64,000 nt of DNA from Acidobacteriaceae bacterium. GTDB taxonomy: Bacteria; Acidobacteriota; Terriglobia; Terriglobales; Acidobacteriaceae. The notes under the pieces are model-generated. The model searched no databases. It worked only from the letters and a program-made list of their open reading frames with translations, and was not told the origin of the DNA. The DNA lies in the NCBI GenBank assembly GCA_025361625.1, contig JANYKL010000145.1, forward strand, positions 31,399 through 95,398, given 5' to 3'. Below, in pieces: positions 1 to 64,000 of this stretch. The position numbers and the translations under genes were made by a program. The stretch's first letter is position 1. Every line of letters starts with the position of its first letter.

Positions 1-56
1 AAGCGGCATGGAGCTATAGCGAGGAAAATAATCCGTTATCTGTTCATTGAGATTTT

Positions 57-1280
57 ATGGCTTGGCCGGTAGATAAAATAAAGCTCGATCGCGTGCGCGA
101 GCTCATGAAGGCGCAGGGTCTCTCGGCGCTCGTGTGTCGCGCGCCCGACAATGTTGTCTATTTATCAAATTATTGGTGCATGAAAGGCTACGACGCGGTG
201 GTTTTTCCGCAAGAGGGAGAGCCGACTCTGATTGCGCTTGAGCCGCAGCAGGCCGACGCAGAGCGCAATTCGTGGACGAAAGACATTTTATATTTCAAAG
301 GTTACGACGATCGCGATCCGCGGCCCCCCCAATTCCGCGCGTGGGATCGCGCCTACGAAGTCTTGAAGAGTCGTGGCTTAACCGACAAGATTGCCATAGA
401 ACTCAATATGGGCACCCAGGCTTCGGACCGAATGGTGGGGGAACCGACGACCTTCATGATGTCGTACTTTGAATCGTTCAAAAAGATTTGCGGCGAGGTG
501 GTCGACTCCACTCCTTTGCTCAATGAAGCTCGCTCAATCAAAACCGAGCAGGAAATCGAGCGCATGCGCCTGGCAAATGAACTCGCCGCGCTTGCCATGG
601 ATTACACGCGCGAGCACTTGCGGCCCGGCATGAAAGAGAGCGAAGTGGGCGCCATGTACGAAGGTTTCGTCCACGGTACCGGTGTTGGCTTCAAAGGCAA
701 AGTGGAAATGGCGCGCGCTTTCACGCTGGTCTGGTCGGGTAAGGGAATTGCGACGTTCACGGCGACCGGCAATCGGCCAATTCAAAAAAACGAGCCAACT
801 TTATTCGAGATCTGGATATGCGTCGATGGCTACTGGACCGACCTGACGAAGAACGCATGTCCTGGCGAGTTGACGCCCGAGTATCACAAACTACTTGATC
901 TTTTGCTAAAGGTTTTTCGTGACGCGGTAGACTTCGCTCGAGATAGTGCAAGCTTTCCGGAATTAGACAAACTCGTTCGCGCTCGTATCGCCGAGGGCGG
1001 GTATCCGGGACAGCCAACCCATCCCATCTGCCACGGAGTTGGAGCGCGCGCCCACGAATTTCCTTACGCGCACCAGGCGGGTGTCGGAGTAATAAAAAAA
1101 GGAATGGTGCTCGCCATCGAGCCGGGAATTTACTGGCCCGGCGGCGGCGGTCTGCGATTGGAAGACAACTTCTTGATAACTGAAAAAGGAAACGAGAAAC
1201 TGTGTACCGACCCAGACGACTTCCGGCTGGCAAAGCGGTCAAGCAAACAAGAGATAAAAGAAATGAAGACTGCGAACTAA
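57..1280 (+). CDS. M24 family (Xaa-Pro aminopeptidase-like) metallopeptidase
   Basis: 407 aa; creatinase-like N-terminal half plus pita-bread motifs WTDLTKN, CHGVGARAHEFP, VLAIEPGIYW, GLRLEDNFLIT. Confidence 0.88.
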   Translation: MAWPVDKIKLDRVRELMKAQGLSALVCRAPDNVVYLSNYWCMKGYDAVVFPQEGEPTLIALEPQQADAERNSWTKDILYFKGYDDRDPRPPQFRAWDRAYEVLKSRGLTDKIAIELNMGTQASDRMVGEPTTFMMSYFESFKKICGEVVDSTPLLNEARSIKTEQEIERMRLANELAALAMDYTREHLRPGMKESEVGAMYEGFVHGTGVGFKGKVEMARAFTLVWSGKGIATFTATGNRPIQKNEPTLFEIWICVDGYWTDLTKNACPGELTPEYHKLLDLLLKVFRDAVDFARDSASFPELDKLVRARIAEGGYPGQPTHPICHGVGARAHEFPYAHQAGVGVIKKGMVLAIEPGIYWPGGGGLRLEDNFLITEKGNEKLCTDPDDFRLAKRSSKQEIKEMKTAN

Positions 1281-1286
1281 AAGATA

Positions 1287-2561
1287 GTGTCCGCCTCCAC
1301 CCCAAACTCGAAGCCTGCGCTAGATCCGAAATTGATCGAGCGAATCGTTGCCGAAGTTCGCGAAGACGAACTCGTCTCCATGTGCGAAGACGTCGTAAAC
1401 ATACCCAGCCCGACAGGCGGCGAACTGCAGATGGCGGAGTACATGCGCTCGGCACTCGAAACAACCGGCCTCGACGTTACATGGCAAGAGATCGAAGAAT
1501 CGCGCGCGAACGTGGTTGGCCGACGCCAGGGTGTGGGTGGCGGCAAGAACTTGATGTTCAACGGCCACATGGATACTTCTAACACCGGCGACGAAGACTT
1601 TCTCAGCGGCATCGGGTACAAGCCTCACGCAGTGCTCAAGGATGGCTTCATTTACGGTCTCGGAATTTACAACATGAAAGGCGCGCTCGCCTGCTACACG
1701 AGCGCCGTCAAAGCCTTGCAGCGCGCTGGCATTCAGCTTAAAGGCGATGTGCTGATTGCCGCCGTCTCGGGAGAAATTGAAAAGACGCAGTGGGGAGAAT
1801 TCAAAGGCAAAGAGTATCGCGGCTACGGATGCGGCACCCACTATCTCGTCAATCACGGAATCCTTCCCGACCTCTGTATTCTCGGCGAGCCCACCGACAT
1901 GCATGTTGTACTCGAACATTTCGGATCGATGTGGGTGCGCCTCTCTTGTACCGGAATCTATGTTCACACTGCTTTCTGCGAAGGCCGCGAGGAAATGAAC
2001 TCCATTCGGCGGATGCTTGAACTTACGCAGCCAATCTTGAAGTGGATCGAAGCGTGGGGAAAAAAGGCCAGCTATGGCGGCAAAAAAGCCATCGTGAACC
2101 TGGGTGGGATTTCCGGCGGACATGCCTGGCGCGCCAGTCGAACTCCCGAAAAAACAAATTTGTTCCTCGATATACGCGTACCGCCTACTATCCCGCTGGC
2201 GGAAGCCCGTCGTGATATTCAAAATCTATTTTTCGGGTTAAAACGCGAACATCCTGACTGGGGGATGGAATTCGAAACCTACGTCTCGGTTCCCGGTGCG
2301 CGCATCAGTGAAGATCACGAACTGATTCGTGCCATCGATCGCAATCACAAGCACGTCACGGGTAAGATTCCCGAGCGCGAGGTTGTGACCTGGTGTTCCG
2401 ACGCGAGTGTGCTCAGCCGCTATGGTGTGGAAACCGTGAACTACGGTCCCTCGAGCGGTCCGCGCGACAAAGATGGCGAGAAAGTTTTGATCAAGACGTT
2501 AGTAGAGATAACAAAGATTTACGCATTGACCGCTGCTGAAATCTGCGGAGTCCATTCGTAG
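1287..2561 (+). CDS. M20 family (ArgE/DapE/carboxypeptidase G2-like) hydrolase
   Basis: 424 aa; MFNGHMDTSN, GLGIYNMKGALA, ILGEPTD motifs; 6 bp after the upstream M24 gene; GTG start. Confidence 0.85.
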   Translation: MSASTPNSKPALDPKLIERIVAEVREDELVSMCEDVVNIPSPTGGELQMAEYMRSALETTGLDVTWQEIEESRANVVGRRQGVGGGKNLMFNGHMDTSNTGDEDFLSGIGYKPHAVLKDGFIYGLGIYNMKGALACYTSAVKALQRAGIQLKGDVLIAAVSGEIEKTQWGEFKGKEYRGYGCGTHYLVNHGILPDLCILGEPTDMHVVLEHFGSMWVRLSCTGIYVHTAFCEGREEMNSIRRMLELTQPILKWIEAWGKKASYGGKKAIVNLGGISGGHAWRASRTPEKTNLFLDIRVPPTIPLAEARRDIQNLFFGLKREHPDWGMEFETYVSVPGARISEDHELIRAIDRNHKHVTGKIPEREVVTWCSDASVLSRYGVETVNYGPSSGPRDKDGEKVLIKTLVEITKIYALTAAEICGVHS

Positions 2562-2640
2562 AAAAGGCGCTTGTCCCTTATTCGTGGGACCCGGTGATGA
2601 CCCGTGCCGAGCCATTTCCCCGAAAGAAACCTTTACTGGA

Positions 2641-3798
2641 GTGAGTTACGTGCCGAGTCAGAAAGAAATCGACCGACGGTTCAAAAACATTCGCACGCGC
2701 ATGCACGCTGCTAAGTTGGACGCCATTATCGTCTGCGGCAATCAATATGCCGGTTTCGAGGGTGCGGTCTTTTATACCTCGGGTTTCGAAATCGTCCATC
2801 GCTATGTCTACGTTGTCATACCGCTAGAGGATGAGCCCACTTTGGTTTTTCCGCGCGAGGCCCGCTGGATCGGCGACAAACAAAAGCCATGGGTGAAGGA
2901 TCAGGTTTGGCCTGATGTGCCTGGGCAATGGGTGCGTGATCGCGCTGTCGAACGCAAATGGAAACGCATTGGCACCTTCGGCATGAATTTTGTAATGGCG
3001 GTTCGAGATTATCGCGAACTAGCTCAAGGCTCGTTCGAACTGGTGCCGTTTGATCAGGAATTCGACATGGCGCGCGCCGTTAAGAGCGACGAAGAACTTC
3101 TCGAAGTTCGTGATGCCATGGACATCGTGGTCGATGGATTCTGGGAACTGATTGCCAATTACAAACCGGGCAAAACCGAAGCCGAAATCATGGCGCCGGC
3201 AGTCGAACTTTTTTTCGCTCGGGGAGCCGGTCCGCGCATGATGAATATCTTGCTTTCTGGCGAGCATGGAGAGGCGAATGCCTTCTTTAAAGTGCCAGGC
3301 AACCGCAAGGTTTCAGGCGATGATCTTTTGCTCTATTCACTTGAGGTGACGGGAGCGGGCGGGTACTGGGTGGAATTTTCTCGAGCGCTGATTCAAGGGA
3401 AAGTGAGTGAGACAACACAACGCATGGCGGATGCGTACCCGCATGCAATGGAGTCGGCGCGCAAGTTAATGCGCCACGGCGAACTTGCCTCCAACGTTCA
3501 TCGAACCGTGGCAGATATATTTGCAAAACACGGTTTCGCTCTGGGCCATCTTTCCGGCCACAGCATCGGCATGACGATGCTGGAATATCCTGCGATTGGC
3601 GCGAAAAGTGAAGTGCCCTTGGAAGAGAACATGATCTTCTCCCTGCATCCGCAGGTCGTCGATCAAGAAGGCAAGGTCTGCCTCTACACGCAAGACACGT
3701 ATCGAATCGGCAAGTCTGAAGGAGAATGCCTGGCCGATGTTCCTTGGAAGTTTTACAACGGCGGGGAAACGCGAGAGAGCGTCAAAAACCGAGTCTAG
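2641..3798 (+). CDS. M24 family protein, creatinase/prolidase-like, with degenerate metal ligands
   Basis: ORF 2584-3798, likely GTG start at 2641 or 2650; M24 fold motifs (GHLSGHSIGMTMLEYP) but EPG->LHP and RLED->LYTQD. Confidence 0.8.
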   Translation: MSYVPSQKEIDRRFKNIRTRMHAAKLDAIIVCGNQYAGFEGAVFYTSGFEIVHRYVYVVIPLEDEPTLVFPREARWIGDKQKPWVKDQVWPDVPGQWVRDRAVERKWKRIGTFGMNFVMAVRDYRELAQGSFELVPFDQEFDMARAVKSDEELLEVRDAMDIVVDGFWELIANYKPGKTEAEIMAPAVELFFARGAGPRMMNILLSGEHGEANAFFKVPGNRKVSGDDLLLYSLEVTGAGGYWVEFSRALIQGKVSETTQRMADAYPHAMESARKLMRHGELASNVHRTVADIFAKHGFALGHLSGHSIGMTMLEYPAIGAKSEVPLEENMIFSLHPQVVDQEGKVCLYTQDTYRIGKSEGECLADVPWKFYNGGETRESVKNRV

Positions 3799-3868
3799 AG
3801 ACGGCGCTTGCGCCTTCCTCACAAGCGCGGAGAACCGCCTCTCTACAGAAAGTGCTGGGGTTTTAATT

Positions 3869-4795
3869 TTGCTTAAAATTTGCATTGTCGGTTGTGGAGC
3901 CGTTGGAAGCCTGTTTGCCGCTCATCTTGCGAAGAAAGGCGAGGTGGAAGTCTGGGCTTACGACGTTTCGAAAGAACATGTCGATGCCATTCAGAAGAAT
4001 GGTTTACGAATCTCCGGCGCCGCCGATTTCATCGCAAGACTCAATGCAACCAATGACCCTCTTAAATTGCCACGATGCGATTACGGTATTGTGGCGACCA
4101 AAGCCATCCACACGGCCTCGGCGATTAAGCAGGCCGCCCACGCCTTCGACGGGCAGAGCGCAGTTTGCTCAGTGCAAAACGGAGTGGGCAACGAAGAAAT
4201 TATCGCGGAGCGCGTGAAGCAAGTGATCCGCGGAACTACCTTTCCCGCCGGGCATCCCATCGCTCCCGGTCACATCGGTTTTGATATTAAGGGCGATACG
4301 TGGATAGGTCCTTTTGAAGCCACGGCCACACCGATGTCGAAGGTCGAGGAACTTGCGGGCTTGATCACTCGGTCTGGTATGAACGTGATTCCTCTGGCTG
4401 ATGCACGCGGCGCGCAATGGACCAAGCTGATCTTCAATGCCGCGACCAATCCGGTTGGAGCCCTGACATTATTACATCACGGCGCGGCAACCCGCTTTGC
4501 GCCGACCGGGCAGCTCTTCAATGATCTGATCAGCGAAGGCGAAACGGTTGCACGCAAGTTGGGCATCGAACTGCACGGAGATCCCCGCGCCCTCGTCCAA
4601 AAAGGAGCGAATGCTCCGGGCAAACACCGGGCGTCGATGTTGCAAGACGTTCTCGCGAAGCGCCCAACTGAAGTTGATTTTATGAATGGCGCGATTGTTA
4701 AGTGGGGCAAAATGACCGGAGTGCCGACGCCGCTGAACACGGCGATATGGCAACTCGTAAAGGGATTAGAACAAGGCTGGTCCGATCCCGACTGA
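3869..4795 (+). CDS. ketopantoate reductase (ApbA/PanE)-like NADP-dependent dehydrogenase
   Basis: N-terminal Rossmann motif KICIVGCGAVGSLFAAHLAKKG; likely TTG start at 3869 inside ORF 3737-4795. Confidence 0.82.
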   Translation: MLKICIVGCGAVGSLFAAHLAKKGEVEVWAYDVSKEHVDAIQKNGLRISGAADFIARLNATNDPLKLPRCDYGIVATKAIHTASAIKQAAHAFDGQSAVCSVQNGVGNEEIIAERVKQVIRGTTFPAGHPIAPGHIGFDIKGDTWIGPFEATATPMSKVEELAGLITRSGMNVIPLADARGAQWTKLIFNAATNPVGALTLLHHGAATRFAPTGQLFNDLISEGETVARKLGIELHGDPRALVQKGANAPGKHRASMLQDVLAKRPTEVDFMNGAIVKWGKMTGVPTPLNTAIWQLVKGLEQGWSDPD

Positions 4796-4883
4796 AGCTC
4801 GTGTTACTTCTGAGCGAATAAACAACCTAATTAAAGCAATCGCATACCGGTCCAGATAAGAATCGTATTAGGGAGCCGCCATC

Positions 4884-5957
4884 ATGACAATTCCTTTCAA
4901 CATCGGAGTTTTGCAACTTAGCATGGAGCCTGTTCAAGAAACGGTCGCCATGGCAAGAGCCTGCGAAGACGCGGGTTTTGACACATTTTGGATCGCCGAA
5001 GCCTACCCGTGGTGGCGCAAGCATTCCTTCGAAGCGCGCTCTTCGACGGCAATTCTTGCTGTAATCGCCAGTCAGACAAAAAAGATTTATCTCGGCTGGG
5101 GAATTATTTCTCCCTACACGCGGCATCCCGTCGAGATTGCGATGGAAGCACGCGTCATGCAAGATCTCGCCGGTGACCGTTTCCTTCTTGGCCTCGGCGC
5201 GTCGAAGATCTTCATGAAAGAAATCGGCGAAGGGGAAGGCGAAAAAGTAGGCCCGGCCACGGTCATGCGCGAGAGCATCGAAATAATTCGCGGCGTACTC
5301 AAGGGAGACAAATATGACTACCAGGGTAAAGTGTTTGCCGCTAGCGTTCCCCCGCTTAAAAGCGACGCGCACACTTCGCGAAAAATCCCGCCGATTTACG
5401 TCGCCGGAACAGGGCCGGCAATGCAGAAACTAGGCGGCTCGCTTGGAGATGGATTGCTTACGGCTTCGATAACGACTCCGGCGTTTGTCCGCTATTCGAA
5501 AAAGAATATGGAGGAGGGAGCAGCAAAGGCCGAACGCGATGCCTCGAAGTTAATTCTCGGATGCGTCGTTGTCGGCAGTATTGGAAGAGATTCAAGAAAT
5601 GGAAAAGAGGGAGCTCGCGAGCAGGCCGCGATGTACCTCGCCAATAAGGTGCAGAATATCAAGGGTTCGGCGGACGTTTTGCTCGAATCCGCAGGAATCA
5701 CTTTCGAAGAGCTGCAGCCCGTTGCTGATGCAATGGAAAAAGGCGGTCGCAAAGCGGCCGCCCGTGCCGTGAGTGATGAATTACTCCGCAAAGTTTGCCC
5801 GATTGCGGGAACCCCGGAAGAGTGCGTTGAGAAGATCAAAGAATATCGCGACGCCGGATGCACGCATATTATGCTCGAAATCTGGGGTGATGACCGAACG
5901 GGGCAGGCAAAATTATTCGGCGATGAGGTCTTACCGCACTTTCACGTTAAGGAGTAA
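4884..5957 (+). CDS. LLM class flavin/F420-dependent oxidoreductase
   Basis: 357 aa; luciferase-like pattern (FWIAEAYPWWR, YLGWGIISPYTRHPVEIAMEA, FLLGLGAS, PPIYVAGTGPAMQKLGG). Confidence 0.87.
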   Translation: MTIPFNIGVLQLSMEPVQETVAMARACEDAGFDTFWIAEAYPWWRKHSFEARSSTAILAVIASQTKKIYLGWGIISPYTRHPVEIAMEARVMQDLAGDRFLLGLGASKIFMKEIGEGEGEKVGPATVMRESIEIIRGVLKGDKYDYQGKVFAASVPPLKSDAHTSRKIPPIYVAGTGPAMQKLGGSLGDGLLTASITTPAFVRYSKKNMEEGAAKAERDASKLILGCVVVGSIGRDSRNGKEGAREQAAMYLANKVQNIKGSADVLLESAGITFEELQPVADAMEKGGRKAAARAVSDELLRKVCPIAGTPEECVEKIKEYRDAGCTHIMLEIWGDDRTGQAKLFGDEVLPHFHVKE

Positions 5958-6034
5958 TTGCCAAATCCCGCAAGGCGTCTCCCCTTTAGCGGCGCGGATG
6001 TTGCGTTTCACCCCGCAACGCTTAGCTAGTGTCT

Positions 6035-7207
6035 CTACTTGCCCATCACTAGCTTGGCGATTGTCGCCAGTTGCATGTTCGATGTGCCTTCGTAAATTTT
6101 TCCGATCTTGGCGTCGCGCCAATATTTTTCAACTGGATAGTCTTTCGTGAAACCGTATCCGCCATAGACTTCGATCGCGAGTGATGTCACGCGTTCCGCA
6201 ACCTGCGAAGTGAAGAGCTTAGTCATCGCAGCTTCTTTGACAAAATTTACTCCTGCATCTTTCATCCGCGCCGCGTTATAAACCATGAGCCGTGCAGCCT
6301 CGATTTCTGTGGCCATCTGCGCGATCTGAAACTGTATCCCTTGGAATTCTGAAATCGTTTTGCCGAATTGCGTGCGTTCCTGTGCATATTTGGAGGCGTA
6401 TTCCCATGCTCCGCGGGCTACTCCCAGCATCTGCGCCCCAATGCCGATGCGGCCCTCATTCAACGTCTCGATTGCGATCTTGTATCCCTTGCCAACCTCC
6501 CCGAGAACGTTTTCTTTGGGAACGCGGCAGTCTTCCAGAAGCAATTCGCAGGTCGATGACGCGCGAATACCGAGTTTGTCTTCTTTTTTCCCAACTGTGA
6601 ATCCGGGGAAATCCTTCTCGATCAAGAATGCCGTGATGCCCTTGTAACCTTTCGAAGCGTCTACAGTCGCGAACAGAATAAAAATGCCAGCCTCTTTGCC
6701 GTTGGTGATCCAGAGCTTGCGTCCGTTAAGGACGAAGTCGCTGCCTTTTAACTCCGCTTTGGTTTGCAGCGCGAACGCGTCTGAGCCCGAACCCGCCTCA
6801 CTCAAGGCATACGCGCCAACAGTGTCCTTGACCATTTTCGTTAAGTAGCGCTTCTTCTGATCTTCATTGGCCCAGCGCAGAATGGCATTTGCCACCAGTG
6901 TATTCTGCACGTCGACAATTACTCCGGCCGAGGCATCGGCACGCGAAAATTCTTCCACCGCCAAGATCGCATCAAAAAACTTGCCGCCCGCGCCACCGTA
7001 CTGCTCAGGAATTTCGATGCCCATCAATCCCAGTTGAAAGAACTGGTCGAGCAGCGAATGATCGAATACTGCTTTCTCGTCCATTTCCTTTGCCAGCGGC
7101 CGAATCTTATCGTCTGCGAACTGGCGAACATTGTCGCGAAAAAGAATCTCATCATCGGAGAGCGTAGTCAGCGGCGCGGGATTTGAAACTTGCACACTTT
7201 CAGACAT
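6035..7207 (-). CDS. acyl-CoA dehydrogenase
   Basis: 390 aa; YALSEAGSGSDAFAL, WITNGKEAGIFILFA, AIEVYGGYGFTKDYPVEKYWRDAKIGKIYEGTSNMQL. Confidence 0.95.
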   Translation of the reverse strand: MSESVQVSNPAPLTTLSDDEILFRDNVRQFADDKIRPLAKEMDEKAVFDHSLLDQFFQLGLMGIEIPEQYGGAGGKFFDAILAVEEFSRADASAGVIVDVQNTLVANAILRWANEDQKKRYLTKMVKDTVGAYALSEAGSGSDAFALQTKAELKGSDFVLNGRKLWITNGKEAGIFILFATVDASKGYKGITAFLIEKDFPGFTVGKKEDKLGIRASSTCELLLEDCRVPKENVLGEVGKGYKIAIETLNEGRIGIGAQMLGVARGAWEYASKYAQERTQFGKTISEFQGIQFQIAQMATEIEAARLMVYNAARMKDAGVNFVKEAAMTKLFTSQVAERVTSLAIEVYGGYGFTKDYPVEKYWRDAKIGKIYEGTSNMQLATIAKLVMGK

Positions 7208-7454
7208 AGCGGTACCTCGCGAAATTGCTAGATAATTGAAGAAGTAGAAAGTGGAGAACTGACTGTCGGTTATGGGTTTTCAAGGTCGTTTTTACTAGCA
7301 AGCTTGTGATGCCGCTACAGTGATGCCCGATACTATCTACGCGCTGTGTCGCTCCAGCAAATGACGCCAATCTTATAGCTTGTCGCCCAAAAGAGGGCGA
7401 GTTTGTGTAGGGCACGGGCAGGATTTCTACTGTCAGGTATTAGCTGGCCGCGAT

Positions 7455-7835
7455 TTATTGCGCCGCTTCGAGCAATCCTTGTTCAGCTTTTTCCTGGCAT
7501 TCGATGCAATGGCGCGTCCATGGCACGGCGTCCAAACGTTTGGCATTTATTTCCTTGCCGCAGGAAACGCATTCTCCGAAACTGCCTTCGCGAATGCGAG
7601 CTAGTGCGCCATCGACCATGTTGAGCAACTGACGGTCGTTGTTGCTCAGGCTGAACAGAAACTCCTTGTTATACGAACTGGCGGCGCGATCGGCCACATC
7701 CTGGGTTGCCTCCTCGTCGGCGGTTCGCCCGTCTTGCTGATTGCGAACGACCATAGTGCGGAGTTCGTTGCGCCGATTTTCCAGTTTTTTTCGAAAAGTT
7801 TCGAGTTTCTTCTTATCCATGGTGAGCGCCTGCAA
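7455..7835 (-). CDS. TraR/DksA family zinc-finger protein
   Basis: 126 aa; coiled coil then FGECVSCGKEINAKRLDAVPWTRHCIECQEKAE. Confidence 0.88.
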   Translation of the reverse strand: MQALTMDKKKLETFRKKLENRRNELRTMVVRNQQDGRTADEEATQDVADRAASSYNKEFLFSLSNNDRQLLNMVDGALARIREGSFGECVSCGKEINAKRLDAVPWTRHCIECQEKAEQGLLEAAQ

Positions 7836-8113
7836 ATAAAAATGGCGAATAGTTGATAAATACCAGCCTGAACGCGTGACCCTGCTTACGATGAGTCCTT
7901 CGGACTAATGGTTGTGTTTTCCGCCTAGAATTCCGGCATGCACATTGCCAATCAAATATGGTATGCGCGAAACGGATAAGCAGTCAACTCTAGGGCGTTG
8001 CGCGTGCACACAGGCAGCGGACAGGTTGATACCTAACGATTACTCCCGGCCACATCGCCCTGGAGAAACTCACATCTTTCGTGGAAGTCGTTTCATGTTT
8101 CGATATTTCGAGC

Positions 8114-9769
8114 TTAGGGATTGTTTCCTCCCGAGCTAAGAGCCGGAGCAGGATATTCGGGAAGTTTTTGCTTTGCGGCTTGCGTCCTTTTCACTTGCAG
8201 TTCGTCGAACAAGAGCGCCGGGCTCGCCACGCTATACCAAACCGGGTCTGGTCGATTCTCAACAGCCGGCTCAGTTCCCGCGGCACTTAATTCACTGCGC
8301 AGAGCGCGAACATCGAGGTCGCCGAAGACTCCGCCTCGCACCAGTTCCTCGTGACCATCTTTGGTGTAGACGCGATAAAGAAGGCGCGGCTCCAGCCGCG
8401 GCCCCATGGTCTCCACATAAAGTCCGTAAGGTAGATCGCGCTTCTGGCACAGTTCGATCAGCTTCTTCTTGAGATCCAGGTCAGCTTGCGGAGAAACCGA
8501 TTGCAGAACCAGATTGCCCGAATGAGGCGAAGCGGCGGTGCCAGCGGCGGCGCGCCCATGCCCATTTGACGTAGCGAAGTCGCGGATCGGCTGCCGTCCA
8601 ATGAGATATGCGACGAGTTGCCCCTTCTCGATTACCGAAATGCGCTGGCCTTTCACGCCTTCGTCGTCGAGAGAATATTTTCCAAACAAAGCATGGCCCG
8701 AAATCTCAGTGAGGGTTGGGTCGTCGTATACGTTGACGAAATCTGGCAACACGCGTGACTTGTAGCTGCTGGCCCACGCCCCCGTGGTGCGGGCGTTTTC
8801 TCCCAGCCGCGGCTTGTGACCCAAAACGTTCGGCTCAATCAAATCGCTGACTACAGTTGCGGCTGCATCATTCGAAAACAAGACTGGACCGCGATATTCT
8901 TCATCCACCACCGGAGCGCCACGTAGGGACTTGAGGGTTTCAAGTATCTTCGCCGCCGTTTTCAGAAATTCGTCCCGGCTTGGCAGTTCTTTTGGATCAT
9001 GACCTTGATCCGCGTGCGAGCGATGCAGCAACATCCCGTCCGACGCTTGCGTCGAACCCGAGATGGAAATTACGTAGTGTCCAGCGCCGGAGCGCGAGAC
9101 GGTCCCTTCTGAGTTGACGAAGTATCGATTCTCAACCCCAAAGCGGATTGCCGATTCAAAATTCTCCACCTCTTTGTCACTTCGGTAGAGAGCTGACGAA
9201 TCCTCCAGCAACTTTGTCCACGGCGTGAAGTCGGTGGTAGCAAGCCTGGCTAAAGGCTCGATGGCTTGCGCCGGTGTCGCCTTTGAAAAATCATCGACCG
9301 GCTCATCGACCTTTAATTGCTTTAAAGCGGCCTGCTTGGCAGAAAGCGCTTCCGTCGCAGCCTTGTAGGCGCGATCCGTAGCCAGCCAGATGCGGTGGCG
9401 GATGGCGTAAACGTCATTATCGGACGGGACGAGATCGATAGCTGCTTCGCCCTGGCCGAAGAAGCTGTCTTGTTTGTAATCCCCGACGCGAACCGAAACT
9501 CTCAGCAATCGAGCGTGAACCTGCTGCTGGCTGCGCAGTGCGCCGAACACCGCGCTGGCTTCGAATTGTTCGATCTCCGTGACGCGGTACTCGATGTAGT
9601 ACGGAGCTGCGACGTTCTCAAGTTTTAGTTGCGCCTTGGAGCGGTCCATCTCTTCACGGAGAGCCCGCAACACCGCGTCGTTCGAGGGATCCGCCGCAAA
9701 GGCCGAACCTGAGAGCCCTATCAAGATCGCGAAAAGCATTGTTGTCGTCAAAGCAGGCCGCATCTTCAA
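8114..9769 (-). CDS. TldD/PmbA-like secreted protein, partner lacking the HExxxH motif
   Basis: 551 aa with signal peptide; TldD/PmbA C-terminal pattern (GHGRAAAGTAASPHSGNLVLQS); HExxxH position reads SDLIEPNVLGHK. Confidence 0.75.
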   Translation of the reverse strand: MKMRPALTTTMLFAILIGLSGSAFAADPSNDAVLRALREEMDRSKAQLKLENVAAPYYIEYRVTEIEQFEASAVFGALRSQQQVHARLLRVSVRVGDYKQDSFFGQGEAAIDLVPSDNDVYAIRHRIWLATDRAYKAATEALSAKQAALKQLKVDEPVDDFSKATPAQAIEPLARLATTDFTPWTKLLEDSSALYRSDKEVENFESAIRFGVENRYFVNSEGTVSRSGAGHYVISISGSTQASDGMLLHRSHADQGHDPKELPSRDEFLKTAAKILETLKSLRGAPVVDEEYRGPVLFSNDAAATVVSDLIEPNVLGHKPRLGENARTTGAWASSYKSRVLPDFVNVYDDPTLTEISGHALFGKYSLDDEGVKGQRISVIEKGQLVAYLIGRQPIRDFATSNGHGRAAAGTAASPHSGNLVLQSVSPQADLDLKKKLIELCQKRDLPYGLYVETMGPRLEPRLLYRVYTKDGHEELVRGGVFGDLDVRALRSELSAAGTEPAVENRPDPVWYSVASPALLFDELQVKRTQAAKQKLPEYPAPALSSGGNNP

Positions 9770-11511
9770 TTTGAGCCGCCCTTCCCGTCGTTTGCTCCAG
9801 GCGGCGGAGGCAAAATCGGCGGTCTGGTATCGCCGTATTTTCTCTTCTGTACTTCCATCTCAGAGAACAAGATCGCAGGTGATGCGGCGGATACTGGTAC
9901 GCTCCCTGATTCCGCTCCGCAGATGCCGTTGAATACGCTGGTGGTGTCACCGGTGGCGGCAATTTGCGTTAAGACTGTGAGCGGAGTTCCGACGATATCG
10001 ACGCCGCGCACAAGTTCGTCCGGACGCCCATCCGCGTAGACGCGCCAGACCATTACAGGCAGAACCTGAAACGCCTGCGGCAAATCGCGCGAGGTTAACG
10101 TGAAACCGCCCTGAATATCTTCGAAGTAAAGACCGTAGGGCTTGCCTTGTTTCTTTATTTCTTCGATAAAACGGGTTCTCAGTTGAACGTCAGGAACAGT
10201 TCTTGAAGAAGTCACGATCAAGTTGCCTTGGCGTCCCACCGGCATCAATCCACTTTGCGCTCGACCATGGCCGTTCGAATTGCTGAAGTTCTTTACCGGC
10301 ATCCGTCCCATCAAAAAATTCTTCAGGATGCCATCTTTCACAACTTCGACGCGCTCGCTGGCGGTTCCCTCATCGTCGTATCGATAAAAGCCCGACAGTT
10401 CTGTACCGCCGAGAACATGCAAAGTCGGATCGTCGGTGACACTCAGGAACTCCGGCAGTATTTTTTCGTTCAACTTCTTGGTGAAGGTCTGGCCCTCATC
10501 ACGTCCGCGCTGGCGCTGCCCTTCGATTCGATGCCCGAGAACTTCGTGGAAGAACACGGCCGATGCTCTGCCAGACAGGAGTGCTGGGCCGCTGTAAGGT
10601 TGGGCTAGCGGAGCGGCCTTCAAGGCGCTAAGGTCCTTCGCCATCTTGTCGACGTTCTTCGCGATTTCAGCCTCAGACGGGAACTTCGCTGGATCGATAA
10701 ATTGATAAGTTTCGACCCTCATCAACTGCATACCGTCGTCGGCGCGCGTCTCCGCCTGGATCATGATCCGGAAGATGGCATCGGCGGTGACAATCTTTGT
10801 GCCCTCGGTTGAAACCAGATAACTGTGACTGTCTGACGCCAGCAGAAAAACGACCGACTCTTCAACCTGCGGGTACTTACGGAAGGCGCCCGAATAGCGC
10901 CGGGCCAAGTCTTCGCAGATCTTCTGTTCGGGAAAAACAGGTAACGGTGCCTGCTCGCGGTAAGTTGCCGGCTTCTCGTTCGAAAAGTCGGGGGAATCAT
11001 CCTCGTCTTTCGCGCGAACCGCGCTCTTAGTCTTCACCGTAGCGAAGGCTTGACGAGCCTTCCGATATTCGTCATAGGTCAGGCGCCACAAAACTCTAGC
11101 TATCGCATCGGGATCGTCACGTAGTGGAAGCTGTCCGCTGGTTATCCCGGAAGCCCGTTCCTGGTCGTGCGTGTTGTCGAGTGCCGGAGCCCCAATCCGC
11201 ATGCTCACGTCGGCAGTACGGGTGCGAGTTCTGGTCGAGTTCAAGATCGCGCCTTGAGCGCTAAGAATGACCAGCGAATCACCGTCGGTAACGTTGTAAC
11301 TCGCGAAATAAGGAACAGGGTCTTGTTTGGCAAGCTCGGCTTGACCGCGATGAAGTTCCTTTTGCATTGTGGAGAGCAGAAGGTCGTCGGTAGCGGCCCT
11401 TGGCGGGGGCATATTTGGTTTTTTCTGGCAGTAAGCCGGAGTAACTGTGGCAGCCGCGAAAAAAATAACCGCGAATAGGATTGTCAAAAGAGCGGACTTT
11501 CTAAAAGTCAT
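9766..11511 (-). CDS. TldD/PmbA-like secreted metallopeptidase with HEVLGH motif
   Basis: ORF 9766-11544, likely ATG at 11511 giving MTFRKSALLTILFAVIFFAA signal peptide; ASAVFFHEVLGHRIEGQRQRGRDEGQTF; overlaps next gene by 4 bp. Confidence 0.8.
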   Translation of the reverse strand: MTFRKSALLTILFAVIFFAAATVTPAYCQKKPNMPPPRAATDDLLLSTMQKELHRGQAELAKQDPVPYFASYNVTDGDSLVILSAQGAILNSTRTRTRTADVSMRIGAPALDNTHDQERASGITSGQLPLRDDPDAIARVLWRLTYDEYRKARQAFATVKTKSAVRAKDEDDSPDFSNEKPATYREQAPLPVFPEQKICEDLARRYSGAFRKYPQVEESVVFLLASDSHSYLVSTEGTKIVTADAIFRIMIQAETRADDGMQLMRVETYQFIDPAKFPSEAEIAKNVDKMAKDLSALKAAPLAQPYSGPALLSGRASAVFFHEVLGHRIEGQRQRGRDEGQTFTKKLNEKILPEFLSVTDDPTLHVLGGTELSGFYRYDDEGTASERVEVVKDGILKNFLMGRMPVKNFSNSNGHGRAQSGLMPVGRQGNLIVTSSRTVPDVQLRTRFIEEIKKQGKPYGLYFEDIQGGFTLTSRDLPQAFQVLPVMVWRVYADGRPDELVRGVDIVGTPLTVLTQIAATGDTTSVFNGICGAESGSVPVSAASPAILFSEMEVQKRKYGDTRPPILPPPPGANDGKGGSN

Positions 11512-11887
11512 TGGACGCGAGTCTAACAGCACTGAGGCAAACAAAAAAAGCGGCTTCTTGCGAGGCCGCCCTTTTGAAAGAGGCTAATTGGCGGGAATCA
11601 GAGGAAACGAGTTTGGACGCCGCTTTTGCAATCAAAACGGACAAAGTGGAGTCGAGAGTGAGGTTGTTTTATCAAGTACGACCTCTTCAATGCCTACTTA
11701 GTAAGCATTTCCCGAACCAAATGAGTAAACCAGCACGGAACTACAGCTACAGCCTGTAAGTGAATGTTGTTAGACAACTTAGCAGCTTTGACTTTGCTGC
11801 ATCGGTCTGGCATATCCTGGCAAAGGTGAAGAAAACTGCACTTAAAAAGTTTCAGGTCGTACTAAGGCAGCGAACAAATGCTGCTGG

Positions 11888-12634
11888 CTAGCTGTCCCCA
11901 GCCACAGTTCGAACCTTGCCGGGTAAGAAGTGGTAAGGCGGCCACGGTCCTGTCACTACCATTTGACAGTTCTTGAGTTGTTTGGCAGCTGTGCTGTATC
12001 GGTTCTGGTACTTCTCTATCGATTTCGTATCGATCAGGTGGGCAATATCGAGCAGCATCCCGTCCGAGTCGACCCTCTTGCAGCTTATCTCTTCTTCCAG
12101 CGGATTAAAAAGCTTGTGAACCTGCACCGAAAGCGCCCGGGCTTTGGTCTGGCGCTCCCGTTCGCGCGATGCCTTCTCCCGCAACTTGCAGAGATAGTCG
12201 CTGCCTACCGTATCCGGCAGCACAATTTCTGGCAGGGAGCCGCGCAAAGAGCCGTCACGCACCGTCAGTTTGATGCGCATCTCGGATTTGCCTCGCAATC
12301 GAGCCACGCTCTCACAGAACGTCCTGCGATTGGATCGTACGGACTGGCGAATGGCGTCCTCGGTATCGAAAATAGTGCCGAAGCGAAAAGGTAAAACGGT
12401 GGCGGTTCGGAAGCTCTGGCTGACGACTCTGGCATGCTCCAAAACAGATTTCTCATCGAGTTTTGCGGTCGCGCGGTCAAATTCGCTGACGATAACCGCA
12501 AATTCTCCGCTCGGATAACTCATTACTGGGGCTGAATTGACACCTTGAATACCATCAAGAAGGAAGGGTCGGCGGGCGCGAACACCGTTATGTAGAGTCT
12601 GGTGTTCGGTAAGGCAGTACGCGTACCACGACAT
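11888..12634 (-). CDS. GvpL/GvpF family gas vesicle-like protein (orphan)
   Basis: 248 aa; MSWYAYCLTEH, VSEFDRATAKLDEKSVLEHARVVSQSFRTATVLPFRFGTIFDTEDAIRQSV resembles GvpL/F. Confidence 0.72.
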   Translation of the reverse strand: MSWYAYCLTEHQTLHNGVRARRPFLLDGIQGVNSAPVMSYPSGEFAVIVSEFDRATAKLDEKSVLEHARVVSQSFRTATVLPFRFGTIFDTEDAIRQSVRSNRRTFCESVARLRGKSEMRIKLTVRDGSLRGSLPEIVLPDTVGSDYLCKLREKASRERERQTKARALSVQVHKLFNPLEEEISCKRVDSDGMLLDIAHLIDTKSIEKYQNRYSTAAKQLKNCQMVVTGPWPPYHFLPGKVRTVAGDS

Positions 12635-12903
12635 GCATTCTCTCCGAATTGCACCGGGGTTGGGGCTTCCCCTTAGATTTTCTGGTCAAGCAAGGGCTGC
12701 GTGTTCTACCTGGAAGTTGGGTTTTTTCTACTGGGCGAACGCGAAATGTGCGTCCAAAGACATAGTACTTCTGGTTCTTCCAATTTGCAACCATTCTTGT
12801 TGTCGGAGCATCGCCGGACGTCTCAATGCTACAATTCTGACCCGATTACCGGTTTCGCTAGGTGCAGCATCGCTTAGAAGAATAATCAGGCGAAGAATTC
12901 GAG

Positions 12904-14451
12904 TCACCGACTCGCGCGTTCCTGCAAGGAAACAGTGACGGCGCGCAGCATGTCGCCGGTTGGAGCGGGCTTGCCCGTCCAAATTTCGAACTGGCGGGCA
13001 GCTTGTTGTACGAACATTTCGACGCCTGGAATCACCGCGAATCCCTTGCTCCGGGCAACCCGGATGAGACGGGTTTCGACTGGGTCGTAAACCATGTCGA
13101 ATACGACTTTGGCTTGAATCTCGTCATCCTTAAGCGGGCAGTCTTTGGAATTTCCCATTCCGACTGGAGTGGCGTTCACAATGACGTCGAATGCCGTTTT
13201 CTTCAGGTCCGCGCGCTTGATGCTGTGCGCTTTCGCCTGCCGGGCTAACTTTTGGCCCGACGCGGCAGTCCGGTTTAGAATCCACACTTCTGCACCCCGC
13301 TCACTGAGCCCGAAAACCGCAGCGCGTGCTGCACCTCCGGCGCCTAGCACCAGAATTTTGGCCTTGTCGATGGTGAGTCGCTGCTCCAATGGCCGAACCA
13401 CACCCGAGACATCCGTATTAAAGCCGTATAGCTTGCCATTCTGCCCACGGACGACCGTATTGCAGGCCCCAGTCTTTGCCGTGTGGGCGTCGGTGTTGTC
13501 GAGGTGCTCAAGAATCGCCTGTTTATAGGGCATAGTAACGCTGAGGCCGTGCAGCGGAATGTCGCGGATGCAATTGATCAGATCTCTCAGCGTCCTGGCG
13601 TGCAGCGGAAGGTAAACCGCGTTGACGCTCTCGCGCCGCATCGCCGTGTTCATGATCACCGGAGAAAGAGAATGCTCAACCGGATCGCCAGCGACGCCGT
13701 AGACGCGAGTGGCCGCGTCAACCTGCTCAATTCGATAGATGGATCGGAGGTCTCGTGCGCTAATCTGGCCTGGCGCCGTCTTCTGCAGCGGGCTCACCGC
13801 ACCGAAGGTGAAGATGCTCCCGGAACGCACGCTAAGCACCCGGCTGATAATCCCTTGCTCGCCCATGCACAGGCCAACTAGCGAATACTTGTCGCTGTTC
13901 GCCTGCAGAAACTTCATCATTGTGACGTTGTCGGAAAGGGTGGTTGCGGTCGTGACTACCTTGTAAAAGTCGGCGGGAACCTCCAACATGCTTGCAAGAG
14001 TGTCTTCAAGTTTGCGGGTGGCCTTGAAGTCATGCGACGAGATCAACAGTCGCCCGTGGCTTCGAAGGCGCGCTACTGCGTCCACCTTAGACTTCGAAGC
14101 ACTTTGAATTTCCAGATCCACAATTTGACAGCCGGCTGCGATGGCCTTCGTCAAGACTTCGAGCTGCGATGCCATCGAGCCTTTGAACTTCCCCCCATTC
14201 TCGCTTCGGCGGCAGGTCCCGATCGCGGTCACGTAATGGTGGGTCTCGAGAAAAGCTTTGATTTTGTTGAGCGCAGCTAGGGGCTGTTTCAGATAATCCA
14301 GCCGAAACTCCATGAAAGGGTTTTCCTGGGCCATTGACTCGGCCGCTTCCAGCATGTCGTCGACGGTATCCCCGCTTAAGGCCAGACAGACCTTGGGCAG
14401 TCGCGTGGAAAGCAGGAACGGAGTGACAGTGGACGGCGAAGACAGGGCCAT
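12904..14451 (-). CDS. aroDE: bifunctional 3-dehydroquinate dehydratase / shikimate dehydrogenase
   Basis: 515 aa; type I DHQase N-terminal half (FRLDYLKQP, LISSHDF, FYKVVTTA) fused to AroE (VAGDPVEHSLSPVIMNTAM, VLGAGGAARAAVFGL). Confidence 0.92.
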   Translation of the reverse strand: MALSSPSTVTPFLLSTRLPKVCLALSGDTVDDMLEAAESMAQENPFMEFRLDYLKQPLAALNKIKAFLETHHYVTAIGTCRRSENGGKFKGSMASQLEVLTKAIAAGCQIVDLEIQSASKSKVDAVARLRSHGRLLISSHDFKATRKLEDTLASMLEVPADFYKVVTTATTLSDNVTMMKFLQANSDKYSLVGLCMGEQGIISRVLSVRSGSIFTFGAVSPLQKTAPGQISARDLRSIYRIEQVDAATRVYGVAGDPVEHSLSPVIMNTAMRRESVNAVYLPLHARTLRDLINCIRDIPLHGLSVTMPYKQAILEHLDNTDAHTAKTGACNTVVRGQNGKLYGFNTDVSGVVRPLEQRLTIDKAKILVLGAGGAARAAVFGLSERGAEVWILNRTAASGQKLARQAKAHSIKRADLKKTAFDVIVNATPVGMGNSKDCPLKDDEIQAKVVFDMVYDPVETRLIRVARSKGFAVIPGVEMFVQQAARQFEIWTGKPAPTGDMLRAVTVSLQERASR

Positions 14452-14677
14452 TTGTTTTCAACGACGGCGCGATATTACAGGGGAGTCCGCGCAGATGCAA
14501 GAAACAAGGCTGAAAACACTAGCAACTGCGCCCGTGAAAGCCGTCTGCGGCTAACAGGCTTGACACCCTCGTAACCTTGACCCCGTGTTACGCGCTTGCT
14601 ACTTTTCGGTTGTAACCCTTGTCCTCCTAGAGAGATAGCTAGGGAAGACCCGGGGAAAGGGAAAGGGCGGAGGTAAG

Positions 14678-15634
14678 ATGAAGAAAACAGGACTGTTAAT
14701 TTTATTGATGGCTACGATTGGATGGGCCCAGCAGTCGACAATGGTGGCCACTCCAGACGCATCGGGGATCATTAATACTTCCGTGAACGTGCCCTTTGTA
14801 CGTTTCCAGACGCCGACCGCGGCAGACATTTATTGCGCTGGATTTCTTACTAAAGAACGCATTCCCAAAATGAACTATGTCAATGGGGGGTTGAATACCC
14901 CGAATTCTACCAAGTTCGAAATCGGCGAATTGATCTATTTGAATGGCAAAAACTACCAGCCCGGTCAACTCTACTCCATCGTCCGCGACGTTAAGGACAT
15001 GAACGAGTACGAGCTTTACACAGGCCAGCGAAAATTATTGGCGGCCTCAGGCCAGCCGTACGAAGAAATCGGCCGCGTTCGCGTCCTCGACATTCGTAGC
15101 CGTAGCGCAGTCGCACAGGTGGAATACAGTTGCGACCCTATCAACCCTGGCGACATCGCCGTGCCTTTCGTGGAGCGATCGCCAATCGCGTTCCGCTCTC
15201 CAACTCACTTTGATCGCTTTGCCCCAGCGAACGGAAAGCTGAGCGGGCGTATTCTGCTCGGTAAAGACTTCAGTGGATTCATGGCCACCGGAATGAAGCT
15301 TTACATGAACATGGGCTCAAATCAGGGAGTGAAGGTTGGCGACTATTTCAAGGTGGTACGCTCCTACACCGCGACCCTGAACAATCCTGTAGATTCGCTC
15401 TCCTTCAAGGCTTCAACTTCGGAAGATACTCAATTGCATCCGCCAAGTTTTGAAGCGAAACGATTTACCCGAACGAGCGGACCCGATATTCATGTTAGCG
15501 ATCTGCCACGACGCGCGATCGGTGAGGTCGTCGTACTCAACGTAACTCCAACCTCATCGTCGGCGATGGTTGTGTTCGCGCTGGAAGACGTATATGCCGG
15601 GGACATGGTCGAACTCGACGAGCAGCAGCAGTAA
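14678..15634 (+). CDS. secreted hypothetical protein
   Basis: 318 aa; signal peptide MKKTGLLILLMATIGWAQ; no family confidently recognised; followed by a terminator hairpin. Confidence 0.7.
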   Translation: MKKTGLLILLMATIGWAQQSTMVATPDASGIINTSVNVPFVRFQTPTAADIYCAGFLTKERIPKMNYVNGGLNTPNSTKFEIGELIYLNGKNYQPGQLYSIVRDVKDMNEYELYTGQRKLLAASGQPYEEIGRVRVLDIRSRSAVAQVEYSCDPINPGDIAVPFVERSPIAFRSPTHFDRFAPANGKLSGRILLGKDFSGFMATGMKLYMNMGSNQGVKVGDYFKVVRSYTATLNNPVDSLSFKASTSEDTQLHPPSFEAKRFTRTSGPDIHVSDLPRRAIGEVVVLNVTPTSSSAMVVFALEDVYAGDMVELDEQQQ

Positions 15635-15652
15635 GGAAACAACGGATTTAAG

Positions 15653-15682
15653 AAAAAGGGAAGAGAAATCTTCCCCTTTTTT
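15653..15682 (+). terminator. Rho-independent terminator of the 14678-15634 gene
   Basis: AAAAAGGGAAGA-GAAA-TCTTCCCCTTTTTT, stem with one bulge and T-run. Confidence 0.75.
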
Positions 15683-16009
15683 GTCGTCAAAAAATGGCAT
15701 GAAGCGATCTGTCACCCTGAAGTGATGTAGCCGAGAAGAACATCGTGCGGCGCCAGGAGCGTCCCTCATCAACCAGCAAGAGGGCGTGAGTCGAAATGCA
15801 AGTTCAGCGGAAGAAACGGATCGCCGGACTGCCAGGTATGATCGCGCTCGCACTGAGATTGACCACAACAATCACCATCAATTCCATAACTGCTCCCAGC
15901 GCGGCGTGAACTGCCAACGTGAGCGCCTAGCTTACAATCGCAACGCTAACGAGCCAGCAGACTTAAATTAAAACTTTAAACTGAACCATTGGATCGGCGG
16001 GGAGGAACG

Positions 16010-16639
16010 TCAACGAGCATTGAGATTTGAATCGCCAAAAACTTCGGCCGTGAATGATTCGATCGCAGTGCGACGCCACGCATCCAGAGGCAAGTTGGCC
16101 TTGCGGCAAGTCTCTTCGAGAAATGTTTGCCGATCCCAGCCATTTTCTACTGGAACCTGCGGCAGCAAGAGCCCACGCCGCGATCCATCCGAAATTAACA
16201 AGCCGTGAACCCCGACCACAATTTCTTCCGCCCGGATCGGCCGAAGCGGAGATAAAACACTGAGTGAAACTTCAAGTTCTCGAGCCTCGTCGTTATTCAC
16301 CGGCGAAAAGCGGGGGTCGTTGAAAGCAGCCGCTAATGCGGTCTCTGAGACCGCCCGAAATAGAGGAGCCACGGGCAAGGCGTAGCCCACGCATCCTCGC
16401 AGCTGACCGTGAAGATAAAGCGTCGAGAAAACGCCGCGAGCCTCTTCCAACCATTTTTCTTCGCGTGGAATTTCTGGCGAAGGCTCAAGCGCCAGTTTTG
16501 AAAGGATGACTTGATGGGCTAGCGCGAGCAACAGCCGGCGCTGTTCTGGCAGGTAAACATTTACAGAAAAATCGGACGCAGCAGACGCTGCCGGAGGCGG
16601 ATCAGCCTTTTCGTTAGGCTTTTCAAACAGCCTGGACAT
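16010..16639 (-). CDS. AmmeMemoRadiSam system protein A / AMMECR1-domain protein
   Basis: 209 aa; LHGQLRGCVGYALPVAPLFRAVSETALAAAFNDPRFSPV, LLPQVPVENGWDRQTFLEETCRKANLP. Confidence 0.88.
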   Translation of the reverse strand: MSRLFEKPNEKADPPPAASAASDFSVNVYLPEQRRLLLALAHQVILSKLALEPSPEIPREEKWLEEARGVFSTLYLHGQLRGCVGYALPVAPLFRAVSETALAAAFNDPRFSPVNNDEARELEVSLSVLSPLRPIRAEEIVVGVHGLLISDGSRRGLLLPQVPVENGWDRQTFLEETCRKANLPLDAWRRTAIESFTAEVFGDSNLNAR

Positions 16640-17276
16640 TGCTTTTTCTCCGCCTGGCTAGCACGAAGGATCGCTTCCGTCGTTTTTCCGACTTGCGGTC
16701 GATCCTCGCCCAGAAGGCGACGAAGTAGTCGAGGGCCGAGACCAGCGAGAGTAAAACCATGAACCAGATAGCGAGCAGCGCGATCCAGTAGACGGGAAAG
16801 ATATAGAGAGGCCCAAGGGGCCACTCGTGCCATCTCCGCGCGAGAATCACCGCTACGACGGAGATGATCTGTACCAGCATCTTGAACTTGCCGAGCTCGC
16901 TCGCCTGGATGGTGAACCCTTCAGACGCCGCGATTGATCGCAGCCCGCTTACCAGAAATTCGCGGCCGATGATGACGACGGCGATCCAGGCAGGAACCAG
17001 GGCCGGATTAAATTGCACCAGCGTCACAAACGCGGCCGCGATCAACAACTTGTCCGCCAAAGGATCGAGCAGGATGCCCATGGTCGTGATCTGCCCGCGC
17101 TTTCGCGCCAGATAGCCGTCTATGCCGTCGGTGATTGAAGCCAGGATGAAGACCGCAGAGGCTAAAATCTCGCGTTGCCCGGTGTGTTCGCTCGCGAAAC
17201 GGGGCGTGCAGAGAATCCATATAAGCAACGGAATAGCGGCGATGCGGGTAAGCGTGATGGAGTTGGGGAGGTTCAC
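16623..17276 (-). CDS. pgsA: CDP-diacylglycerol--glycerol-3-phosphate 3-phosphatidyltransferase
   Basis: 217 aa; MNLPNSITLTRIAAIPLLI and CDP-alcohol phosphotransferase motif SITDGIDGYLARKRGQITTMGILLDPLADKLL. Confidence 0.92.
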   Translation of the reverse strand: MNLPNSITLTRIAAIPLLIWILCTPRFASEHTGQREILASAVFILASITDGIDGYLARKRGQITTMGILLDPLADKLLIAAAFVTLVQFNPALVPAWIAVVIIGREFLVSGLRSIAASEGFTIQASELGKFKMLVQIISVVAVILARRWHEWPLGPLYIFPVYWIALLAIWFMVLLSLVSALDYFVAFWARIDRKSEKRRKRSFVLARRRKSNVQAV

Positions 17277-17372
17277 GCGGTTGTAAGCCGGGGCCGCGAC
17301 AGCGGTTGCTGTGATTATCCTCTACAACTCAGGCCAAGGCAACGACAGGGTAACAGGAAGGCGAGTTCGGCC

Positions 17373-17400
17373 GATGCGCCGCCACGCTGCGCGGCGCATC
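17373..17400. other. perfect 10-bp stem hairpin between the HhH gene and pgsA
   Basis: GATGCGCCGC-CACGCTGC-GCGGCGCATC; no T-run on either side. Confidence 0.5.
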
Positions 17401-17414
17401 CCGTATGCGAAGTG

Positions 17415-17729
17415 CTACTTTTGTTTCGCGATGATCTTGTCTTTAATCTTTTTGTAGGTTGCCGCCGGAACGATCTTCTTGTTCAGCAGGTCAGTTTTCT
17501 TCGCGTATGGGCGGCCATCAATAATTTTTTGCGAATAGGCTGCTCCGATACCCGGCAATGCGTCGAGTTGATCTTTCGTGGCCGAGTTAATGTCCAAAAG
17601 ATCGGAGTCCGAAGCGGTGGCAGTTGTAGTTTTCGTTGTCGTTTTCGGACTCTGCGCCACGCCCATGCCGGTAATCAGGCAGAGCGCGAATATTGAGACG
17701 AGAAGTCTCTTTAGAAACTTCTTATTCAT
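17415..17729 (-). CDS. secreted helix-hairpin-helix (ComEA-like) protein
   Basis: 104 aa; signal peptide and [44 protein letters not shown]. Confidence 0.85.
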
Positions 17730-17766
17730 GGCTTGTCCTCCTATATTGTTATTTTCTAAAAACGTT

Positions 17767-18519
17767 CTATTCCTTCTTCGCTGCTTTGAATCCGGCAGCC
17801 TGGGCTTCAGACTCCGTCATGAATTTGCCTTGTTTAGTCTTACCGTACCAGCGGCCGCTCTTGTGGTAGACGCCGGTCTCTGTGTTGACCCAAACCTTGC
17901 CGCTCGACTGCGCGGAGGCGATGTCCGAACTCGAAGCAGCAGGGCCACCTGTTTTCGAACTTCCCGAGCTTGACTTCGATGCCGCTGGCTTCGACGTTGA
18001 CTTGTTCGGCGAAGCGGCTGATGTATCAGCGGGAGTACTTGACGTGCTCGCTGAAGATTTTGCCCCTGGAGCGGAAGAACTCGACGAAGCAGTGCTGTCT
18101 GAAGAAGCGGCAGCTGCATCTTTCTTGCTCTTGCGAGATTGCTTCGTGGTCGCAGTCGTGTCAGTAGAAGCCGTTTTGTCGGACGCGGAAGCCGAGCTGC
18201 CAGACGAAGCGTCTGCCGCAGGCTTCGTTCTCTTGTCAGATTTCTTCGTGCTGCTTGCTTCGGAGCTGGTGGATTTGTCGCCGGTAGCCGCCTTCTTGTC
18301 GGTTGCGGAAGCGTCAGTATTCGCCTCAGCCGCTTTTCTGTCAGCCGCCGCCTTTTCTTTCTTGGCTCTTCTCTTCGACTTCTTGGCGTCGCTGGAATCG
18401 GTCGTTGTGTCGGTTCCGGTGGTGGAGGTTGACTGCGTGAATGCAGGCGCGCTGAAGATCGCGAGAGTGAGTGAGAGAGCGAACATCCACAGAGTAATCT
18501 TGCTTTGGAGACGATTCAT
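17767..18519 (-). CDS. secreted Ser/Ala/Lys/Thr-rich low-complexity protein with conserved C-terminal tail
   Basis: Signal peptide, long S/A/T/K-rich linker, C-terminus [42 protein letters not shown]. Confidence 0.7.
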
Positions 18520-18689
18520 TTTTCCTCGTAAGTTTCTGAGAGGCACTAGGCCTCAAGTTAACTACTGGGCCTGTCAACCCAATCAGGTTTTTGTTTCGTT
18601 TGAATGGATACACCCTGACGATCCAACGGTCAATCAGGTTGAGGCGAAAATCTTGCAATGTACTTCGCCTCACCCCGATTACGCTCTAT

Positions 18690-19955
18690 TTATGCATAAA
18701 TTCCGCGCTGCCGAATGGTGTAAGCGACGCGGTCAATCGCCAGCATGTAAGCGGCGATCCGGTTGTTTACCGCATGCGTCTCTGCATAGCGCACTACATC
18801 GTCGAAGGCGGTGACCATGATGTCGCCCAGGTGCTCGTTGACAACCGCCTCTTTCCAGAAATAGCCTTGACGATCCTGTACCCACTCGAAGTAAGAAGTC
18901 GTTACTCCCCCTGCGTTCGCGAGGATATCCGGAATAACGAAAACTCCTTTTTCGGCAAGAATGTCGTCGGCAGCCGCTGTCGTCGGCCCGTTGGCTCCCT
19001 CTGCGAGAATCTTGCACTTCACGCGATCCGCATTTTGGCTGGTAATCTGATTCTCAGTCGCGGCCGGAATCAGAATGTCGCAATCTTGAAGCAACAACTC
19101 CGCGGGATCGTGCCTGTCAGCTTCCGGAAAGCCGTGAATAGTTCCCTGCCGCTCGCGGTATTCCGAGAGCGCCTCCAAATTGATGCCCTTAGAGTTGTAT
19201 AACCCTCCTCCAACTTCGACGATTCCAATTACCTGATATCCAGCCTTCGCCATGAGCCGTGCGGCATTCGAGCCCACATTCCCGAAGCCCTGAATAATTA
19301 CGCGGGTGGTGTTTCTATCCAGGCCCAGCTTCTTAATCGCTTGATCGCAGACCATCAAAACACCGCGGCCAGTCGCCTCGCGGCGTCCGCGGGAGCCGCC
19401 AATATTGATCGGTTTGCCCGTGACCACAGCGGTGACTGTCTGCCGGGCATGCATGGAATACGTGTCCATAATCCACGCCATAGTCTGCTCGTTGGTGTTT
19501 ACGTCCGGGGCGGGAACATCTTTTTCAGGCCCGATAAAGTCGAAGAGTTCTGCGGTATAGCGCCGAGTCATGCGTTCAAGTTCACCTTGCGACATCTTGT
19601 GCGGGTCGCAAATGATTCCGCCTTTCGCGCCGCCAAAAGGGATATTTACGACCGCGCATTTCCAGGTCATCCAGCTGGCCAGAGCCCGGATTTCGTCCAG
19701 ATTTACGTCGGGCGCATACCTTAACCCGCCCTTGGCGGGGCCGCGCGCGATGGAGTGCTGCACGCGGAACCCGGTAAATACTTCGAGGTGGCCATCATCC
19801 ATCATTACCGGAATGTGGACGATAATTTCGCGGCTTGGGGACTGAAGAATGTTCCATAAGCCCTCGTCCAAATTCAACTTTTTTGCCGCCAAGTCGAAGC
19901 GGGCAGCCTGCGCCTTCCAAGGATTAGTTTCCTGCTCAAGATCGATGGTCTTCAT
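18690..19955 (-). CDS. gdhA: Glu/Leu/Phe/Val dehydrogenase (glutamate dehydrogenase)
   Basis: ORF 18690-19970; [60 protein letters not shown]. Confidence 0.93.
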
Positions 19956-20136
19956 GGAGTCTCCGCACAACCTGTCGCATTATGACGATAACGATAACTA
20001 CCCTAAATTCAAGAAGAAGCCTCGCAAAGTATATGGGTGCCCCCGAGGCAAGGCAAGCGTGGGAGGGACGGCAAGATGTTAACTTATAACGACCTGCCGT
20101 GCGCTTGGGTTTTGGCTGACGCATAATTTTTGAAAA

Positions 20137-21672
20137 ATGATTCGACCTGACTACAAAGAATTCGCCCGGCTGGCGAAGAACGCCACGCTCGTCCCGGTCG
20201 TCAAATCGATTCCGGCCGACTTGCTGACACCAGTGTCGGCATTCCTCGCCGTAGCTGATGGAGAGCCGGAGGCGTTCCTTCTGGAGTCCGTCGAGGGCGG
20301 AGAAAAAATTGGCCGTTACACTTTTCTCGGAGTGCGTCCTTTTTTGCGGTTGGAGTCGCGAGACGACGCGATTACGATCACGCGCGGCCGCCATGCTGAG
20401 CGACGCTCGGGAAATATCTTTCATGTAATTCAGGAACTTTTGCAGCAGCACCGTCCGGCAGCGGTTGAAGGCTTGCCCCCATTCACGGCCGGAGCGGTCG
20501 GGTACTGCGCTTACGATATCGTCCGACGGCTCGAAAAAATCGGGCAACACGCCAAGGACGATCTCGACGTCCCCGATTGCGTGCTCATGTTCTTCGATCG
20601 GGTTCTTGCTTTCGATCACCTTCGCCACCAGATCGACATTGTCGCGTCGGCTGACGTTTCGCGCGAGTCCACCAGGGCAGCTTACGACCGCGCCGTAAGA
20701 GATATTGCGCGCATCGAGAAAAGGCTCGCTGGAGGGTGGAAGTCGGCGCATTGGAGAAATCCGCTCGCCAACAAACAAAAACATTCGAAGTTGAGAGTTA
20801 TAGCGCGCACTCCGAAGCGCAAATTTCTCGACAATGTGATTCGTGCCAAAGAATACATTGCCGCCGGAGACATCTTTCAGGTGGTCCTATCGCAGCGGTG
20901 GGATTTCGAACCCGGGGTTGCTCCTCTCGACTTGTATCGCGCACTAAGAACGGTGAATCCTTCGCCCTATATGTATTTCTTGCGATTCGGTGTAGGAGCG
21001 AAATCGAGCATGAAAAGCGGCAAGCCAAGCACGGAGATCATGCACGTTCTAGGTTCGTCACCGGAAATGCTGGTGCGTGCCTCGAACGCAGGGCAGAAAT
21101 TGGAGTATCGCCCCATCGCCGGAACCCATCCACGGGGCCGCGATGAGGCTGAAGACGCGGCCCTCGAAAAGAAAATGGTTTCGGATGAGAAAGAGCGAGC
21201 CGAGCACGTCATGCTCGTCGATCTTGGACGCAACGATCTCGGCCGCGTCAGCGTGTATGGTTCGGTGAAAGTTCGTAACTTGATGTTCGTCGAACGTTAC
21301 TCGCATGTGATGCATCTGGTATCCGCTCTTGAGGGCCGACTGCGCCCAGAACTCAATGCCATGGATGCTTTTGCTGCCTGCTTTCCCGCCGGAACGCTTA
21401 GCGGCGCCCCGAAAGTTCGGGCCATGCAAATTATCGAGGAACTCGAGCCCACCCGTCGCGGCGTTTACGGCGGATCGGTTCTATATGCCGATTTCGCGGG
21501 CAATCTCGACTCCTGCATTGCCATCCGAACTTTATTGATGAAGGGAAAAAAAGCTTACCTGCAAGCAGGTGCCGGGATCGTTGCAGATTCAGATCCGCAA
21601 CGTGAATTCGAAGAGACAGAAAACAAAGCGCGAGGCGTGCTGCGGGCGGTGGAGAAGGCCAGGCAACTATAG
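20137..21672 (+). CDS. trpE: anthranilate synthase component I
   Basis: 511 aa; chorismate-binding signatures GDIFQVVLSQRW, IAGTHPRGRDEAEDAALEKKM, DLGRNDLGRVS, FPAGTLSGAPKVRAMQIIEELEP. Confidence 0.94.
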   Translation: MIRPDYKEFARLAKNATLVPVVKSIPADLLTPVSAFLAVADGEPEAFLLESVEGGEKIGRYTFLGVRPFLRLESRDDAITITRGRHAERRSGNIFHVIQELLQQHRPAAVEGLPPFTAGAVGYCAYDIVRRLEKIGQHAKDDLDVPDCVLMFFDRVLAFDHLRHQIDIVASADVSRESTRAAYDRAVRDIARIEKRLAGGWKSAHWRNPLANKQKHSKLRVIARTPKRKFLDNVIRAKEYIAAGDIFQVVLSQRWDFEPGVAPLDLYRALRTVNPSPYMYFLRFGVGAKSSMKSGKPSTEIMHVLGSSPEMLVRASNAGQKLEYRPIAGTHPRGRDEAEDAALEKKMVSDEKERAEHVMLVDLGRNDLGRVSVYGSVKVRNLMFVERYSHVMHLVSALEGRLRPELNAMDAFAACFPAGTLSGAPKVRAMQIIEELEPTRRGVYGGSVLYADFAGNLDSCIAIRTLLMKGKKAYLQAGAGIVADSDPQREFEETENKARGVLRAVEKARQL

Positions 21673-21687
21673 CCGCCAAGAAATTTC

Positions 21688-22263
21688 TTACATTCGAGTG
21701 AAGTTTGCTATCAGTTTTTTTCCCTCGTCCGTAAGCACGCTCTCGGGATGAAACTGCACGCCCTCGACAGGGAATTTCTTGTGTCGCAATCCCATAATGA
21801 CGCGCGTGCCGTCTTTGTCGAATGTCCACGCGCTCACCTCTAGGTCGGCAGGCAGATTCGTTTCGGAAACAATCAACGAGTGGTAGCGCGTGGCCGTCAT
21901 TGGAGAACTCAGTTCACGGAATATTGTCTTGTTGTCGTGCTCAACCTGACTCGTCTTGCCGTGCATCAAATTCCTGGCGCGGATGACGTCCCCGCCAAAA
22001 GCCGCGCCAATAGCCTGATGGCCGAGACATACCCCTAGTATCGGAAGCTTGCCGGCAAAATGACGAATCACTTCCACGCTGATGCCCGCTTCCTGAGGAG
22101 TACAAGGCCCCGGCGAAACAAGAATGCGTTCTGGCCGCATCTTTTCGATCTCCGCGACAGTCACTTCGTTGTTGCGGCGAATCTCAACCTGCCTACCCAT
22201 CTCGCCCAGATACTGCACGAGGTTGTAAGTGAAGGAGTCGTAATTGTCGAGGACGAAAACCAC
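21688..22263 (-). CDS. trpG: anthranilate/aminodeoxychorismate synthase glutamine amidotransferase
   Basis: 191 aa; DNYDSFTYNLVQYLGE, LVSPGPCTPQEAG, ILGVCLGHQAIG, VEGVQFHPES. Confidence 0.94.
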   Translation of the reverse strand: MVFVLDNYDSFTYNLVQYLGEMGRQVEIRRNNEVTVAEIEKMRPERILVSPGPCTPQEAGISVEVIRHFAGKLPILGVCLGHQAIGAAFGGDVIRARNLMHGKTSQVEHDNKTIFRELSSPMTATRYHSLIVSETNLPADLEVSAWTFDKDGTRVIMGLRHKKFPVEGVQFHPESVLTDEGKKLIANFTRM

Positions 22264-22486
22264 AAAATAATAGTAGCCGCGATGCCGATGATTTTACGAA
22301 GAGTTATTGCCCGACCGCAAAACGCAGATACATCGCTTGCCCAATGTGATGGTCCAAGTGCGAGGCGCATACCAGCGAGCATCTCTAAGCGATTTTTGGC
22401 GCCGGACCATTCCCTCGATAAGCTTTATTTGAGATCAGCCATTGCGCTTTCACTCTGCTCTCATGTTTCAAAGCTGCTGTTTGAAT

Positions 22487-25400
22487 CTATTTTTCGAGCG
22501 GCAAGAGCTCAAGGCTGCATCCGGAGCTCGAGCATTGCAGCAGACCCTGTCGAATAATTTTTACAGACGATACGTCCGGAAATTTGGTCGGGAAATCCAT
22601 TTGTCGCAGTTGTGAGCTCGCCGACCTGAGACTCTCGTCACCACCAAAAAACTCAACCAGCTCGGGGCGCGGCGAGCTGTCAAACACCAGGTTGAAGTGC
22701 GCCCTCCCATTCTTCGGCTTCAATCCATCAACCTTTAGAACGCGAGAACTTTTCAAATTTTCTCGAGCAGTCGCAATTTCGCGATCTACCTTTGCGGAAT
22801 CAGTCCAGAGCTTATCAAGTCGGTCGCGCGAAAGATGTTCTTGCTCGGACCCTCCCGCCGTAATCAACGCTAGAGCATACATATGTTCTGCCTTTGCCGT
22901 TTGTCCCTGCTTCTCATAAACCCGGCCCAAGCGATCGGCCACCGCGCTTGAGTTGCTCAGGAGCCATGCCGCATTCAGAAATTGCATCGCCTGAAGATTT
23001 TCATCGCGGCGAAATCGGGCCCACCCGATTCGTGCCCATGAGAGCGCCGTCAATCGCATGGCAGAAAGTGCAGCCATTCCGACGCGATCGAATTCTCCCG
23101 CATCGAACTGCGCTCCAATGTCGTAGAGCACCTGCTGCGCGTCGCTTTCGGATTGTGCAGGATCTACATCATCTCGCAATGCCGACTGGAAAACATCCTC
23201 CAAACCATTCATGTTCGGGTTCCCGGTAAGTTCCTGCATCAGCGGTTGCGCTTTTGCAGCTTCTCCGAGTCGCGCATACACCTGCGCCAAGGTCAGCTTC
23301 GCCTCCGGGTCCCCCGGCGGAGTTGCAACTACCGTCTCGAGCTCTGTGCGAGCTTCGGAATCACGCCGCAATTGCGCCAGAAGGAGCCCGAAATCCCGGT
23401 GGGCAAGTCGGTCGTACGGAGAAGCCCGCAACTGCAGTTGATATGCCGCCACGGCTTCGACATCGTTTCCGGTTTGCTGTAATTCAAAAGCCAAATTGCC
23501 ATTCGCGAGTTTGTGATTCGGATCCTTCTTGAGTTGCTGGCGGAAAGCGGCGATAGCTTTCGGGTGATCGGCAGCCCCCGCATAGGCCAAGCCGAGGTCA
23601 TACATTCCATCTTTCAGATTAGGGTCAAGTTCGTTGGCACGTTTCAGCAAAGCAATCGCCGCCAAAAAATTCTTCTCGTGTAACGCCTTGACTCCAGCCT
23701 GCTGCGACTCAGTTGACGTGCCGTCGAACTTCTTGCCGGCGTCGTCGGGCGCATGGACTGTTGGCGCGGCGATCGTGCAGGCGAGCGTCTGATCTTGCCC
23801 GCTCTCCGCCGCATTTCGGAACGAATCGTAATCTGCACGACGGGCTGCCGGAATTTCGTTGCTCTTAATAACGAGCTTGCGCTCGCCTTCGATAAGTCCT
23901 TTACCGACCGAATAGGTAGAGAAATAGTCGCCGTAATCGCGAGACATTTTGACGCCGCTTCGTGCGCGCACGGTGTAGTTGGCAGGGAAGTGCAGCTTTA
24001 CGCGATAGTCAATTTCGCCTGCGGGGCCAATATCGAGCGTCGCCACACTTCCCGGAGTGCCGTGCTCAGACTCGCGTGCCAGAGGCGCGCCCATCGGGGG
24101 CATTGGCATAAAGTTCACTTCGGCGGATGGAACGTGGAAATAATGCTCCCGGTACAACCGATATTCAAGATGAAATGGCTTGCTCGTATCTTCGACCGAG
24201 TCGAGAGAAACGTCTTCGACATCGCCCGCCAGCCCCCAGCTTTCAGAGAGCGATTTCACGTAAGGCTTCCACTGTGCCGCGGACATTTGCCGGAATGCCC
24301 TGCGCAGCGGCCAATCCCGGTCGCCCTGAGCGCTCAGCTCGATGGAAGCATCGAGTGCTCCGCTGTCGCTAAAACTCCCGTCGATACTGAAACGTAGAAA
24401 ATCAGCAACCGGAGAATCGGAGGGCGTGCGTTGCAACCCCCCTTCACTATCATCCGAAGCGAGCACAGCTTCTCTGTTTCGAAGCTGATAAAGAATCATG
24501 CCAAAGGGTGCAATTTCGGGAGTCGTGTCGAGCCATGTCAACTTGTCTCCAATTCGTACAGCGGTAATCACGTGGTCGAACTGCGCAGGCGACGGAACAT
24601 CGGGGTCGAGCTTACGGGAGCTGTCGATCAGCACCGGATAACTCTTGATCCCTTCTGCCTTAAGCATCACCGCAAACAGCGTGTGCTTGTCTTTGCAATC
24701 TCCATAGCTGTTTTGCAGAACTTCAATCGGCGGATGCGGCTGGTAGCGGCCAACTCCGAGCGAAACACTTACGTATCGAATATTTCGAGCGACAAAATCG
24801 TAGAGCCGCCGCGTCTTTTCATCCGGAGTCGCAGCCCCCCGGGTAATCTCGTCGGCGCGTTTTTGCAAGTCAGCACTTACCGTCATCCGCTCGCTTTGCA
24901 GCTTCGCATACCACTGCGCGATCTGCTTCCAGTCGGTGAAAGTACTTAGCTGAATGTCCGGGTGGGGACGGTCGCCTTCTTCGTTGGGCTGGGTATCACC
25001 CGGCTTTAGATTTTTCGCCTCCCAGATATAAATTCTTCGATCGCGGCTATCCTGAATCTCAGACTTTCTCGTGGGAGATTTCAGCTTGAGATCGCGGTTC
25101 TTCGGGACGTTAACTTCCAGCCGATTGTCTTCCACTACAACCCCGCGGGGAAACGTGTATTCGTACCAAAAATTTCCCGCCGCCAGCGGAGTTTCCACTT
25201 TGGTTACGGTGCGGTACTCAAGCACATCTCCCGCTTGTAACGCCGCCACGGAGATATGGCGCTGCCGGTAGTCGGTGTACATCGGAGCTTCGCGAAGCAC
25301 ATCGGGAGCGAAATCCTGCGCGCTGGATGCTGGCGTGACCACAACCTGTCCGTCGGGCTTCCGCACTCGAACGTATTCAATCTCCAAACTTTCGGTGGAT

Positions 25401-25690
25401 GGCGAGTAGCCAAAGACGAGCTGGCCGAATTCCTCGACTCCCGCCTGACTTTGAATCCTGACCACCGCTTCCGTCTCGCTAATTTCTTTTCCATCGTTCT
25501 CGAAGCGAACCCGATTCAATATGCGCTCGATAACGGCCGCTTCTTCGGCGTAAGCGTTCGGCTTTAGCGGGACAGGGGATTGTTTCGTGGGAGGCATTGT
25601 TTGCGCTTCAGATCTCTGGTCGAGTAGCGCAACGTTAGCGAAGAGAAAGCACAGGAAAGTAAAGAAGGCCAGCGACAAACGAAATAGCAT
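22487..25690 (-). CDS. DUF3857 / transglutaminase-like protein with TPR repeats
   Basis: 1067 aa; signal peptide, DUF3857-like N-terminus, transglutaminase Cys YGDCKDKHTLFAVML, His FDHVITAV, Asp WLDTTPE, then TPR. Confidence 0.85.
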   Translation of the reverse strand: MLFRLSLAFFTFLCFLFANVALLDQRSEAQTMPPTKQSPVPLKPNAYAEEAAVIERILNRVRFENDGKEISETEAVVRIQSQAGVEEFGQLVFGYSPSTESLEIEYVRVRKPDGQVVVTPASSAQDFAPDVLREAPMYTDYRQRHISVAALQAGDVLEYRTVTKVETPLAAGNFWYEYTFPRGVVVEDNRLEVNVPKNRDLKLKSPTRKSEIQDSRDRRIYIWEAKNLKPGDTQPNEEGDRPHPDIQLSTFTDWKQIAQWYAKLQSERMTVSADLQKRADEITRGAATPDEKTRRLYDFVARNIRYVSVSLGVGRYQPHPPIEVLQNSYGDCKDKHTLFAVMLKAEGIKSYPVLIDSSRKLDPDVPSPAQFDHVITAVRIGDKLTWLDTTPEIAPFGMILYQLRNREAVLASDDSEGGLQRTPSDSPVADFLRFSIDGSFSDSGALDASIELSAQGDRDWPLRRAFRQMSAAQWKPYVKSLSESWGLAGDVEDVSLDSVEDTSKPFHLEYRLYREHYFHVPSAEVNFMPMPPMGAPLARESEHGTPGSVATLDIGPAGEIDYRVKLHFPANYTVRARSGVKMSRDYGDYFSTYSVGKGLIEGERKLVIKSNEIPAARRADYDSFRNAAESGQDQTLACTIAAPTVHAPDDAGKKFDGTSTESQQAGVKALHEKNFLAAIALLKRANELDPNLKDGMYDLGLAYAGAADHPKAIAAFRQQLKKDPNHKLANGNLAFELQQTGNDVEAVAAYQLQLRASPYDRLAHRDFGLLLAQLRRDSEARTELETVVATPPGDPEAKLTLAQVYARLGEAAKAQPLMQELTGNPNMNGLEDVFQSALRDDVDPAQSESDAQQVLYDIGAQFDAGEFDRVGMAALSAMRLTALSWARIGWARFRRDENLQAMQFLNAAWLLSNSSAVADRLGRVYEKQGQTAKAEHMYALALITAGGSEQEHLSRDRLDKLWTDSAKVDREIATARENLKSSRVLKVDGLKPKNGRAHFNLVFDSSPRPELVEFFGGDESLRSASSQLRQMDFPTKFPDVSSVKIIRQGLLQCSSSGCSLELLPLEK

Positions 25691-25736
25691 CCTGCAGTTC
25701 TTTTACGCCGTGCCCAGCGTAAAATCAAACAGACGA

Positions 25737-26417
25737 ATGAGCCTACCTCAAAGCATGCGCATGGCTGCGGTCGTATTTTGCTTCGGCCTTTGTTCCAGCG
25801 CTTTTTTGGCTGCGCAAATTCCTCCGCTTGCGATCGTTGATCAGCCCCTTCCTTCGGTCGAGACAGACCTCGAATTTCACGGGACTCTTCATGCCACCGG
25901 AGGATATCCTCCATATACGTGGACGGTCACCAAAGGCGACCTGCCTGAGGGTATTTCTTTCGGTCCTGATGGGACGTTCTTTGGTCGCACAGAAAAAACT
26001 GGAAGCTTCACGGTGACGGTAAAAGTTGAAGATTCGCATCGCCCGCAAAACGTCGTCACCAAAGAAATCAAAATCGGATCCGTTTCCTCACTGGTGATCG
26101 ACTGGCAAGAGCCGCCGAAAGCTCACGACAACCGCATTGACGGATCGCTGCAGGTTACAAATGGTTCAACCGAAGGTTTCGATTTGACGGTGATTATTGT
26201 CGCTGTCGCAGGGGACGGCCGCGCAACCGCTATCGGCTACCAGCATTTTCCCCTGAACCCGGGCACAAAAAACCTTCAGATCCCCTTCGGCAACACGATG
26301 CCTTTCGGCTCTTACACGGTTCACGCCGATGCGATCGCGGAAATTGCCAAGAAAAATACAATCTTGCGCCGGCGGCTGCAAACCCTCAGCCCGATATCGA
26401 TTGTCCAGGGTCCTTAA
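25737..26417 (+). CDS. secreted protein with putative Ig-like (He_PIG-type) domain
   Basis: In-frame ATG at 25737 with signal peptide; LHATGGYPPYTWTVTKGDLPEGISFGPDGTFFGRTEKTGSFTVTVKVEDS. Confidence 0.78.
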   Translation: MSLPQSMRMAAVVFCFGLCSSAFLAAQIPPLAIVDQPLPSVETDLEFHGTLHATGGYPPYTWTVTKGDLPEGISFGPDGTFFGRTEKTGSFTVTVKVEDSHRPQNVVTKEIKIGSVSSLVIDWQEPPKAHDNRIDGSLQVTNGSTEGFDLTVIIVAVAGDGRATAIGYQHFPLNPGTKNLQIPFGNTMPFGSYTVHADAIAEIAKKNTILRRRLQTLSPISIVQGP

Positions 26418-26552
26418 AAGTTGACTGGCGGGATGGTCAAAGCTGTTTCTTGTTTTTAGGGTGAAATTCGACTAACCTTCACCCTCCCGGGAATTCAATT
26501 TAATGCAAGACCACACTTTTTGCGGTTAGAGCGTCACGCGTCCGAGGGAAAT

Positions 26553-26936
26553 ATGAAACGAAGGTTCATTCGGTCGGCCCGGGTTGGGCTTGTTGGGTTT
26601 GGAACTCTGCTCCTTTTCGCGAGTTGCGGTCATGATCGCAAACTTGTCAGCATTCAAGTTGCTCCAACTCAATTCACTTTCGGGGCGCCCATTCCCGGGC
26701 AGAGTGCTCAGTTCCGTGCTTACGGCACGTTTATCCATCCCCCTGTCACGCGGGATATCACCGACCAGGTCACATGGGCAGTCGACGACGATATAGTTTC
26801 GATCGCGGCTGGCCTGGTTACCACTACTGGCTTAGCTTGCGGTACTACGAATGTCACTGCGACTATGCCGGAAGGCACCGGAGGAGCAAGCAACATCATC
26901 ATCGGCGCCGGTTCTGTTGTAGTGACTTGCCCTTAA
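26553..26936 (+). CDS. lipoprotein with bacterial Ig-like domain
   Basis: In-frame ATG at 26553; lipobox LLLFASC; SIQVAPTQFTF...AQFRAYGTF...ITDQVTWAVDDDIVSIAAGLVTT. Confidence 0.75.
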   Translation: MKRRFIRSARVGLVGFGTLLLFASCGHDRKLVSIQVAPTQFTFGAPIPGQSAQFRAYGTFIHPPVTRDITDQVTWAVDDDIVSIAAGLVTTTGLACGTTNVTATMPEGTGGASNIIIGAGSVVVTCP

Positions 26937-26969
26937 TTTGATCCGCTGGCACGAGAAATTTCTGTCAGA

Positions 26970-27134
26970 TTAATCTTCGCTAAGAAGCTTACCCAATGTA
27001 GGTTTGTGCTTCTCTACTTTCGCTTTTTTCCCGGGAACGAGAGCTGAAGGTTTTGGCGAGCCTTCACGTTCGCGGGCCATTTCGCGAACGATCTTTCCGG
27101 CCGAAAAAATTTTCTTTTTACGTTTTCGTGGCAT
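26970..27134 (-). CDS. small Lys/Arg-rich protein (54 aa), not in the supplied ORF track
   Basis: Hand translation of the reverse strand: MPRKRKKKIFSAGKIVREMAREREGSPKPSALVPGKKAKVEKHKPTLGKLLSED*. Confidence 0.55.
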   Translation of the reverse strand: MPRKRKKKIFSAGKIVREMAREREGSPKPSALVPGKKAKVEKHKPTLGKLLSED

Positions 27135-27267
27135 GAGCTGTGAATCTCGGATCTTCGCACATTCTGTCCTTAAAAATGTAATAATTTGAGATCAGAAGCG
27201 CACCGCACCTCGTGGAAAAATCGGCGCTCGGTGGTTCGCGACTACAAAGCAGAGAAGACCCTAATTT

Positions 27268-27537
27268 ATGGATGAACGTGAATTTTTTGACGAACGGACG
27301 GAGAAAAAGCCGGCAAGTTTAAGTTGTCCGAGTTGCCACCAATCGGCGGAATACGAGATTCAATGGTTGGTGCGGACAAAGAAGAAAAACCTTCCGCCGC
27401 GGGCGGACGATCGCGATCGCGCGAAGTTTGCCAAGGCGCAATCCTACATGCTCCGCCGTGACGACATGTTGGTCTGTATGCGCTGCCGCAAGCGGTTCGA
27501 GATTACGGGAGTGCAGAGCGTGGCCTTCCTGCAATGA
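27268..27537 (+). CDS. small zinc-ribbon-like protein (CxxC...CxxC)
   Basis: 89 aa; LSCPSCHQSAEYE ... LVCMRCRKRFEI. Confidence 0.65.
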   Translation: MDEREFFDERTEKKPASLSCPSCHQSAEYEIQWLVRTKKKNLPPRADDRDRAKFAKAQSYMLRRDDMLVCMRCRKRFEITGVQSVAFLQ

Positions 27538-27582
27538 ATCGTTCCTAAGACAACTAGCGCGAGCGCAACGAGTTTAAGCTGT

Positions 27583-28086
27583 TTACCGTCTTAATTTAGC
27601 TTTCGAAATTTTCCGAGGCATGAGACCCGCCGCCAACTGCCGAACGCTGCGCAAGAGCCCTCCCAGGCCGTCCTGATCGTTCGTTGATTCGCCGCCCGGT
27701 TTGTCGCTGTAACCTTCGTCCTCCATATTTCGTGCGGCGAGAGCAAGTCGTTTTGAACTGGCGTCATCCATCGTGACAAAGCGAAATGCCTGTGCCAGTG
27801 GCACCCGGTCGGCGAACATCTGCAGAAATTCAATGTCCCCAGTCACTTTTCCAAATACCGTCTTGAGTGTAATGCCGCCGGCCGTGCCAGGCTGAATCGG
27901 ACCGCGCGAAAGAATTGCTGAGCCTCCGCTGAGAGACAACGTCCGTAATACGCCGACAAACGGGCTCCCGGCGATGTGGAATAACGCGCGTTCCTGGTCT
28001 GGAACGCGGATGCGAGGCGCTCTCTCTTTGCACCGCTTTTTGGCTGGCTTCGCCACAGGTCGAGGATGGCGACTGCCGTAACTCAT
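27583..28086 (-). CDS. PilZ-domain-like protein
   Basis: 167 aa; ERAPRIRV, LRTLSLSGGSAIL, VTGDIEFLQMF, FRFVTMDD pattern. Confidence 0.55.
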   Translation of the reverse strand: MSYGSRHPRPVAKPAKKRCKERAPRIRVPDQERALFHIAGSPFVGVLRTLSLSGGSAILSRGPIQPGTAGGITLKTVFGKVTGDIEFLQMFADRVPLAQAFRFVTMDDASSKRLALAARNMEDEGYSDKPGGESTNDQDGLGGLLRSVRQLAAGLMPRKISKAKLRR

Positions 28087-28118
28087 GTCAAGGTAACTGG
28101 AGTTTGCCGAAAATCCAG

Positions 28119-29837
28119 CTACGGCGCAGCAAACGTGAAAACGTTGTTGCTCAAGTCACTTTCGGGAACGCTGCCGTCGTTGATCAATATGCGGGTTGGC
28201 GTGCCCGGCACTTCAATGCGCGTCGTAGTTGTCGAATTTGCGCGTACTTCTAAACGTGTGGATATTTCTCCGCCATCATATGAAACCGTAAGCGGAACCT
28301 CAGCGCCGGCCCTACCGGCGTTTTCCAAAGTCACCGTTACGAAGTGCACTCCCTTTTCCGTTGTCCACGGATGAGCCGACTGCACTTTGAAGTCGGGAAG
28401 TCCGCGGTCGTGGTAAACCCAATCATCAAAAAACCAGGCCAGGTCGCGCTTTGATCCATTGGTCATGAGGTTCTCCACATATTTCGGTTCGATGTCATCT
28501 GCGGCCCGATACTTCGCGATGACGGTCTTCAACGCTTCAGCGCCCACCAGATCCCGCAACATCCACCAAACATAAGCGGCCTTGCTGCGGTAGTAAGCCT
28601 CGTCGAAGGTCGAGATGAGAGGCTGGCCTTTACTCTCGGAGGGCGCGCTTGTGTATTCCTTTTCTGCGTCAAGAAACGCCGCGCGGTGAAGGCCAAGCAG
28701 GTCGAGCGCAGCTTGCCGCCCACCTTGTTCCTGGCGATACATCGCTTCGGCAAAGTGAGCTAAGCCTTCATAAACCCATGGTTTTGCCGACGGCAGGGAG
28801 GCGTGAACAAGTTCATGCACGAGGTTGATGCCTGCGAGCTTCGAATCTTCTCCGGCCATCGAAGCCAGCAGCATCGTGCCGCTTTCGAAAGGAGCAGCGT
28901 GCGGGTCGGCAAAATCCGCGATCGTAACCGAACCTTTCGCGGGACCAAACCACCCGGTCACAAATGCGGTTGCCGGCTCGAGCGCATTCGCGTACTTCCC
29001 CGCACCCTGCTCGTGCCCGGGCAAACTGAATAACTTCAAGGGTGCCTTTGAAAGGTCTACGTACGACGCCACGGCGAACATCGGAGTGACCGCGCCCAAT
29101 GGTTTCCATTCACACTCGGCGCGGGCGCTCGCATTTCCCGGAGGCTCGGCAACCGCAGCGCTGGTCAATTCGGGTGCCTCGGTGCCACATAATAAATGAA
29201 GCACTTCTTCAGACCGATTGCTCTCAACCTTCAAGATCAACTTGAATTCGCTCTTCGCGGCACGCGCCTTCCAGCGGTCGGTCACCTCGAAGAGACTATT
29301 GCCTTCAGAAAAATCAGCGGACTCAGTAGTGATCGGGTACCACGCTACATAGCCCGCCCCGCGCACGGCGGTGAACAATGGAGATATCTGGTCCCAGCTT
29401 GTGTGCTTTGCGATCGCCTCGGGCACTCCAATGCGAGTGAGTCGCGTGGCGTCCGCGGTGATCACGCCCTCGTAGCCGATCTGCAGCTCCACGGAATCCT
29501 TAGGCTTGATTGCAGAAGGAAGCGTGACCACGGCTTCCGACAGCGCCCCGGTGTGGTCTATGTCGGAGGAGTAGGGTTGAGACACGTACTGCACGGGCTC
29601 CCCAGCTACACGTATGGATCTCCAATTAAGAGAAGAAGAGAGCTGCAGTGCCACTACTCTTTGTGGCTGAGTGGAGTCGTTGCGGAGACTTATTTTGCCC
29701 CGCGCCCCCAGACGTTGCTGCTCTGGCTCCAGGCGAATTTCGAGGTCATATTTTGTGACCGTGAAGGCCTCGCGGTCAAGAGCCGATGCCGCCGACGCGC
29801 AGAAGTACAGCAGGCATAGCGCAGCAAAACATTTCAT
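28119..29837 (-). CDS. M1-like (gluzincin) secreted peptidase with C-terminal CARDB-like domain
   Basis: 572 aa; signal peptide; HELVHASLPSAKPWVYEGLAHFAEAMYRQE (HExxH...E). Confidence 0.78.
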   Translation of the reverse strand: MKCFAALCLLYFCASAASALDREAFTVTKYDLEIRLEPEQQRLGARGKISLRNDSTQPQRVVALQLSSSLNWRSIRVAGEPVQYVSQPYSSDIDHTGALSEAVVTLPSAIKPKDSVELQIGYEGVITADATRLTRIGVPEAIAKHTSWDQISPLFTAVRGAGYVAWYPITTESADFSEGNSLFEVTDRWKARAAKSEFKLILKVESNRSEEVLHLLCGTEAPELTSAAVAEPPGNASARAECEWKPLGAVTPMFAVASYVDLSKAPLKLFSLPGHEQGAGKYANALEPATAFVTGWFGPAKGSVTIADFADPHAAPFESGTMLLASMAGEDSKLAGINLVHELVHASLPSAKPWVYEGLAHFAEAMYRQEQGGRQAALDLLGLHRAAFLDAEKEYTSAPSESKGQPLISTFDEAYYRSKAAYVWWMLRDLVGAEALKTVIAKYRAADDIEPKYVENLMTNGSKRDLAWFFDDWVYHDRGLPDFKVQSAHPWTTEKGVHFVTVTLENAGRAGAEVPLTVSYDGGEISTRLEVRANSTTTTRIEVPGTPTRILINDGSVPESDLSNNVFTFAAP

Positions 29838-30580
29838 GATTTGTTGGATGCGCCCAGCCGCCTCTGCCGGACAACTTCATAGAGCATGATGCCTGCCGCC
29901 ACCGACACATTCAACGAGGGAACGTTCCCCAGCATCGGTATCGAGACTAGAAAATCACAATGCCGGCGCACCAGGTCGTGCAAGCCCTTGCCCTCAGCTC
30001 CGAGCACGACCGCGCAGTGCATTTTGTAATCTACAGCGTCATAGGTTTGCGGAGCGCGCTCATCGAGCCCGACTATCCACAGCTCTTTCTCTTTCAGATC
30101 TTCGATGGTGCGCGAAATATTCGTCACTTTAGCGATTGGCAAATGCTCGCTCGCGCCCGCGGACACCTTCGCAACCGCCGCCGTCACCGTCGCCGAACGC
30201 CGTTCGGGAATCACAACACCATCAGCTCCGGAGGCATCAGCCGTGCGCAGAATGGCTCCCAGGTTATGCGGATCTTCCACCCCATCGAGCACCACTACCA
30301 GGGAATACTCTCCGCGCCGGGAAGCCACGATGTCATCGAGATTGCTGTATTGTTTCGCCGAGGTGGCCGCGACCAGTCCTTGATGAGCCGTGTTGTTGGC
30401 CACTTCATCGAGTTCCTGCCGCGACATGAAGCGCACCGGGACGCCTATCTTCCGGCATTCTTCGATGACACGGCGCAAACGAATGTCCTTGCGTTCTTTG
30501 GCGACGCCGATCCACTCGAAGTTTCGCCCGCGCGCTTTTAGTGCCTCTATGACGGTATTGATTCCGTAAAGAATATTCAC
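29834..30580 (-). CDS. rlmB: 23S rRNA (guanosine-2'-O)-methyltransferase RlmB / SpoU family
   Basis: Likely GTG start at 30580; NILYGINTVIEALKARG, VLDGVEDPHNLGAILRTADASGADGVVIP, VLGAEGKGL, IPMLGNVPSLNVSVAAGIMLYE. Confidence 0.9.
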   Translation of the reverse strand: MNILYGINTVIEALKARGRNFEWIGVAKERKDIRLRRVIEECRKIGVPVRFMSRQELDEVANNTAHQGLVAATSAKQYSNLDDIVASRRGEYSLVVVLDGVEDPHNLGAILRTADASGADGVVIPERRSATVTAAVAKVSAGASEHLPIAKVTNISRTIEDLKEKELWIVGLDERAPQTYDAVDYKMHCAVVLGAEGKGLHDLVRRHCDFLVSIPMLGNVPSLNVSVAAGIMLYEVVRQRRLGASNKS

Positions 30581-30746
30581 GTCGAGTAGTCTACCGCGTC
30601 GGTCATCAAGCCCTATATTCAGATAGATTTCGCAAACATCCAACGCGTTAAAGAAGGGATACCCCAAAACGACCCCACCGCCATGTTGCCCTGGTACTGC
30701 CCTTAATTCTGCGTCGCTTCGTGCTGGTGCTAAACTCGAATTCCAA

Positions 30747-31943
30747 GTGGATCCCGTCTACATTCTCTCTGCGGTCCGCACTCCAATCGCCAAATTTGGA
30801 GGCTCTCTTGCTTCGCTCTCAGCCGTGGATATGGGCACGGCCGCCGCTGCAGCGGCAATCGAGCACGCATCGGTCGATCCCTGCCAGATAGAGGAGACGA
30901 TCTTCGGGAACGCCCGGCAGGCCGGAGGTGGGCCTAACCCTGCGCGCCAGATTTCAATTCGTAGCGGCGTCCCACAAGAAGTACCCGCGTACACGGTCAA
31001 CAAAGCCTGTGCCTCCGGGATTAAATCCATCGCGCTTGGCTTTAGCGAGATCGCGTCCGGCAATCTCGAATGCGTGCTCGCTGGTGGCACGGAGTCGATG
31101 TCGCGCCTTCCTTACTATCTCGAAGGCGCGCGTTGGGGATACCGCCTCGGCCATCAGGAACTTGTCGATGGCATGTATCGCGATGGATTCTTTTGTCCTA
31201 TGGCGCAGATGCTCATGGGCGAGACCGCCGAAGTTTTGGCGGAACAATACGCCGTCACTCGTGAGGAGCAGGATCAGTACGCCATGGAGTCGCAAACGCG
31301 TGCCGCAGCGGCGCAATCCGCCGGACACTTCGATACAGAAATTGTTCCGGTGACGATTCCGGGAAAAAAAGGAAGCACGATTTTTTCGCGGGACGAGCAT
31401 CTGTTTCTCGACGCAAGCCTGGAAAAACTGGGCAAGCTCGCTCCCGTGTTTGCAAAGGGTAAGGGAAAGAACGGCACTGTCACGGCGGGAAATTCTTCAG
31501 GTATTACAGACGGCGCCGCGGCTGTCGTGTTAGCCAGTGAGAAATTTGTGCGGAAACAGAATCTCAAGCCGATGGCGAAAATCATCGGAGTCACTTCCGC
31601 TGGCGTCGACCCTCGAGTCATGGGAATCGGTCCCGTTCCGGCGGTTCAAAAAATGCAGGAAAAACATGGTCTCAAGCTGCAAGAATTCGATCTCATCGAA
31701 TTGAACGAAGCTTTCGCCGCTCAGGTACTGGCTTGCGATCGTGACCTGCATTTCGATCGTGACAAGCTGAACGTCAATGGCGGCGCCATTGCGCTTGGCC
31801 ATCCGATCGGATGCACCGGCACGCGCATCGTCGTAACTCTTCTCCACGAGATGCGGCGACGCAGAGTGCGCCGCGGCCTCGCCACTCTTTGCGTCAGCGG
31901 AGGGATGGGGATGGCGCTGGCTCTCGAAAACGCCGACTGGTAA
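30747..31943 (+). CDS. acetyl-CoA C-acyltransferase (thiolase)
   Basis: 398 aa; [51 protein letters not shown]. Confidence 0.93.
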
Positions 31944-32041
31944 GCGCTTTCGTTGACAGGTGAGATACCTGCTTCTATTCCACTCCGGATTGCTGTGCTA
32001 TACTCCGCCCCGCTTCTTGTTTCATTCTGCGCACAATTTGT

Positions 32042-33178
32042 ATGAACAAAGCAAAGAATTCTTTTGAATCGCTGCGATACGCGCTGCGCGCCCTCCGCCG
32101 TGAATGTCTGCAATTCGGCTTCGACTACCCTCTCGACATAGACACCGAAGCGGGGCCGAAAAATTCCCTTCATTACTATCTCTACAGTGAAAAATTGTCC
32201 TGGAGCGTGATGAGTATGGATCCGGAGGGGGTACCTCGGGCGCGCAACCGGCTTTCTGGGCTGATTTACAAGCCGGCATACATCGCCTGGTGGGGACTGG
32301 TAAATCTCGGGCATTATCTGCGGCACAATGATGAGGCGAGCCGCGATTTATTCTTAAGGCAGGTCGATTGGCTGGAATCGCACGCTACGGTTCGCAATGA
32401 CGGGTCTGTCGTCTGGATGAACAATTACGATTGCTTGCAAGGCAAAACTCTCTTTCGCGCCCCCTGGGTTTCCGCTTACGATCAAGGCCTCGCAATCAGC
32501 GCGCTTGTTCGCGGATACCGAATGACGGGAAATCCGCGCCTATTGCAGTTGCTGCAGGGAGCGAGTCGAATTTTTGCTTTAGATGTAGATGAGGGAGGCG
32601 TGCGCGATTCCGTTCCCGCGGGTGCTCTCTATAGCGAGTTGCCCGGCCAATCGACCCCCGGAATTATGGATGGCTTTATGAGTTCGTTGCTCGGACTCTA
32701 CGACTTGTTTGTCGAGACCGGCGATCCCGCGGTCAAAGAGTTGTTTGACCAGGGTATTGCGGGACTGAAATCGATGCTGCCGTGTTGGGACTATCGCAAA
32801 AAATGGAGCTGGTATGGCTCGCACGCCTATTTGTGCCCGACGTCCTACCACTGGCTAAATCGGGTTCTGCTGGAAGTTCTCGCTAGACTGAGCGATGAGG
32901 CGACATTGGCGGAGTATGCCGAGGCTTGGCGGCCAGAGCGGCTTTCCTCCGCTTCGCGCGCTGAAATCTTTACCATGTTTCTTCTTACAAAGAATTTCTG
33001 CCGGGTGCGGAACAAGACTTGGGGATCAAATCTCGCCAAGGCCCGCGCTTCCTGTTCCGCACCTGTGAAGACCAAAGTTGAAAGTTCGCTGCCGCCGCAA
33101 GCTAATCCCGTATTAAATTCGGGCTCGAACCAGCTCATCGATTCACTGGACCTCGTCACCAGAACCGCCGCGCCCTAG
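32042..33178 (+). CDS. D-glucuronyl C5-epimerase-like family protein
   Basis: 378 aa; WVSAYDQGLAISALVRGYRMTG, PTPGIMDGFMSSLLGLYDLFVETGD-type alpha/alpha-barrel pattern, YLCPTSYHWLNRVLLEVLA. Confidence 0.72.
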   Translation: MNKAKNSFESLRYALRALRRECLQFGFDYPLDIDTEAGPKNSLHYYLYSEKLSWSVMSMDPEGVPRARNRLSGLIYKPAYIAWWGLVNLGHYLRHNDEASRDLFLRQVDWLESHATVRNDGSVVWMNNYDCLQGKTLFRAPWVSAYDQGLAISALVRGYRMTGNPRLLQLLQGASRIFALDVDEGGVRDSVPAGALYSELPGQSTPGIMDGFMSSLLGLYDLFVETGDPAVKELFDQGIAGLKSMLPCWDYRKKWSWYGSHAYLCPTSYHWLNRVLLEVLARLSDEATLAEYAEAWRPERLSSASRAEIFTMFLLTKNFCRVRNKTWGSNLAKARASCSAPVKTKVESSLPPQANPVLNSGSNQLIDSLDLVTRTAAP

Positions 33179-33234
33179 CGTGCATTGCTCTTCGCTCTCT
33201 TTCGCCGATATACTCACAACAGATTTCGGTACCT

Positions 33235-34014
33235 ATGCCTCTTTCCACCGTGATTGTCGATGATGAACAGCTTGCGCGTGACGAACTCGCTTATCTATTG
33301 AAGAACATCAGCGATGTCAATATCGTTGCACAGGGCAAGAACGGATTGGACGCCGTCAACCTGATCAAGGAGCACAATCCCGATCTGGTCTTTCTTGACG
33401 TACAAATGCCGGGCCTCGACGGTTTCGGAGTGATCAAGAAGCTGCTCGACCGCAAGGTTGAACTCCCGAAAATTATTTTCGCCAGCGCCTTCGATCAGTA
33501 TGCGGTCAGGGCATTCGAGGTAAACGCGATCGATTACATCCTGAAGCCGTTTGACAAGAAACGGATCGCTTTGGCTATCGAGAAAGCGCGGGCGAAGATC
33601 GAAGCAGGCGCAAGCCCGGAAGAAAAGTTCGATACATTAGTGCGAATGCTCGAGTCGCAAAAGCCGCAAACCGCAAAAATACTTATCAAAGCCGCGGGTA
33701 GGCTGCTGCTCACGGATCCGAAAGATATTTGTTACGCCACGATCGACGATGGGGTTATCACTGTTTCCACGACTGGCTCCGCGGGTCTAGAAGGTCAATC
33801 GAACTGCAGAACTCTTGAAGAGCTGTTTGACAGTCTCGATCCCGCTCTATTCTGGCGAGCCCACCGATCGTTCCTTGTCAATATCAATCACATCCGCGAG
33901 GTTGTGCCGTGGTTCAAAAGTTCCTACCAGTTGCGGATGGACGACAAGAAGCAAACTGAAATTCCAGTGAGCCGCGCACAAACCCGCCGTCTGCGCGAAC
34001 TGTTCAATCTGTAG
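33235..34014 (+). CDS. LytTR-family response regulator
   Basis: 259 aa; receiver VIVDDEQLARDELAYLL...LVFLDVQMPGLDGF...FDQYAVRAFEVNAIDYILKPF; LytTR FWRAHRSFLVNINHIREV. Confidence 0.93.
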   Translation: MPLSTVIVDDEQLARDELAYLLKNISDVNIVAQGKNGLDAVNLIKEHNPDLVFLDVQMPGLDGFGVIKKLLDRKVELPKIIFASAFDQYAVRAFEVNAIDYILKPFDKKRIALAIEKARAKIEAGASPEEKFDTLVRMLESQKPQTAKILIKAAGRLLLTDPKDICYATIDDGVITVSTTGSAGLEGQSNCRTLEELFDSLDPALFWRAHRSFLVNINHIREVVPWFKSSYQLRMDDKKQTEIPVSRAQTRRLRELFNL

Positions 34015-34112
34015 CGCTTTCTAGGGTCGGGTTTCTGCAAACTCACTCCGGAGTAACAAATACCATAACCAATCAATGGATCGGCGCGGAGTTACCCCCA
34101 CCGCCGGCGCGT

Positions 34113-34823
34113 TCAGTTTCTGATTGCCTGCAGGGCGATACGATTCGGAATCACCAGGGTCGCACCTTCAAGCCGGATCAGATCTTTGCGCTTCAAATCA
34201 CTGAACAGCCGGGTTACCGTTTCCCGCGACGACCCAATCATCTGTGCTATTTCTTCGTGAGTAAATTCGGTACGGACCCGCAACTCGCGATTCTTGGTTT
34301 CAGTGGAGACCCACGAAAGAAGAAGCCGGATAAGCTTTTCGGTCGAACTCCGTGCCAGCAACAATTCGTGCACATTCTCGAAACACGTCATAATCTCGCG
34401 ACCTAATATGGAAGCGCATGCCAGCGCGACCCCGCCATCATTGTGAAGCAGCCGCAGAAAACTCTCCCGCTCCACAAACTTAATTTGGCACAGTTCGATG
34501 GTAGTGACCATGACAGCGGAAGGCCCGCCGTTCACAACTGAAGATAATCCAAACAGTTCTCGATCTCCGCCGATTCGTAAGATTAGCGTCTTGCCGTCGC
34601 GAGCTTGCGCCGAGATTTTTGCGCGGCCGGAGCAGGCTATGTAAATGCCCCGCGCGTTCTGCCCCTCGGAAATTAAAGTAGCATTCGCGGGATAAAGCGT
34701 GAGATGTCCGGTGTTATTGAAAACAGACATTATCGGGGGTGAAAAATTGCAGAAATCATTGGCCTGTCTTAGCTTGCAGCTCAGACAGTCGTTAGGGATT
34801 GCGATTCGTCGTGACACGCCCAT
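34113..34823 (-). CDS. Crp/Fnr family transcriptional regulator with N-terminal Cys cluster
   Basis: Likely ATG at 34823; CLSCKLRQANDFC, cNMP-binding-like domain, HTH THEEIAQMIGSSRETVTRLFSDLKRKDLI. Confidence 0.9.
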   Translation of the reverse strand: MGVSRRIAIPNDCLSCKLRQANDFCNFSPPIMSVFNNTGHLTLYPANATLISEGQNARGIYIACSGRAKISAQARDGKTLILRIGGDRELFGLSSVVNGGPSAVMVTTIELCQIKFVERESFLRLLHNDGGVALACASILGREIMTCFENVHELLLARSSTEKLIRLLLSWVSTETKNRELRVRTEFTHEEIAQMIGSSRETVTRLFSDLKRKDLIRLEGATLVIPNRIALQAIRN

Positions 34824-34980
34824 AGGTCGATAGAACTGGTTCGGCTTGCCGATGATGATTTTGAACCGGGTGAAGCGGGTTCGTCGCAACATGCACTGCA
34901 CACCGATAACCAATCTTCGACCCCATGGATTCCCTATCTTCGTGGCGAGTAGCGGGCAGGATTCCAGAGCTGTTGGCGGA

Positions 34981-35028
34981 GTGCCGGATGAAGTGCCGGA
35001 TGCAGTGCCGGATGAAGTGCCGAACATT
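34981..35028. repeat. 12-bp tandem repeat (about 3.5 copies)
   Basis: GTGCCGGATGAA GTGCCGGATGCA GTGCCGGATGAA GTGCCGAACATT. Confidence 0.85.
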
Positions 35029-35066
35029 CGGCGGGGTGCCGCCCGTTCGGCAGCGGGCCCGCGGGC

Positions 35067-37121
35067 TTACCTCGACTCTGAGTAAATGTTTCGAGATATG
35101 CCAAGCCTTGCCATCTTGTATTGCAGAGTGGTGCGCTTGATTCCAAGCCGAGCGGCGGCCCCTTGGGGTCCGGAAATCGTCCCATGACTTTGTCGCAAGA
35201 TTTCTATAATGTGCTCTCTTTCCAGATCGACAAGGGTGCCGGCCGCTTTCGGCGAACTGTTCATCAGTTCTTCGCTCAATTCCGTCAGAGGTGCATTTAA
35301 CGTTGTGCCTTCGGAAAGAATCACCGAGCGCTCAATAAAATTTTCGAGTTCGCGAATATTTCCCGGCCACATCCAGCGCATGGTCGCGCTCAGTACCTCT
35401 TTTGGGATGACGTCGATGTGTTTGTGCATGCGGGCTGCGCATTTGTCGACGAAGTGCCGGATAAGCGCCGGAATATCCTCCCGCCGCTCGCGTAGCGACG
35501 GCAGATGTATTGGGAAAACATTCAGGCGATAAAACAGGTCGCTTCGAAATTCTCTCTCTTCGACGACCCGAGCGAGGTCCCGATTAGTGGCTGCGATAAC
35601 ACGAACGTCGACGCGAATCGTCTTGGTTCCTCCCAGCCGTTCGAATTCCTGGTCCTGCAGCACGCGCAGCAATTTTGGCTGCAGTTCAAGCGGGATATCC
35701 CCAATTTCATCGAGCAACAATGTGCCTTTGTCGGCCAGTTCCAAACGGCCAAGTTTCTGGCTGATGGCCCCGGTGAAGGCCCCTCTCTCATGACCAAAAA
35801 GTTCGCTCTCGAGTAATCCGGTGGGAATGGCGGCGCAGTTTAACTTAATAAAATTTCGATCTTTGCGCTGGCTCATGCTGTGAATGAGCCGCGCGACGCC
35901 TTCCTTTCCAGTGCCGGTTTCACCGGTGATCAGGACGGTTGAGTCTGTGTCGGCGACGACTGCCGCGTTATCCATAACACGCTTTAGAGCTTGGCTTGAA
36001 CCTACGATGTCTCCCGAGCGGTTGACACTGCGGATCTCATACTCGAGATAGTGTTTTTCTTGCGATAGACGATCTTTCAGCTCTTCAATTTCTTTGAATG
36101 CGTGAGCGTTCTGCACTGCGGTTGCGATCTGGTTTGCGACTTGTTGGAGATAACTTACTTCGGCGTGGCTGAAGGCGTTATTCGAGGTTCCGCTGATATC
36201 GAGCGCCCCCCACACCCGGCCGCTGGCAATGAGTGGCACGCTGCACAAGGAGCGCACCCCAGCTTCCAGCATGGCATTCGCGATCGGCAGTTGCGCTTGA
36301 CGCAGATCGTCAGCGCCGTAAAAAGTTACCTGTCGCGTGTTGATAGCTTTGGCCGATAATGAGTGGGCGGTGGGCAGTTTGGCCCCATGATTAATAAATG
36401 GCTCCCACTCCAGAACTTCTCCGTGCAGATAAACGTGGGCATCGCCCTTCTCAAGCAGCGACAAAACGGACCGTTCATAGCGAGCAATACTTCTAAGGCT
36501 CTGCAGAATGACGGGCAGCAGTTTTTCAAGTTCCAGGTTAGTGCTCAGTTGTTGGCTGATTGCCACCAGGCTCTGTTGCTCTTCAAAGGCTTTCCCTGCT
36601 TTTTCCTTCTCCAGATTGAGAGCGCTGAGCAAAGCGATTCGGGAGAGTAGTTCTATGTCCTCGAACCTAAGCGTCCCCGGAATATTTTTCCCGATCCCTA
36701 TGGCGCCAAAGTGGCGGGAGGCTGAACTCATGGGGATGGCCGTGTAGGAGCGTACCCCATGCGCGCGTAGAGTGGGCACGATCTCGGCAAAGCGCCCGTC
36801 GTCTTCGATATCATGAATGGCCAAAGGCGACTGATGGCGCCAGGACCAGCCACTGGTTGCCTGGTCGACAGGGATCGAATCAAACACTCCACTCTCGTTA
36901 TTTCTTTTCCAATATTGCGTCGCCATGTAATCGCCGCGAGGATCGCGCAAGGAGAGGTGGAGCAGGTCTCCGCCAGTCAGTTCCAATAGCGGCGGGGCCA
37001 CGTCCGTGAACACTTCGGGCAAGTTAGCTTCGCGACTCAGCCGGTCGGTCATCTCGAGGAGGAGCCGATACCTAGTGCGGTCGGAGGAGTAATGCTCCGA
37101 TTCACGTTCATCTTGGGACAT
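35067..37121 (-). CDS. sigma-54-dependent Fis-family activator with GAF domains (FhlA-like)
   Basis: 684 aa; two GAF-like regions, AAA+ VLITGETGTGKEGVARLIH, ESELFGHERGAFTGA, Fis-type HTH. Confidence 0.93.
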   Translation of the reverse strand: MSQDERESEHYSSDRTRYRLLLEMTDRLSREANLPEVFTDVAPPLLELTGGDLLHLSLRDPRGDYMATQYWKRNNESGVFDSIPVDQATSGWSWRHQSPLAIHDIEDDGRFAEIVPTLRAHGVRSYTAIPMSSASRHFGAIGIGKNIPGTLRFEDIELLSRIALLSALNLEKEKAGKAFEEQQSLVAISQQLSTNLELEKLLPVILQSLRSIARYERSVLSLLEKGDAHVYLHGEVLEWEPFINHGAKLPTAHSLSAKAINTRQVTFYGADDLRQAQLPIANAMLEAGVRSLCSVPLIASGRVWGALDISGTSNNAFSHAEVSYLQQVANQIATAVQNAHAFKEIEELKDRLSQEKHYLEYEIRSVNRSGDIVGSSQALKRVMDNAAVVADTDSTVLITGETGTGKEGVARLIHSMSQRKDRNFIKLNCAAIPTGLLESELFGHERGAFTGAISQKLGRLELADKGTLLLDEIGDIPLELQPKLLRVLQDQEFERLGGTKTIRVDVRVIAATNRDLARVVEEREFRSDLFYRLNVFPIHLPSLRERREDIPALIRHFVDKCAARMHKHIDVIPKEVLSATMRWMWPGNIRELENFIERSVILSEGTTLNAPLTELSEELMNSSPKAAGTLVDLEREHIIEILRQSHGTISGPQGAAARLGIKRTTLQYKMARLGISRNIYSESR

Positions 37122-37399
37122 AGAACCCCTTTCACGCGACTAACACATCATGTCCGATGGTAGCCAGACCGGGGGTTACGTGGCGTCCCGCGCCACGGTT
37201 GAGTCAATTCGGACGCAGTCACTGGTTCAGCTGTTGGGCGCTCCTAACTTCTGCGTCGCGGAAACTCCCCAACGTGCCAGCCGAGCATGCGTTTCAAGAA
37301 CTGTCAACGTCTGCTACCGCACGTTTGTACGCTTGCCTACAGTCATATGCAAGATCTTTCCAAAACGTTATCGGAATTAAAAAGGGTAGAATTCCCAAT

Positions 37400-37642
37400 A
37401 TGGCACGTGGTTGGGAGAGCAAGTCCATCGAGCAACAGCAGGAAGAGATGGAGGAGAAAACAAAGCCGCGAAATGCCCCTATTCCCCCCATCCAGCAAAA
37501 GCGAAATCGGGAGCGTGACGGGCTTCTCCTCTCCCGTGAACGCCTCCTACAGCAACTGCAAGCCTCATCGAACTCCAGGCACCGGCAAATGTTGGAGCTT
37601 TCAATTACCGAGATAGACAAGCAACTAGCTTCTTTTAAATAG
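37400..37642 (+). CDS. small hypothetical protein
   Basis: 80 aa from ATG 37400; charged helical MARGWESKSIEQQQEEMEEKTKP...LQASSNSRHRQMLELSITEIDKQLASFK. Confidence 0.55.
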   Translation: MARGWESKSIEQQQEEMEEKTKPRNAPIPPIQQKRNRERDGLLLSRERLLQQLQASSNSRHRQMLELSITEIDKQLASFK

Positions 37643-37746
37643 TTTAGGCGTTTGGATCCAATTCTAGGCGAGGCTCTCAGGGGCGAAGGGGCATAACGAA
37701 AACCGCTGCTGGATAGTTGTTCACCTAACGTATAATCAAATGGCAG

Positions 37747-37995
37747 ATGACAGCCTACGTCTACGTTTCCTTGAAGAAGAGCGTGCTTGATCCGCAAGGC
37801 AAAACGATCCATGGAGCTCTCTCCAAGATCGGCTACAAAGGATTGCATGACGTGCGACAGGGGAAATATTTTGAAATTACGTTAAACGGCGGCATCACTA
37901 AAGATGAAGCCAACATCGAAGTTGAGAGGATTGCGCGTGAGGTCCTAACCAATCCAGTCATTGAAGAGTATCGATTCTCCCTCGAAGACAACTAA
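37747..37995 (+). CDS. purS: phosphoribosylformylglycinamidine synthase subunit PurS
   Basis: 82 aa; YVSLKKSVLDPQGKTIHGALSKIGYKGLHDVRQGKYFEITLNG ... VLTNPVIEEYRF. Confidence 0.92.
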   Translation: MTAYVYVSLKKSVLDPQGKTIHGALSKIGYKGLHDVRQGKYFEITLNGGITKDEANIEVERIAREVLTNPVIEEYRFSLEDN

Positions 37996-38130
37996 ATCAC
38001 AGGCTGATCGCGCCTCTCGAGGCATGAGCAGCGTCACGGTAGTTAAAAAATCGGTTCCCCACCGGTGAGATCATCGCAACGAGGAAATCAGGAAGTCATC
38101 ACTGAAGTCATCACCAAGGAGCAATAATCC

Positions 38131-40005
38131 ATGTGCGGCATCGTGGGCTACGTAGGTAAAAAAGAGGTCGTTTCGGTCATCATTGAAGGTCTGCGCAAGC
38201 TGGAGTACCGCGGGTATGACTCTGCCGGAATTGCAGTCGCCGGAAATGGCTCCGGCCTGCAAGTGCGCCGCGCCGAAGGCAAGCTGCGAAATCTGGAAGA
38301 AGTCATCCGTCTGAAGCCGCTCGATGGGACTTACGGCATCGGCCATACGCGCTGGGCTACGCACGGCCGCCCCACGGAAGAGAACGCGCACCCGCATCGC
38401 GACTGCACTGGAAAGATTGTCGTCGTTCATAACGGGATTGTTGAGAATTACCTCTCGCTCAAGAAGAAGCTCATATCGGAAGGCCACAAGTTCACCACCG
38501 AGACAGACACGGAAATCATTGCGCACCTGATCGAGAAGCACCATTTTCACACGGGGAACGGGCATCGGCCGACGCTTGAAGAATCCGTGCGTAAGGCTGT
38601 CAAAGAACTTACCGGAGTGTTTGCTCTTGTCGTGATTTCGACCGACGAAGCGGGTAAGATCGTGGCCGCGCGCAATGGACCGCCGGTGGTGATTGGCATC
38701 GGCAAAGACGAATATTTTGTGGCGAGCGACGTACCCGCGCTGCTCGATCACACGCGCGATCTCTTCTTTCTTGCTGATGGCGACCTCGCGGTGCTCACCG
38801 CCCAAGGCGTAACAGTTACCGACTTCAATGGCACAGCCGTCGAGCGGAAACCGCAACGCATTACATGGGATCCGATCATGGCCGAGAAGGGCGGCTTTAA
38901 ACACTTCATGCTCAAGGAAATTTATGAGCAGCCGCGCACTGTCCGCGATACGACGCTCGGACGCGTCTCGCAGGATTCGGGCAGCATTTTCTTGGACGAG
39001 ATGCAGGTGAGCGAAGCGGACTTCAAGGCGCTGAAGAAAATCAATATTGCGGCTTGCGGAACAAGTTGGCACGCCGGGCTGGCAGGGAAGTTCATGATCG
39101 AGAACCTGGCTCGCGTTCCAGTCGAGGTCGATTACGCGAGCGAGTGGCGCTATCGTAATCCCATCATCGGCTCAGATTCGATGACACTCCTGATTTCGCA
39201 ATCCGGCGAAACCGCCGACACAATCGCGGCTCAGCGCGAAGCGAAATCAAAGGGTTCGAAGACTTTAGCAATCTGCAACGTCGTCGGATCGATGATCACT
39301 CGCGAGGCTGCCGGCACGATCTACACGCACGCCGGCCCGGAAATCGGGGTGGCATCGACCAAGGCTTTTACCGGCCAATTAACCGCGCTGTATCTGTTCT
39401 CGCTCTATCTTGCGCAAGTACGTGGTGCGATGACGCCCGAACAGGCGAAGGCCGCGGTGCAGCAACTTACCCTTATTCCCGGGAAGCTGGAACAAATCCT
39501 AACGCAAGATGAAGTTTGCGACGAGCTCGCGAAAACTTATATTCGCGCTCAGGACTTCCTGTTTCTCGGACGCGGCATTCACTATCCCATCGCTCTGGAA
39601 GGCGCGCTAAAACTCAAGGAAATTTCTTACATTCACGCCGAAGGCTATCCCGCCGGCGAGATGAAGCACGGGCCGAACGCGCTGATCGACGAGAATTTGC
39701 CGGTAGTCATTATCGCTACGCGCGACGAAAATAGCCCACAGTCGATGCTTCGCTACGAAAAGACAATGTCAAACCTGAAAGAAGTGAAGGCTCGATCCGG
39801 CATTGTCATCGCACTGGCGACAACGGGTGATAAGGAAATCACCGAAGAAGCGGACCATGTCATCTTCGTTCCATCGGCTCCAGAAGAATTGTCGGCTATT
39901 CTGGAAATTGTTCCGCTTCAAATGTTGGCATATCACATCGCAGTGCGACGCGGCTGCGATGTAGATCAGCCGCGCAATCTGGCAAAGTCGGTCACCGTCG
40001 AATAG
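38131..40005 (+). CDS. glmS: glutamine--fructose-6-phosphate aminotransferase (isomerizing)
   Basis: 624 aa; [13 protein letters not shown]-terminal Cys, [19 protein letters not shown]-terminal NLAKSVTVE. Confidence 0.97.
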
Positions 40006-40133
40006 CTTTACACCATAAAGACCTTTTGCCGTGCTCCGCGCCCGTTACACAGCGCTTTGCTTCGCGCCAGATGCAAGGGTTGTTAATGCAGCGAGCGCGT
40101 CCTGCGCCCGCGGATTATCATCTAATAAGTGTA

Positions 40134-40856
40134 ATGGCAAATTTCAAAACATTTGAGGCTCGAGTGGTCCGGTCAATTCCACTCAGCGATTTTACTAAGC
40201 ATCTTGAGCTTGAGGTCGAGGGAGTGAATCACTTCGGCTACGTTCCTGGACAATGGCTTTCGGTGAAAGCGGTCACGCCTGATGGCGAAGAAATGACGCG
40301 CGCATATTCGATCGCGTCTCCACCGACTGACAATGGTCACGTCGCGTTTTGTCTGAACCGAGTCGAAGAGGGGTTCATGTCAAACTACCTCTGCGGGCTC
40401 GAAGATGGCGCGACCATAAGCTTTCAGGGGCCATTCGGGGATTTCACCTTGCGCCCGCCATTGCGCGACACTTTGTTTATTGCCACAGGCACGGGAGTAG
40501 CTCCGTTTCGCTCCATGCTGCATTGGCTGCTTGCGAACAAAGAACGTCATCAGGATCACGAGTTTTGGCTGCTTTTTGGAGCGCGAACAGAAGAAGATCT
40601 TTACTACAAGAAGGAATTCCAAGAACTTGAGACCAAGCACCCGAACTTCCATTTCCTTCCGACCCTAAGTCGCGCCCCGGAAACATGGAAAGGTCTGCAC
40701 GGATACGTGCAAGAACATGTCGGCGAAATCGTGGGAATGCGAAGCGACATGCACGCCTACATCTGCGGCCTGGACAAGATGGTCAAAGCCAACCGAGACC
40801 TGCTGAAAACATTAGGGTGGGACCGCACGTCCATTCGTTACGAAAAATACGATTAA
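40134..40856 (+). CDS. FAD/NAD(P)-binding ferredoxin reductase-type oxidoreductase
   Basis: Likely ATG at 40134 in ORF 40026-40856; RAYSIASPPT, FIATGTGVAPFRSMLHWLL, YICGLDKMV. Confidence 0.88.
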   Translation: MANFKTFEARVVRSIPLSDFTKHLELEVEGVNHFGYVPGQWLSVKAVTPDGEEMTRAYSIASPPTDNGHVAFCLNRVEEGFMSNYLCGLEDGATISFQGPFGDFTLRPPLRDTLFIATGTGVAPFRSMLHWLLANKERHQDHEFWLLFGARTEEDLYYKKEFQELETKHPNFHFLPTLSRAPETWKGLHGYVQEHVGEIVGMRSDMHAYICGLDKMVKANRDLLKTLGWDRTSIRYEKYD

Positions 40857-40949
40857 CAATACGATCACCACAGGTTTGTATCAGGGTATCCTTCAGGCGT
40901 ACGACAAGCCCGGAAATTGAAAGTGGCTTCAGGCGCTGAGGAATTATGA

Positions 40950-41939
40950 ATGTACGTCGCTGACAGCAATCGCTACGACTCGATGCAATACCGTCGCTGC
41001 GGCAAGAGCGGAATCAAACTCCCCGCTGTTTCCCTGGGCCTCTGGCACAATTTTGGCGGAGATGACAACTTCGAAAATTCGCGTGCCATGTTGCGACGGG
41101 CGTTCGATCTCGGCATCAGCCACTTCGATCTAGCCAACAACTACGGCCCGCCCTACGGGTCAGCTGAAGAAACATTTGGCCAAATTCTAAAAAAAGATTT
41201 TCTACCGTACCGTGACGAGCTGATCATCTCCTCCAAGGCCGGATGGGACATGTGGCCCGGTCCGTACGGGAACCATGGTTCTCGCAAATACATGCTGGCG
41301 AGCCTTGACCAGAGCCTGGAGCGCATGGGGCTCGAATACGTCGACATTTTTTATCACCACCGGCCCGATCCCGACACTCCGATGGAGGAATCGCTCGGCG
41401 CGCTTGACACCGCAGTGCGGTCAGGACGCGCGCTGTACGCTGGAATTTCGGCCTACGACGCGAAGCAGACGGCGCAAGCCATAAAGATCATGCGTAGCCT
41501 GGGCACGCCATGCCTGATTCATCAGCCGAAATATTCTATGTTCGTTCGCGAACCGGAGGAAGGACTTTTGGATGTGCTCGGCAAAAAGGGTGTTGGGTCG
41601 ATCGTCTTCAGCCCTCTCGCGCAGGGAATGCTTTCCGATCGTTATCTGAATGGAATTCCCGCAGATTCGCGTGCGGCCAAAAATTTTGCGCTCAAGAAAA
41701 AAGACATTGGCGAAGACAAGCTGGCCAAGATTCGCGCCTTGAACAAAGTCGCCGGCGAACGCGGCCAGACGCTCGCTGAAATGGCGGTCGCATGGGTGCT
41801 GCGCGATCCGAGGGTAACGAGCGCTCTGGTCGGGACGAGCAAGGTATCGCAAGTTGACGATAACGTGGCAGCGCTAAAAAATTTAAAATTCGCGGACGAG
41901 GAATTGAGCAAGATCGACGACATCCTATCGCGCAAGTAA
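40950..41939 (+). CDS. aldo/keto reductase (L-glyceraldehyde-3-phosphate reductase-like)
   Basis: 329 aa; FDLANNYGPPYGSAEETFGQIL, YVDIFYHHRPDPDTPMEESLGALD, AVAWVLRDPRVTSALVGTSKVSQ. Confidence 0.92.
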   Translation: MYVADSNRYDSMQYRRCGKSGIKLPAVSLGLWHNFGGDDNFENSRAMLRRAFDLGISHFDLANNYGPPYGSAEETFGQILKKDFLPYRDELIISSKAGWDMWPGPYGNHGSRKYMLASLDQSLERMGLEYVDIFYHHRPDPDTPMEESLGALDTAVRSGRALYAGISAYDAKQTAQAIKIMRSLGTPCLIHQPKYSMFVREPEEGLLDVLGKKGVGSIVFSPLAQGMLSDRYLNGIPADSRAAKNFALKKKDIGEDKLAKIRALNKVAGERGQTLAEMAVAWVLRDPRVTSALVGTSKVSQVDDNVAALKNLKFADEELSKIDDILSRK

Positions 41940-41945
41940 GTCAGA

Positions 41946-42521
41946 ATGAAAGCGGCTGCGGCTAAGAATATCGTTCGTTGTGCTTGGGCGAGTAACGAGC
42001 TCTCCATCGCCTACCACGATAAAGAGTGGGGAGTTCCGCAGCATGACGACCGCGTACTCTTCGAGTTTCTGATTCTTGAAGGTGCGCAAGCAGGTCTCAG
42101 CTGGGACACGATTTTGCGCAAGCGGGAGAACTACCGCGCAGCTTTCAATGGCTTTGACCCCAAAAAAGTGGCAAAATACGACGCGAAGAAGAAGCAGCAA
42201 TTACTCGCCGACGAAGGCATTATACGGAACCGGCTGAAAATCGAATCAGCTGTCAATAACGCGAACGCATTCATAGCCGTCCAAAAAGAGTTCGGATCTT
42301 TCGACCGTTATATCTGGCAATACGTTGGTGGCAAACCGCGTATGAATAAGTGGAAATCCCGGGACCGGCTCCCGGCTAGCACGGAAGAGTCGGAGGCCAT
42401 GAGCAAAGATCTGAAGCGGCGAGGCTTCAACTTCGTTGGCTCTACTATCTGCTATGCGTTCATGCAAGCGACTGGCATGGTGAACGATCATGCCGTCGAG
42501 TGCTTTCGTTATCACCGGTGA
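41946..42521 (+). CDS. tag: DNA-3-methyladenine glycosylase I
   Basis: 191 aa; RCAWASNELSIAYHDKEWGVPQHDDRVLFEFLILEGAQAGLSWDTILRKRENYR, Zn-site Cys/His residues. Confidence 0.93.
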   Translation: MKAAAAKNIVRCAWASNELSIAYHDKEWGVPQHDDRVLFEFLILEGAQAGLSWDTILRKRENYRAAFNGFDPKKVAKYDAKKKQQLLADEGIIRNRLKIESAVNNANAFIAVQKEFGSFDRYIWQYVGGKPRMNKWKSRDRLPASTEESEAMSKDLKRRGFNFVGSTICYAFMQATGMVNDHAVECFRYHR

Positions 42522-42646
42522 TTCAGAGCAAGAATACAGGTTGACTATTCTCAATTCCAAACGTCGATTAGAATGTGGCGGTGTATTCGGAGCCTGTTAT
42601 CTTTGCCGCCTGCCGTTAATCCACAAAATTAAAAATCGAGGACGCA

Positions 42647-44770
42647 ATGCGAAATCTCGTGAAAATGTTTGCCGCTGGCCTGATGCTAGCGCTTTTTCAT
42701 ATACCAATGGTGTTCGCGCAGAACGCTGGACCCGGCCAAGGTCAAGCGAAAGATGGCCAAGCGAAAGATAGTTCTTCGTCCAGCAAGTCCTCGAAGCAGC
42801 CCGATACAGCAGAATCGATGGCCGACGTGCGCTTTTCTCCCGACATGCTTGATAAAGATATCGATCCTTGCAAAGACTTCTTCGCATACGCTTGCAGCAA
42901 GTGGATCGCGAAAAACCCGATTCCGTCCGACCGCTCTTCATGGGGGCGCTTCAACGAACTGCAGCAACGCGGCGAATATGTGGTGCGCGACATTCTGCAG
43001 AAAGCTGCGGAGCAGAGCGCTCAGCGCAGTTCCGACGAACAGAAAATTGGCGACTATTACGCAAGCTGCATGGACGAGGCTGCAGTTGAGAAGGCGGGCG
43101 CTAAGCCGCTTGATCCTGATTTCAAGAGCATAGCCGCAATCAAGTCGAAAGACGATCTTCCGAAAGAAATTGTCCGCCTGCACCGCGAAGGCAACGATGT
43201 GCTCTTCAACTTCGATTCCGGAGCCGATTTTAAGAACGCGAGCCAGATTATCGCCCAAGCCGACCAGGGCGGCCTCGGCATGCCGGACCGCGATTATTAC
43301 TTCAAAGACGATGCGAAGTCGGTCGAACTCCGCAAAAAATATGTCGCGCATATAACGAAAATGTTCGTGCTTTTAGGCGACAACCAGCAGAAGGCCTCGG
43401 CCGAAGCAAAAACCGTCATGGACATCGAGACGGGCCTCGCCAAGGGTGCGCTCGACCAGACGACGCGACGCGATCCTCAGAAGATTTATCACAAGCTCAG
43501 CAATGCGGATCTAGCCGCCATGAGTCCGGCCTTCAATTGGAATGCCTATTTCGAAGGCGTGGGAGCTCCTCGCTTCGATTCGCTCAACGTGGTCGAGCCC
43601 GATTTCTTCAAGAACATGCAGCAGGTCGTCAGCTCGCATTCGCTCGATGATTGGAAGGCCTATCTGCGCTGGCACACGGTGCACGCTAACGCGCAGATGC
43701 TACCCAATGCCTTCGTTGAAGAGACCTTTGATTTCTTCAGTCGCACCATGCAAGGAACGAAGGAACTGCGGCCACGATGGAAGCGCTGCGTAGCCTTCGC
43801 CGACGATGACCTTGGCGACCTGGTCGGCCAGGTTTACGTCAAGCAAACTTTCGGCGAAGAGGGCAAAGAACGTACGCTCGACATGGTGAACGCCCTCGAA
43901 AAAGCGCTGGCCGAAGATATCAACACTTTGCCTTGGATGGGCGCGGATACGAAGGCCCAGGCAATAGTGAAACTGCATGCCATCACCAACCGCATTGGGT
44001 ACACCGACAAGTGGCGAAATTATTCCGGTCTGAAGATTGTCCGTGGTGACGCCCTGGGGAATTCGCAGCGCGCCAATGAAAATGATTTTCAGCGGCGTAT
44101 AGACAAGGTTGGCAAGCCACTGGACAAGCGCGATTGGCCTTACCCTCCAATGACGATCAACGCGAGTTACAATCCGTTGGAAAATAACATCACCTTTCCC
44201 GCCGGTATCTTGCAGCCGCCCTTTTACGACAATCGCGCGGATGATGCCATGAACTTTGGCGGCATCGGCGCCGTCATTGGGCACGAACTGACGCACGGGT
44301 TCGACGACCAGGGCAGTCAGTTCGACGCGCAGGGCAATCTCCGCGACTGGTGGACGGCGGAGGACAAGAAAGAATTTGAGAAACGCACCAGCTGCGTGGC
44401 CAATCAATATGGAGATTTCGTCGCGGTCGACGATCTGAAATTGAACGGCAAACTCACCCTCGGCGAGAACGCCGCGGATAACGGCGGTTTGCGCATCGCA
44501 TACATGGCGCTGCTCAGCACGCTGAACGGAAAAGAGCCGCCAGATGTCGATGGTCTTACCGCGAAGCAACGCTTTTTTCTGGGATGGGCAAATGTTTGGT
44601 GCCAGCACCGCACGGATGCAGTGTCTCGCATGCTCGTAACCGTCGATCCCCATTCACCCTCGAAATATCGGGTGAACGGAACCATCTCGAATATGCCTGA
44701 GTTCCGCGAAGCCTACCATTGCGCCGCGAACGCTCCGATGGTGAACCAGAACGCTTGCCGAGTTTGGTAG
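42647..44770 (+). CDS. M13 family metallopeptidase (neprilysin/PepO-like)
   Basis: 707 aa; signal peptide; AVIGHELTHGFDDQGSQFDAQGN, LGENAADNGGLRIAY, C-terminal CRVW. Confidence 0.95.
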   Translation: MRNLVKMFAAGLMLALFHIPMVFAQNAGPGQGQAKDGQAKDSSSSSKSSKQPDTAESMADVRFSPDMLDKDIDPCKDFFAYACSKWIAKNPIPSDRSSWGRFNELQQRGEYVVRDILQKAAEQSAQRSSDEQKIGDYYASCMDEAAVEKAGAKPLDPDFKSIAAIKSKDDLPKEIVRLHREGNDVLFNFDSGADFKNASQIIAQADQGGLGMPDRDYYFKDDAKSVELRKKYVAHITKMFVLLGDNQQKASAEAKTVMDIETGLAKGALDQTTRRDPQKIYHKLSNADLAAMSPAFNWNAYFEGVGAPRFDSLNVVEPDFFKNMQQVVSSHSLDDWKAYLRWHTVHANAQMLPNAFVEETFDFFSRTMQGTKELRPRWKRCVAFADDDLGDLVGQVYVKQTFGEEGKERTLDMVNALEKALAEDINTLPWMGADTKAQAIVKLHAITNRIGYTDKWRNYSGLKIVRGDALGNSQRANENDFQRRIDKVGKPLDKRDWPYPPMTINASYNPLENNITFPAGILQPPFYDNRADDAMNFGGIGAVIGHELTHGFDDQGSQFDAQGNLRDWWTAEDKKEFEKRTSCVANQYGDFVAVDDLKLNGKLTLGENAADNGGLRIAYMALLSTLNGKEPPDVDGLTAKQRFFLGWANVWCQHRTDAVSRMLVTVDPHSPSKYRVNGTISNMPEFREAYHCAANAPMVNQNACRVW

Positions 44771-44936
44771 AGCAAATCGCGTGGTCTCGCGCCCCGAATC
44801 GACACCATGGGGAATCGGACTCCATCGATTGAATGATCTCGGATTTCGCGGCGGATTGTCGTTTCGCGCCGGGTTCTCCCGCGCGTCTGCCGATCTGGTT
44901 TGCCCGAAGAGAGTCGCGACAGGCGAAGTTTTACCC

Positions 44937-44955
44937 GCGGGCGAAGCCCGCTTTT
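44937..44955 (+). terminator. putative Rho-independent terminator
   Basis: GCGGGC-GAA-GCCCGC-TTTT, about 170 nt past the M13 stop; short T-run. Confidence 0.4.
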
Positions 44956-45029
44956 AGAACAAGTGCTGGCAACTGCAATATGTAGCCTGGCATCCAGTCT
45001 TAAAGTAGTTCTTAAAAGATCCCATTCCT

Positions 45030-46226
45030 TTGGTTCACTCAAAAATGAGCTTGTTTAGCGCGTCAAAGCCGCTGGTTTGCCTCGTAGCTTCCGCAGTCAT
45101 CGTTTTTTCCGAAGCCGCTCCTGTTGGCTACGCAGAAGATGTGAAATCTGCCGTTGCCAACACTCGAGAGGTCACGCTGCCCGTGACCGTCCGCGATAAG
45201 CATGGCAAGATCGTTCGCGATCTTGCGAAAGAGGATTTCACGTTAAAGGAAGATGGCCGCGATCAGACGATCACTAGCTATTCGCGTGACACGAATCTGC
45301 CCCTGACGCTTGGCCTCCTCGTCGACACGAGTCCGGGCCAGGGCAACGTGCTGGATGCGGAGCGTAACGCCTCCCGCAATTTTATTGATCACCTGATCGC
45401 GAAAGAAAAAGAAAATGAGAAGGTCTTTCTCATCCATTTCGATAGGCAGGTTGAGCTGCTACAAGATTTGACCTCATCGCAGGATAAGGTTCATTCGGGA
45501 CTCGATTTGCTTCAGGCACCAGGAGACCCAGAGCGATCAAATGATCCGAAAGATGCCGACGAGTCAAAATCCAATCCTGATTATCGGCGCGGCGGCAACC
45601 GCTTGTATGACTCCATCTTTCTCGCCTCGAGTGAGCTTTTAAAAAACCGCCCCGGCCGGAAGATTCTCATCATCTTGTCGAATGGAACTGACCGAAACAG
45701 CAAGACCTATCTCAACAGTGCGATTGAATCGGCGCAGCGTGCAGACGCCGCGATTTACTGTGTTTATTATTTCGAGCCACGTCAGGACGAACGTAAACAA
45801 GATCAAAATCAGAGGCCAGACCGGCGCAATGGCCCGGGAGGGAACTGGCCTGGGGGCGGCGGTGGTGGTCCCGGCTGGCCTCCGAACGGAGGCGGGGGAG
45901 GCCCCGGCGGCGGTCGTCAAGGAACAGGGCAAGGACGCGGCCAGCGCGACGGCGATGAACGCAGGAGTCAAAAAACCAGCGGCGAGGGCAAGAAGATCCT
46001 CGAGCGCATCTCCAGAGAAACTGGCGGCCGTTTCTTTGAAGTCTCGAAGAAACAATCTGTCGGAGAGATCTACGACGCCATTGCGGATGAACTCAATAAC
46101 CAGTATCGGATGAGCTTTGTTCGCGACAAAGATAGCGAGGACAGCGGCTATCACCATTTAGTGCTGCAGGTGAAGCGCAAAGAACTGACCGTGCAAACCA
46201 GAGAAGGATATTTTGCAGGCCGCTAA
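45030..46226 (+). CDS. secreted VWFA-domain protein (acidobacterial VWFA type)
   Basis: 398 aa; VTVRDKHGKIVRDLAKEDFTLKEDGRDQTITSYSRDTNLPLTLGLLVDTSPGQ; Gly/Pro/Arg-rich linker before the C-terminal part. Confidence 0.87.
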   Translation: MVHSKMSLFSASKPLVCLVASAVIVFSEAAPVGYAEDVKSAVANTREVTLPVTVRDKHGKIVRDLAKEDFTLKEDGRDQTITSYSRDTNLPLTLGLLVDTSPGQGNVLDAERNASRNFIDHLIAKEKENEKVFLIHFDRQVELLQDLTSSQDKVHSGLDLLQAPGDPERSNDPKDADESKSNPDYRRGGNRLYDSIFLASSELLKNRPGRKILIILSNGTDRNSKTYLNSAIESAQRADAAIYCVYYFEPRQDERKQDQNQRPDRRNGPGGNWPGGGGGGPGWPPNGGGGGPGGGRQGTGQGRGQRDGDERRSQKTSGEGKKILERISRETGGRFFEVSKKQSVGEIYDAIADELNNQYRMSFVRDKDSEDSGYHHLVLQVKRKELTVQTREGYFAGR

Positions 46227-46417
46227 CTTTTTAGCGTTGCTGACCAGGGCCATTACTGAGCTTACTCCAGCCCCGGCAACCCCCCGGGAGACCCCGCCGA
46301 GACCAACGACTCGCGCGAAAACCTCGAACGTCCAGCCGGTGTCGCGAAAATCTGCCCCAAACCAAAACGAGAGCGGCATTACAAGCCGCTCCCATTGACG
46401 CCAAACGCTTTCTGCGT

Positions 46418-47797
46418 TTGGATGGAAGCTGCGTGCCCACCGCCAGTACCATTATCGACCCAGATTCCCGGCGCTTCAATCGGCAGGATGCCGTCTGGCT
46501 GACGATGTGGCTATTGTTTCTTGCGGGGCTTGCTGTACTGCCTCCGCAGCTCGAGTGGCACAAGCAGGTCATTCTTCTCGCAATCGGAATTGTCCAGTTG
46601 CTCGAGAACAAGCTCGTCTCGAGATTTCCTGGTCGGGGAGTGTATTACGTAATTCTCCTGAAAATATTGCTGGCAACGCTGCTCATCGATCACACCGGCG
46701 AAATTGGTATCAACAGCGGCTACTATCCCATCTACTATCTGCCAGTCGTCACAGCGGCAATGTACTGCACGACTGCTCAAACCATTGTCTGGACTTTTTT
46801 AGCTTCCGCCGCGTACTGCTCCTATTTGTATCCAGCTTTACAGGAATACGACCTGACGCCCGAGGCGTACGAGTTTCTTGCCCTGCGCGTGATGTTTTTC
46901 TTTCTCGCTGCAATGATCGTGAATCGCTTTGCCCAGCAGCTAAAGCATCAGACCCAGCTTTATCGCGAGCTCGCTGAACGGCTTGCCGAAACCAACAGAC
47001 GGCTGGAACGCGCTCAGGAAGAGGCGCGGCGTTCGGAACGTCTTGCCGCTTTGGGACAGCTTTCTGCCGGGCTGGCGCACGAAATACGGAATCCGCTGGG
47101 AGTGATCAAAGGGTCAGCGGAAATGCTGACCCAAAAGCTGCAGGCCTCCGATGAACTTTCGCGCGAACTGGCCGGCTACATTTCCACCGAGGTCAACCGG
47201 TTGGGTGCGCTGGTCACCGAATTTCTAGATTTTGCCCGGCCACTCCACGCGCAGCCACATCCTGCGAATTTGGTGGCGTTGCTGGATCGCGTGATTCATG
47301 TTGTCGCTTCCCGGTTTACTGAGAGCAACATAACGGTCGAGCGTCGATATCCAAAAGAAATGCCGCTCGTGCCGCTAGACGAAAGTTTGTGCGAGCAAGC
47401 CTTTCTAAACCTGGTTCAAAATGCTTACGAAGCCATGCGCGATAGCGGCAATGCCGGTGTTTTTCGAGCCGAAATTCAACTAGCAGTAAGGCATGGCCGG
47501 GACGGAGTTGAGTTGTGTTTGTCCGACACCGGTCCAGGCGTCCCCAAAGACTTGCGTGAGGAAATTTTTAATCCTTTCGTGACTACGAAGAAGACCGGGG
47601 TGGGGCTCGGGCTTTCCATCGTTTCGAAGATCATCGACGGGCACCACGGATCGATTCGAGTTGAAAGCGCCCCGGGGGGCGGTGCGGTGTTCGCGATATT
47701 CTTTCCGCTGGCTGAAAGCTTTAGCCCGTCAAGTTCGATCGACGAGTACCCGCAGGCAATACGAGATCTCGACGACTCCATGCGCGTGGAGAATTAA
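46418..47797 (+). CDS. membrane sensor histidine kinase
   Basis: 459 aa; several N-terminal TM segments, LSAGLAHEIRNPLGVIKGSAE, NLVQNAYEAM, TTKKTGVGLGLSIVSKII; GTG at 46433 is an alternative start. Confidence 0.92.
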   Translation: MDGSCVPTASTIIDPDSRRFNRQDAVWLTMWLLFLAGLAVLPPQLEWHKQVILLAIGIVQLLENKLVSRFPGRGVYYVILLKILLATLLIDHTGEIGINSGYYPIYYLPVVTAAMYCTTAQTIVWTFLASAAYCSYLYPALQEYDLTPEAYEFLALRVMFFFLAAMIVNRFAQQLKHQTQLYRELAERLAETNRRLERAQEEARRSERLAALGQLSAGLAHEIRNPLGVIKGSAEMLTQKLQASDELSRELAGYISTEVNRLGALVTEFLDFARPLHAQPHPANLVALLDRVIHVVASRFTESNITVERRYPKEMPLVPLDESLCEQAFLNLVQNAYEAMRDSGNAGVFRAEIQLAVRHGRDGVELCLSDTGPGVPKDLREEIFNPFVTTKKTGVGLGLSIVSKIIDGHHGSIRVESAPGGGAVFAIFFPLAESFSPSSSIDEYPQAIRDLDDSMRVEN

Positions 47798-49173
47798 TGC
47801 CGACAATTCTCATCATCGAAGATGAAGCCAAAATGCGGCGACTGCTCGAACTGAATCTCAGCGAAGACGGCTTCAAGACGCTCTCCGCCGGCGACGCGGA
47901 AACAGGACTCAAGCTACTCGATTCCGAAGCCGTTCATCTTGTTCTCACCGATTTAAAACTGCCCGGTATGAGCGGCCTTGAATTCCTCCATACTGCGAAA
48001 CAGAAACATCAATCGCTACCGATCGTAGTGATGACTGCCTTTGGATCGGTCGAGACCGCCGTCGAGGCGATGAAAGCCGGGGCAACCGACTACGTGCTCA
48101 AGCCTTTCTCTCTGGCCGAGATACGAATGGTGGTACATAAAGAGTTGGATAACTCCCGCCTGCGCGAGGAAAATCGCTCGCTGCGCGAAGCTTTGGGGCA
48201 GAAATATTCTCATCCTAATATCGTCGCGGCCAGCCCTAAGATGCAAGAAGTGCTTGCGACTGTGGAACGCGTTGCTCCGACCAATTCGACCGTGTTGCTT
48301 GGCGGAGCGAGTGGAGTTGGAAAGGACCTCATCGCGCGTGCCATCCATGAGAAATCGCGCCGCGCTGCGGGGCCGTTCGTAAAAATTAACAGCACCGCTA
48401 TCCCCGAAAATTTGCTTGAGAGCGAGTTGTTTGGGTACGAAAGAGGCGCATTCACGGGCGCGACGACCAGCAAGCCCGGCAAATTCGAATTGGCCGACAA
48501 GGGAACGCTTTTTCTCGACGAGATTGGAGATGTGCCCCCGGTCACGCAAGTTAAGCTTCTCCGCGTTTTGCAGGAGCGCGAGTTCGAGCGACTTGGCGGC
48601 ACCCGAACAATTAAAGTTGATGTGCGCCTGCTTGCGGCCACCAATCGGGATTTGCGGGCGGCACTGGAAGACGGAACATTTCGAGAAGACTTGTACTACA
48701 GGTTGAATGTCGTTCCGATCGATATCCCGCCCTTGCGCGCGCGCAAAGAAGATATCCCCGGACTCGTGACTTTGTTCGTGACCCGGTTTGCTAAAGAATC
48801 GGGCAGGGCAGAAAAAATCACTGGGATTTCCACGGCGGCGATGCAGCTTCTTACCGCCCATTATTGGCCAGGCAATGTTCGTGAGTTGCAAAACGTGATC
48901 GAACGCGCATGCGCTCTCGCTCAAAGCGGCGAGTTGCAACCGAGCGATATTCAACTCGACACTCCGCGAAATCGCGGATTATCGTCCGCAGGATCTGATC
49001 GCTTTCTTCCCGACGGGATGACGCTCGACCAGTGGGAAGACGAGATGATAAGAGAATCGCTGAAGCGCGCAGGAGGCAATAAGTCACAGGCCGCCCGCCT
49101 GCTTGGGCTGTCGCGAAATGCGCTTCGATACCGGCTTTCAAAAATAGGGATCGACGACAACGAAGCTGAGTGA
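47797..49173 (+). CDS. NtrC-family sigma-54 response regulator
   Basis: 458 aa; receiver LVLTDLKLPGMSGLEFL, AAA+ LLGGASGVGKDLIARAIHE, ESELFGYERGAFTGA, Fis HTH; overlaps kinase stop. Confidence 0.94.
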   Translation: MPTILIIEDEAKMRRLLELNLSEDGFKTLSAGDAETGLKLLDSEAVHLVLTDLKLPGMSGLEFLHTAKQKHQSLPIVVMTAFGSVETAVEAMKAGATDYVLKPFSLAEIRMVVHKELDNSRLREENRSLREALGQKYSHPNIVAASPKMQEVLATVERVAPTNSTVLLGGASGVGKDLIARAIHEKSRRAAGPFVKINSTAIPENLLESELFGYERGAFTGATTSKPGKFELADKGTLFLDEIGDVPPVTQVKLLRVLQEREFERLGGTRTIKVDVRLLAATNRDLRAALEDGTFREDLYYRLNVVPIDIPPLRARKEDIPGLVTLFVTRFAKESGRAEKITGISTAAMQLLTAHYWPGNVRELQNVIERACALAQSGELQPSDIQLDTPRNRGLSSAGSDRFLPDGMTLDQWEDEMIRESLKRAGGNKSQAARLLGLSRNALRYRLSKIGIDDNEAE

Positions 49174-49398
49174 TACTTCTCAGTCTTCCTGTCTTGAAGT
49201 GTACCTGTGGCTCAAAACCACCACTCTGGCCGACCGTGGCCACCGCGCTCGAGAAAAGCGGCCTCAAGTCTATCCCGTAGAACCTTCGTAAGTCACTCAC
49301 AATGTGCGAGATGCCCGTCTCGATTTTCTTTGCGAGTTTGGCATGCCCAATGCATTGACACCTACAGAGCTTTTCTGTCCCCCGAAGTGGAGGCACTT

Positions 49399-52002
49399 AT
49401 GAGATTACAATTCCTACCGACAATATTAGGGCTGGCGATGGCGCTCCCAAGCGCGATGGTAGCCCAAAATCAGTATCCGGACGATCAGTCCCAAGACCAG
49501 TATTCAAAGCCGTCGCCGAACGTGGCGGTGCAGGACGATCAGGGTTATCAAAATTCGGCCAATCAAGACGCCAATCAAAACCACGACCAACAATCCGCAG
49601 ACCGTTCGTATGACCAGCCTGCCGATCACAACAACACTTATCCGAGCAACACCCATCAGAGCAGCGCTGATCAGGATTATGGCCAAACCTCCGATCGGAA
49701 TTACGACCGAACCTATGATCAAAATTCCAATCAAAGCGATCAAAGCTATGATCAAAATTATGACCAGAGCTATGATCAGCAATCGAACCGCTCTAACGAC
49801 CAAAATGCGTACGATCAAGGCTCCTACGACCAGCCTTCGACGAATCGTGGTCCGGCTGACCCCGGCCTTAATAGCAACAATAGCGGCTATAACGAGCCAA
49901 GCTATAACACGCCCGCTCCCGAAGAAAATAATGTTGTCGCGCGCGTCAGCGTGATAAAGGGCGATGTTTCGACGCAAGCGAGCGGCCAGAGTTGGACCGC
50001 AGCCGCTGTGAACGCTCCAGTTGTGAACGGAGACAGCATTTCGACCGGCGACAAATCACGAGCCGAACTGCAGCTCGACTTCGCCAACACGCTGCGTCTT
50101 TCGGAGCATTCACAAGCGAACATCACGCAGCTCACGCGCTCGCAAATCCAGATTCAACTCGCCAATGGAATGGCCAACTACTCCGTTTTTGGAAATAGCG
50201 ACGCCACGGCGGAAATCGACGCGCCTAATGTCGCCATCCGAACCGAGAAGCGTGATTCCAGCTTCCGTATTCTTGTCACGGGCGACGATCACACCGAAGT
50301 TTTGGTTCGCAAAGGTGAAGTTGAGATCACGACCCAGCAGGGCGGCACGCGCGTAAGCGAAGGCCAATTCATTACGATTCAGGGGGTAGGCGATCAAGCG
50401 CAGTACAAGATCGGTGCGGCTCCCGATCGCGATGATTTTGATCAATGGAACTCCGACCGCGACAGCTTGATTCTGAATGCTGCTTCGCGCAAGCACACCG
50501 ATCCCTACTACGTTGGCACTGAAGACCTCGACGCGCACGGAACCTGGTCCGACGTTGCTGATTATGGAGAAGTTTGGCGTCCCAACGATGTGAGCTCGGA
50601 TTGGGCTCCATACCGCGATGGCCGCTGGGTATATGAGCCTTACTGGGGATGGACCTGGGTTTCGGCTGATTCCTGGGGATGGGCTCCTTATCACTATGGC
50701 CGCTGGATGATGATTGATGGCGGCTGGGGATGGTGGCCTGGACCGATTTACGGAAACGCTTTCTATCGTCCAATCTGGGCGCCGGCTTATGTTTCATTCT
50801 TCGGTGGCGGATTCGGCGTGGGCTTTGGTTTCGGCGGCGGCTGGGGTTCGATCGGATGGTTGCCTCTTGGACCGTGTGACCATTTCTACCCTTGGTATGG
50901 ACGGTTTGGTGGACGCTTCGGTGTCTACGGCTTCGATCGATTCAACCGAGGCGGATTTGCTGCGCTTCATGGCGGCAACCGTTATTCAAACGTGAATCTT
51001 GCCTTACACAATGCGAACTTCCGCGGGGCGACCTCGGTATCGGGACGCGAATTCGGAACCGGACACATGAGGGCCCATGCGATGTCTCACAACGAACTGC
51101 GGAACGCGCGCTTTACAGCCGGCCGGGTGCCGGTGAATCCGAGTCGCGAAAGCTATTCGGCAACTGGACGCGCCGCGGCGCCCTCCACAATGCACAATGG
51201 TGCGCTGAATCAACGTTTCTTTTCGAGCCGCGGATTTGTATCGGCCAACTCGAATCGTACGGCGGCAAATCGGGCAGTGGCAAATGGACGTGAGTCCGGC
51301 CGGGTTATGAATCGACCCATGCCGCAGACAGGCACCAATCGCAGTTTTGACCGTCCAAACCAGGGTTCGTCGGCGCGCGGTAATTCTGCTTCGGCGAATA
51401 GGCCGAGCGGAACGAATAACGGCGGATGGCAGAAGTTCTCGACGATGCCTCCGCGAACGTCTTCACCGTCTTCAGGACGTGGGTCGGTGTCGAGGTCGGG
51501 CTCAGGTTCGGTCTCAAGTGATCGGCCACCGTCCGCCAGCTCAAGCCGAGGTTCCTATCGCTCGTCCTCTCCGCGCAGCGCATCGCCTGAAGGCCGGAGC
51601 TATGGAGCTCCAAGCCGCAGCTACGGATCAGAAGGGCGCAGCTATAGCGCACCGCCGAGCCGCAGCTCCAGCCATAGCTATGGTTCGGAAGGCCGCACTT
51701 ATAGCGCTCCTCCAAGCCGGAGCTCAAACCGAAGTTATGGATCAGATAGCCGCGAGTACGGTAGTTCGCGACCTACGCTTAATATGAGGCAGCCGATCGT
51801 CGCTCCACGCTCCAACAGCGGTGGTGGATACGGCGGTGGACGTTCGGCTCCGAGCTACGGCGGTGGCGGGGCTCCTTCGCATTCGGCTCCGAGTTACGGT
51901 GGCGCCCATTCGGCTCCGAGCGGCGGCAGTTCTCCCCACGGAGGAAGCTCAGCGCCGCATGGCAACAACAACAGTTCCCATGGCAACGGGCATGGGCAGT
52001 AA
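49399..52002 (+). CDS. secreted FecR-domain / DUF6600-like repeat-rich protein
   Basis: Likely ATG at 49399 with signal peptide; YDQ/NQ-rich repeats; FecR-like VSVIKGDVSTQ...; WAPYRDGRWVYEPYWGWTWVSADSWGWAPYHYGRW; C-terminal SYGSEGRSYSAPPSRSS repeats. Confidence 0.83.
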   Translation: MRLQFLPTILGLAMALPSAMVAQNQYPDDQSQDQYSKPSPNVAVQDDQGYQNSANQDANQNHDQQSADRSYDQPADHNNTYPSNTHQSSADQDYGQTSDRNYDRTYDQNSNQSDQSYDQNYDQSYDQQSNRSNDQNAYDQGSYDQPSTNRGPADPGLNSNNSGYNEPSYNTPAPEENNVVARVSVIKGDVSTQASGQSWTAAAVNAPVVNGDSISTGDKSRAELQLDFANTLRLSEHSQANITQLTRSQIQIQLANGMANYSVFGNSDATAEIDAPNVAIRTEKRDSSFRILVTGDDHTEVLVRKGEVEITTQQGGTRVSEGQFITIQGVGDQAQYKIGAAPDRDDFDQWNSDRDSLILNAASRKHTDPYYVGTEDLDAHGTWSDVADYGEVWRPNDVSSDWAPYRDGRWVYEPYWGWTWVSADSWGWAPYHYGRWMMIDGGWGWWPGPIYGNAFYRPIWAPAYVSFFGGGFGVGFGFGGGWGSIGWLPLGPCDHFYPWYGRFGGRFGVYGFDRFNRGGFAALHGGNRYSNVNLALHNANFRGATSVSGREFGTGHMRAHAMSHNELRNARFTAGRVPVNPSRESYSATGRAAAPSTMHNGALNQRFFSSRGFVSANSNRTAANRAVANGRESGRVMNRPMPQTGTNRSFDRPNQGSSARGNSASANRPSGTNNGGWQKFSTMPPRTSSPSSGRGSVSRSGSGSVSSDRPPSASSSRGSYRSSSPRSASPEGRSYGAPSRSYGSEGRSYSAPPSRSSSHSYGSEGRTYSAPPSRSSNRSYGSDSREYGSSRPTLNMRQPIVAPRSNSGGGYGGGRSAPSYGGGGAPSHSAPSYGGAHSAPSGGSSPHGGSSAPHGNNNSSHGNGHGQ
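51598..51770 (+). repeat. intragenic approximately 57-nt (19-aa) repeats
   Basis: SYGSEGRSYSAPPSRSSSH / SYGSEGRTYSAPPSRSSNR / SYGSDSREYGSS. Confidence 0.75.
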
Positions 52003-52077
52003 ATTTATGCTGGATTCTTGGCCAGTATAGAGCGGTAATAGCGGTTGGTACAGCAGGTCACAGCGACACTCTACCCA

Positions 52078-52118
52078 ACAGCCGGCCACGCAAACTGCGT
52101 GAGCCGGCTGTTTTTTTT
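52078..52118 (+). terminator. strong Rho-independent terminator after the DUF6600-like gene
   Basis: ACAGCCGGC-C-ACGCA-AAC-TGCGT-GA-GCCGGCTGT followed by TTTTTTT. Confidence 0.88.
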
Positions 52119-52207
52119 CAGTCGGAACGAGTTACGAGGTTACTCACAATTCCCCCCGCTTCCGTAAGGAAAAATTTGAGCCGCAAATCATCTGACTCAA
52201 AGGACCT

Positions 52208-54079
52208 CTAAGGCAAGTAATAACGAAACGAAGTCAGCAACATGTTTTCGACCCCGTGAGGGCTTACGAACGTTCCAGCCGCTGGCCCCGTTCCCGCCCA
52301 GGCGTTGCGGACCACGTAAGAGTACTGTGGGCCGAACTGGATTCTGCCCTTGGAGCCGTTATACGGTTTGATCCAGAAGCCGAACGTACCTTCGATCAAA
52401 CTCTGCGTGTTTGCGCTACAACTGCCGAGCCCGCCGAAAGAAAATCCGTTGCCGCTCCCCGGTGCGCTTTCCGCATAGCAACCGGAGTCAGAGAAAGATG
52501 GAGAGCCGTATCCCACCGCCGCAAGTTTTGCGTTGGCGAAATCTGTCGCATAATGTCGCTTCACGTACTCTTCGCCGCCGTTCATATAAAGATCAAACTT
52601 TGGGGCGTGGTATTCGAGCGTGACGAGGCCCTGATAGCTCCCGAGAGGAGCCAGGGTTCCATCCGGGTTGACGGTCGAATCCGGCAAGCCTCCCGCGCCG
52701 TAGCGCCCGATGCCCTTGCCGTAGAGACCGTGAACGGCGAAATCCACGTGTTTCGCAATCGTGAAGCGGGCATTGCCGCCAACTCCGCCAGCATTCCTTG
52801 AATTGTTATAGGCGGCGAACGATGAGCCACCCGAGCCACACAGGGTTGGGTTGAGCGCCGGTTCCACGCAAGGGTAGACGCGATCACGGAAGCGGCTGAA
52901 AATGCCGAAGACTTCGTAGTGTCCGAAGCCCGGTTCAAACGCGGCCTTTACGATGACGTCAGGCATGGCATTGAATGAGTAATTGGCGAGGGCCGTTCCA
53001 GTCGGAGTGCCGCCACCGTTGTAAAGGCCACCGCTGGCTCCCGGCGAGCCCACAGCAAAGTTCGCGGCGTTGCCGCTGGCTGCTAAAGTTGTCTGCGGAT
53101 TTTCCAGCGAAGCCGCGAGCCAGAAGTGATTTCCAAAGTTCTGCGCCAGTCGGAACCCAAACTGCCTGGCCCAGCTGAATCCGACCACGTATTGAGCATC
53201 GATCGTCATCGGCAAGGCTTCCGATCTGTTGTCGACGCCCTTCTTGGTTTCGGTGACGAGGCTCCACATCTGGCCGCCCGTAACCGAGAAGCCGTTGGCG
53301 AAGGCCGCTTGTCCCCAGGCTTGCCGCTGACGCAGGCTATAACTGTTGCTCTGGTTGTTGTTCGAGGTCACGCCAGCCGAGAGAAAATCAGCTTCGTAGT
53401 AGCCGCTCAGCTTGACGTCGTGAAGATTGCCTTCGGCGAGCATTGAAATGCGCGACTGCCGCCCCGATCCGAAGAATTCTGAAATCTTGTTGGTGCCGCT
53501 TCCCGGCATGGCCACGCTGTTGAGTGGAGTGTTCACGTCTGCCCCCAAAGCGCGATTCCGATAAACACCTTCCGCCGCCAGAAAGCCGCCGGGAGTAAGC
53601 ATGATGCCCTTGAAGTGAACAGATGTTGGGTTTTCGAATAGCTCCTTCACACTTTTTTGCTGTTCCTGAATGTTCAGCGCGTTGTTGGTTGCAGTCGTCT
53701 TCAAGTCCGTCACGTCGCTCTTGATGGCGACAACAGTTTGTTGTTGTTCCGCGGTTTGCGTAGCCACCGAATCCGCTTTGGATTGCGCCTGGGTCGCGGC
53801 GCTCTGGCTTTGATCGATGCGTTGCTCTAGTTGTTGAATGTGCTGGTCACGAGTTTGCACCTGATCGCTGAGTTGCCGAATTTGTTGTTGCTGCGCATCC
53901 ATTGCCTTCTTAAGTTCGCTAAGCTGCTCTGAAACTGTAGGGCCAGCTTCTCTGGCTACCGCCTTCTTGCGCGGGCTTTTAGGCGTAGCCGCCGTGGTGG
54001 TCTTAACTTGCGGGGCTTGCGCTGAGAGAACGCCACTTGCAAGCGTCATCGACAGCATCACAGCCATGAAATGCTTCAT
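52208..54079 (-). CDS. outer-membrane porin-like protein with N-terminal periplasmic coiled coil
   Basis: Likely ATG at 54079; signal peptide, Gln-rich coiled coil, then beta-barrel-like region ending in aromatic FRYYLP. Confidence 0.72.
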   Translation of the reverse strand: MKHFMAVMLSMTLASGVLSAQAPQVKTTTAATPKSPRKKAVAREAGPTVSEQLSELKKAMDAQQQQIRQLSDQVQTRDQHIQQLEQRIDQSQSAATQAQSKADSVATQTAEQQQTVVAIKSDVTDLKTTATNNALNIQEQQKSVKELFENPTSVHFKGIMLTPGGFLAAEGVYRNRALGADVNTPLNSVAMPGSGTNKISEFFGSGRQSRISMLAEGNLHDVKLSGYYEADFLSAGVTSNNNQSNSYSLRQRQAWGQAAFANGFSVTGGQMWSLVTETKKGVDNRSEALPMTIDAQYVVGFSWARQFGFRLAQNFGNHFWLAASLENPQTTLAASGNAANFAVGSPGASGGLYNGGGTPTGTALANYSFNAMPDVIVKAAFEPGFGHYEVFGIFSRFRDRVYPCVEPALNPTLCGSGGSSFAAYNNSRNAGGVGGNARFTIAKHVDFAVHGLYGKGIGRYGAGGLPDSTVNPDGTLAPLGSYQGLVTLEYHAPKFDLYMNGGEEYVKRHYATDFANAKLAAVGYGSPSFSDSGCYAESAPGSGNGFSFGGLGSCSANTQSLIEGTFGFWIKPYNGSKGRIQFGPQYSYVVRNAWAGTGPAAGTFVSPHGVENMLLTSFRYYLP

Positions 54080-54141
54080 TGTTTTTGTCTCCTGAAAAAT
54101 ACAGTGCCGGTTGTAGGCAAAGCCAGCCGCGCACAACTACG

Positions 54142-54178
54142 GCTACGGTCCATTGCGAGTGAGCAATGAACCCGTAGC
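54142..54178. other. strong hairpin upstream of the porin-like gene
   Basis: GCTACGG-TC-CATTGC-GAGTGA-GCAATG-AAC-CCGTAGC. Confidence 0.6.
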
Positions 54179-54282
54179 GTAGTCGATGATTTGTTAATAA
54201 CGGGTTACGATTCGTTGAAAATCATGTGAATCGTGAACTATCGGGAAGGCGCGAGAATTATGCGGAGAGTTACTAAATCGAG

Positions 54283-55971
54283 CTACACCAAATCTTCGCC
54301 TTTCAACTCGGCCGCTCCTGTTTTCCACGCTTTGAGAAATTCCTGTTCGACAAACCACGCGTCGGAGTCTTTGCCTTGGGCTTCCAAGGCCTGATGCAGA
54401 CCAAATAGCGATCTCGGGTTGCGCAGGTTTCTGCCTAAGTCGTCCCGAAAAACCTGTTCTGCCGATTTTGCATCTCCCGCCATAAGCAAGGCTCCCCCGA
54501 GCGATTCACGTACTGGGAAAAACCAATCTTGCGGCTCGTCATACTTTAGTCCGTCCTGCACCGCTACCCCTTCGCGCAACATCGCTACGGCAGAGGCCGT
54601 ATCCTTTTTCGCCAATGCTATTTGCCCGCCGAGAACATTTTCAGCAATCTTCAAAATGTCTTTCGTCTTGTTGTTGATAGGCATCTGGAATATTTGATCG
54701 GGAGAAGTGGCTCTTTCCGCTTCCGAAACAATTTTGTACTCGGCTTCGGCCCCTGCAATGTTTCCTTTTCCCGCAAGCGCCATGCCCCGGGCGAAGTGCC
54801 AAAAGCCCACCGCCGCCTTCATCGCCGCGTCGGGTTCCTTCATCGCGAGGATCGCGTCCCACTTGTGAAAGCGGACGTTGACAGCCATGGGAATTGTCAT
54901 GAAACCCTCGAGCGGAGGCATTTCTTTGACGGCGGGTCCGACGTGGGCCGCCAACATGTCAGCCGCCTTCCGCGCTTCTTCGTAGTCGCCAACCATGGCC
55001 GAGCACATGGCAATGAAGTGCAAGTTGTGGCTGTAATACATCATGGGATAAATGCCCTGAGCGCCGGATTTTTCGATGTAAGCGCGGTCAACAGCGGCGG
55101 CTTCCTGATTGGTCTTCGCCGCCGCAGCGTAATCGCCAGTCCTGATGTACACATGCGCCGGCATGTGGACGATGTGTCCTGCGGCAGGCGCGATCTTCGC
55201 CAGGCGATTTGCCCCCGCGAGCGCGCGCTCGGGCGAATTTGACGCTTCGACGGTATGGATGTAGTAGTGCAACGCGCCGAGATGATTCGGATCTCGCTTG
55301 ATAACGGATTCAAGCGTCGCAACGATCTCCTCCGTTCCCGCCTCGGGCGTGCCATCGCGCCGCCACAAACCCCATGGGTGCAGATTCATCCCTGATTCCG
55401 CAAACAGCGTGGCGGCATCGAGATGATCCGGATTACCCTTCATTACTTCGCGCATTGCATCGTGATATTCCTCCGCGGCTTTGTGTAAATCTGATTTTGG
55501 ATCGGCAGGGAAACGCTTCGCCATCGCCTGAATGTAGCCACGCTCAGCCTCGTTTGCGCCCTCGCTCAGATCGACAGCCTTCTGAACGGCATCATGCGCT
55601 CGCTTGAAGCGCTCTTCGCTCGCGGGATCGTTATAGTTGGGGCCAATCGCTTCTGCTTCTCCCCAATAAGCCATTGCCAGCTTCGGATCAAGCTCTGCTG
55701 CTCTCTGAAACGAGCGCTGAGCTTCGTCGTGGTTGAACGCGTAGATGAGACGTAGCCCCTGATCGAAAAACTCCTGCGCCTGTTTATTTTTTGTCGAGAC
55801 TGGATGATGTAGATCGCCCAATCCCTGCACCAGGGTCGTGGGCTTTGCTTTTGCCATTTGGTGAGTTTGGGCATCGGTCGTCGGGGCGAGTGTAACCAAT
55901 GCAAAGACAAAAATCAGAAACTGACAGAGAAACAGACAGAGCGAATTAGAGTTAGGCATCTTAGATTTCAT
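54283..55971 (-). CDS. secreted tetratricopeptide-repeat protein
   Basis: 562 aa; FDQGLRLIYAFNHDEAQRSFQRAAELDPKLAMAYWGEAEAIGPNYNDP and further TPR-like helices. Confidence 0.82.
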   Translation of the reverse strand: MKSKMPNSNSLCLFLCQFLIFVFALVTLAPTTDAQTHQMAKAKPTTLVQGLGDLHHPVSTKNKQAQEFFDQGLRLIYAFNHDEAQRSFQRAAELDPKLAMAYWGEAEAIGPNYNDPASEERFKRAHDAVQKAVDLSEGANEAERGYIQAMAKRFPADPKSDLHKAAEEYHDAMREVMKGNPDHLDAATLFAESGMNLHPWGLWRRDGTPEAGTEEIVATLESVIKRDPNHLGALHYYIHTVEASNSPERALAGANRLAKIAPAAGHIVHMPAHVYIRTGDYAAAAKTNQEAAAVDRAYIEKSGAQGIYPMMYYSHNLHFIAMCSAMVGDYEEARKAADMLAAHVGPAVKEMPPLEGFMTIPMAVNVRFHKWDAILAMKEPDAAMKAAVGFWHFARGMALAGKGNIAGAEAEYKIVSEAERATSPDQIFQMPINNKTKDILKIAENVLGGQIALAKKDTASAVAMLREGVAVQDGLKYDEPQDWFFPVRESLGGALLMAGDAKSAEQVFRDDLGRNLRNPRSLFGLHQALEAQGKDSDAWFVEQEFLKAWKTGAAELKGEDLV

Positions 55972-56277
55972 ACAGAATTCCTCCTGAAGCGATACGGCCT
56001 TTGGCAGATCGTTTACATACGCCCGCGTGACCTAGGGCGCATTTGTACAGAACTCGGCCCCAGAAACATTCGTCTTAACCCGTCCCCTGCAGGACAGGCT
56101 CAAAAAATTAGCAATCAATCAGTCAGCGGCAACAGTGTACGGCTGGTTTCATCCCAAATGTTTACGCTTTCAATTTCGCTCAGCAGCACGAAACAGCACA
56201 TTGTGAAACATCGCTTGGGCAAGCAGATTTTATTCCGCGCCATGTTACAGCGAATCAACCGTAAGCAGAAGTAAATT

Positions 56278-57564
56278 TTGCGTGAAGCTCGCGCGCCGCT
56301 GTTAAGCTCATCACCAGTGGATGCGCCGCATAACCCCGAAGCGTTAAAACACACGTGCGATGTGATCGTCCTTGGCGCGGGCGCTGCCGGCCTGATGTGC
56401 GCCATCGAAGCGGGCAAACGCGGTCGTCGCGTGCTCGTCCTCGAACGCGCGGAACGTATAGGCAAAAAGATACTCATCTCCGGCGGAAGTCGTTGTAATT
56501 TCACCAATTTGCATACATCACCCGACAATTTCCTGTCGGCGAATCCTCATTTCTCTAAGTCTGCGTTGGCCCGTTACCAACCGTCCGATTTCATACGTTT
56601 GGTCGAAAAGCACGCCATCGCTTATCACGAAAAAAAACTAGGCCAATTGTTTTGTGACCGTGCCGCGAGCGACATTACATCGATGTTAGAGGCTGAGTGC
56701 CGCGCTTCGGGCGTCGAAATTCATCTCAACGCAAAAATCAAGTCGGTCAACATGGACGATGAACGTCCCCAAGCTTTCGGGGTAACCACCGATAGCTCTG
56801 TATTTTTTGCCTCCAGGCTAGTCGTCGCCACGGGCGGACTGTCAATCGCGAAGATAGGCGCAACCTCGTTTGGCTATGATCTCGCGCGCCAGTTTGGTTT
56901 GAGTATCGTGGAACCGCGCCCAGCTCTCGTCCCCCTGACCTTCACCGAGCGCGATCGCAAACGCTGGTGCGACCTTGCGGGAGTGTCGACGGAGGTGATC
57001 GCTTCGGCAATCGTACCCTCCGCGAGCGTCGCCCCAGCGGGCCCTGACTCCAGAAAGCAGCATCAATTCCGCGAACAGATGCTCGTAACCCACCGCGGGC
57101 TCAGTGGCCCCGCCGTTTTGCAAATGTCTTCTTATTGGAATGGGAAGGACCCAATCTCGCTCGATCTCGCGCCCGGCCGAAATCTCTTAGCCGAACTGCG
57201 AGGCCGCGGACCTCGAGACCATGGAAGCTGGAAGAGTCTTCTAAAAGAAATATTGCCGAAGAGACTGGCCGACCGCTGGCTTGAGACTCATCCTGCTGCG
57301 GGAAACTCAGACCGTGACTTGGCCGCGGCCGAGCAACGGCTGCATAACTGGCAGATCAGACCAGAAGGAACGGAAGGTTACGGCAAAGCCGAAGTCACCG
57401 CGGGCGGGGTTAATACAGATGAGCTATCAGCCAAGACAATGGAATCGCAGAAGCGTTCTGGACTGTTTTTTATCGGAGAAGTGGTGGACGTAACCGGCCA
57501 ACTCGGCGGCTTCAACTTTCAGTGGGCTTGGGCGTCAGGCTATTGTGCAGGGCAGGTGGTGTAG
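56278..57564 (+). CDS. NAD(P)/FAD-dependent oxidoreductase, HI0933/YhiN-like family
   Basis: 428 aa; VIVLGAGAAGLMCAIEAGKRGRRVLVLERAERIGKKILISGGSRCNFTN; GEVVDVTGQLGGFNFQWAWASGYCAG. Confidence 0.93.
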   Translation: MREARAPLLSSSPVDAPHNPEALKHTCDVIVLGAGAAGLMCAIEAGKRGRRVLVLERAERIGKKILISGGSRCNFTNLHTSPDNFLSANPHFSKSALARYQPSDFIRLVEKHAIAYHEKKLGQLFCDRAASDITSMLEAECRASGVEIHLNAKIKSVNMDDERPQAFGVTTDSSVFFASRLVVATGGLSIAKIGATSFGYDLARQFGLSIVEPRPALVPLTFTERDRKRWCDLAGVSTEVIASAIVPSASVAPAGPDSRKQHQFREQMLVTHRGLSGPAVLQMSSYWNGKDPISLDLAPGRNLLAELRGRGPRDHGSWKSLLKEILPKRLADRWLETHPAAGNSDRDLAAAEQRLHNWQIRPEGTEGYGKAEVTAGGVNTDELSAKTMESQKRSGLFFIGEVVDVTGQLGGFNFQWAWASGYCAGQVV

Positions 57565-57587
57565 CGAACCCAGGTGGTGTAGCGAAC
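57553..57587. repeat. 18-bp tandem duplication across a stop codon
   Basis: CAGGTGGTGTAGCGAAC-C-CAGGTGGTGTAGCGAAC. Confidence 0.9.
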
Positions 57588-57600
57588 GAAGAGCCGAGGT

Positions 57601-58158
57601 TCAGAATTCGGCGCCCTCTCTCATGAACGGCATGCGAGTCAGGATCTCAGCCATTTCTTCCAGTCGCTTGACGTCATCGCTAGAAAAATCCGCTCCAGCC
57701 ACTGAAGCATCAAGGCCCTTGCGCGAGACCTGGACCACACCGATCACAGTCCCGTCGGAATGGGAGACTGGAACTGACATAATCTTCTGAATCGGCATCT
57801 GCTCCAGGCTGCGATCTTCGACTTCAGCGCCGAGTTTCACAGCTTCAAACAAGCTGACGTGCTTCACCCGCATGAACGCGTTAGATACAATCGGAGAGCG
57901 AGTTGCGGCCGTGCGCGCGGCGACGGCTGATCCGCTAAGCGGAAGAACACCGGCAGAGCGTAGCTCCGGCGGATAGATAAATCGTAAGCTTCCTTTCTCA
58001 ATCTTCAGCAAAGCCACTTCGCTGCGGCGGACGTTTAGAATCTGAGCCAGTTTCAAACACACCCGGTCAGAACTCGGGGACTCCGGGAGCATGCTCTCCA
58101 AATCGCTGATCGCAGGTTTCGCTGCCTTCACGGCAAATCCTTGTTTAATGTTCGGCAT
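57601..58158 (-). CDS. GAF-domain protein
   Basis: Likely ATG at 58158; pattern KIMSVPVSHSDGTVIGVVQVSRKG. Confidence 0.75.
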   Translation of the reverse strand: MPNIKQGFAVKAAKPAISDLESMLPESPSSDRVCLKLAQILNVRRSEVALLKIEKGSLRFIYPPELRSAGVLPLSGSAVAARTAATRSPIVSNAFMRVKHVSLFEAVKLGAEVEDRSLEQMPIQKIMSVPVSHSDGTVIGVVQVSRKGLDASVAGADFSSDDVKRLEEMAEILTRMPFMREGAEF

Positions 58159-58424
58159 GATTCTTTCGCTCCCGTTCACGTATGAAAGCGATTGTTCACT
58201 ATCCTGCGATTGAGCTGCACTTCTAGCAAGTTACGAGAGTACCTCTGCCCACAAAAACGGCTCACTTCTGGAGCGCTGAGAGAGACTAATCACGAACTTT
58301 TTTTTCTGCTAGGTAGCGAAATTTTGGTCAACTCTTCCACAGCAAATGGCGTTACTATTTTGTTAGCACCCAACAATTTTAGTACCAGCCAACAACAGAT
58401 TTGGGCATTTCTCAAGGAGTAAGT

Positions 58425-58862
58425 ATGGCTCGAAAAACAACAGGCACCGGTCCTTCCCGCTCTAAGAAGATTTCATCCTCGGTTCCTCCTGTGCCGTCGC
58501 AGGGCGGAGCTGAAATGGGCGACATGGTATCCGCGAAAGAGACTCCAAAAGAAGTCCTGGAATCGCGGAGCTCCAAGTCTTCCATTCCGACGTCTTCCAT
58601 TCCGGTTGCCATTAATGAGCATTCGACGAATCACCATTCGATTACACCACCTTCAAGCCCCTTCAGTTCGTCGGTCCAGGGCTCTTTTCCCCAGAAGGAT
58701 CGCTCCGATGTAGAAGTAGAAATCCGTCAGCGCGCCTATGAACTTTATCTGGAGCGACGAGCGAACGGTAACGGTCGAACCGGGGATCAGCATCAGGATT
58801 GGTTAGACGCTGAGCGCGAAGTGCGATCGCGCACCCCGAGCCGCGAACGCAAGTCGGCGTAA
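58425..58862 (+). CDS. DUF2934 domain protein
   Basis: Likely ATG at 58425; C-terminal VEIRQRAYELYLERRANGNGRTGDQHQDWLDAEREVRSR. Confidence 0.83.
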   Translation: MARKTTGTGPSRSKKISSSVPPVPSQGGAEMGDMVSAKETPKEVLESRSSKSSIPTSSIPVAINEHSTNHHSITPPSSPFSSSVQGSFPQKDRSDVEVEIRQRAYELYLERRANGNGRTGDQHQDWLDAEREVRSRTPSRERKSA

Positions 58863-58906
58863 ACGGCAGGGGTATTTTGGGAAGAATCAGCCAAGGCGCG
58901 GCAACT

Positions 58907-60400
58907 CTACTGCTGCACAGCCTGAATCGCCGATGGCCGTACTTGCTCACGTTGAAGTTCGGAAAAATCCCACGAGCCCCCCAAAGCCTTCACCAGATAG
59001 ACGGCGGTCGTCATCTGCTGGCCTAATAACTGCGTCGCGAGGCGCTCATTCGTGAGCAGGGTCGTCTGCGCGCTAATGACATCGAGATAAGTTGTGACGC
59101 CCCCTGTGTAGCGCTCATTCGCGATATTTAGAGCTCGCCGTGAGTCTTCAACTGCTGCCTGCTGGGTCTTAGTGGCTTGATCAAGCAATGCGAGTCCCGA
59201 TAGGCCGTCTTCGACCTGTTGAAATGCGACAAGAACCGATTCACGATAGTTCGCGACTGATTCGTCGTACGCGGCTCGAGTAAGAGCCAGGTTAGCGCGA
59301 TTGCGGCCCCCGTTGATAACTGGCTGAAGCAGGTCGCTACCGAGCGACCAAAAAAGACTGGGTGCGCTTGCGAGGCTCGCGATATCCCGACTTTGGAGTC
59401 CGCCGCTTCCGCCCAAAGTGATATGGGGATAAAACGCGGTCATAGCGATTCCGACCTGCGCATTCTCGTACGCCATCTGTCGTTCGCTCGCGGCCACGTC
59501 GGGCCGCCGCTCAAGAATCTCCGATGGCACCCCCATGGGAATTGCCGGCAGTTTAACTTCGAGGGGAGCTTCCGGAAAGTTGAAGGTCGAAGCCGGCTTT
59601 CCGAGAAGCACGGCGATGGCATGCTCGTATTGTGCGCGCTGTCGCAGCACCAGTTGCAATTGCGTCGCGGTCGCGTCAAGCACCGCCGCTTGCTGTGCAA
59701 CCTCCAGCCCGTTGGCCACTCCGCCTTCGTGACGCCGGTTCACCAGGTCCATGCCTTTTTGCTGGATCTCTACCGACTGCCTTACGACGCGGGCCTCGCG
59801 GTCGAGTTCGCGCAAGCTGTAGTAATCAGCTGCCAACTCTGCCGTCAGTACGAGCCGTGAGTTTTCCAATTCAGCAGCGGTTGCCTGAAGCGAAACGTTG
59901 GCGGCTTGTAGAGTCTTGCGCACGCGTCCGAATACATCGAGCTCGTAGTTCACCGAAAACGGAATGGAGTAAACATTCTGCGTCACCGGCGATGCAGCAA
60001 CCGAACTGCCTGACAGCGGTCGATCGCCTGACAGACGCTGCCGTTGCGCGCTCGGGTCTGTGCTTACGCTTGGAAACAACGCAGCCGAAGCTATGCGAGC
60101 TTGTGATCGCGCTTCAGACAAGCGGTCACGCGCAGCCGTCAACGACTGGTTGGCATCGATCAACTGTTGCTCAAGCTGGTCGAGTATCGGGTCGTGGAAA
60201 ACTTCCCACCATGTGCCTTTGGGGATTGAATCCTTAGGGGTGGCTGTTTGCCACGGACCTTCACCCTTCCAGGTATTTGGAACTTCTGCGGATGGGCGTT
60301 TGTAAGCGGGGCCCACAGTGCAGCCCAGGGTAGCGGACAGAATTCCTACAAGCAGCAAGCCAGACAAATTAAACTTTTTTGAACTGCCGAGAGACCTCAC
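58907..60400 (-). CDS. RND efflux outer-membrane factor (NodT family)
   Basis: 497 aa; lipoprotein signal ATLGCTVGPAYKRPSAEVPNTW, SVNYELDVFGRVRKTLQAA, ERRPDVAASERQM. Confidence 0.93.
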   Translation of the reverse strand: MRSLGSSKKFNLSGLLLVGILSATLGCTVGPAYKRPSAEVPNTWKGEGPWQTATPKDSIPKGTWWEVFHDPILDQLEQQLIDANQSLTAARDRLSEARSQARIASAALFPSVSTDPSAQRQRLSGDRPLSGSSVAASPVTQNVYSIPFSVNYELDVFGRVRKTLQAANVSLQATAAELENSRLVLTAELAADYYSLRELDREARVVRQSVEIQQKGMDLVNRRHEGGVANGLEVAQQAAVLDATATQLQLVLRQRAQYEHAIAVLLGKPASTFNFPEAPLEVKLPAIPMGVPSEILERRPDVAASERQMAYENAQVGIAMTAFYPHITLGGSGGLQSRDIASLASAPSLFWSLGSDLLQPVINGGRNRANLALTRAAYDESVANYRESVLVAFQQVEDGLSGLALLDQATKTQQAAVEDSRRALNIANERYTGGVTTYLDVISAQTTLLTNERLATQLLGQQMTTAVYLVKALGGSWDFSELQREQVRPSAIQAVQQ

Positions 60401-61689
60401 GAATGCGAAGCTCCTTGCGCGGGCTTGGCTATGTTCACTTTCTGGCCCGACTCAAGCGAGTCCGACGGATTGATGACAATCTGATCGTGAACATCGAGAC
60501 CACCTAGAATTTCCAGCGTTGCTCCGAAATCTTGCCCGATGGTGATCGACCGTAATTGAATCCTGCTGTCTTTATCTACAACGGCAACCTGCGCACCTTC
60601 AGACCTAAAAAGCATAGCGTTCACGGGAATCGTTATGCGCGGAACCTGGGTGCCGGTCGCGAAGTGCACCTGTCCGAATGACCCAGGAAGAAGCTTGCCG
60701 TCTTTGTTGGGGACATCGACTTCCGTATTCAATGTGCGCGTTGCCGGGTCGATGGCATCGGCAGTGCGGGCAATAGTTCCGGTGAACTTCTGCCGCGGAA
60801 ATTCCTGCAAGGTAATATCCGCCTTGTTCCCTACCTTCATCGCGGGCGCATATGCCTGCGGGACGCTGACAAATACTCGCAGAGGATCGACGCGGGCAAG
60901 ATCGAATAGCTCTTTTCCGGCAACGCCGGCGCCCGAATTGATGAGCGCGCCCGGATCAACATTGCGCCGCGTGATCACTCCAGAAAAAGGCGCATAAACA
61001 TTTTTGAACGATTCGAGTTGTTCCAGACGGCGAACGTTCGCGTCCGCCGCGGCGAGATTCGCTTGTGCCTGCTGGTAGTTACTCGCTTGCTGGTCAGCCT
61101 CTTGCTGGGATACCGAATCCGATTTACGCAAATTCGCCCAGCGATCGGCAGAAATTTTGGCTAGTCCCAGCGCTGATTTGACTTGATCGCGAGCGGCTTG
61201 AGTCTGCGAAAGTTCTTGATCGACTTCCGGAGCGTCGATTACCGCCAGCAATTCGCCTTTCTGGACCTTGCTTCCAATGTCTTTGTTCCACCGCAGTAAG
61301 TAGCCATTTGTTCGCGCGAAAATCGGTGACTCTTCAAAGGCCTGAAGGTTTCCGGGTAGCGTTAACTCGTCAGTGGAAGCCTCAGATTTCGGCTTCACCA
61401 CCGCCACGGTCGGCACTGCATCCGCGGTCGTCTCTTTGGCTAAGGCATTCGACTCGCTCTTGCGCTGCACCAAAGTAAAAACTCCAGCCAGAATGAGTAC
61501 CAGAAGTGCCGCACCGATTAGCATCTTGGTGAACCTGGTTGAAGCGGGCTGACTGTTAGAAGGGCCAGTGTACGGAGACGTGTTCGGCTTATCTCCAGAT
61601 TTCGAACGCTCTGGTTGATGTGGTTGGTTCCGCTGCGCGTCGTTCTCCCGATTCACCTCTGCATTCACCGGCATATCATCCATCTCCAA
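60397..61689 (-). CDS. RND efflux periplasmic adaptor (HlyD/MFP family)
   Basis: 430 aa; TM anchor, barrel-sandwich motifs GYLLRWNKDIGSKVQKGELLAVIDAPEVDQEL; 4-bp overlap with OMF gene. Confidence 0.93.
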   Translation of the reverse strand: MEMDDMPVNAEVNRENDAQRNQPHQPERSKSGDKPNTSPYTGPSNSQPASTRFTKMLIGAALLVLILAGVFTLVQRKSESNALAKETTADAVPTVAVVKPKSEASTDELTLPGNLQAFEESPIFARTNGYLLRWNKDIGSKVQKGELLAVIDAPEVDQELSQTQAARDQVKSALGLAKISADRWANLRKSDSVSQQEADQQASNYQQAQANLAAADANVRRLEQLESFKNVYAPFSGVITRRNVDPGALINSGAGVAGKELFDLARVDPLRVFVSVPQAYAPAMKVGNKADITLQEFPRQKFTGTIARTADAIDPATRTLNTEVDVPNKDGKLLPGSFGQVHFATGTQVPRITIPVNAMLFRSEGAQVAVVDKDSRIQLRSITIGQDFGATLEILGGLDVHDQIVINPSDSLESGQKVNIAKPAQGASHS

Positions 61690-61755
61690 CTCATACTCTT
61701 AACCGTCAAAACTGTGGCTGCATTTTATTTCGATCTCGTTCAGCAACCCAAGATT

Positions 61756-64000
61756 CTATTTCTGTTGCGCCTGCAGTCGCGCCTGCCGTCGCCCGTGAAT
61801 GATGGTGAAAACGCTGGGCACAAAAAACAGCGTCGCTACCGTGGCGAAAAGCAGGCCTCCCACGACGGCCCGGCCTAAAGGGGCATTCTGCTCTCCGCCC
61901 TCGCCGACTCCTAACGCCATCGGAACCATGCCGATAATCATGGCAAGAGCAGTCATGATGACGGGACGCATACGCGTGTATCCCGCTTCCAGTGCCGCTT
62001 CCAGGGCGGGAACTCCCGTATCCATTCGATCGCGAGCGAATGACACCATCAAAATGGAGTTTGCCGTCGCCACGCCCATGCACATGACCGCACCAGTAAG
62101 CGATGGGACGCTAAGCGTGGTGCGACTAATAAGGAGCATCCAGCAAATACCGGCCAACGCTCCCGGCAAAGCGGTAATGATGATGAACGGGTCGAGCCAC
62201 GACTGAAAGTTAACCACGATCAACAGATAAACAAGCACAATCGCTCCCAGCAGGCCAACCCCCAGGCCGAAGAACGAAGACCGCATGGTCACAATTTGGC
62301 CGCGGACAACGATTTGCGTGCCGCGTGGACGTTGATCCTGAAACGGCTTCAACGCCTTCATAATATCCGCCGCAACCCCGCCTAAATCTCGTCCCTGCGT
62401 GCTTGCGTAAACGTCAATCACCGGCTGGATGTTGTAGTGATTTACAACTGCCGGCCGCTCGGTAGGGCTCACCTGTGCGAGGTTGCCAAGAACCTGCGAA
62501 GATCGGCCACCGGGGCTTGAGACCGGGGTATTCATCAAATCTTGCAAAGACGTCTCGCGGTATTGAGGCGTTTGGATGGCAATTGGGTAAGTCACGCCAT
62601 TTTTCGGATTGAGCCAGTAATTCGGCGCAGTCTGAAAACTGCCGCTCAAACTTATCAGGACGCTCTGCGCAACGTCGCGCGCGTTTAAGCCAACCTGGTT
62701 GATTCGCGTTCGATCCATTTCGAGAAACAATGTGGGCTGGGTCAGCATTTGTTGCACATGCACATCGGCCGCACCTGGAATACTGCGGATCTTATTGGCA
62801 ATGCGCTGCGCCAACTCGTAGTTGGAACGCATATCCGCGCCGATAATCTGAACGTCGATCGGTGCCGGCAATCCGAAATTCAGGATTTGCGAGACGATGT
62901 CAGCCGGCTGAAAGAAAAACTCAACGCCCGGGAAAAGCGTCGGAAGCTCCTGACGCAGGTGACGAATATATCCGGCGGTAGGATGATGATGTTCGGCATT
63001 CAGCGAAATCAAAATCTCGGCATCGCTCGTCCCGATGACTCCGGAACTGCTGTATGAGAGGTTGAGTCCAGAATAGGGAACGCCGATGTTGTCGATCATC
63101 GTCTCAAGCTCGGCCTTCGGAATCTCGCTGCGTAAAACCTTTTCCACTTCATCACATAATCTAGCTGTCTCTTCAACCCGCAGCCCGGACCGTGCTCGAA
63201 AATGCAAACGGATCAAGCCCGCATCTACTTGCGGAAAGAAATCCTGCCCAAGAAAGAAGACCAGCCCGAGAGACAACACGCAGAATGTCACGAAAGCGAT
63301 CGAGAAAAACCCACGATGCTCAAGCGTGGTCTCAAGCAAACGCTGATAGTTGCCGCGAAATCTCTCGAATGAGCGTTCAAAGCCCCGCTGAAATTTCGCA
63401 AAAATGTTTTTTGGATTTTCTTCACGATGCTCATGCCCGCGCATGATGAACATCACCATGGTCGGAATCAGGGTACGTGACAAGAGATAGGAAGCGAGCA
63501 TGGCGAACGACACAGCTTCTGCCAGAGGAACAAAGAGAAACCTTGCAACGCCCGCCATGAAGAACATCGGAACGAACACAATACAGATGCACAGCGTGGA
63601 AACGAGCGCCGGCACCGCGATTTGCTGGGCGCCATCTAAAATCGCCTGTTTCATTTCCTTGCCCATGGCAAGATTGCGCTCAATGTTCTCGATCTCGACG
63701 GTAGCGTCATCGACAAGAATTCCCACAGCGAGCGCGAGCCCTCCCAGGGTCATGATGTTTATCGTCTGCCCAAGAGCCGCTAGCGCAAGGATCGAAACAA
63801 ATATAGACAGTGGAATGGAAACGCTAATGATGACGGTTGGCCGCCAGTCTCCAAGAAATAGCAGGATCATGGCGGCAGTCAAACACGCCGCGATCAATCC
63901 CTCGCGCAGGACTCCTTGAATTGATGCCCGCACAAACAACGACTGATCGAAAAGCGCCTTGACGCTCATTTCCGGCGGGAGCGACTGCGCGGCCACCGGA
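61756..64000 (-). CDS. RND efflux permease (AcrB/MexB-like), 5' end beyond window
   Basis: ORF open to the window edge; GILVDDATVEIENIERN, FFLGQDFFPQVDAGLIRLHFRA, MRPVIMTALAMIIGMVPMALGVGEGGEQNAPLGRAVVGGL. Confidence 0.93.
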   Translation of the reverse strand, partial: PVAAQSLPPEMSVKALFDQSLFVRASIQGVLREGLIAACLTAAMILLFLGDWRPTVIISVSIPLSIFVSILALAALGQTINIMTLGGLALAVGILVDDATVEIENIERNLAMGKEMKQAILDGAQQIAVPALVSTLCICIVFVPMFFMAGVARFLFVPLAEAVSFAMLASYLLSRTLIPTMVMFIMRGHEHREENPKNIFAKFQRGFERSFERFRGNYQRLLETTLEHRGFFSIAFVTFCVLSLGLVFFLGQDFFPQVDAGLIRLHFRARSGLRVEETARLCDEVEKVLRSEIPKAELETMIDNIGVPYSGLNLSYSSSGVIGTSDAEILISLNAEHHHPTAGYIRHLRQELPTLFPGVEFFFQPADIVSQILNFGLPAPIDVQIIGADMRSNYELAQRIANKIRSIPGAADVHVQQMLTQPTLFLEMDRTRINQVGLNARDVAQSVLISLSGSFQTAPNYWLNPKNGVTYPIAIQTPQYRETSLQDLMNTPVSSPGGRSSQVLGNLAQVSPTERPAVVNHYNIQPVIDVYASTQGRDLGGVAADIMKALKPFQDQRPRGTQIVVRGQIVTMRSSFFGLGVGLLGAIVLVYLLIVVNFQSWLDPFIIITALPGALAGICWMLLISRTTLSVPSLTGAVMCMGVATANSILMVSFARDRMDTGVPALEAALEAGYTRMRPVIMTALAMIIGMVPMALGVGEGGEQNAPLGRAVVGGLLFATVATLFFVPSVFTIIHGRRQARLQAQQK

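Follow-up and report, generated by a model that had tools for sequence, protein, structure and literature searches.

Nicotinate fermentation employs a molybdenum (Mo) hydroxylase, 6-hydroxynicotinate reductase, an enamidase and hydroxymethylglutarate dehydrogenase. In it, the ring is hydroxylated, reduced and opened by hydrolysis, and a formyl or keto acid is then reduced, which is the logic that we propose below for an acidobacterial gene cluster, but it uses ferredoxin rather than F420, and its ring reductase and hydrolase come from unrelated families. The reductive uric acid pathway deploys a xanthine dehydrogenase homologue, a dearomatizing reductase and an M20 protein (YgeY) in series, and an F420 luciferase-family enzyme has been predicted in its Chloroflexota variants (PMC12507026). 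The corresponding genes (XdhD/YgfM, YgfK or UacX, SsnA, HyuA, YgeW/UacY, YgeY and YgeX) likewise unite a xanthine-dehydrogenase-family enzyme, a reductase and an M20 protein in one catabolic cluster, and the Chloroflexota variant also shares an F420 LLM enzyme, there a predicted one. In picrate degraders, LLM-family F420H2 reductases act on aromatic rings (PMC8498797). The npd systems for picrate and dinitrophenol degradation in Rhodococcus and Nocardioides, with their F420H2-dependent hydride transferases, share with the present cluster a catabolic context that holds both an LLM-family F420H2 enzyme and an F420 reductase of the NpdG type, although in other phyla. Partners of the Mo hydroxylase, M20 or M24 families are not known from these npd systems. 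The 5-nitroanthranilic acid aminohydrolase NaaA of Bradyrhizobium sp. JS329 (PDB 5k8m-5k8p) acts in the 5NAA pathway, in which a ring-cleaving dioxygenase comes next (PMC10306065); unlike the cluster here, it does not go on with F420, molybdenum or M24 enzymes.

We analysed a 64,000-nucleotide stretch (the window) of an Acidobacteriaceae contig. The five forward-strand open reading frames of an initial annotation were all found in place, and their Pfam assignments (M24, M20, M24, PanE and LLM) stood, all far above cut-off (Table 1). The start of PanE2 is most likely the TTG at 3869 rather than position 3737 of the listed frame (3737-4795), because orthologues begin there, and that of M24b may lie anywhere from 2584 to about 2641.

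Table 1. Features of the cluster in window coordinates
Feature	Position	Strand	Assignment and support
PanE1 3′ end	1..50	+	Ketopantoate-reductase-like, mostly outside window; ORF, ApbA/ApbA_C, TIGR00745
M24a	57..1280	+	M24-fold hydrolase, prolidase-like; PF00557 7.6e-38
M20	1287..2561	+	NaaA-like hydrolase; among solved structures, closest to 5-nitroanthranilic acid aminohydrolase
M24b	2584..3798	+	M24-fold protein without canonical metal site; PF00557 7.9e-24
PanE2	3869..4795	+	Ketopantoate-reductase-like NAD(P)H dehydrogenase; TIGR00745
LLM	4884..5957	+	Mer-like luciferase-family oxidoreductase, predicted F420-dependent; PF00296 3.9e-57

These genes are real but are not the whole set: the window edge cuts the operon, and colinear genes run on upstream on the same contig. 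PanE1 (contig 30498-31448; locus L002:17099-18049), whose stop codon at window base 50 leaves 6 bp to the M24a start, is preceded by at least five further colinear genes outside the window. Together with PanE1, the upstream part encodes a molybdenum hydroxylase (FAD, FeS, CoxG and Mo subunits), an uncharacterized triplicated membrane protein, a TonB receptor and a GntR/FCD regulator. Judged from sequence, the five genes are the 3′ tail of a longer uncharacterized gene set. Promoter and terminator counts were not above shuffled expectation (at or under it), so the operon limits were drawn from spacing and conserved order. Directly divergent from the operon, a reverse-strand block encodes CofG, CofD, CofC, CofE, CofH and NpdG, each above its NCBIfam equivalog cut-off, and by these assignments the biosynthesis set for F420, a rare redox cofactor, is complete beside the operon, with NpdG as NADPH:F420 reductase. 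From the window alone, the Mo hydroxylase, PanE1, the TonB receptor, the regulator, the divergent F420 operon and an associated FAA-hydrolase/HMGL pair are not visible.

Compared with the uric acid cluster, this one has two M24 and two PanE proteins, an FAA hydrolase and an HMGL-family enzyme, and its M20 protein is NaaA-like; SsnA, HyuA, YgeW/UacY and YgeX were seen neither among the operon genes scanned nor among the families that recur as neighbours and were inspected at related loci. Riboflavin catabolism was also considered and rejected: its described steps do not fit the gene set, and M20 and peptidase are absent from the text of the paper describing it.

The closest solved relative of M20 in both sequence and structure is NaaA. 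The profile match to 5k8m reached 7.4e-60, with DapE next at 1.5e-27, and the first 12 matches of a Foldseek structure search were all NaaA. The co-catalytic dimetal ligand set of canonical M20 enzymes (ArgE/DapE) is absent: Asn129, invariant in 30 orthologues, takes the place of the bridging Asp, and the C-terminal motif holds no His ligand in NaaA or in the M20 orthologues shown. The bridging Asp and the C-terminal His are both present in DapE 7uoi and 3pfo. NaaA and M20 have in common the Asn for Asp exchange, a GEI(E/D) motif and the missing C-terminal His ligand. Against TIGR01910, M20 scored 172.6, under the cut-off of 217.6. As far as its residues indicate, M20 is not an ordinary peptidase or deacylase, nor a canonical co-catalytic zinc peptidase. 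Its reaction may differ from that of NaaA, identity being only about 25%; the dimerization-domain His (H227) is invariant in the family here, and NaaA has Tyr. An invariant Arg (R285) stands where NaaA has Arg289, but E. coli ArgE also carries Arg there, and the residue was dropped as a NaaA signature. With this cluster the NaaA-type M20 fold, whose structure is known for a single enzyme, becomes a conserved family in two phyla.

The two M24 proteins differ in their metal sites. M24a has E/D/H/E/E where the canonical set is D/D/H/E/E, a single conservative change of the first Asp to Glu, and E251, D262, H326, E355 and E369 were found in 25/25 orthologues. Its nearest solved structures are prolidases (about 1e-29), and with a nearly complete metal site it may be a genuine prolidase-like peptidase. 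M24b, with ligand columns read from an alignment to 2zsg, has S/E/H/H/Q at these positions, a loss of four of the five metal ligands; S252, E264, H326, H355 and Q370 were present in all 27 orthologues with letters there, from both phyla. On this pattern, M24b is not a canonical M24 metallopeptidase, and the cluster adds an M24 subfamily lacking the canonical metal site. Ectoine hydrolase (DoeA/EutD) and creatinase, M24-fold non-peptidases, likewise have altered metal sites, but M24b is only weakly similar to them: it scored 54 (DoeA_2) and 27 bits against the DoeA NCBIfam equivalogs (cut-offs 575 and 613), prolidases equalled or bettered its profile match to creatinase (3e-11), and in fold searches creatinase and EutD/ectoine hydrolase were not separable from prolidases.

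Among the redox enzymes, the closest solved relatives of LLM are F420-dependent Mer enzymes (1.7e-35), and LLM is predicted to use F420. PanE2 and PanE1 scored 221.7 and 210.4 bits against TIGR00745 (cut-off 141.35); the catalytic Lys and Glu are invariant in PanE1 (25 orthologues) and likewise conserved in PanE2, and the presence of two tandem copies suggests a substrate other than ketopantoate. The best solved match of the Mo hydroxylase was quinoline 2-oxidoreductase (1.4e-113), with CoxL nearly equal. Assignment as an aerobic CO dehydrogenase was rejected, the large subunit reaching 413 versus 991 bits (TIGR02416) and 490 versus 950 (NF040766).

The cluster probably breaks down a nitrogen-containing small molecule, perhaps an aromatic one. 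Our best reading, to which we give an even chance, makes the five genes the end of an operon for F420-driven catabolism, in which hydroxylation, reduction by LLM, hydrolytic C–N cleavage and keto-acid reduction follow one another. The molecule taken up would be carboxylated and nitrogen-containing, with, as we infer, an aromatic or N-heteroaromatic ring as its most likely core. The Mo hydroxylase would activate it by placing a water-derived oxygen on an electron-poor carbon, NpdG would supply F420H2 from NADPH, and the Mer-like LLM would dearomatize the activated ring or C=N bond with hydride taken from F420H2. The NaaA-like M20 could then remove an amino group or open a C–N bond by hydrolysis, with further C–N cuts by M24a and M24b, the latter working without metal as creatinase or ectoine hydrolase does. 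The PanE enzymes would reduce the keto or formyl acids so formed, and the carbon skeleton would enter central metabolism through the FAA hydrolase and the HMGL-family enzyme that accompany the cluster. More tentatively, we suggest an undescribed aerobic pathway in which an acid, either amino-substituted or N-heteroaromatic, is first hydroxylated by the molybdenum enzyme and then dearomatized by hydride from F420H2, before deamination or ring opening by a repurposed NaaA-like M20 and metal-free M24 hydrolases. The C–N hydrolase/oxidoreductase pathway of the initial annotation is largely upheld, as is the point that M20 and M24b are not ordinary peptidases; both the F420 link and the Mo hydroxylase had been missed.

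Less likely, the F420-linked pathway breaks down an amide or peptide-like molecule that is not aromatic (a compound that contains proline, is pantoate-like or carries an N-carbamoyl group). Here the M24 and M20 proteins would hydrolyse amides in series, PanE would act on the freed keto or hydroxy acids, the Mo enzyme would oxidize an aldehyde and LLM would be an F420-dependent oxidoreductase of alcohols or imines. Such a scheme suits the prolidase-like M24a with its five liganding residues, the intact PanE Lys and Glu, and the HMGL protein, which resembles isopropylmalate and homocitrate synthases, enzymes that take keto acids. An aldehyde is also a possible substrate, because models of glyceraldehyde dehydrogenase and of CODH fit the Mo, FAD and FeS subunits equally well. 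However, M20 has neither the bridging Asp nor the C-terminal His found in peptidases and deacylases, it groups with an aromatic aminohydrolase and not with characterized peptidases, and the metal site of peptidases is gone from M24b. We no longer favour the peptide-like substrate first suggested; the amide scheme is the one nearest to that original idea.

F420-dependent reductases also serve natural-product pathways, for example to 4-alkyl-proline derivatives (PMC8498797), and the cluster might be biosynthetic, with LLM reducing imines or C=C bonds and the hydrolases trimming a precursor. We consider this improbable: no scaffold-making enzyme (NRPS, PKS or ligase) was found in the neighbourhood, and the FAA-hydrolase/HMGL genes add to signs of uptake and breakdown. 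The TonB receptor, the FCD regulator and, in Actinomycetota loci, a branched-chain-amino-acid-type ABC importer read from sequence are why we regard the F420-linked cluster as catabolic.

Gene order beyond close relatives, on which the initial annotation had made its case depend, proved widely conserved. The order M24a-M20-M24b-PanE2-LLM was unbroken in 42/61 Acidobacteriota loci, of which the full nine-gene core was present in 33/61, a tally in which many of the other loci are cut by contig ends. In Thermoleophilia-type Actinomycetota (ORFs called by a GC-frame method for these GC-rich genomes, with some antisense calls remaining), the same enzymes are linked in reshuffled order at 50-60% identity; the gene set is common to uncultured soil bacteria of two phyla. 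LLM was present in all 31 relatives with M20, and only one genome had LLM without M20. A loose set of broad-specificity detoxification enzymes forming no single pathway, conceivable since LLM, M24 and PanE all belong to big families of promiscuous enzymes, is disfavoured as improbable by this retained order, the linkage in a second phylum and the almost perfect co-occurrence of M20 and LLM. Literature searches for an F420/M20/M24 cluster found no description, and searches of a plasmid collection with M20, M24a, M24b and LLM gave zero matches, hence no characterized degradative plasmid relative; the cluster is conserved, multi-step and apparently undescribed, as had been proposed. An FAA hydrolase lay near it in 51 loci and HMGL in 47, and the pair accompanies the cluster in most relatives; in the source genome, their orthologues neighbour each other elsewhere.

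The link to F420 extends across genomes. cofD was found in 29/31 M20-bearing relatives versus 49/119 others (Fisher 4.5e-8), the two exceptions being incomplete MAGs, and outside the source genus in 20/21 versus 36/105. Many relatives that lack the cluster also carry F420 genes, so the cofactor must serve other purposes in them. Acidobacteria are known to have F420 genes, but according to a 2021 review the phyla among which they are grouped had seen no experimental studies (PMC8498797). If the F420-driven pathway is correct, it would give F420 a physiological role in Acidobacteriota common to deep-branching Actinomycetota, in lineages of soil and peat, most of them uncultured; linked enzymes with their own F420 production and recycling genes make that role concrete and testable. 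In one locus (L105), the F420 genes lie inside the operon itself, in the order Mo-PanE1-M24a-M20-M24b-CofD-CofC-CofE-NpdG.

The five plus-strand genes at window positions 57–5957, read in the initial annotation as two M24-fold proteins (M24a and M24b) around an M20 hydrolase, followed by a PanE-like dehydrogenase (PanE2) and a luciferase-family (LLM) oxidoreductase, were borne out by an ORF check and by family matches. The operon is already under way at the window start, upstream of which lie 31 kb of C25, the source-genome contig. About 130 bp from the operon, on the opposite strand, six tightly packed genes encode CofG, CofD, CofC, CofE, CofH and NpdG, every one scoring above its NCBIfam equivalog cut-off; this divergent block makes up the entire F420 biosynthesis set plus NADPH:F420 reductase.

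Upstream half of the operon, leftwards from the window edge
Feature	Position	Placement	Remark
PanE1 (second ketopantoate-reductase-like gene)	3′ end at window base 50	first gene leftwards of window edge	
Molybdopterin (Mo) subunit	C25	next leftwards after PanE1	
CoxG-type gene		between FeS and Mo in relatives	corresponding gap present in source genome
2Fe-2S (FeS) subunit	C25	leftwards of CoxG-type gap	
FAD subunit	C25	leftwards of 2Fe-2S subunit	
Membrane protein, 579 aa	L002 (source locus):10990–12729; C25 about 24389–26128	leftwards of FAD subunit	outside window; no Pfam match
TonB-dependent receptor	C25	leftwards of 579-aa membrane protein	
GntR/FCD regulator	C25	leftwards of TonB-dependent receptor	last listed gene

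The link to F420 recurs among relatives. cofG/cofD lie on the contig of M20, within about 50 kb, in G003, G008, G021, G037, G041, G048, G067, G070, G071 and G081, and at locus L105 M24b is followed on the same strand by CofD, CofC, CofE and NpdG. cofD was present in 29 of 31 M20-bearing relatives versus 49 of 119 without M20 (Fisher 4.5e-8, phylogeny not corrected for), and outside the source genus in 20/21 versus 36/105; the two M20-bearing exceptions are genomes 88% and 53% complete. Because F420 genes also occur without the cluster, the cofactor serves other purposes too. Together with F420-dependent Mer as the closest solved structures to LLM, this linkage and co-occurrence strongly suggest that LLM uses F420.

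M20 matched the profile of 5-nitroanthranilic acid aminohydrolase (NaaA) at 7.4e-60 and DapE at 1.5e-27, and a structure search with its AlphaFold model (pLDDT 91) placed 12 NaaA chains on top (TM about 0.85), followed by DapE. Where DapE/ArgE-type enzymes have the bridging Asp, NaaA (N124) and the M20 family (N129, invariant in 30) have Asn, and both lack the C-terminal His ligand. These features rule out an ArgE/DapE deacylase and argue that M20 operates like NaaA, at least in its predicted metal site. M20 Arg285 aligns with NaaA Arg289, mutation of which (R289A) traps a tetrahedral intermediate, according to a PDB title; ArgE likewise carries Arg there. At its five metal-ligand positions M24a reads E/D/H/E/E. 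Those of M24b read S/E/H/H/Q in every orthologue with letters, Actinomycetota included, which makes it an M24-fold protein without the peptidase metal site, as would be expected of a non-peptidase hydrolase. Both PanE proteins retain the catalytic Lys and Glu. The top solved match of the Mo subunit was quinoline 2-oxidoreductase (1.4e-113), with CoxL nearly level; NCBIfam glyceraldehyde dehydrogenase and CODH models matched far under cut-off.

M20 retains partner genes in 80 public-genome loci, almost all from metagenome-assembled genomes, and in 31 of 150 relatives. The order M24a-M20-M24b-PanE2-LLM is intact in 42 of 61 Acidobacteriota loci, and all nine core genes are in order in 33, many of the others being truncated by contig ends. 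The 19 Actinomycetota loci carry the same enzymes at about 50–60% identity in another arrangement (LLM ahead of M20); in many of them an FAA hydrolase separates M20 from M24a, and some have a branched-chain-amino-acid-type ABC transporter. In many Acidobacteriota genomes, genes for an FAA hydrolase and for an isopropylmalate-synthase-like HMGL protein come just past LLM; the source-genome orthologues (79% and 72% identity) lie on a separate contig, C12 (L149:8700–11073). In other species the upstream region encodes an LLM protein of the FMN type together with a flavin reductase. M24b was found in 6 of 396 genomes sampled phylum-wide, so the set is patchy.

The gene combination fits a catabolic route that would include hydroxylation, reduction by F420H2, hydrolytic C–N cleavage and keto-acid reduction; its step order and substrate are what we infer. 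A precedent for these enzyme types in one route is the reductive uric acid pathway, in which a homologue of XDH works together with a dearomatising reductase and an M20 protein; for its Chloroflexota variant an F420 luciferase-family enzyme is predicted (PMC12507026). Picrate degraders, whose F420H2 LLM reductases act on rings, provide one for such reductases in catabolism (PMC8498797), as does 5-nitroanthranilate degradation, begun by an aminohydrolase, for the hydrolytic step (PMC10306065). Whatever the substrate, the set is very probably an F420-linked catabolic system. Chances are about even that the substrate is aromatic or N-heteroaromatic; a non-aromatic amide is rather unlikely. We found no description of the cluster in open-access papers; the component families are known, and what appears new to us is their combination, the presence of an NaaA-like family in two phyla and the linkage to cof/npdG.

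The 579-aa membrane protein, which most Acidobacteriota clusters keep directly ahead of the FAD subunit, comprises three homologous modules of ~175 aa (z 12–23 versus shuffles), each with a conserved HxH, and about 11 hydrophobic segments. At one Acidobacteriota locus (L115:11288–20900), four Amidohydro_3 paralogues, each about 637 aa long, come after M20 and perhaps stand in for M24b, PanE2 and LLM. Elsewhere on the minus strand of the window, 8114–11544 encodes two tandem, differing TldD/PmbA-type proteins (PF19289, 1.7e-15 and 7e-30) with signal-like N termini; TldD/PmbA are usually cytosolic. A gas vesicle protein GvpL/GvpF (11888–12634; PF06386, 2.9e-47) is encoded in this soil acidobacterium, and a single ORF (12904–14451) fuses type I 3-dehydroquinase to shikimate dehydrogenase.
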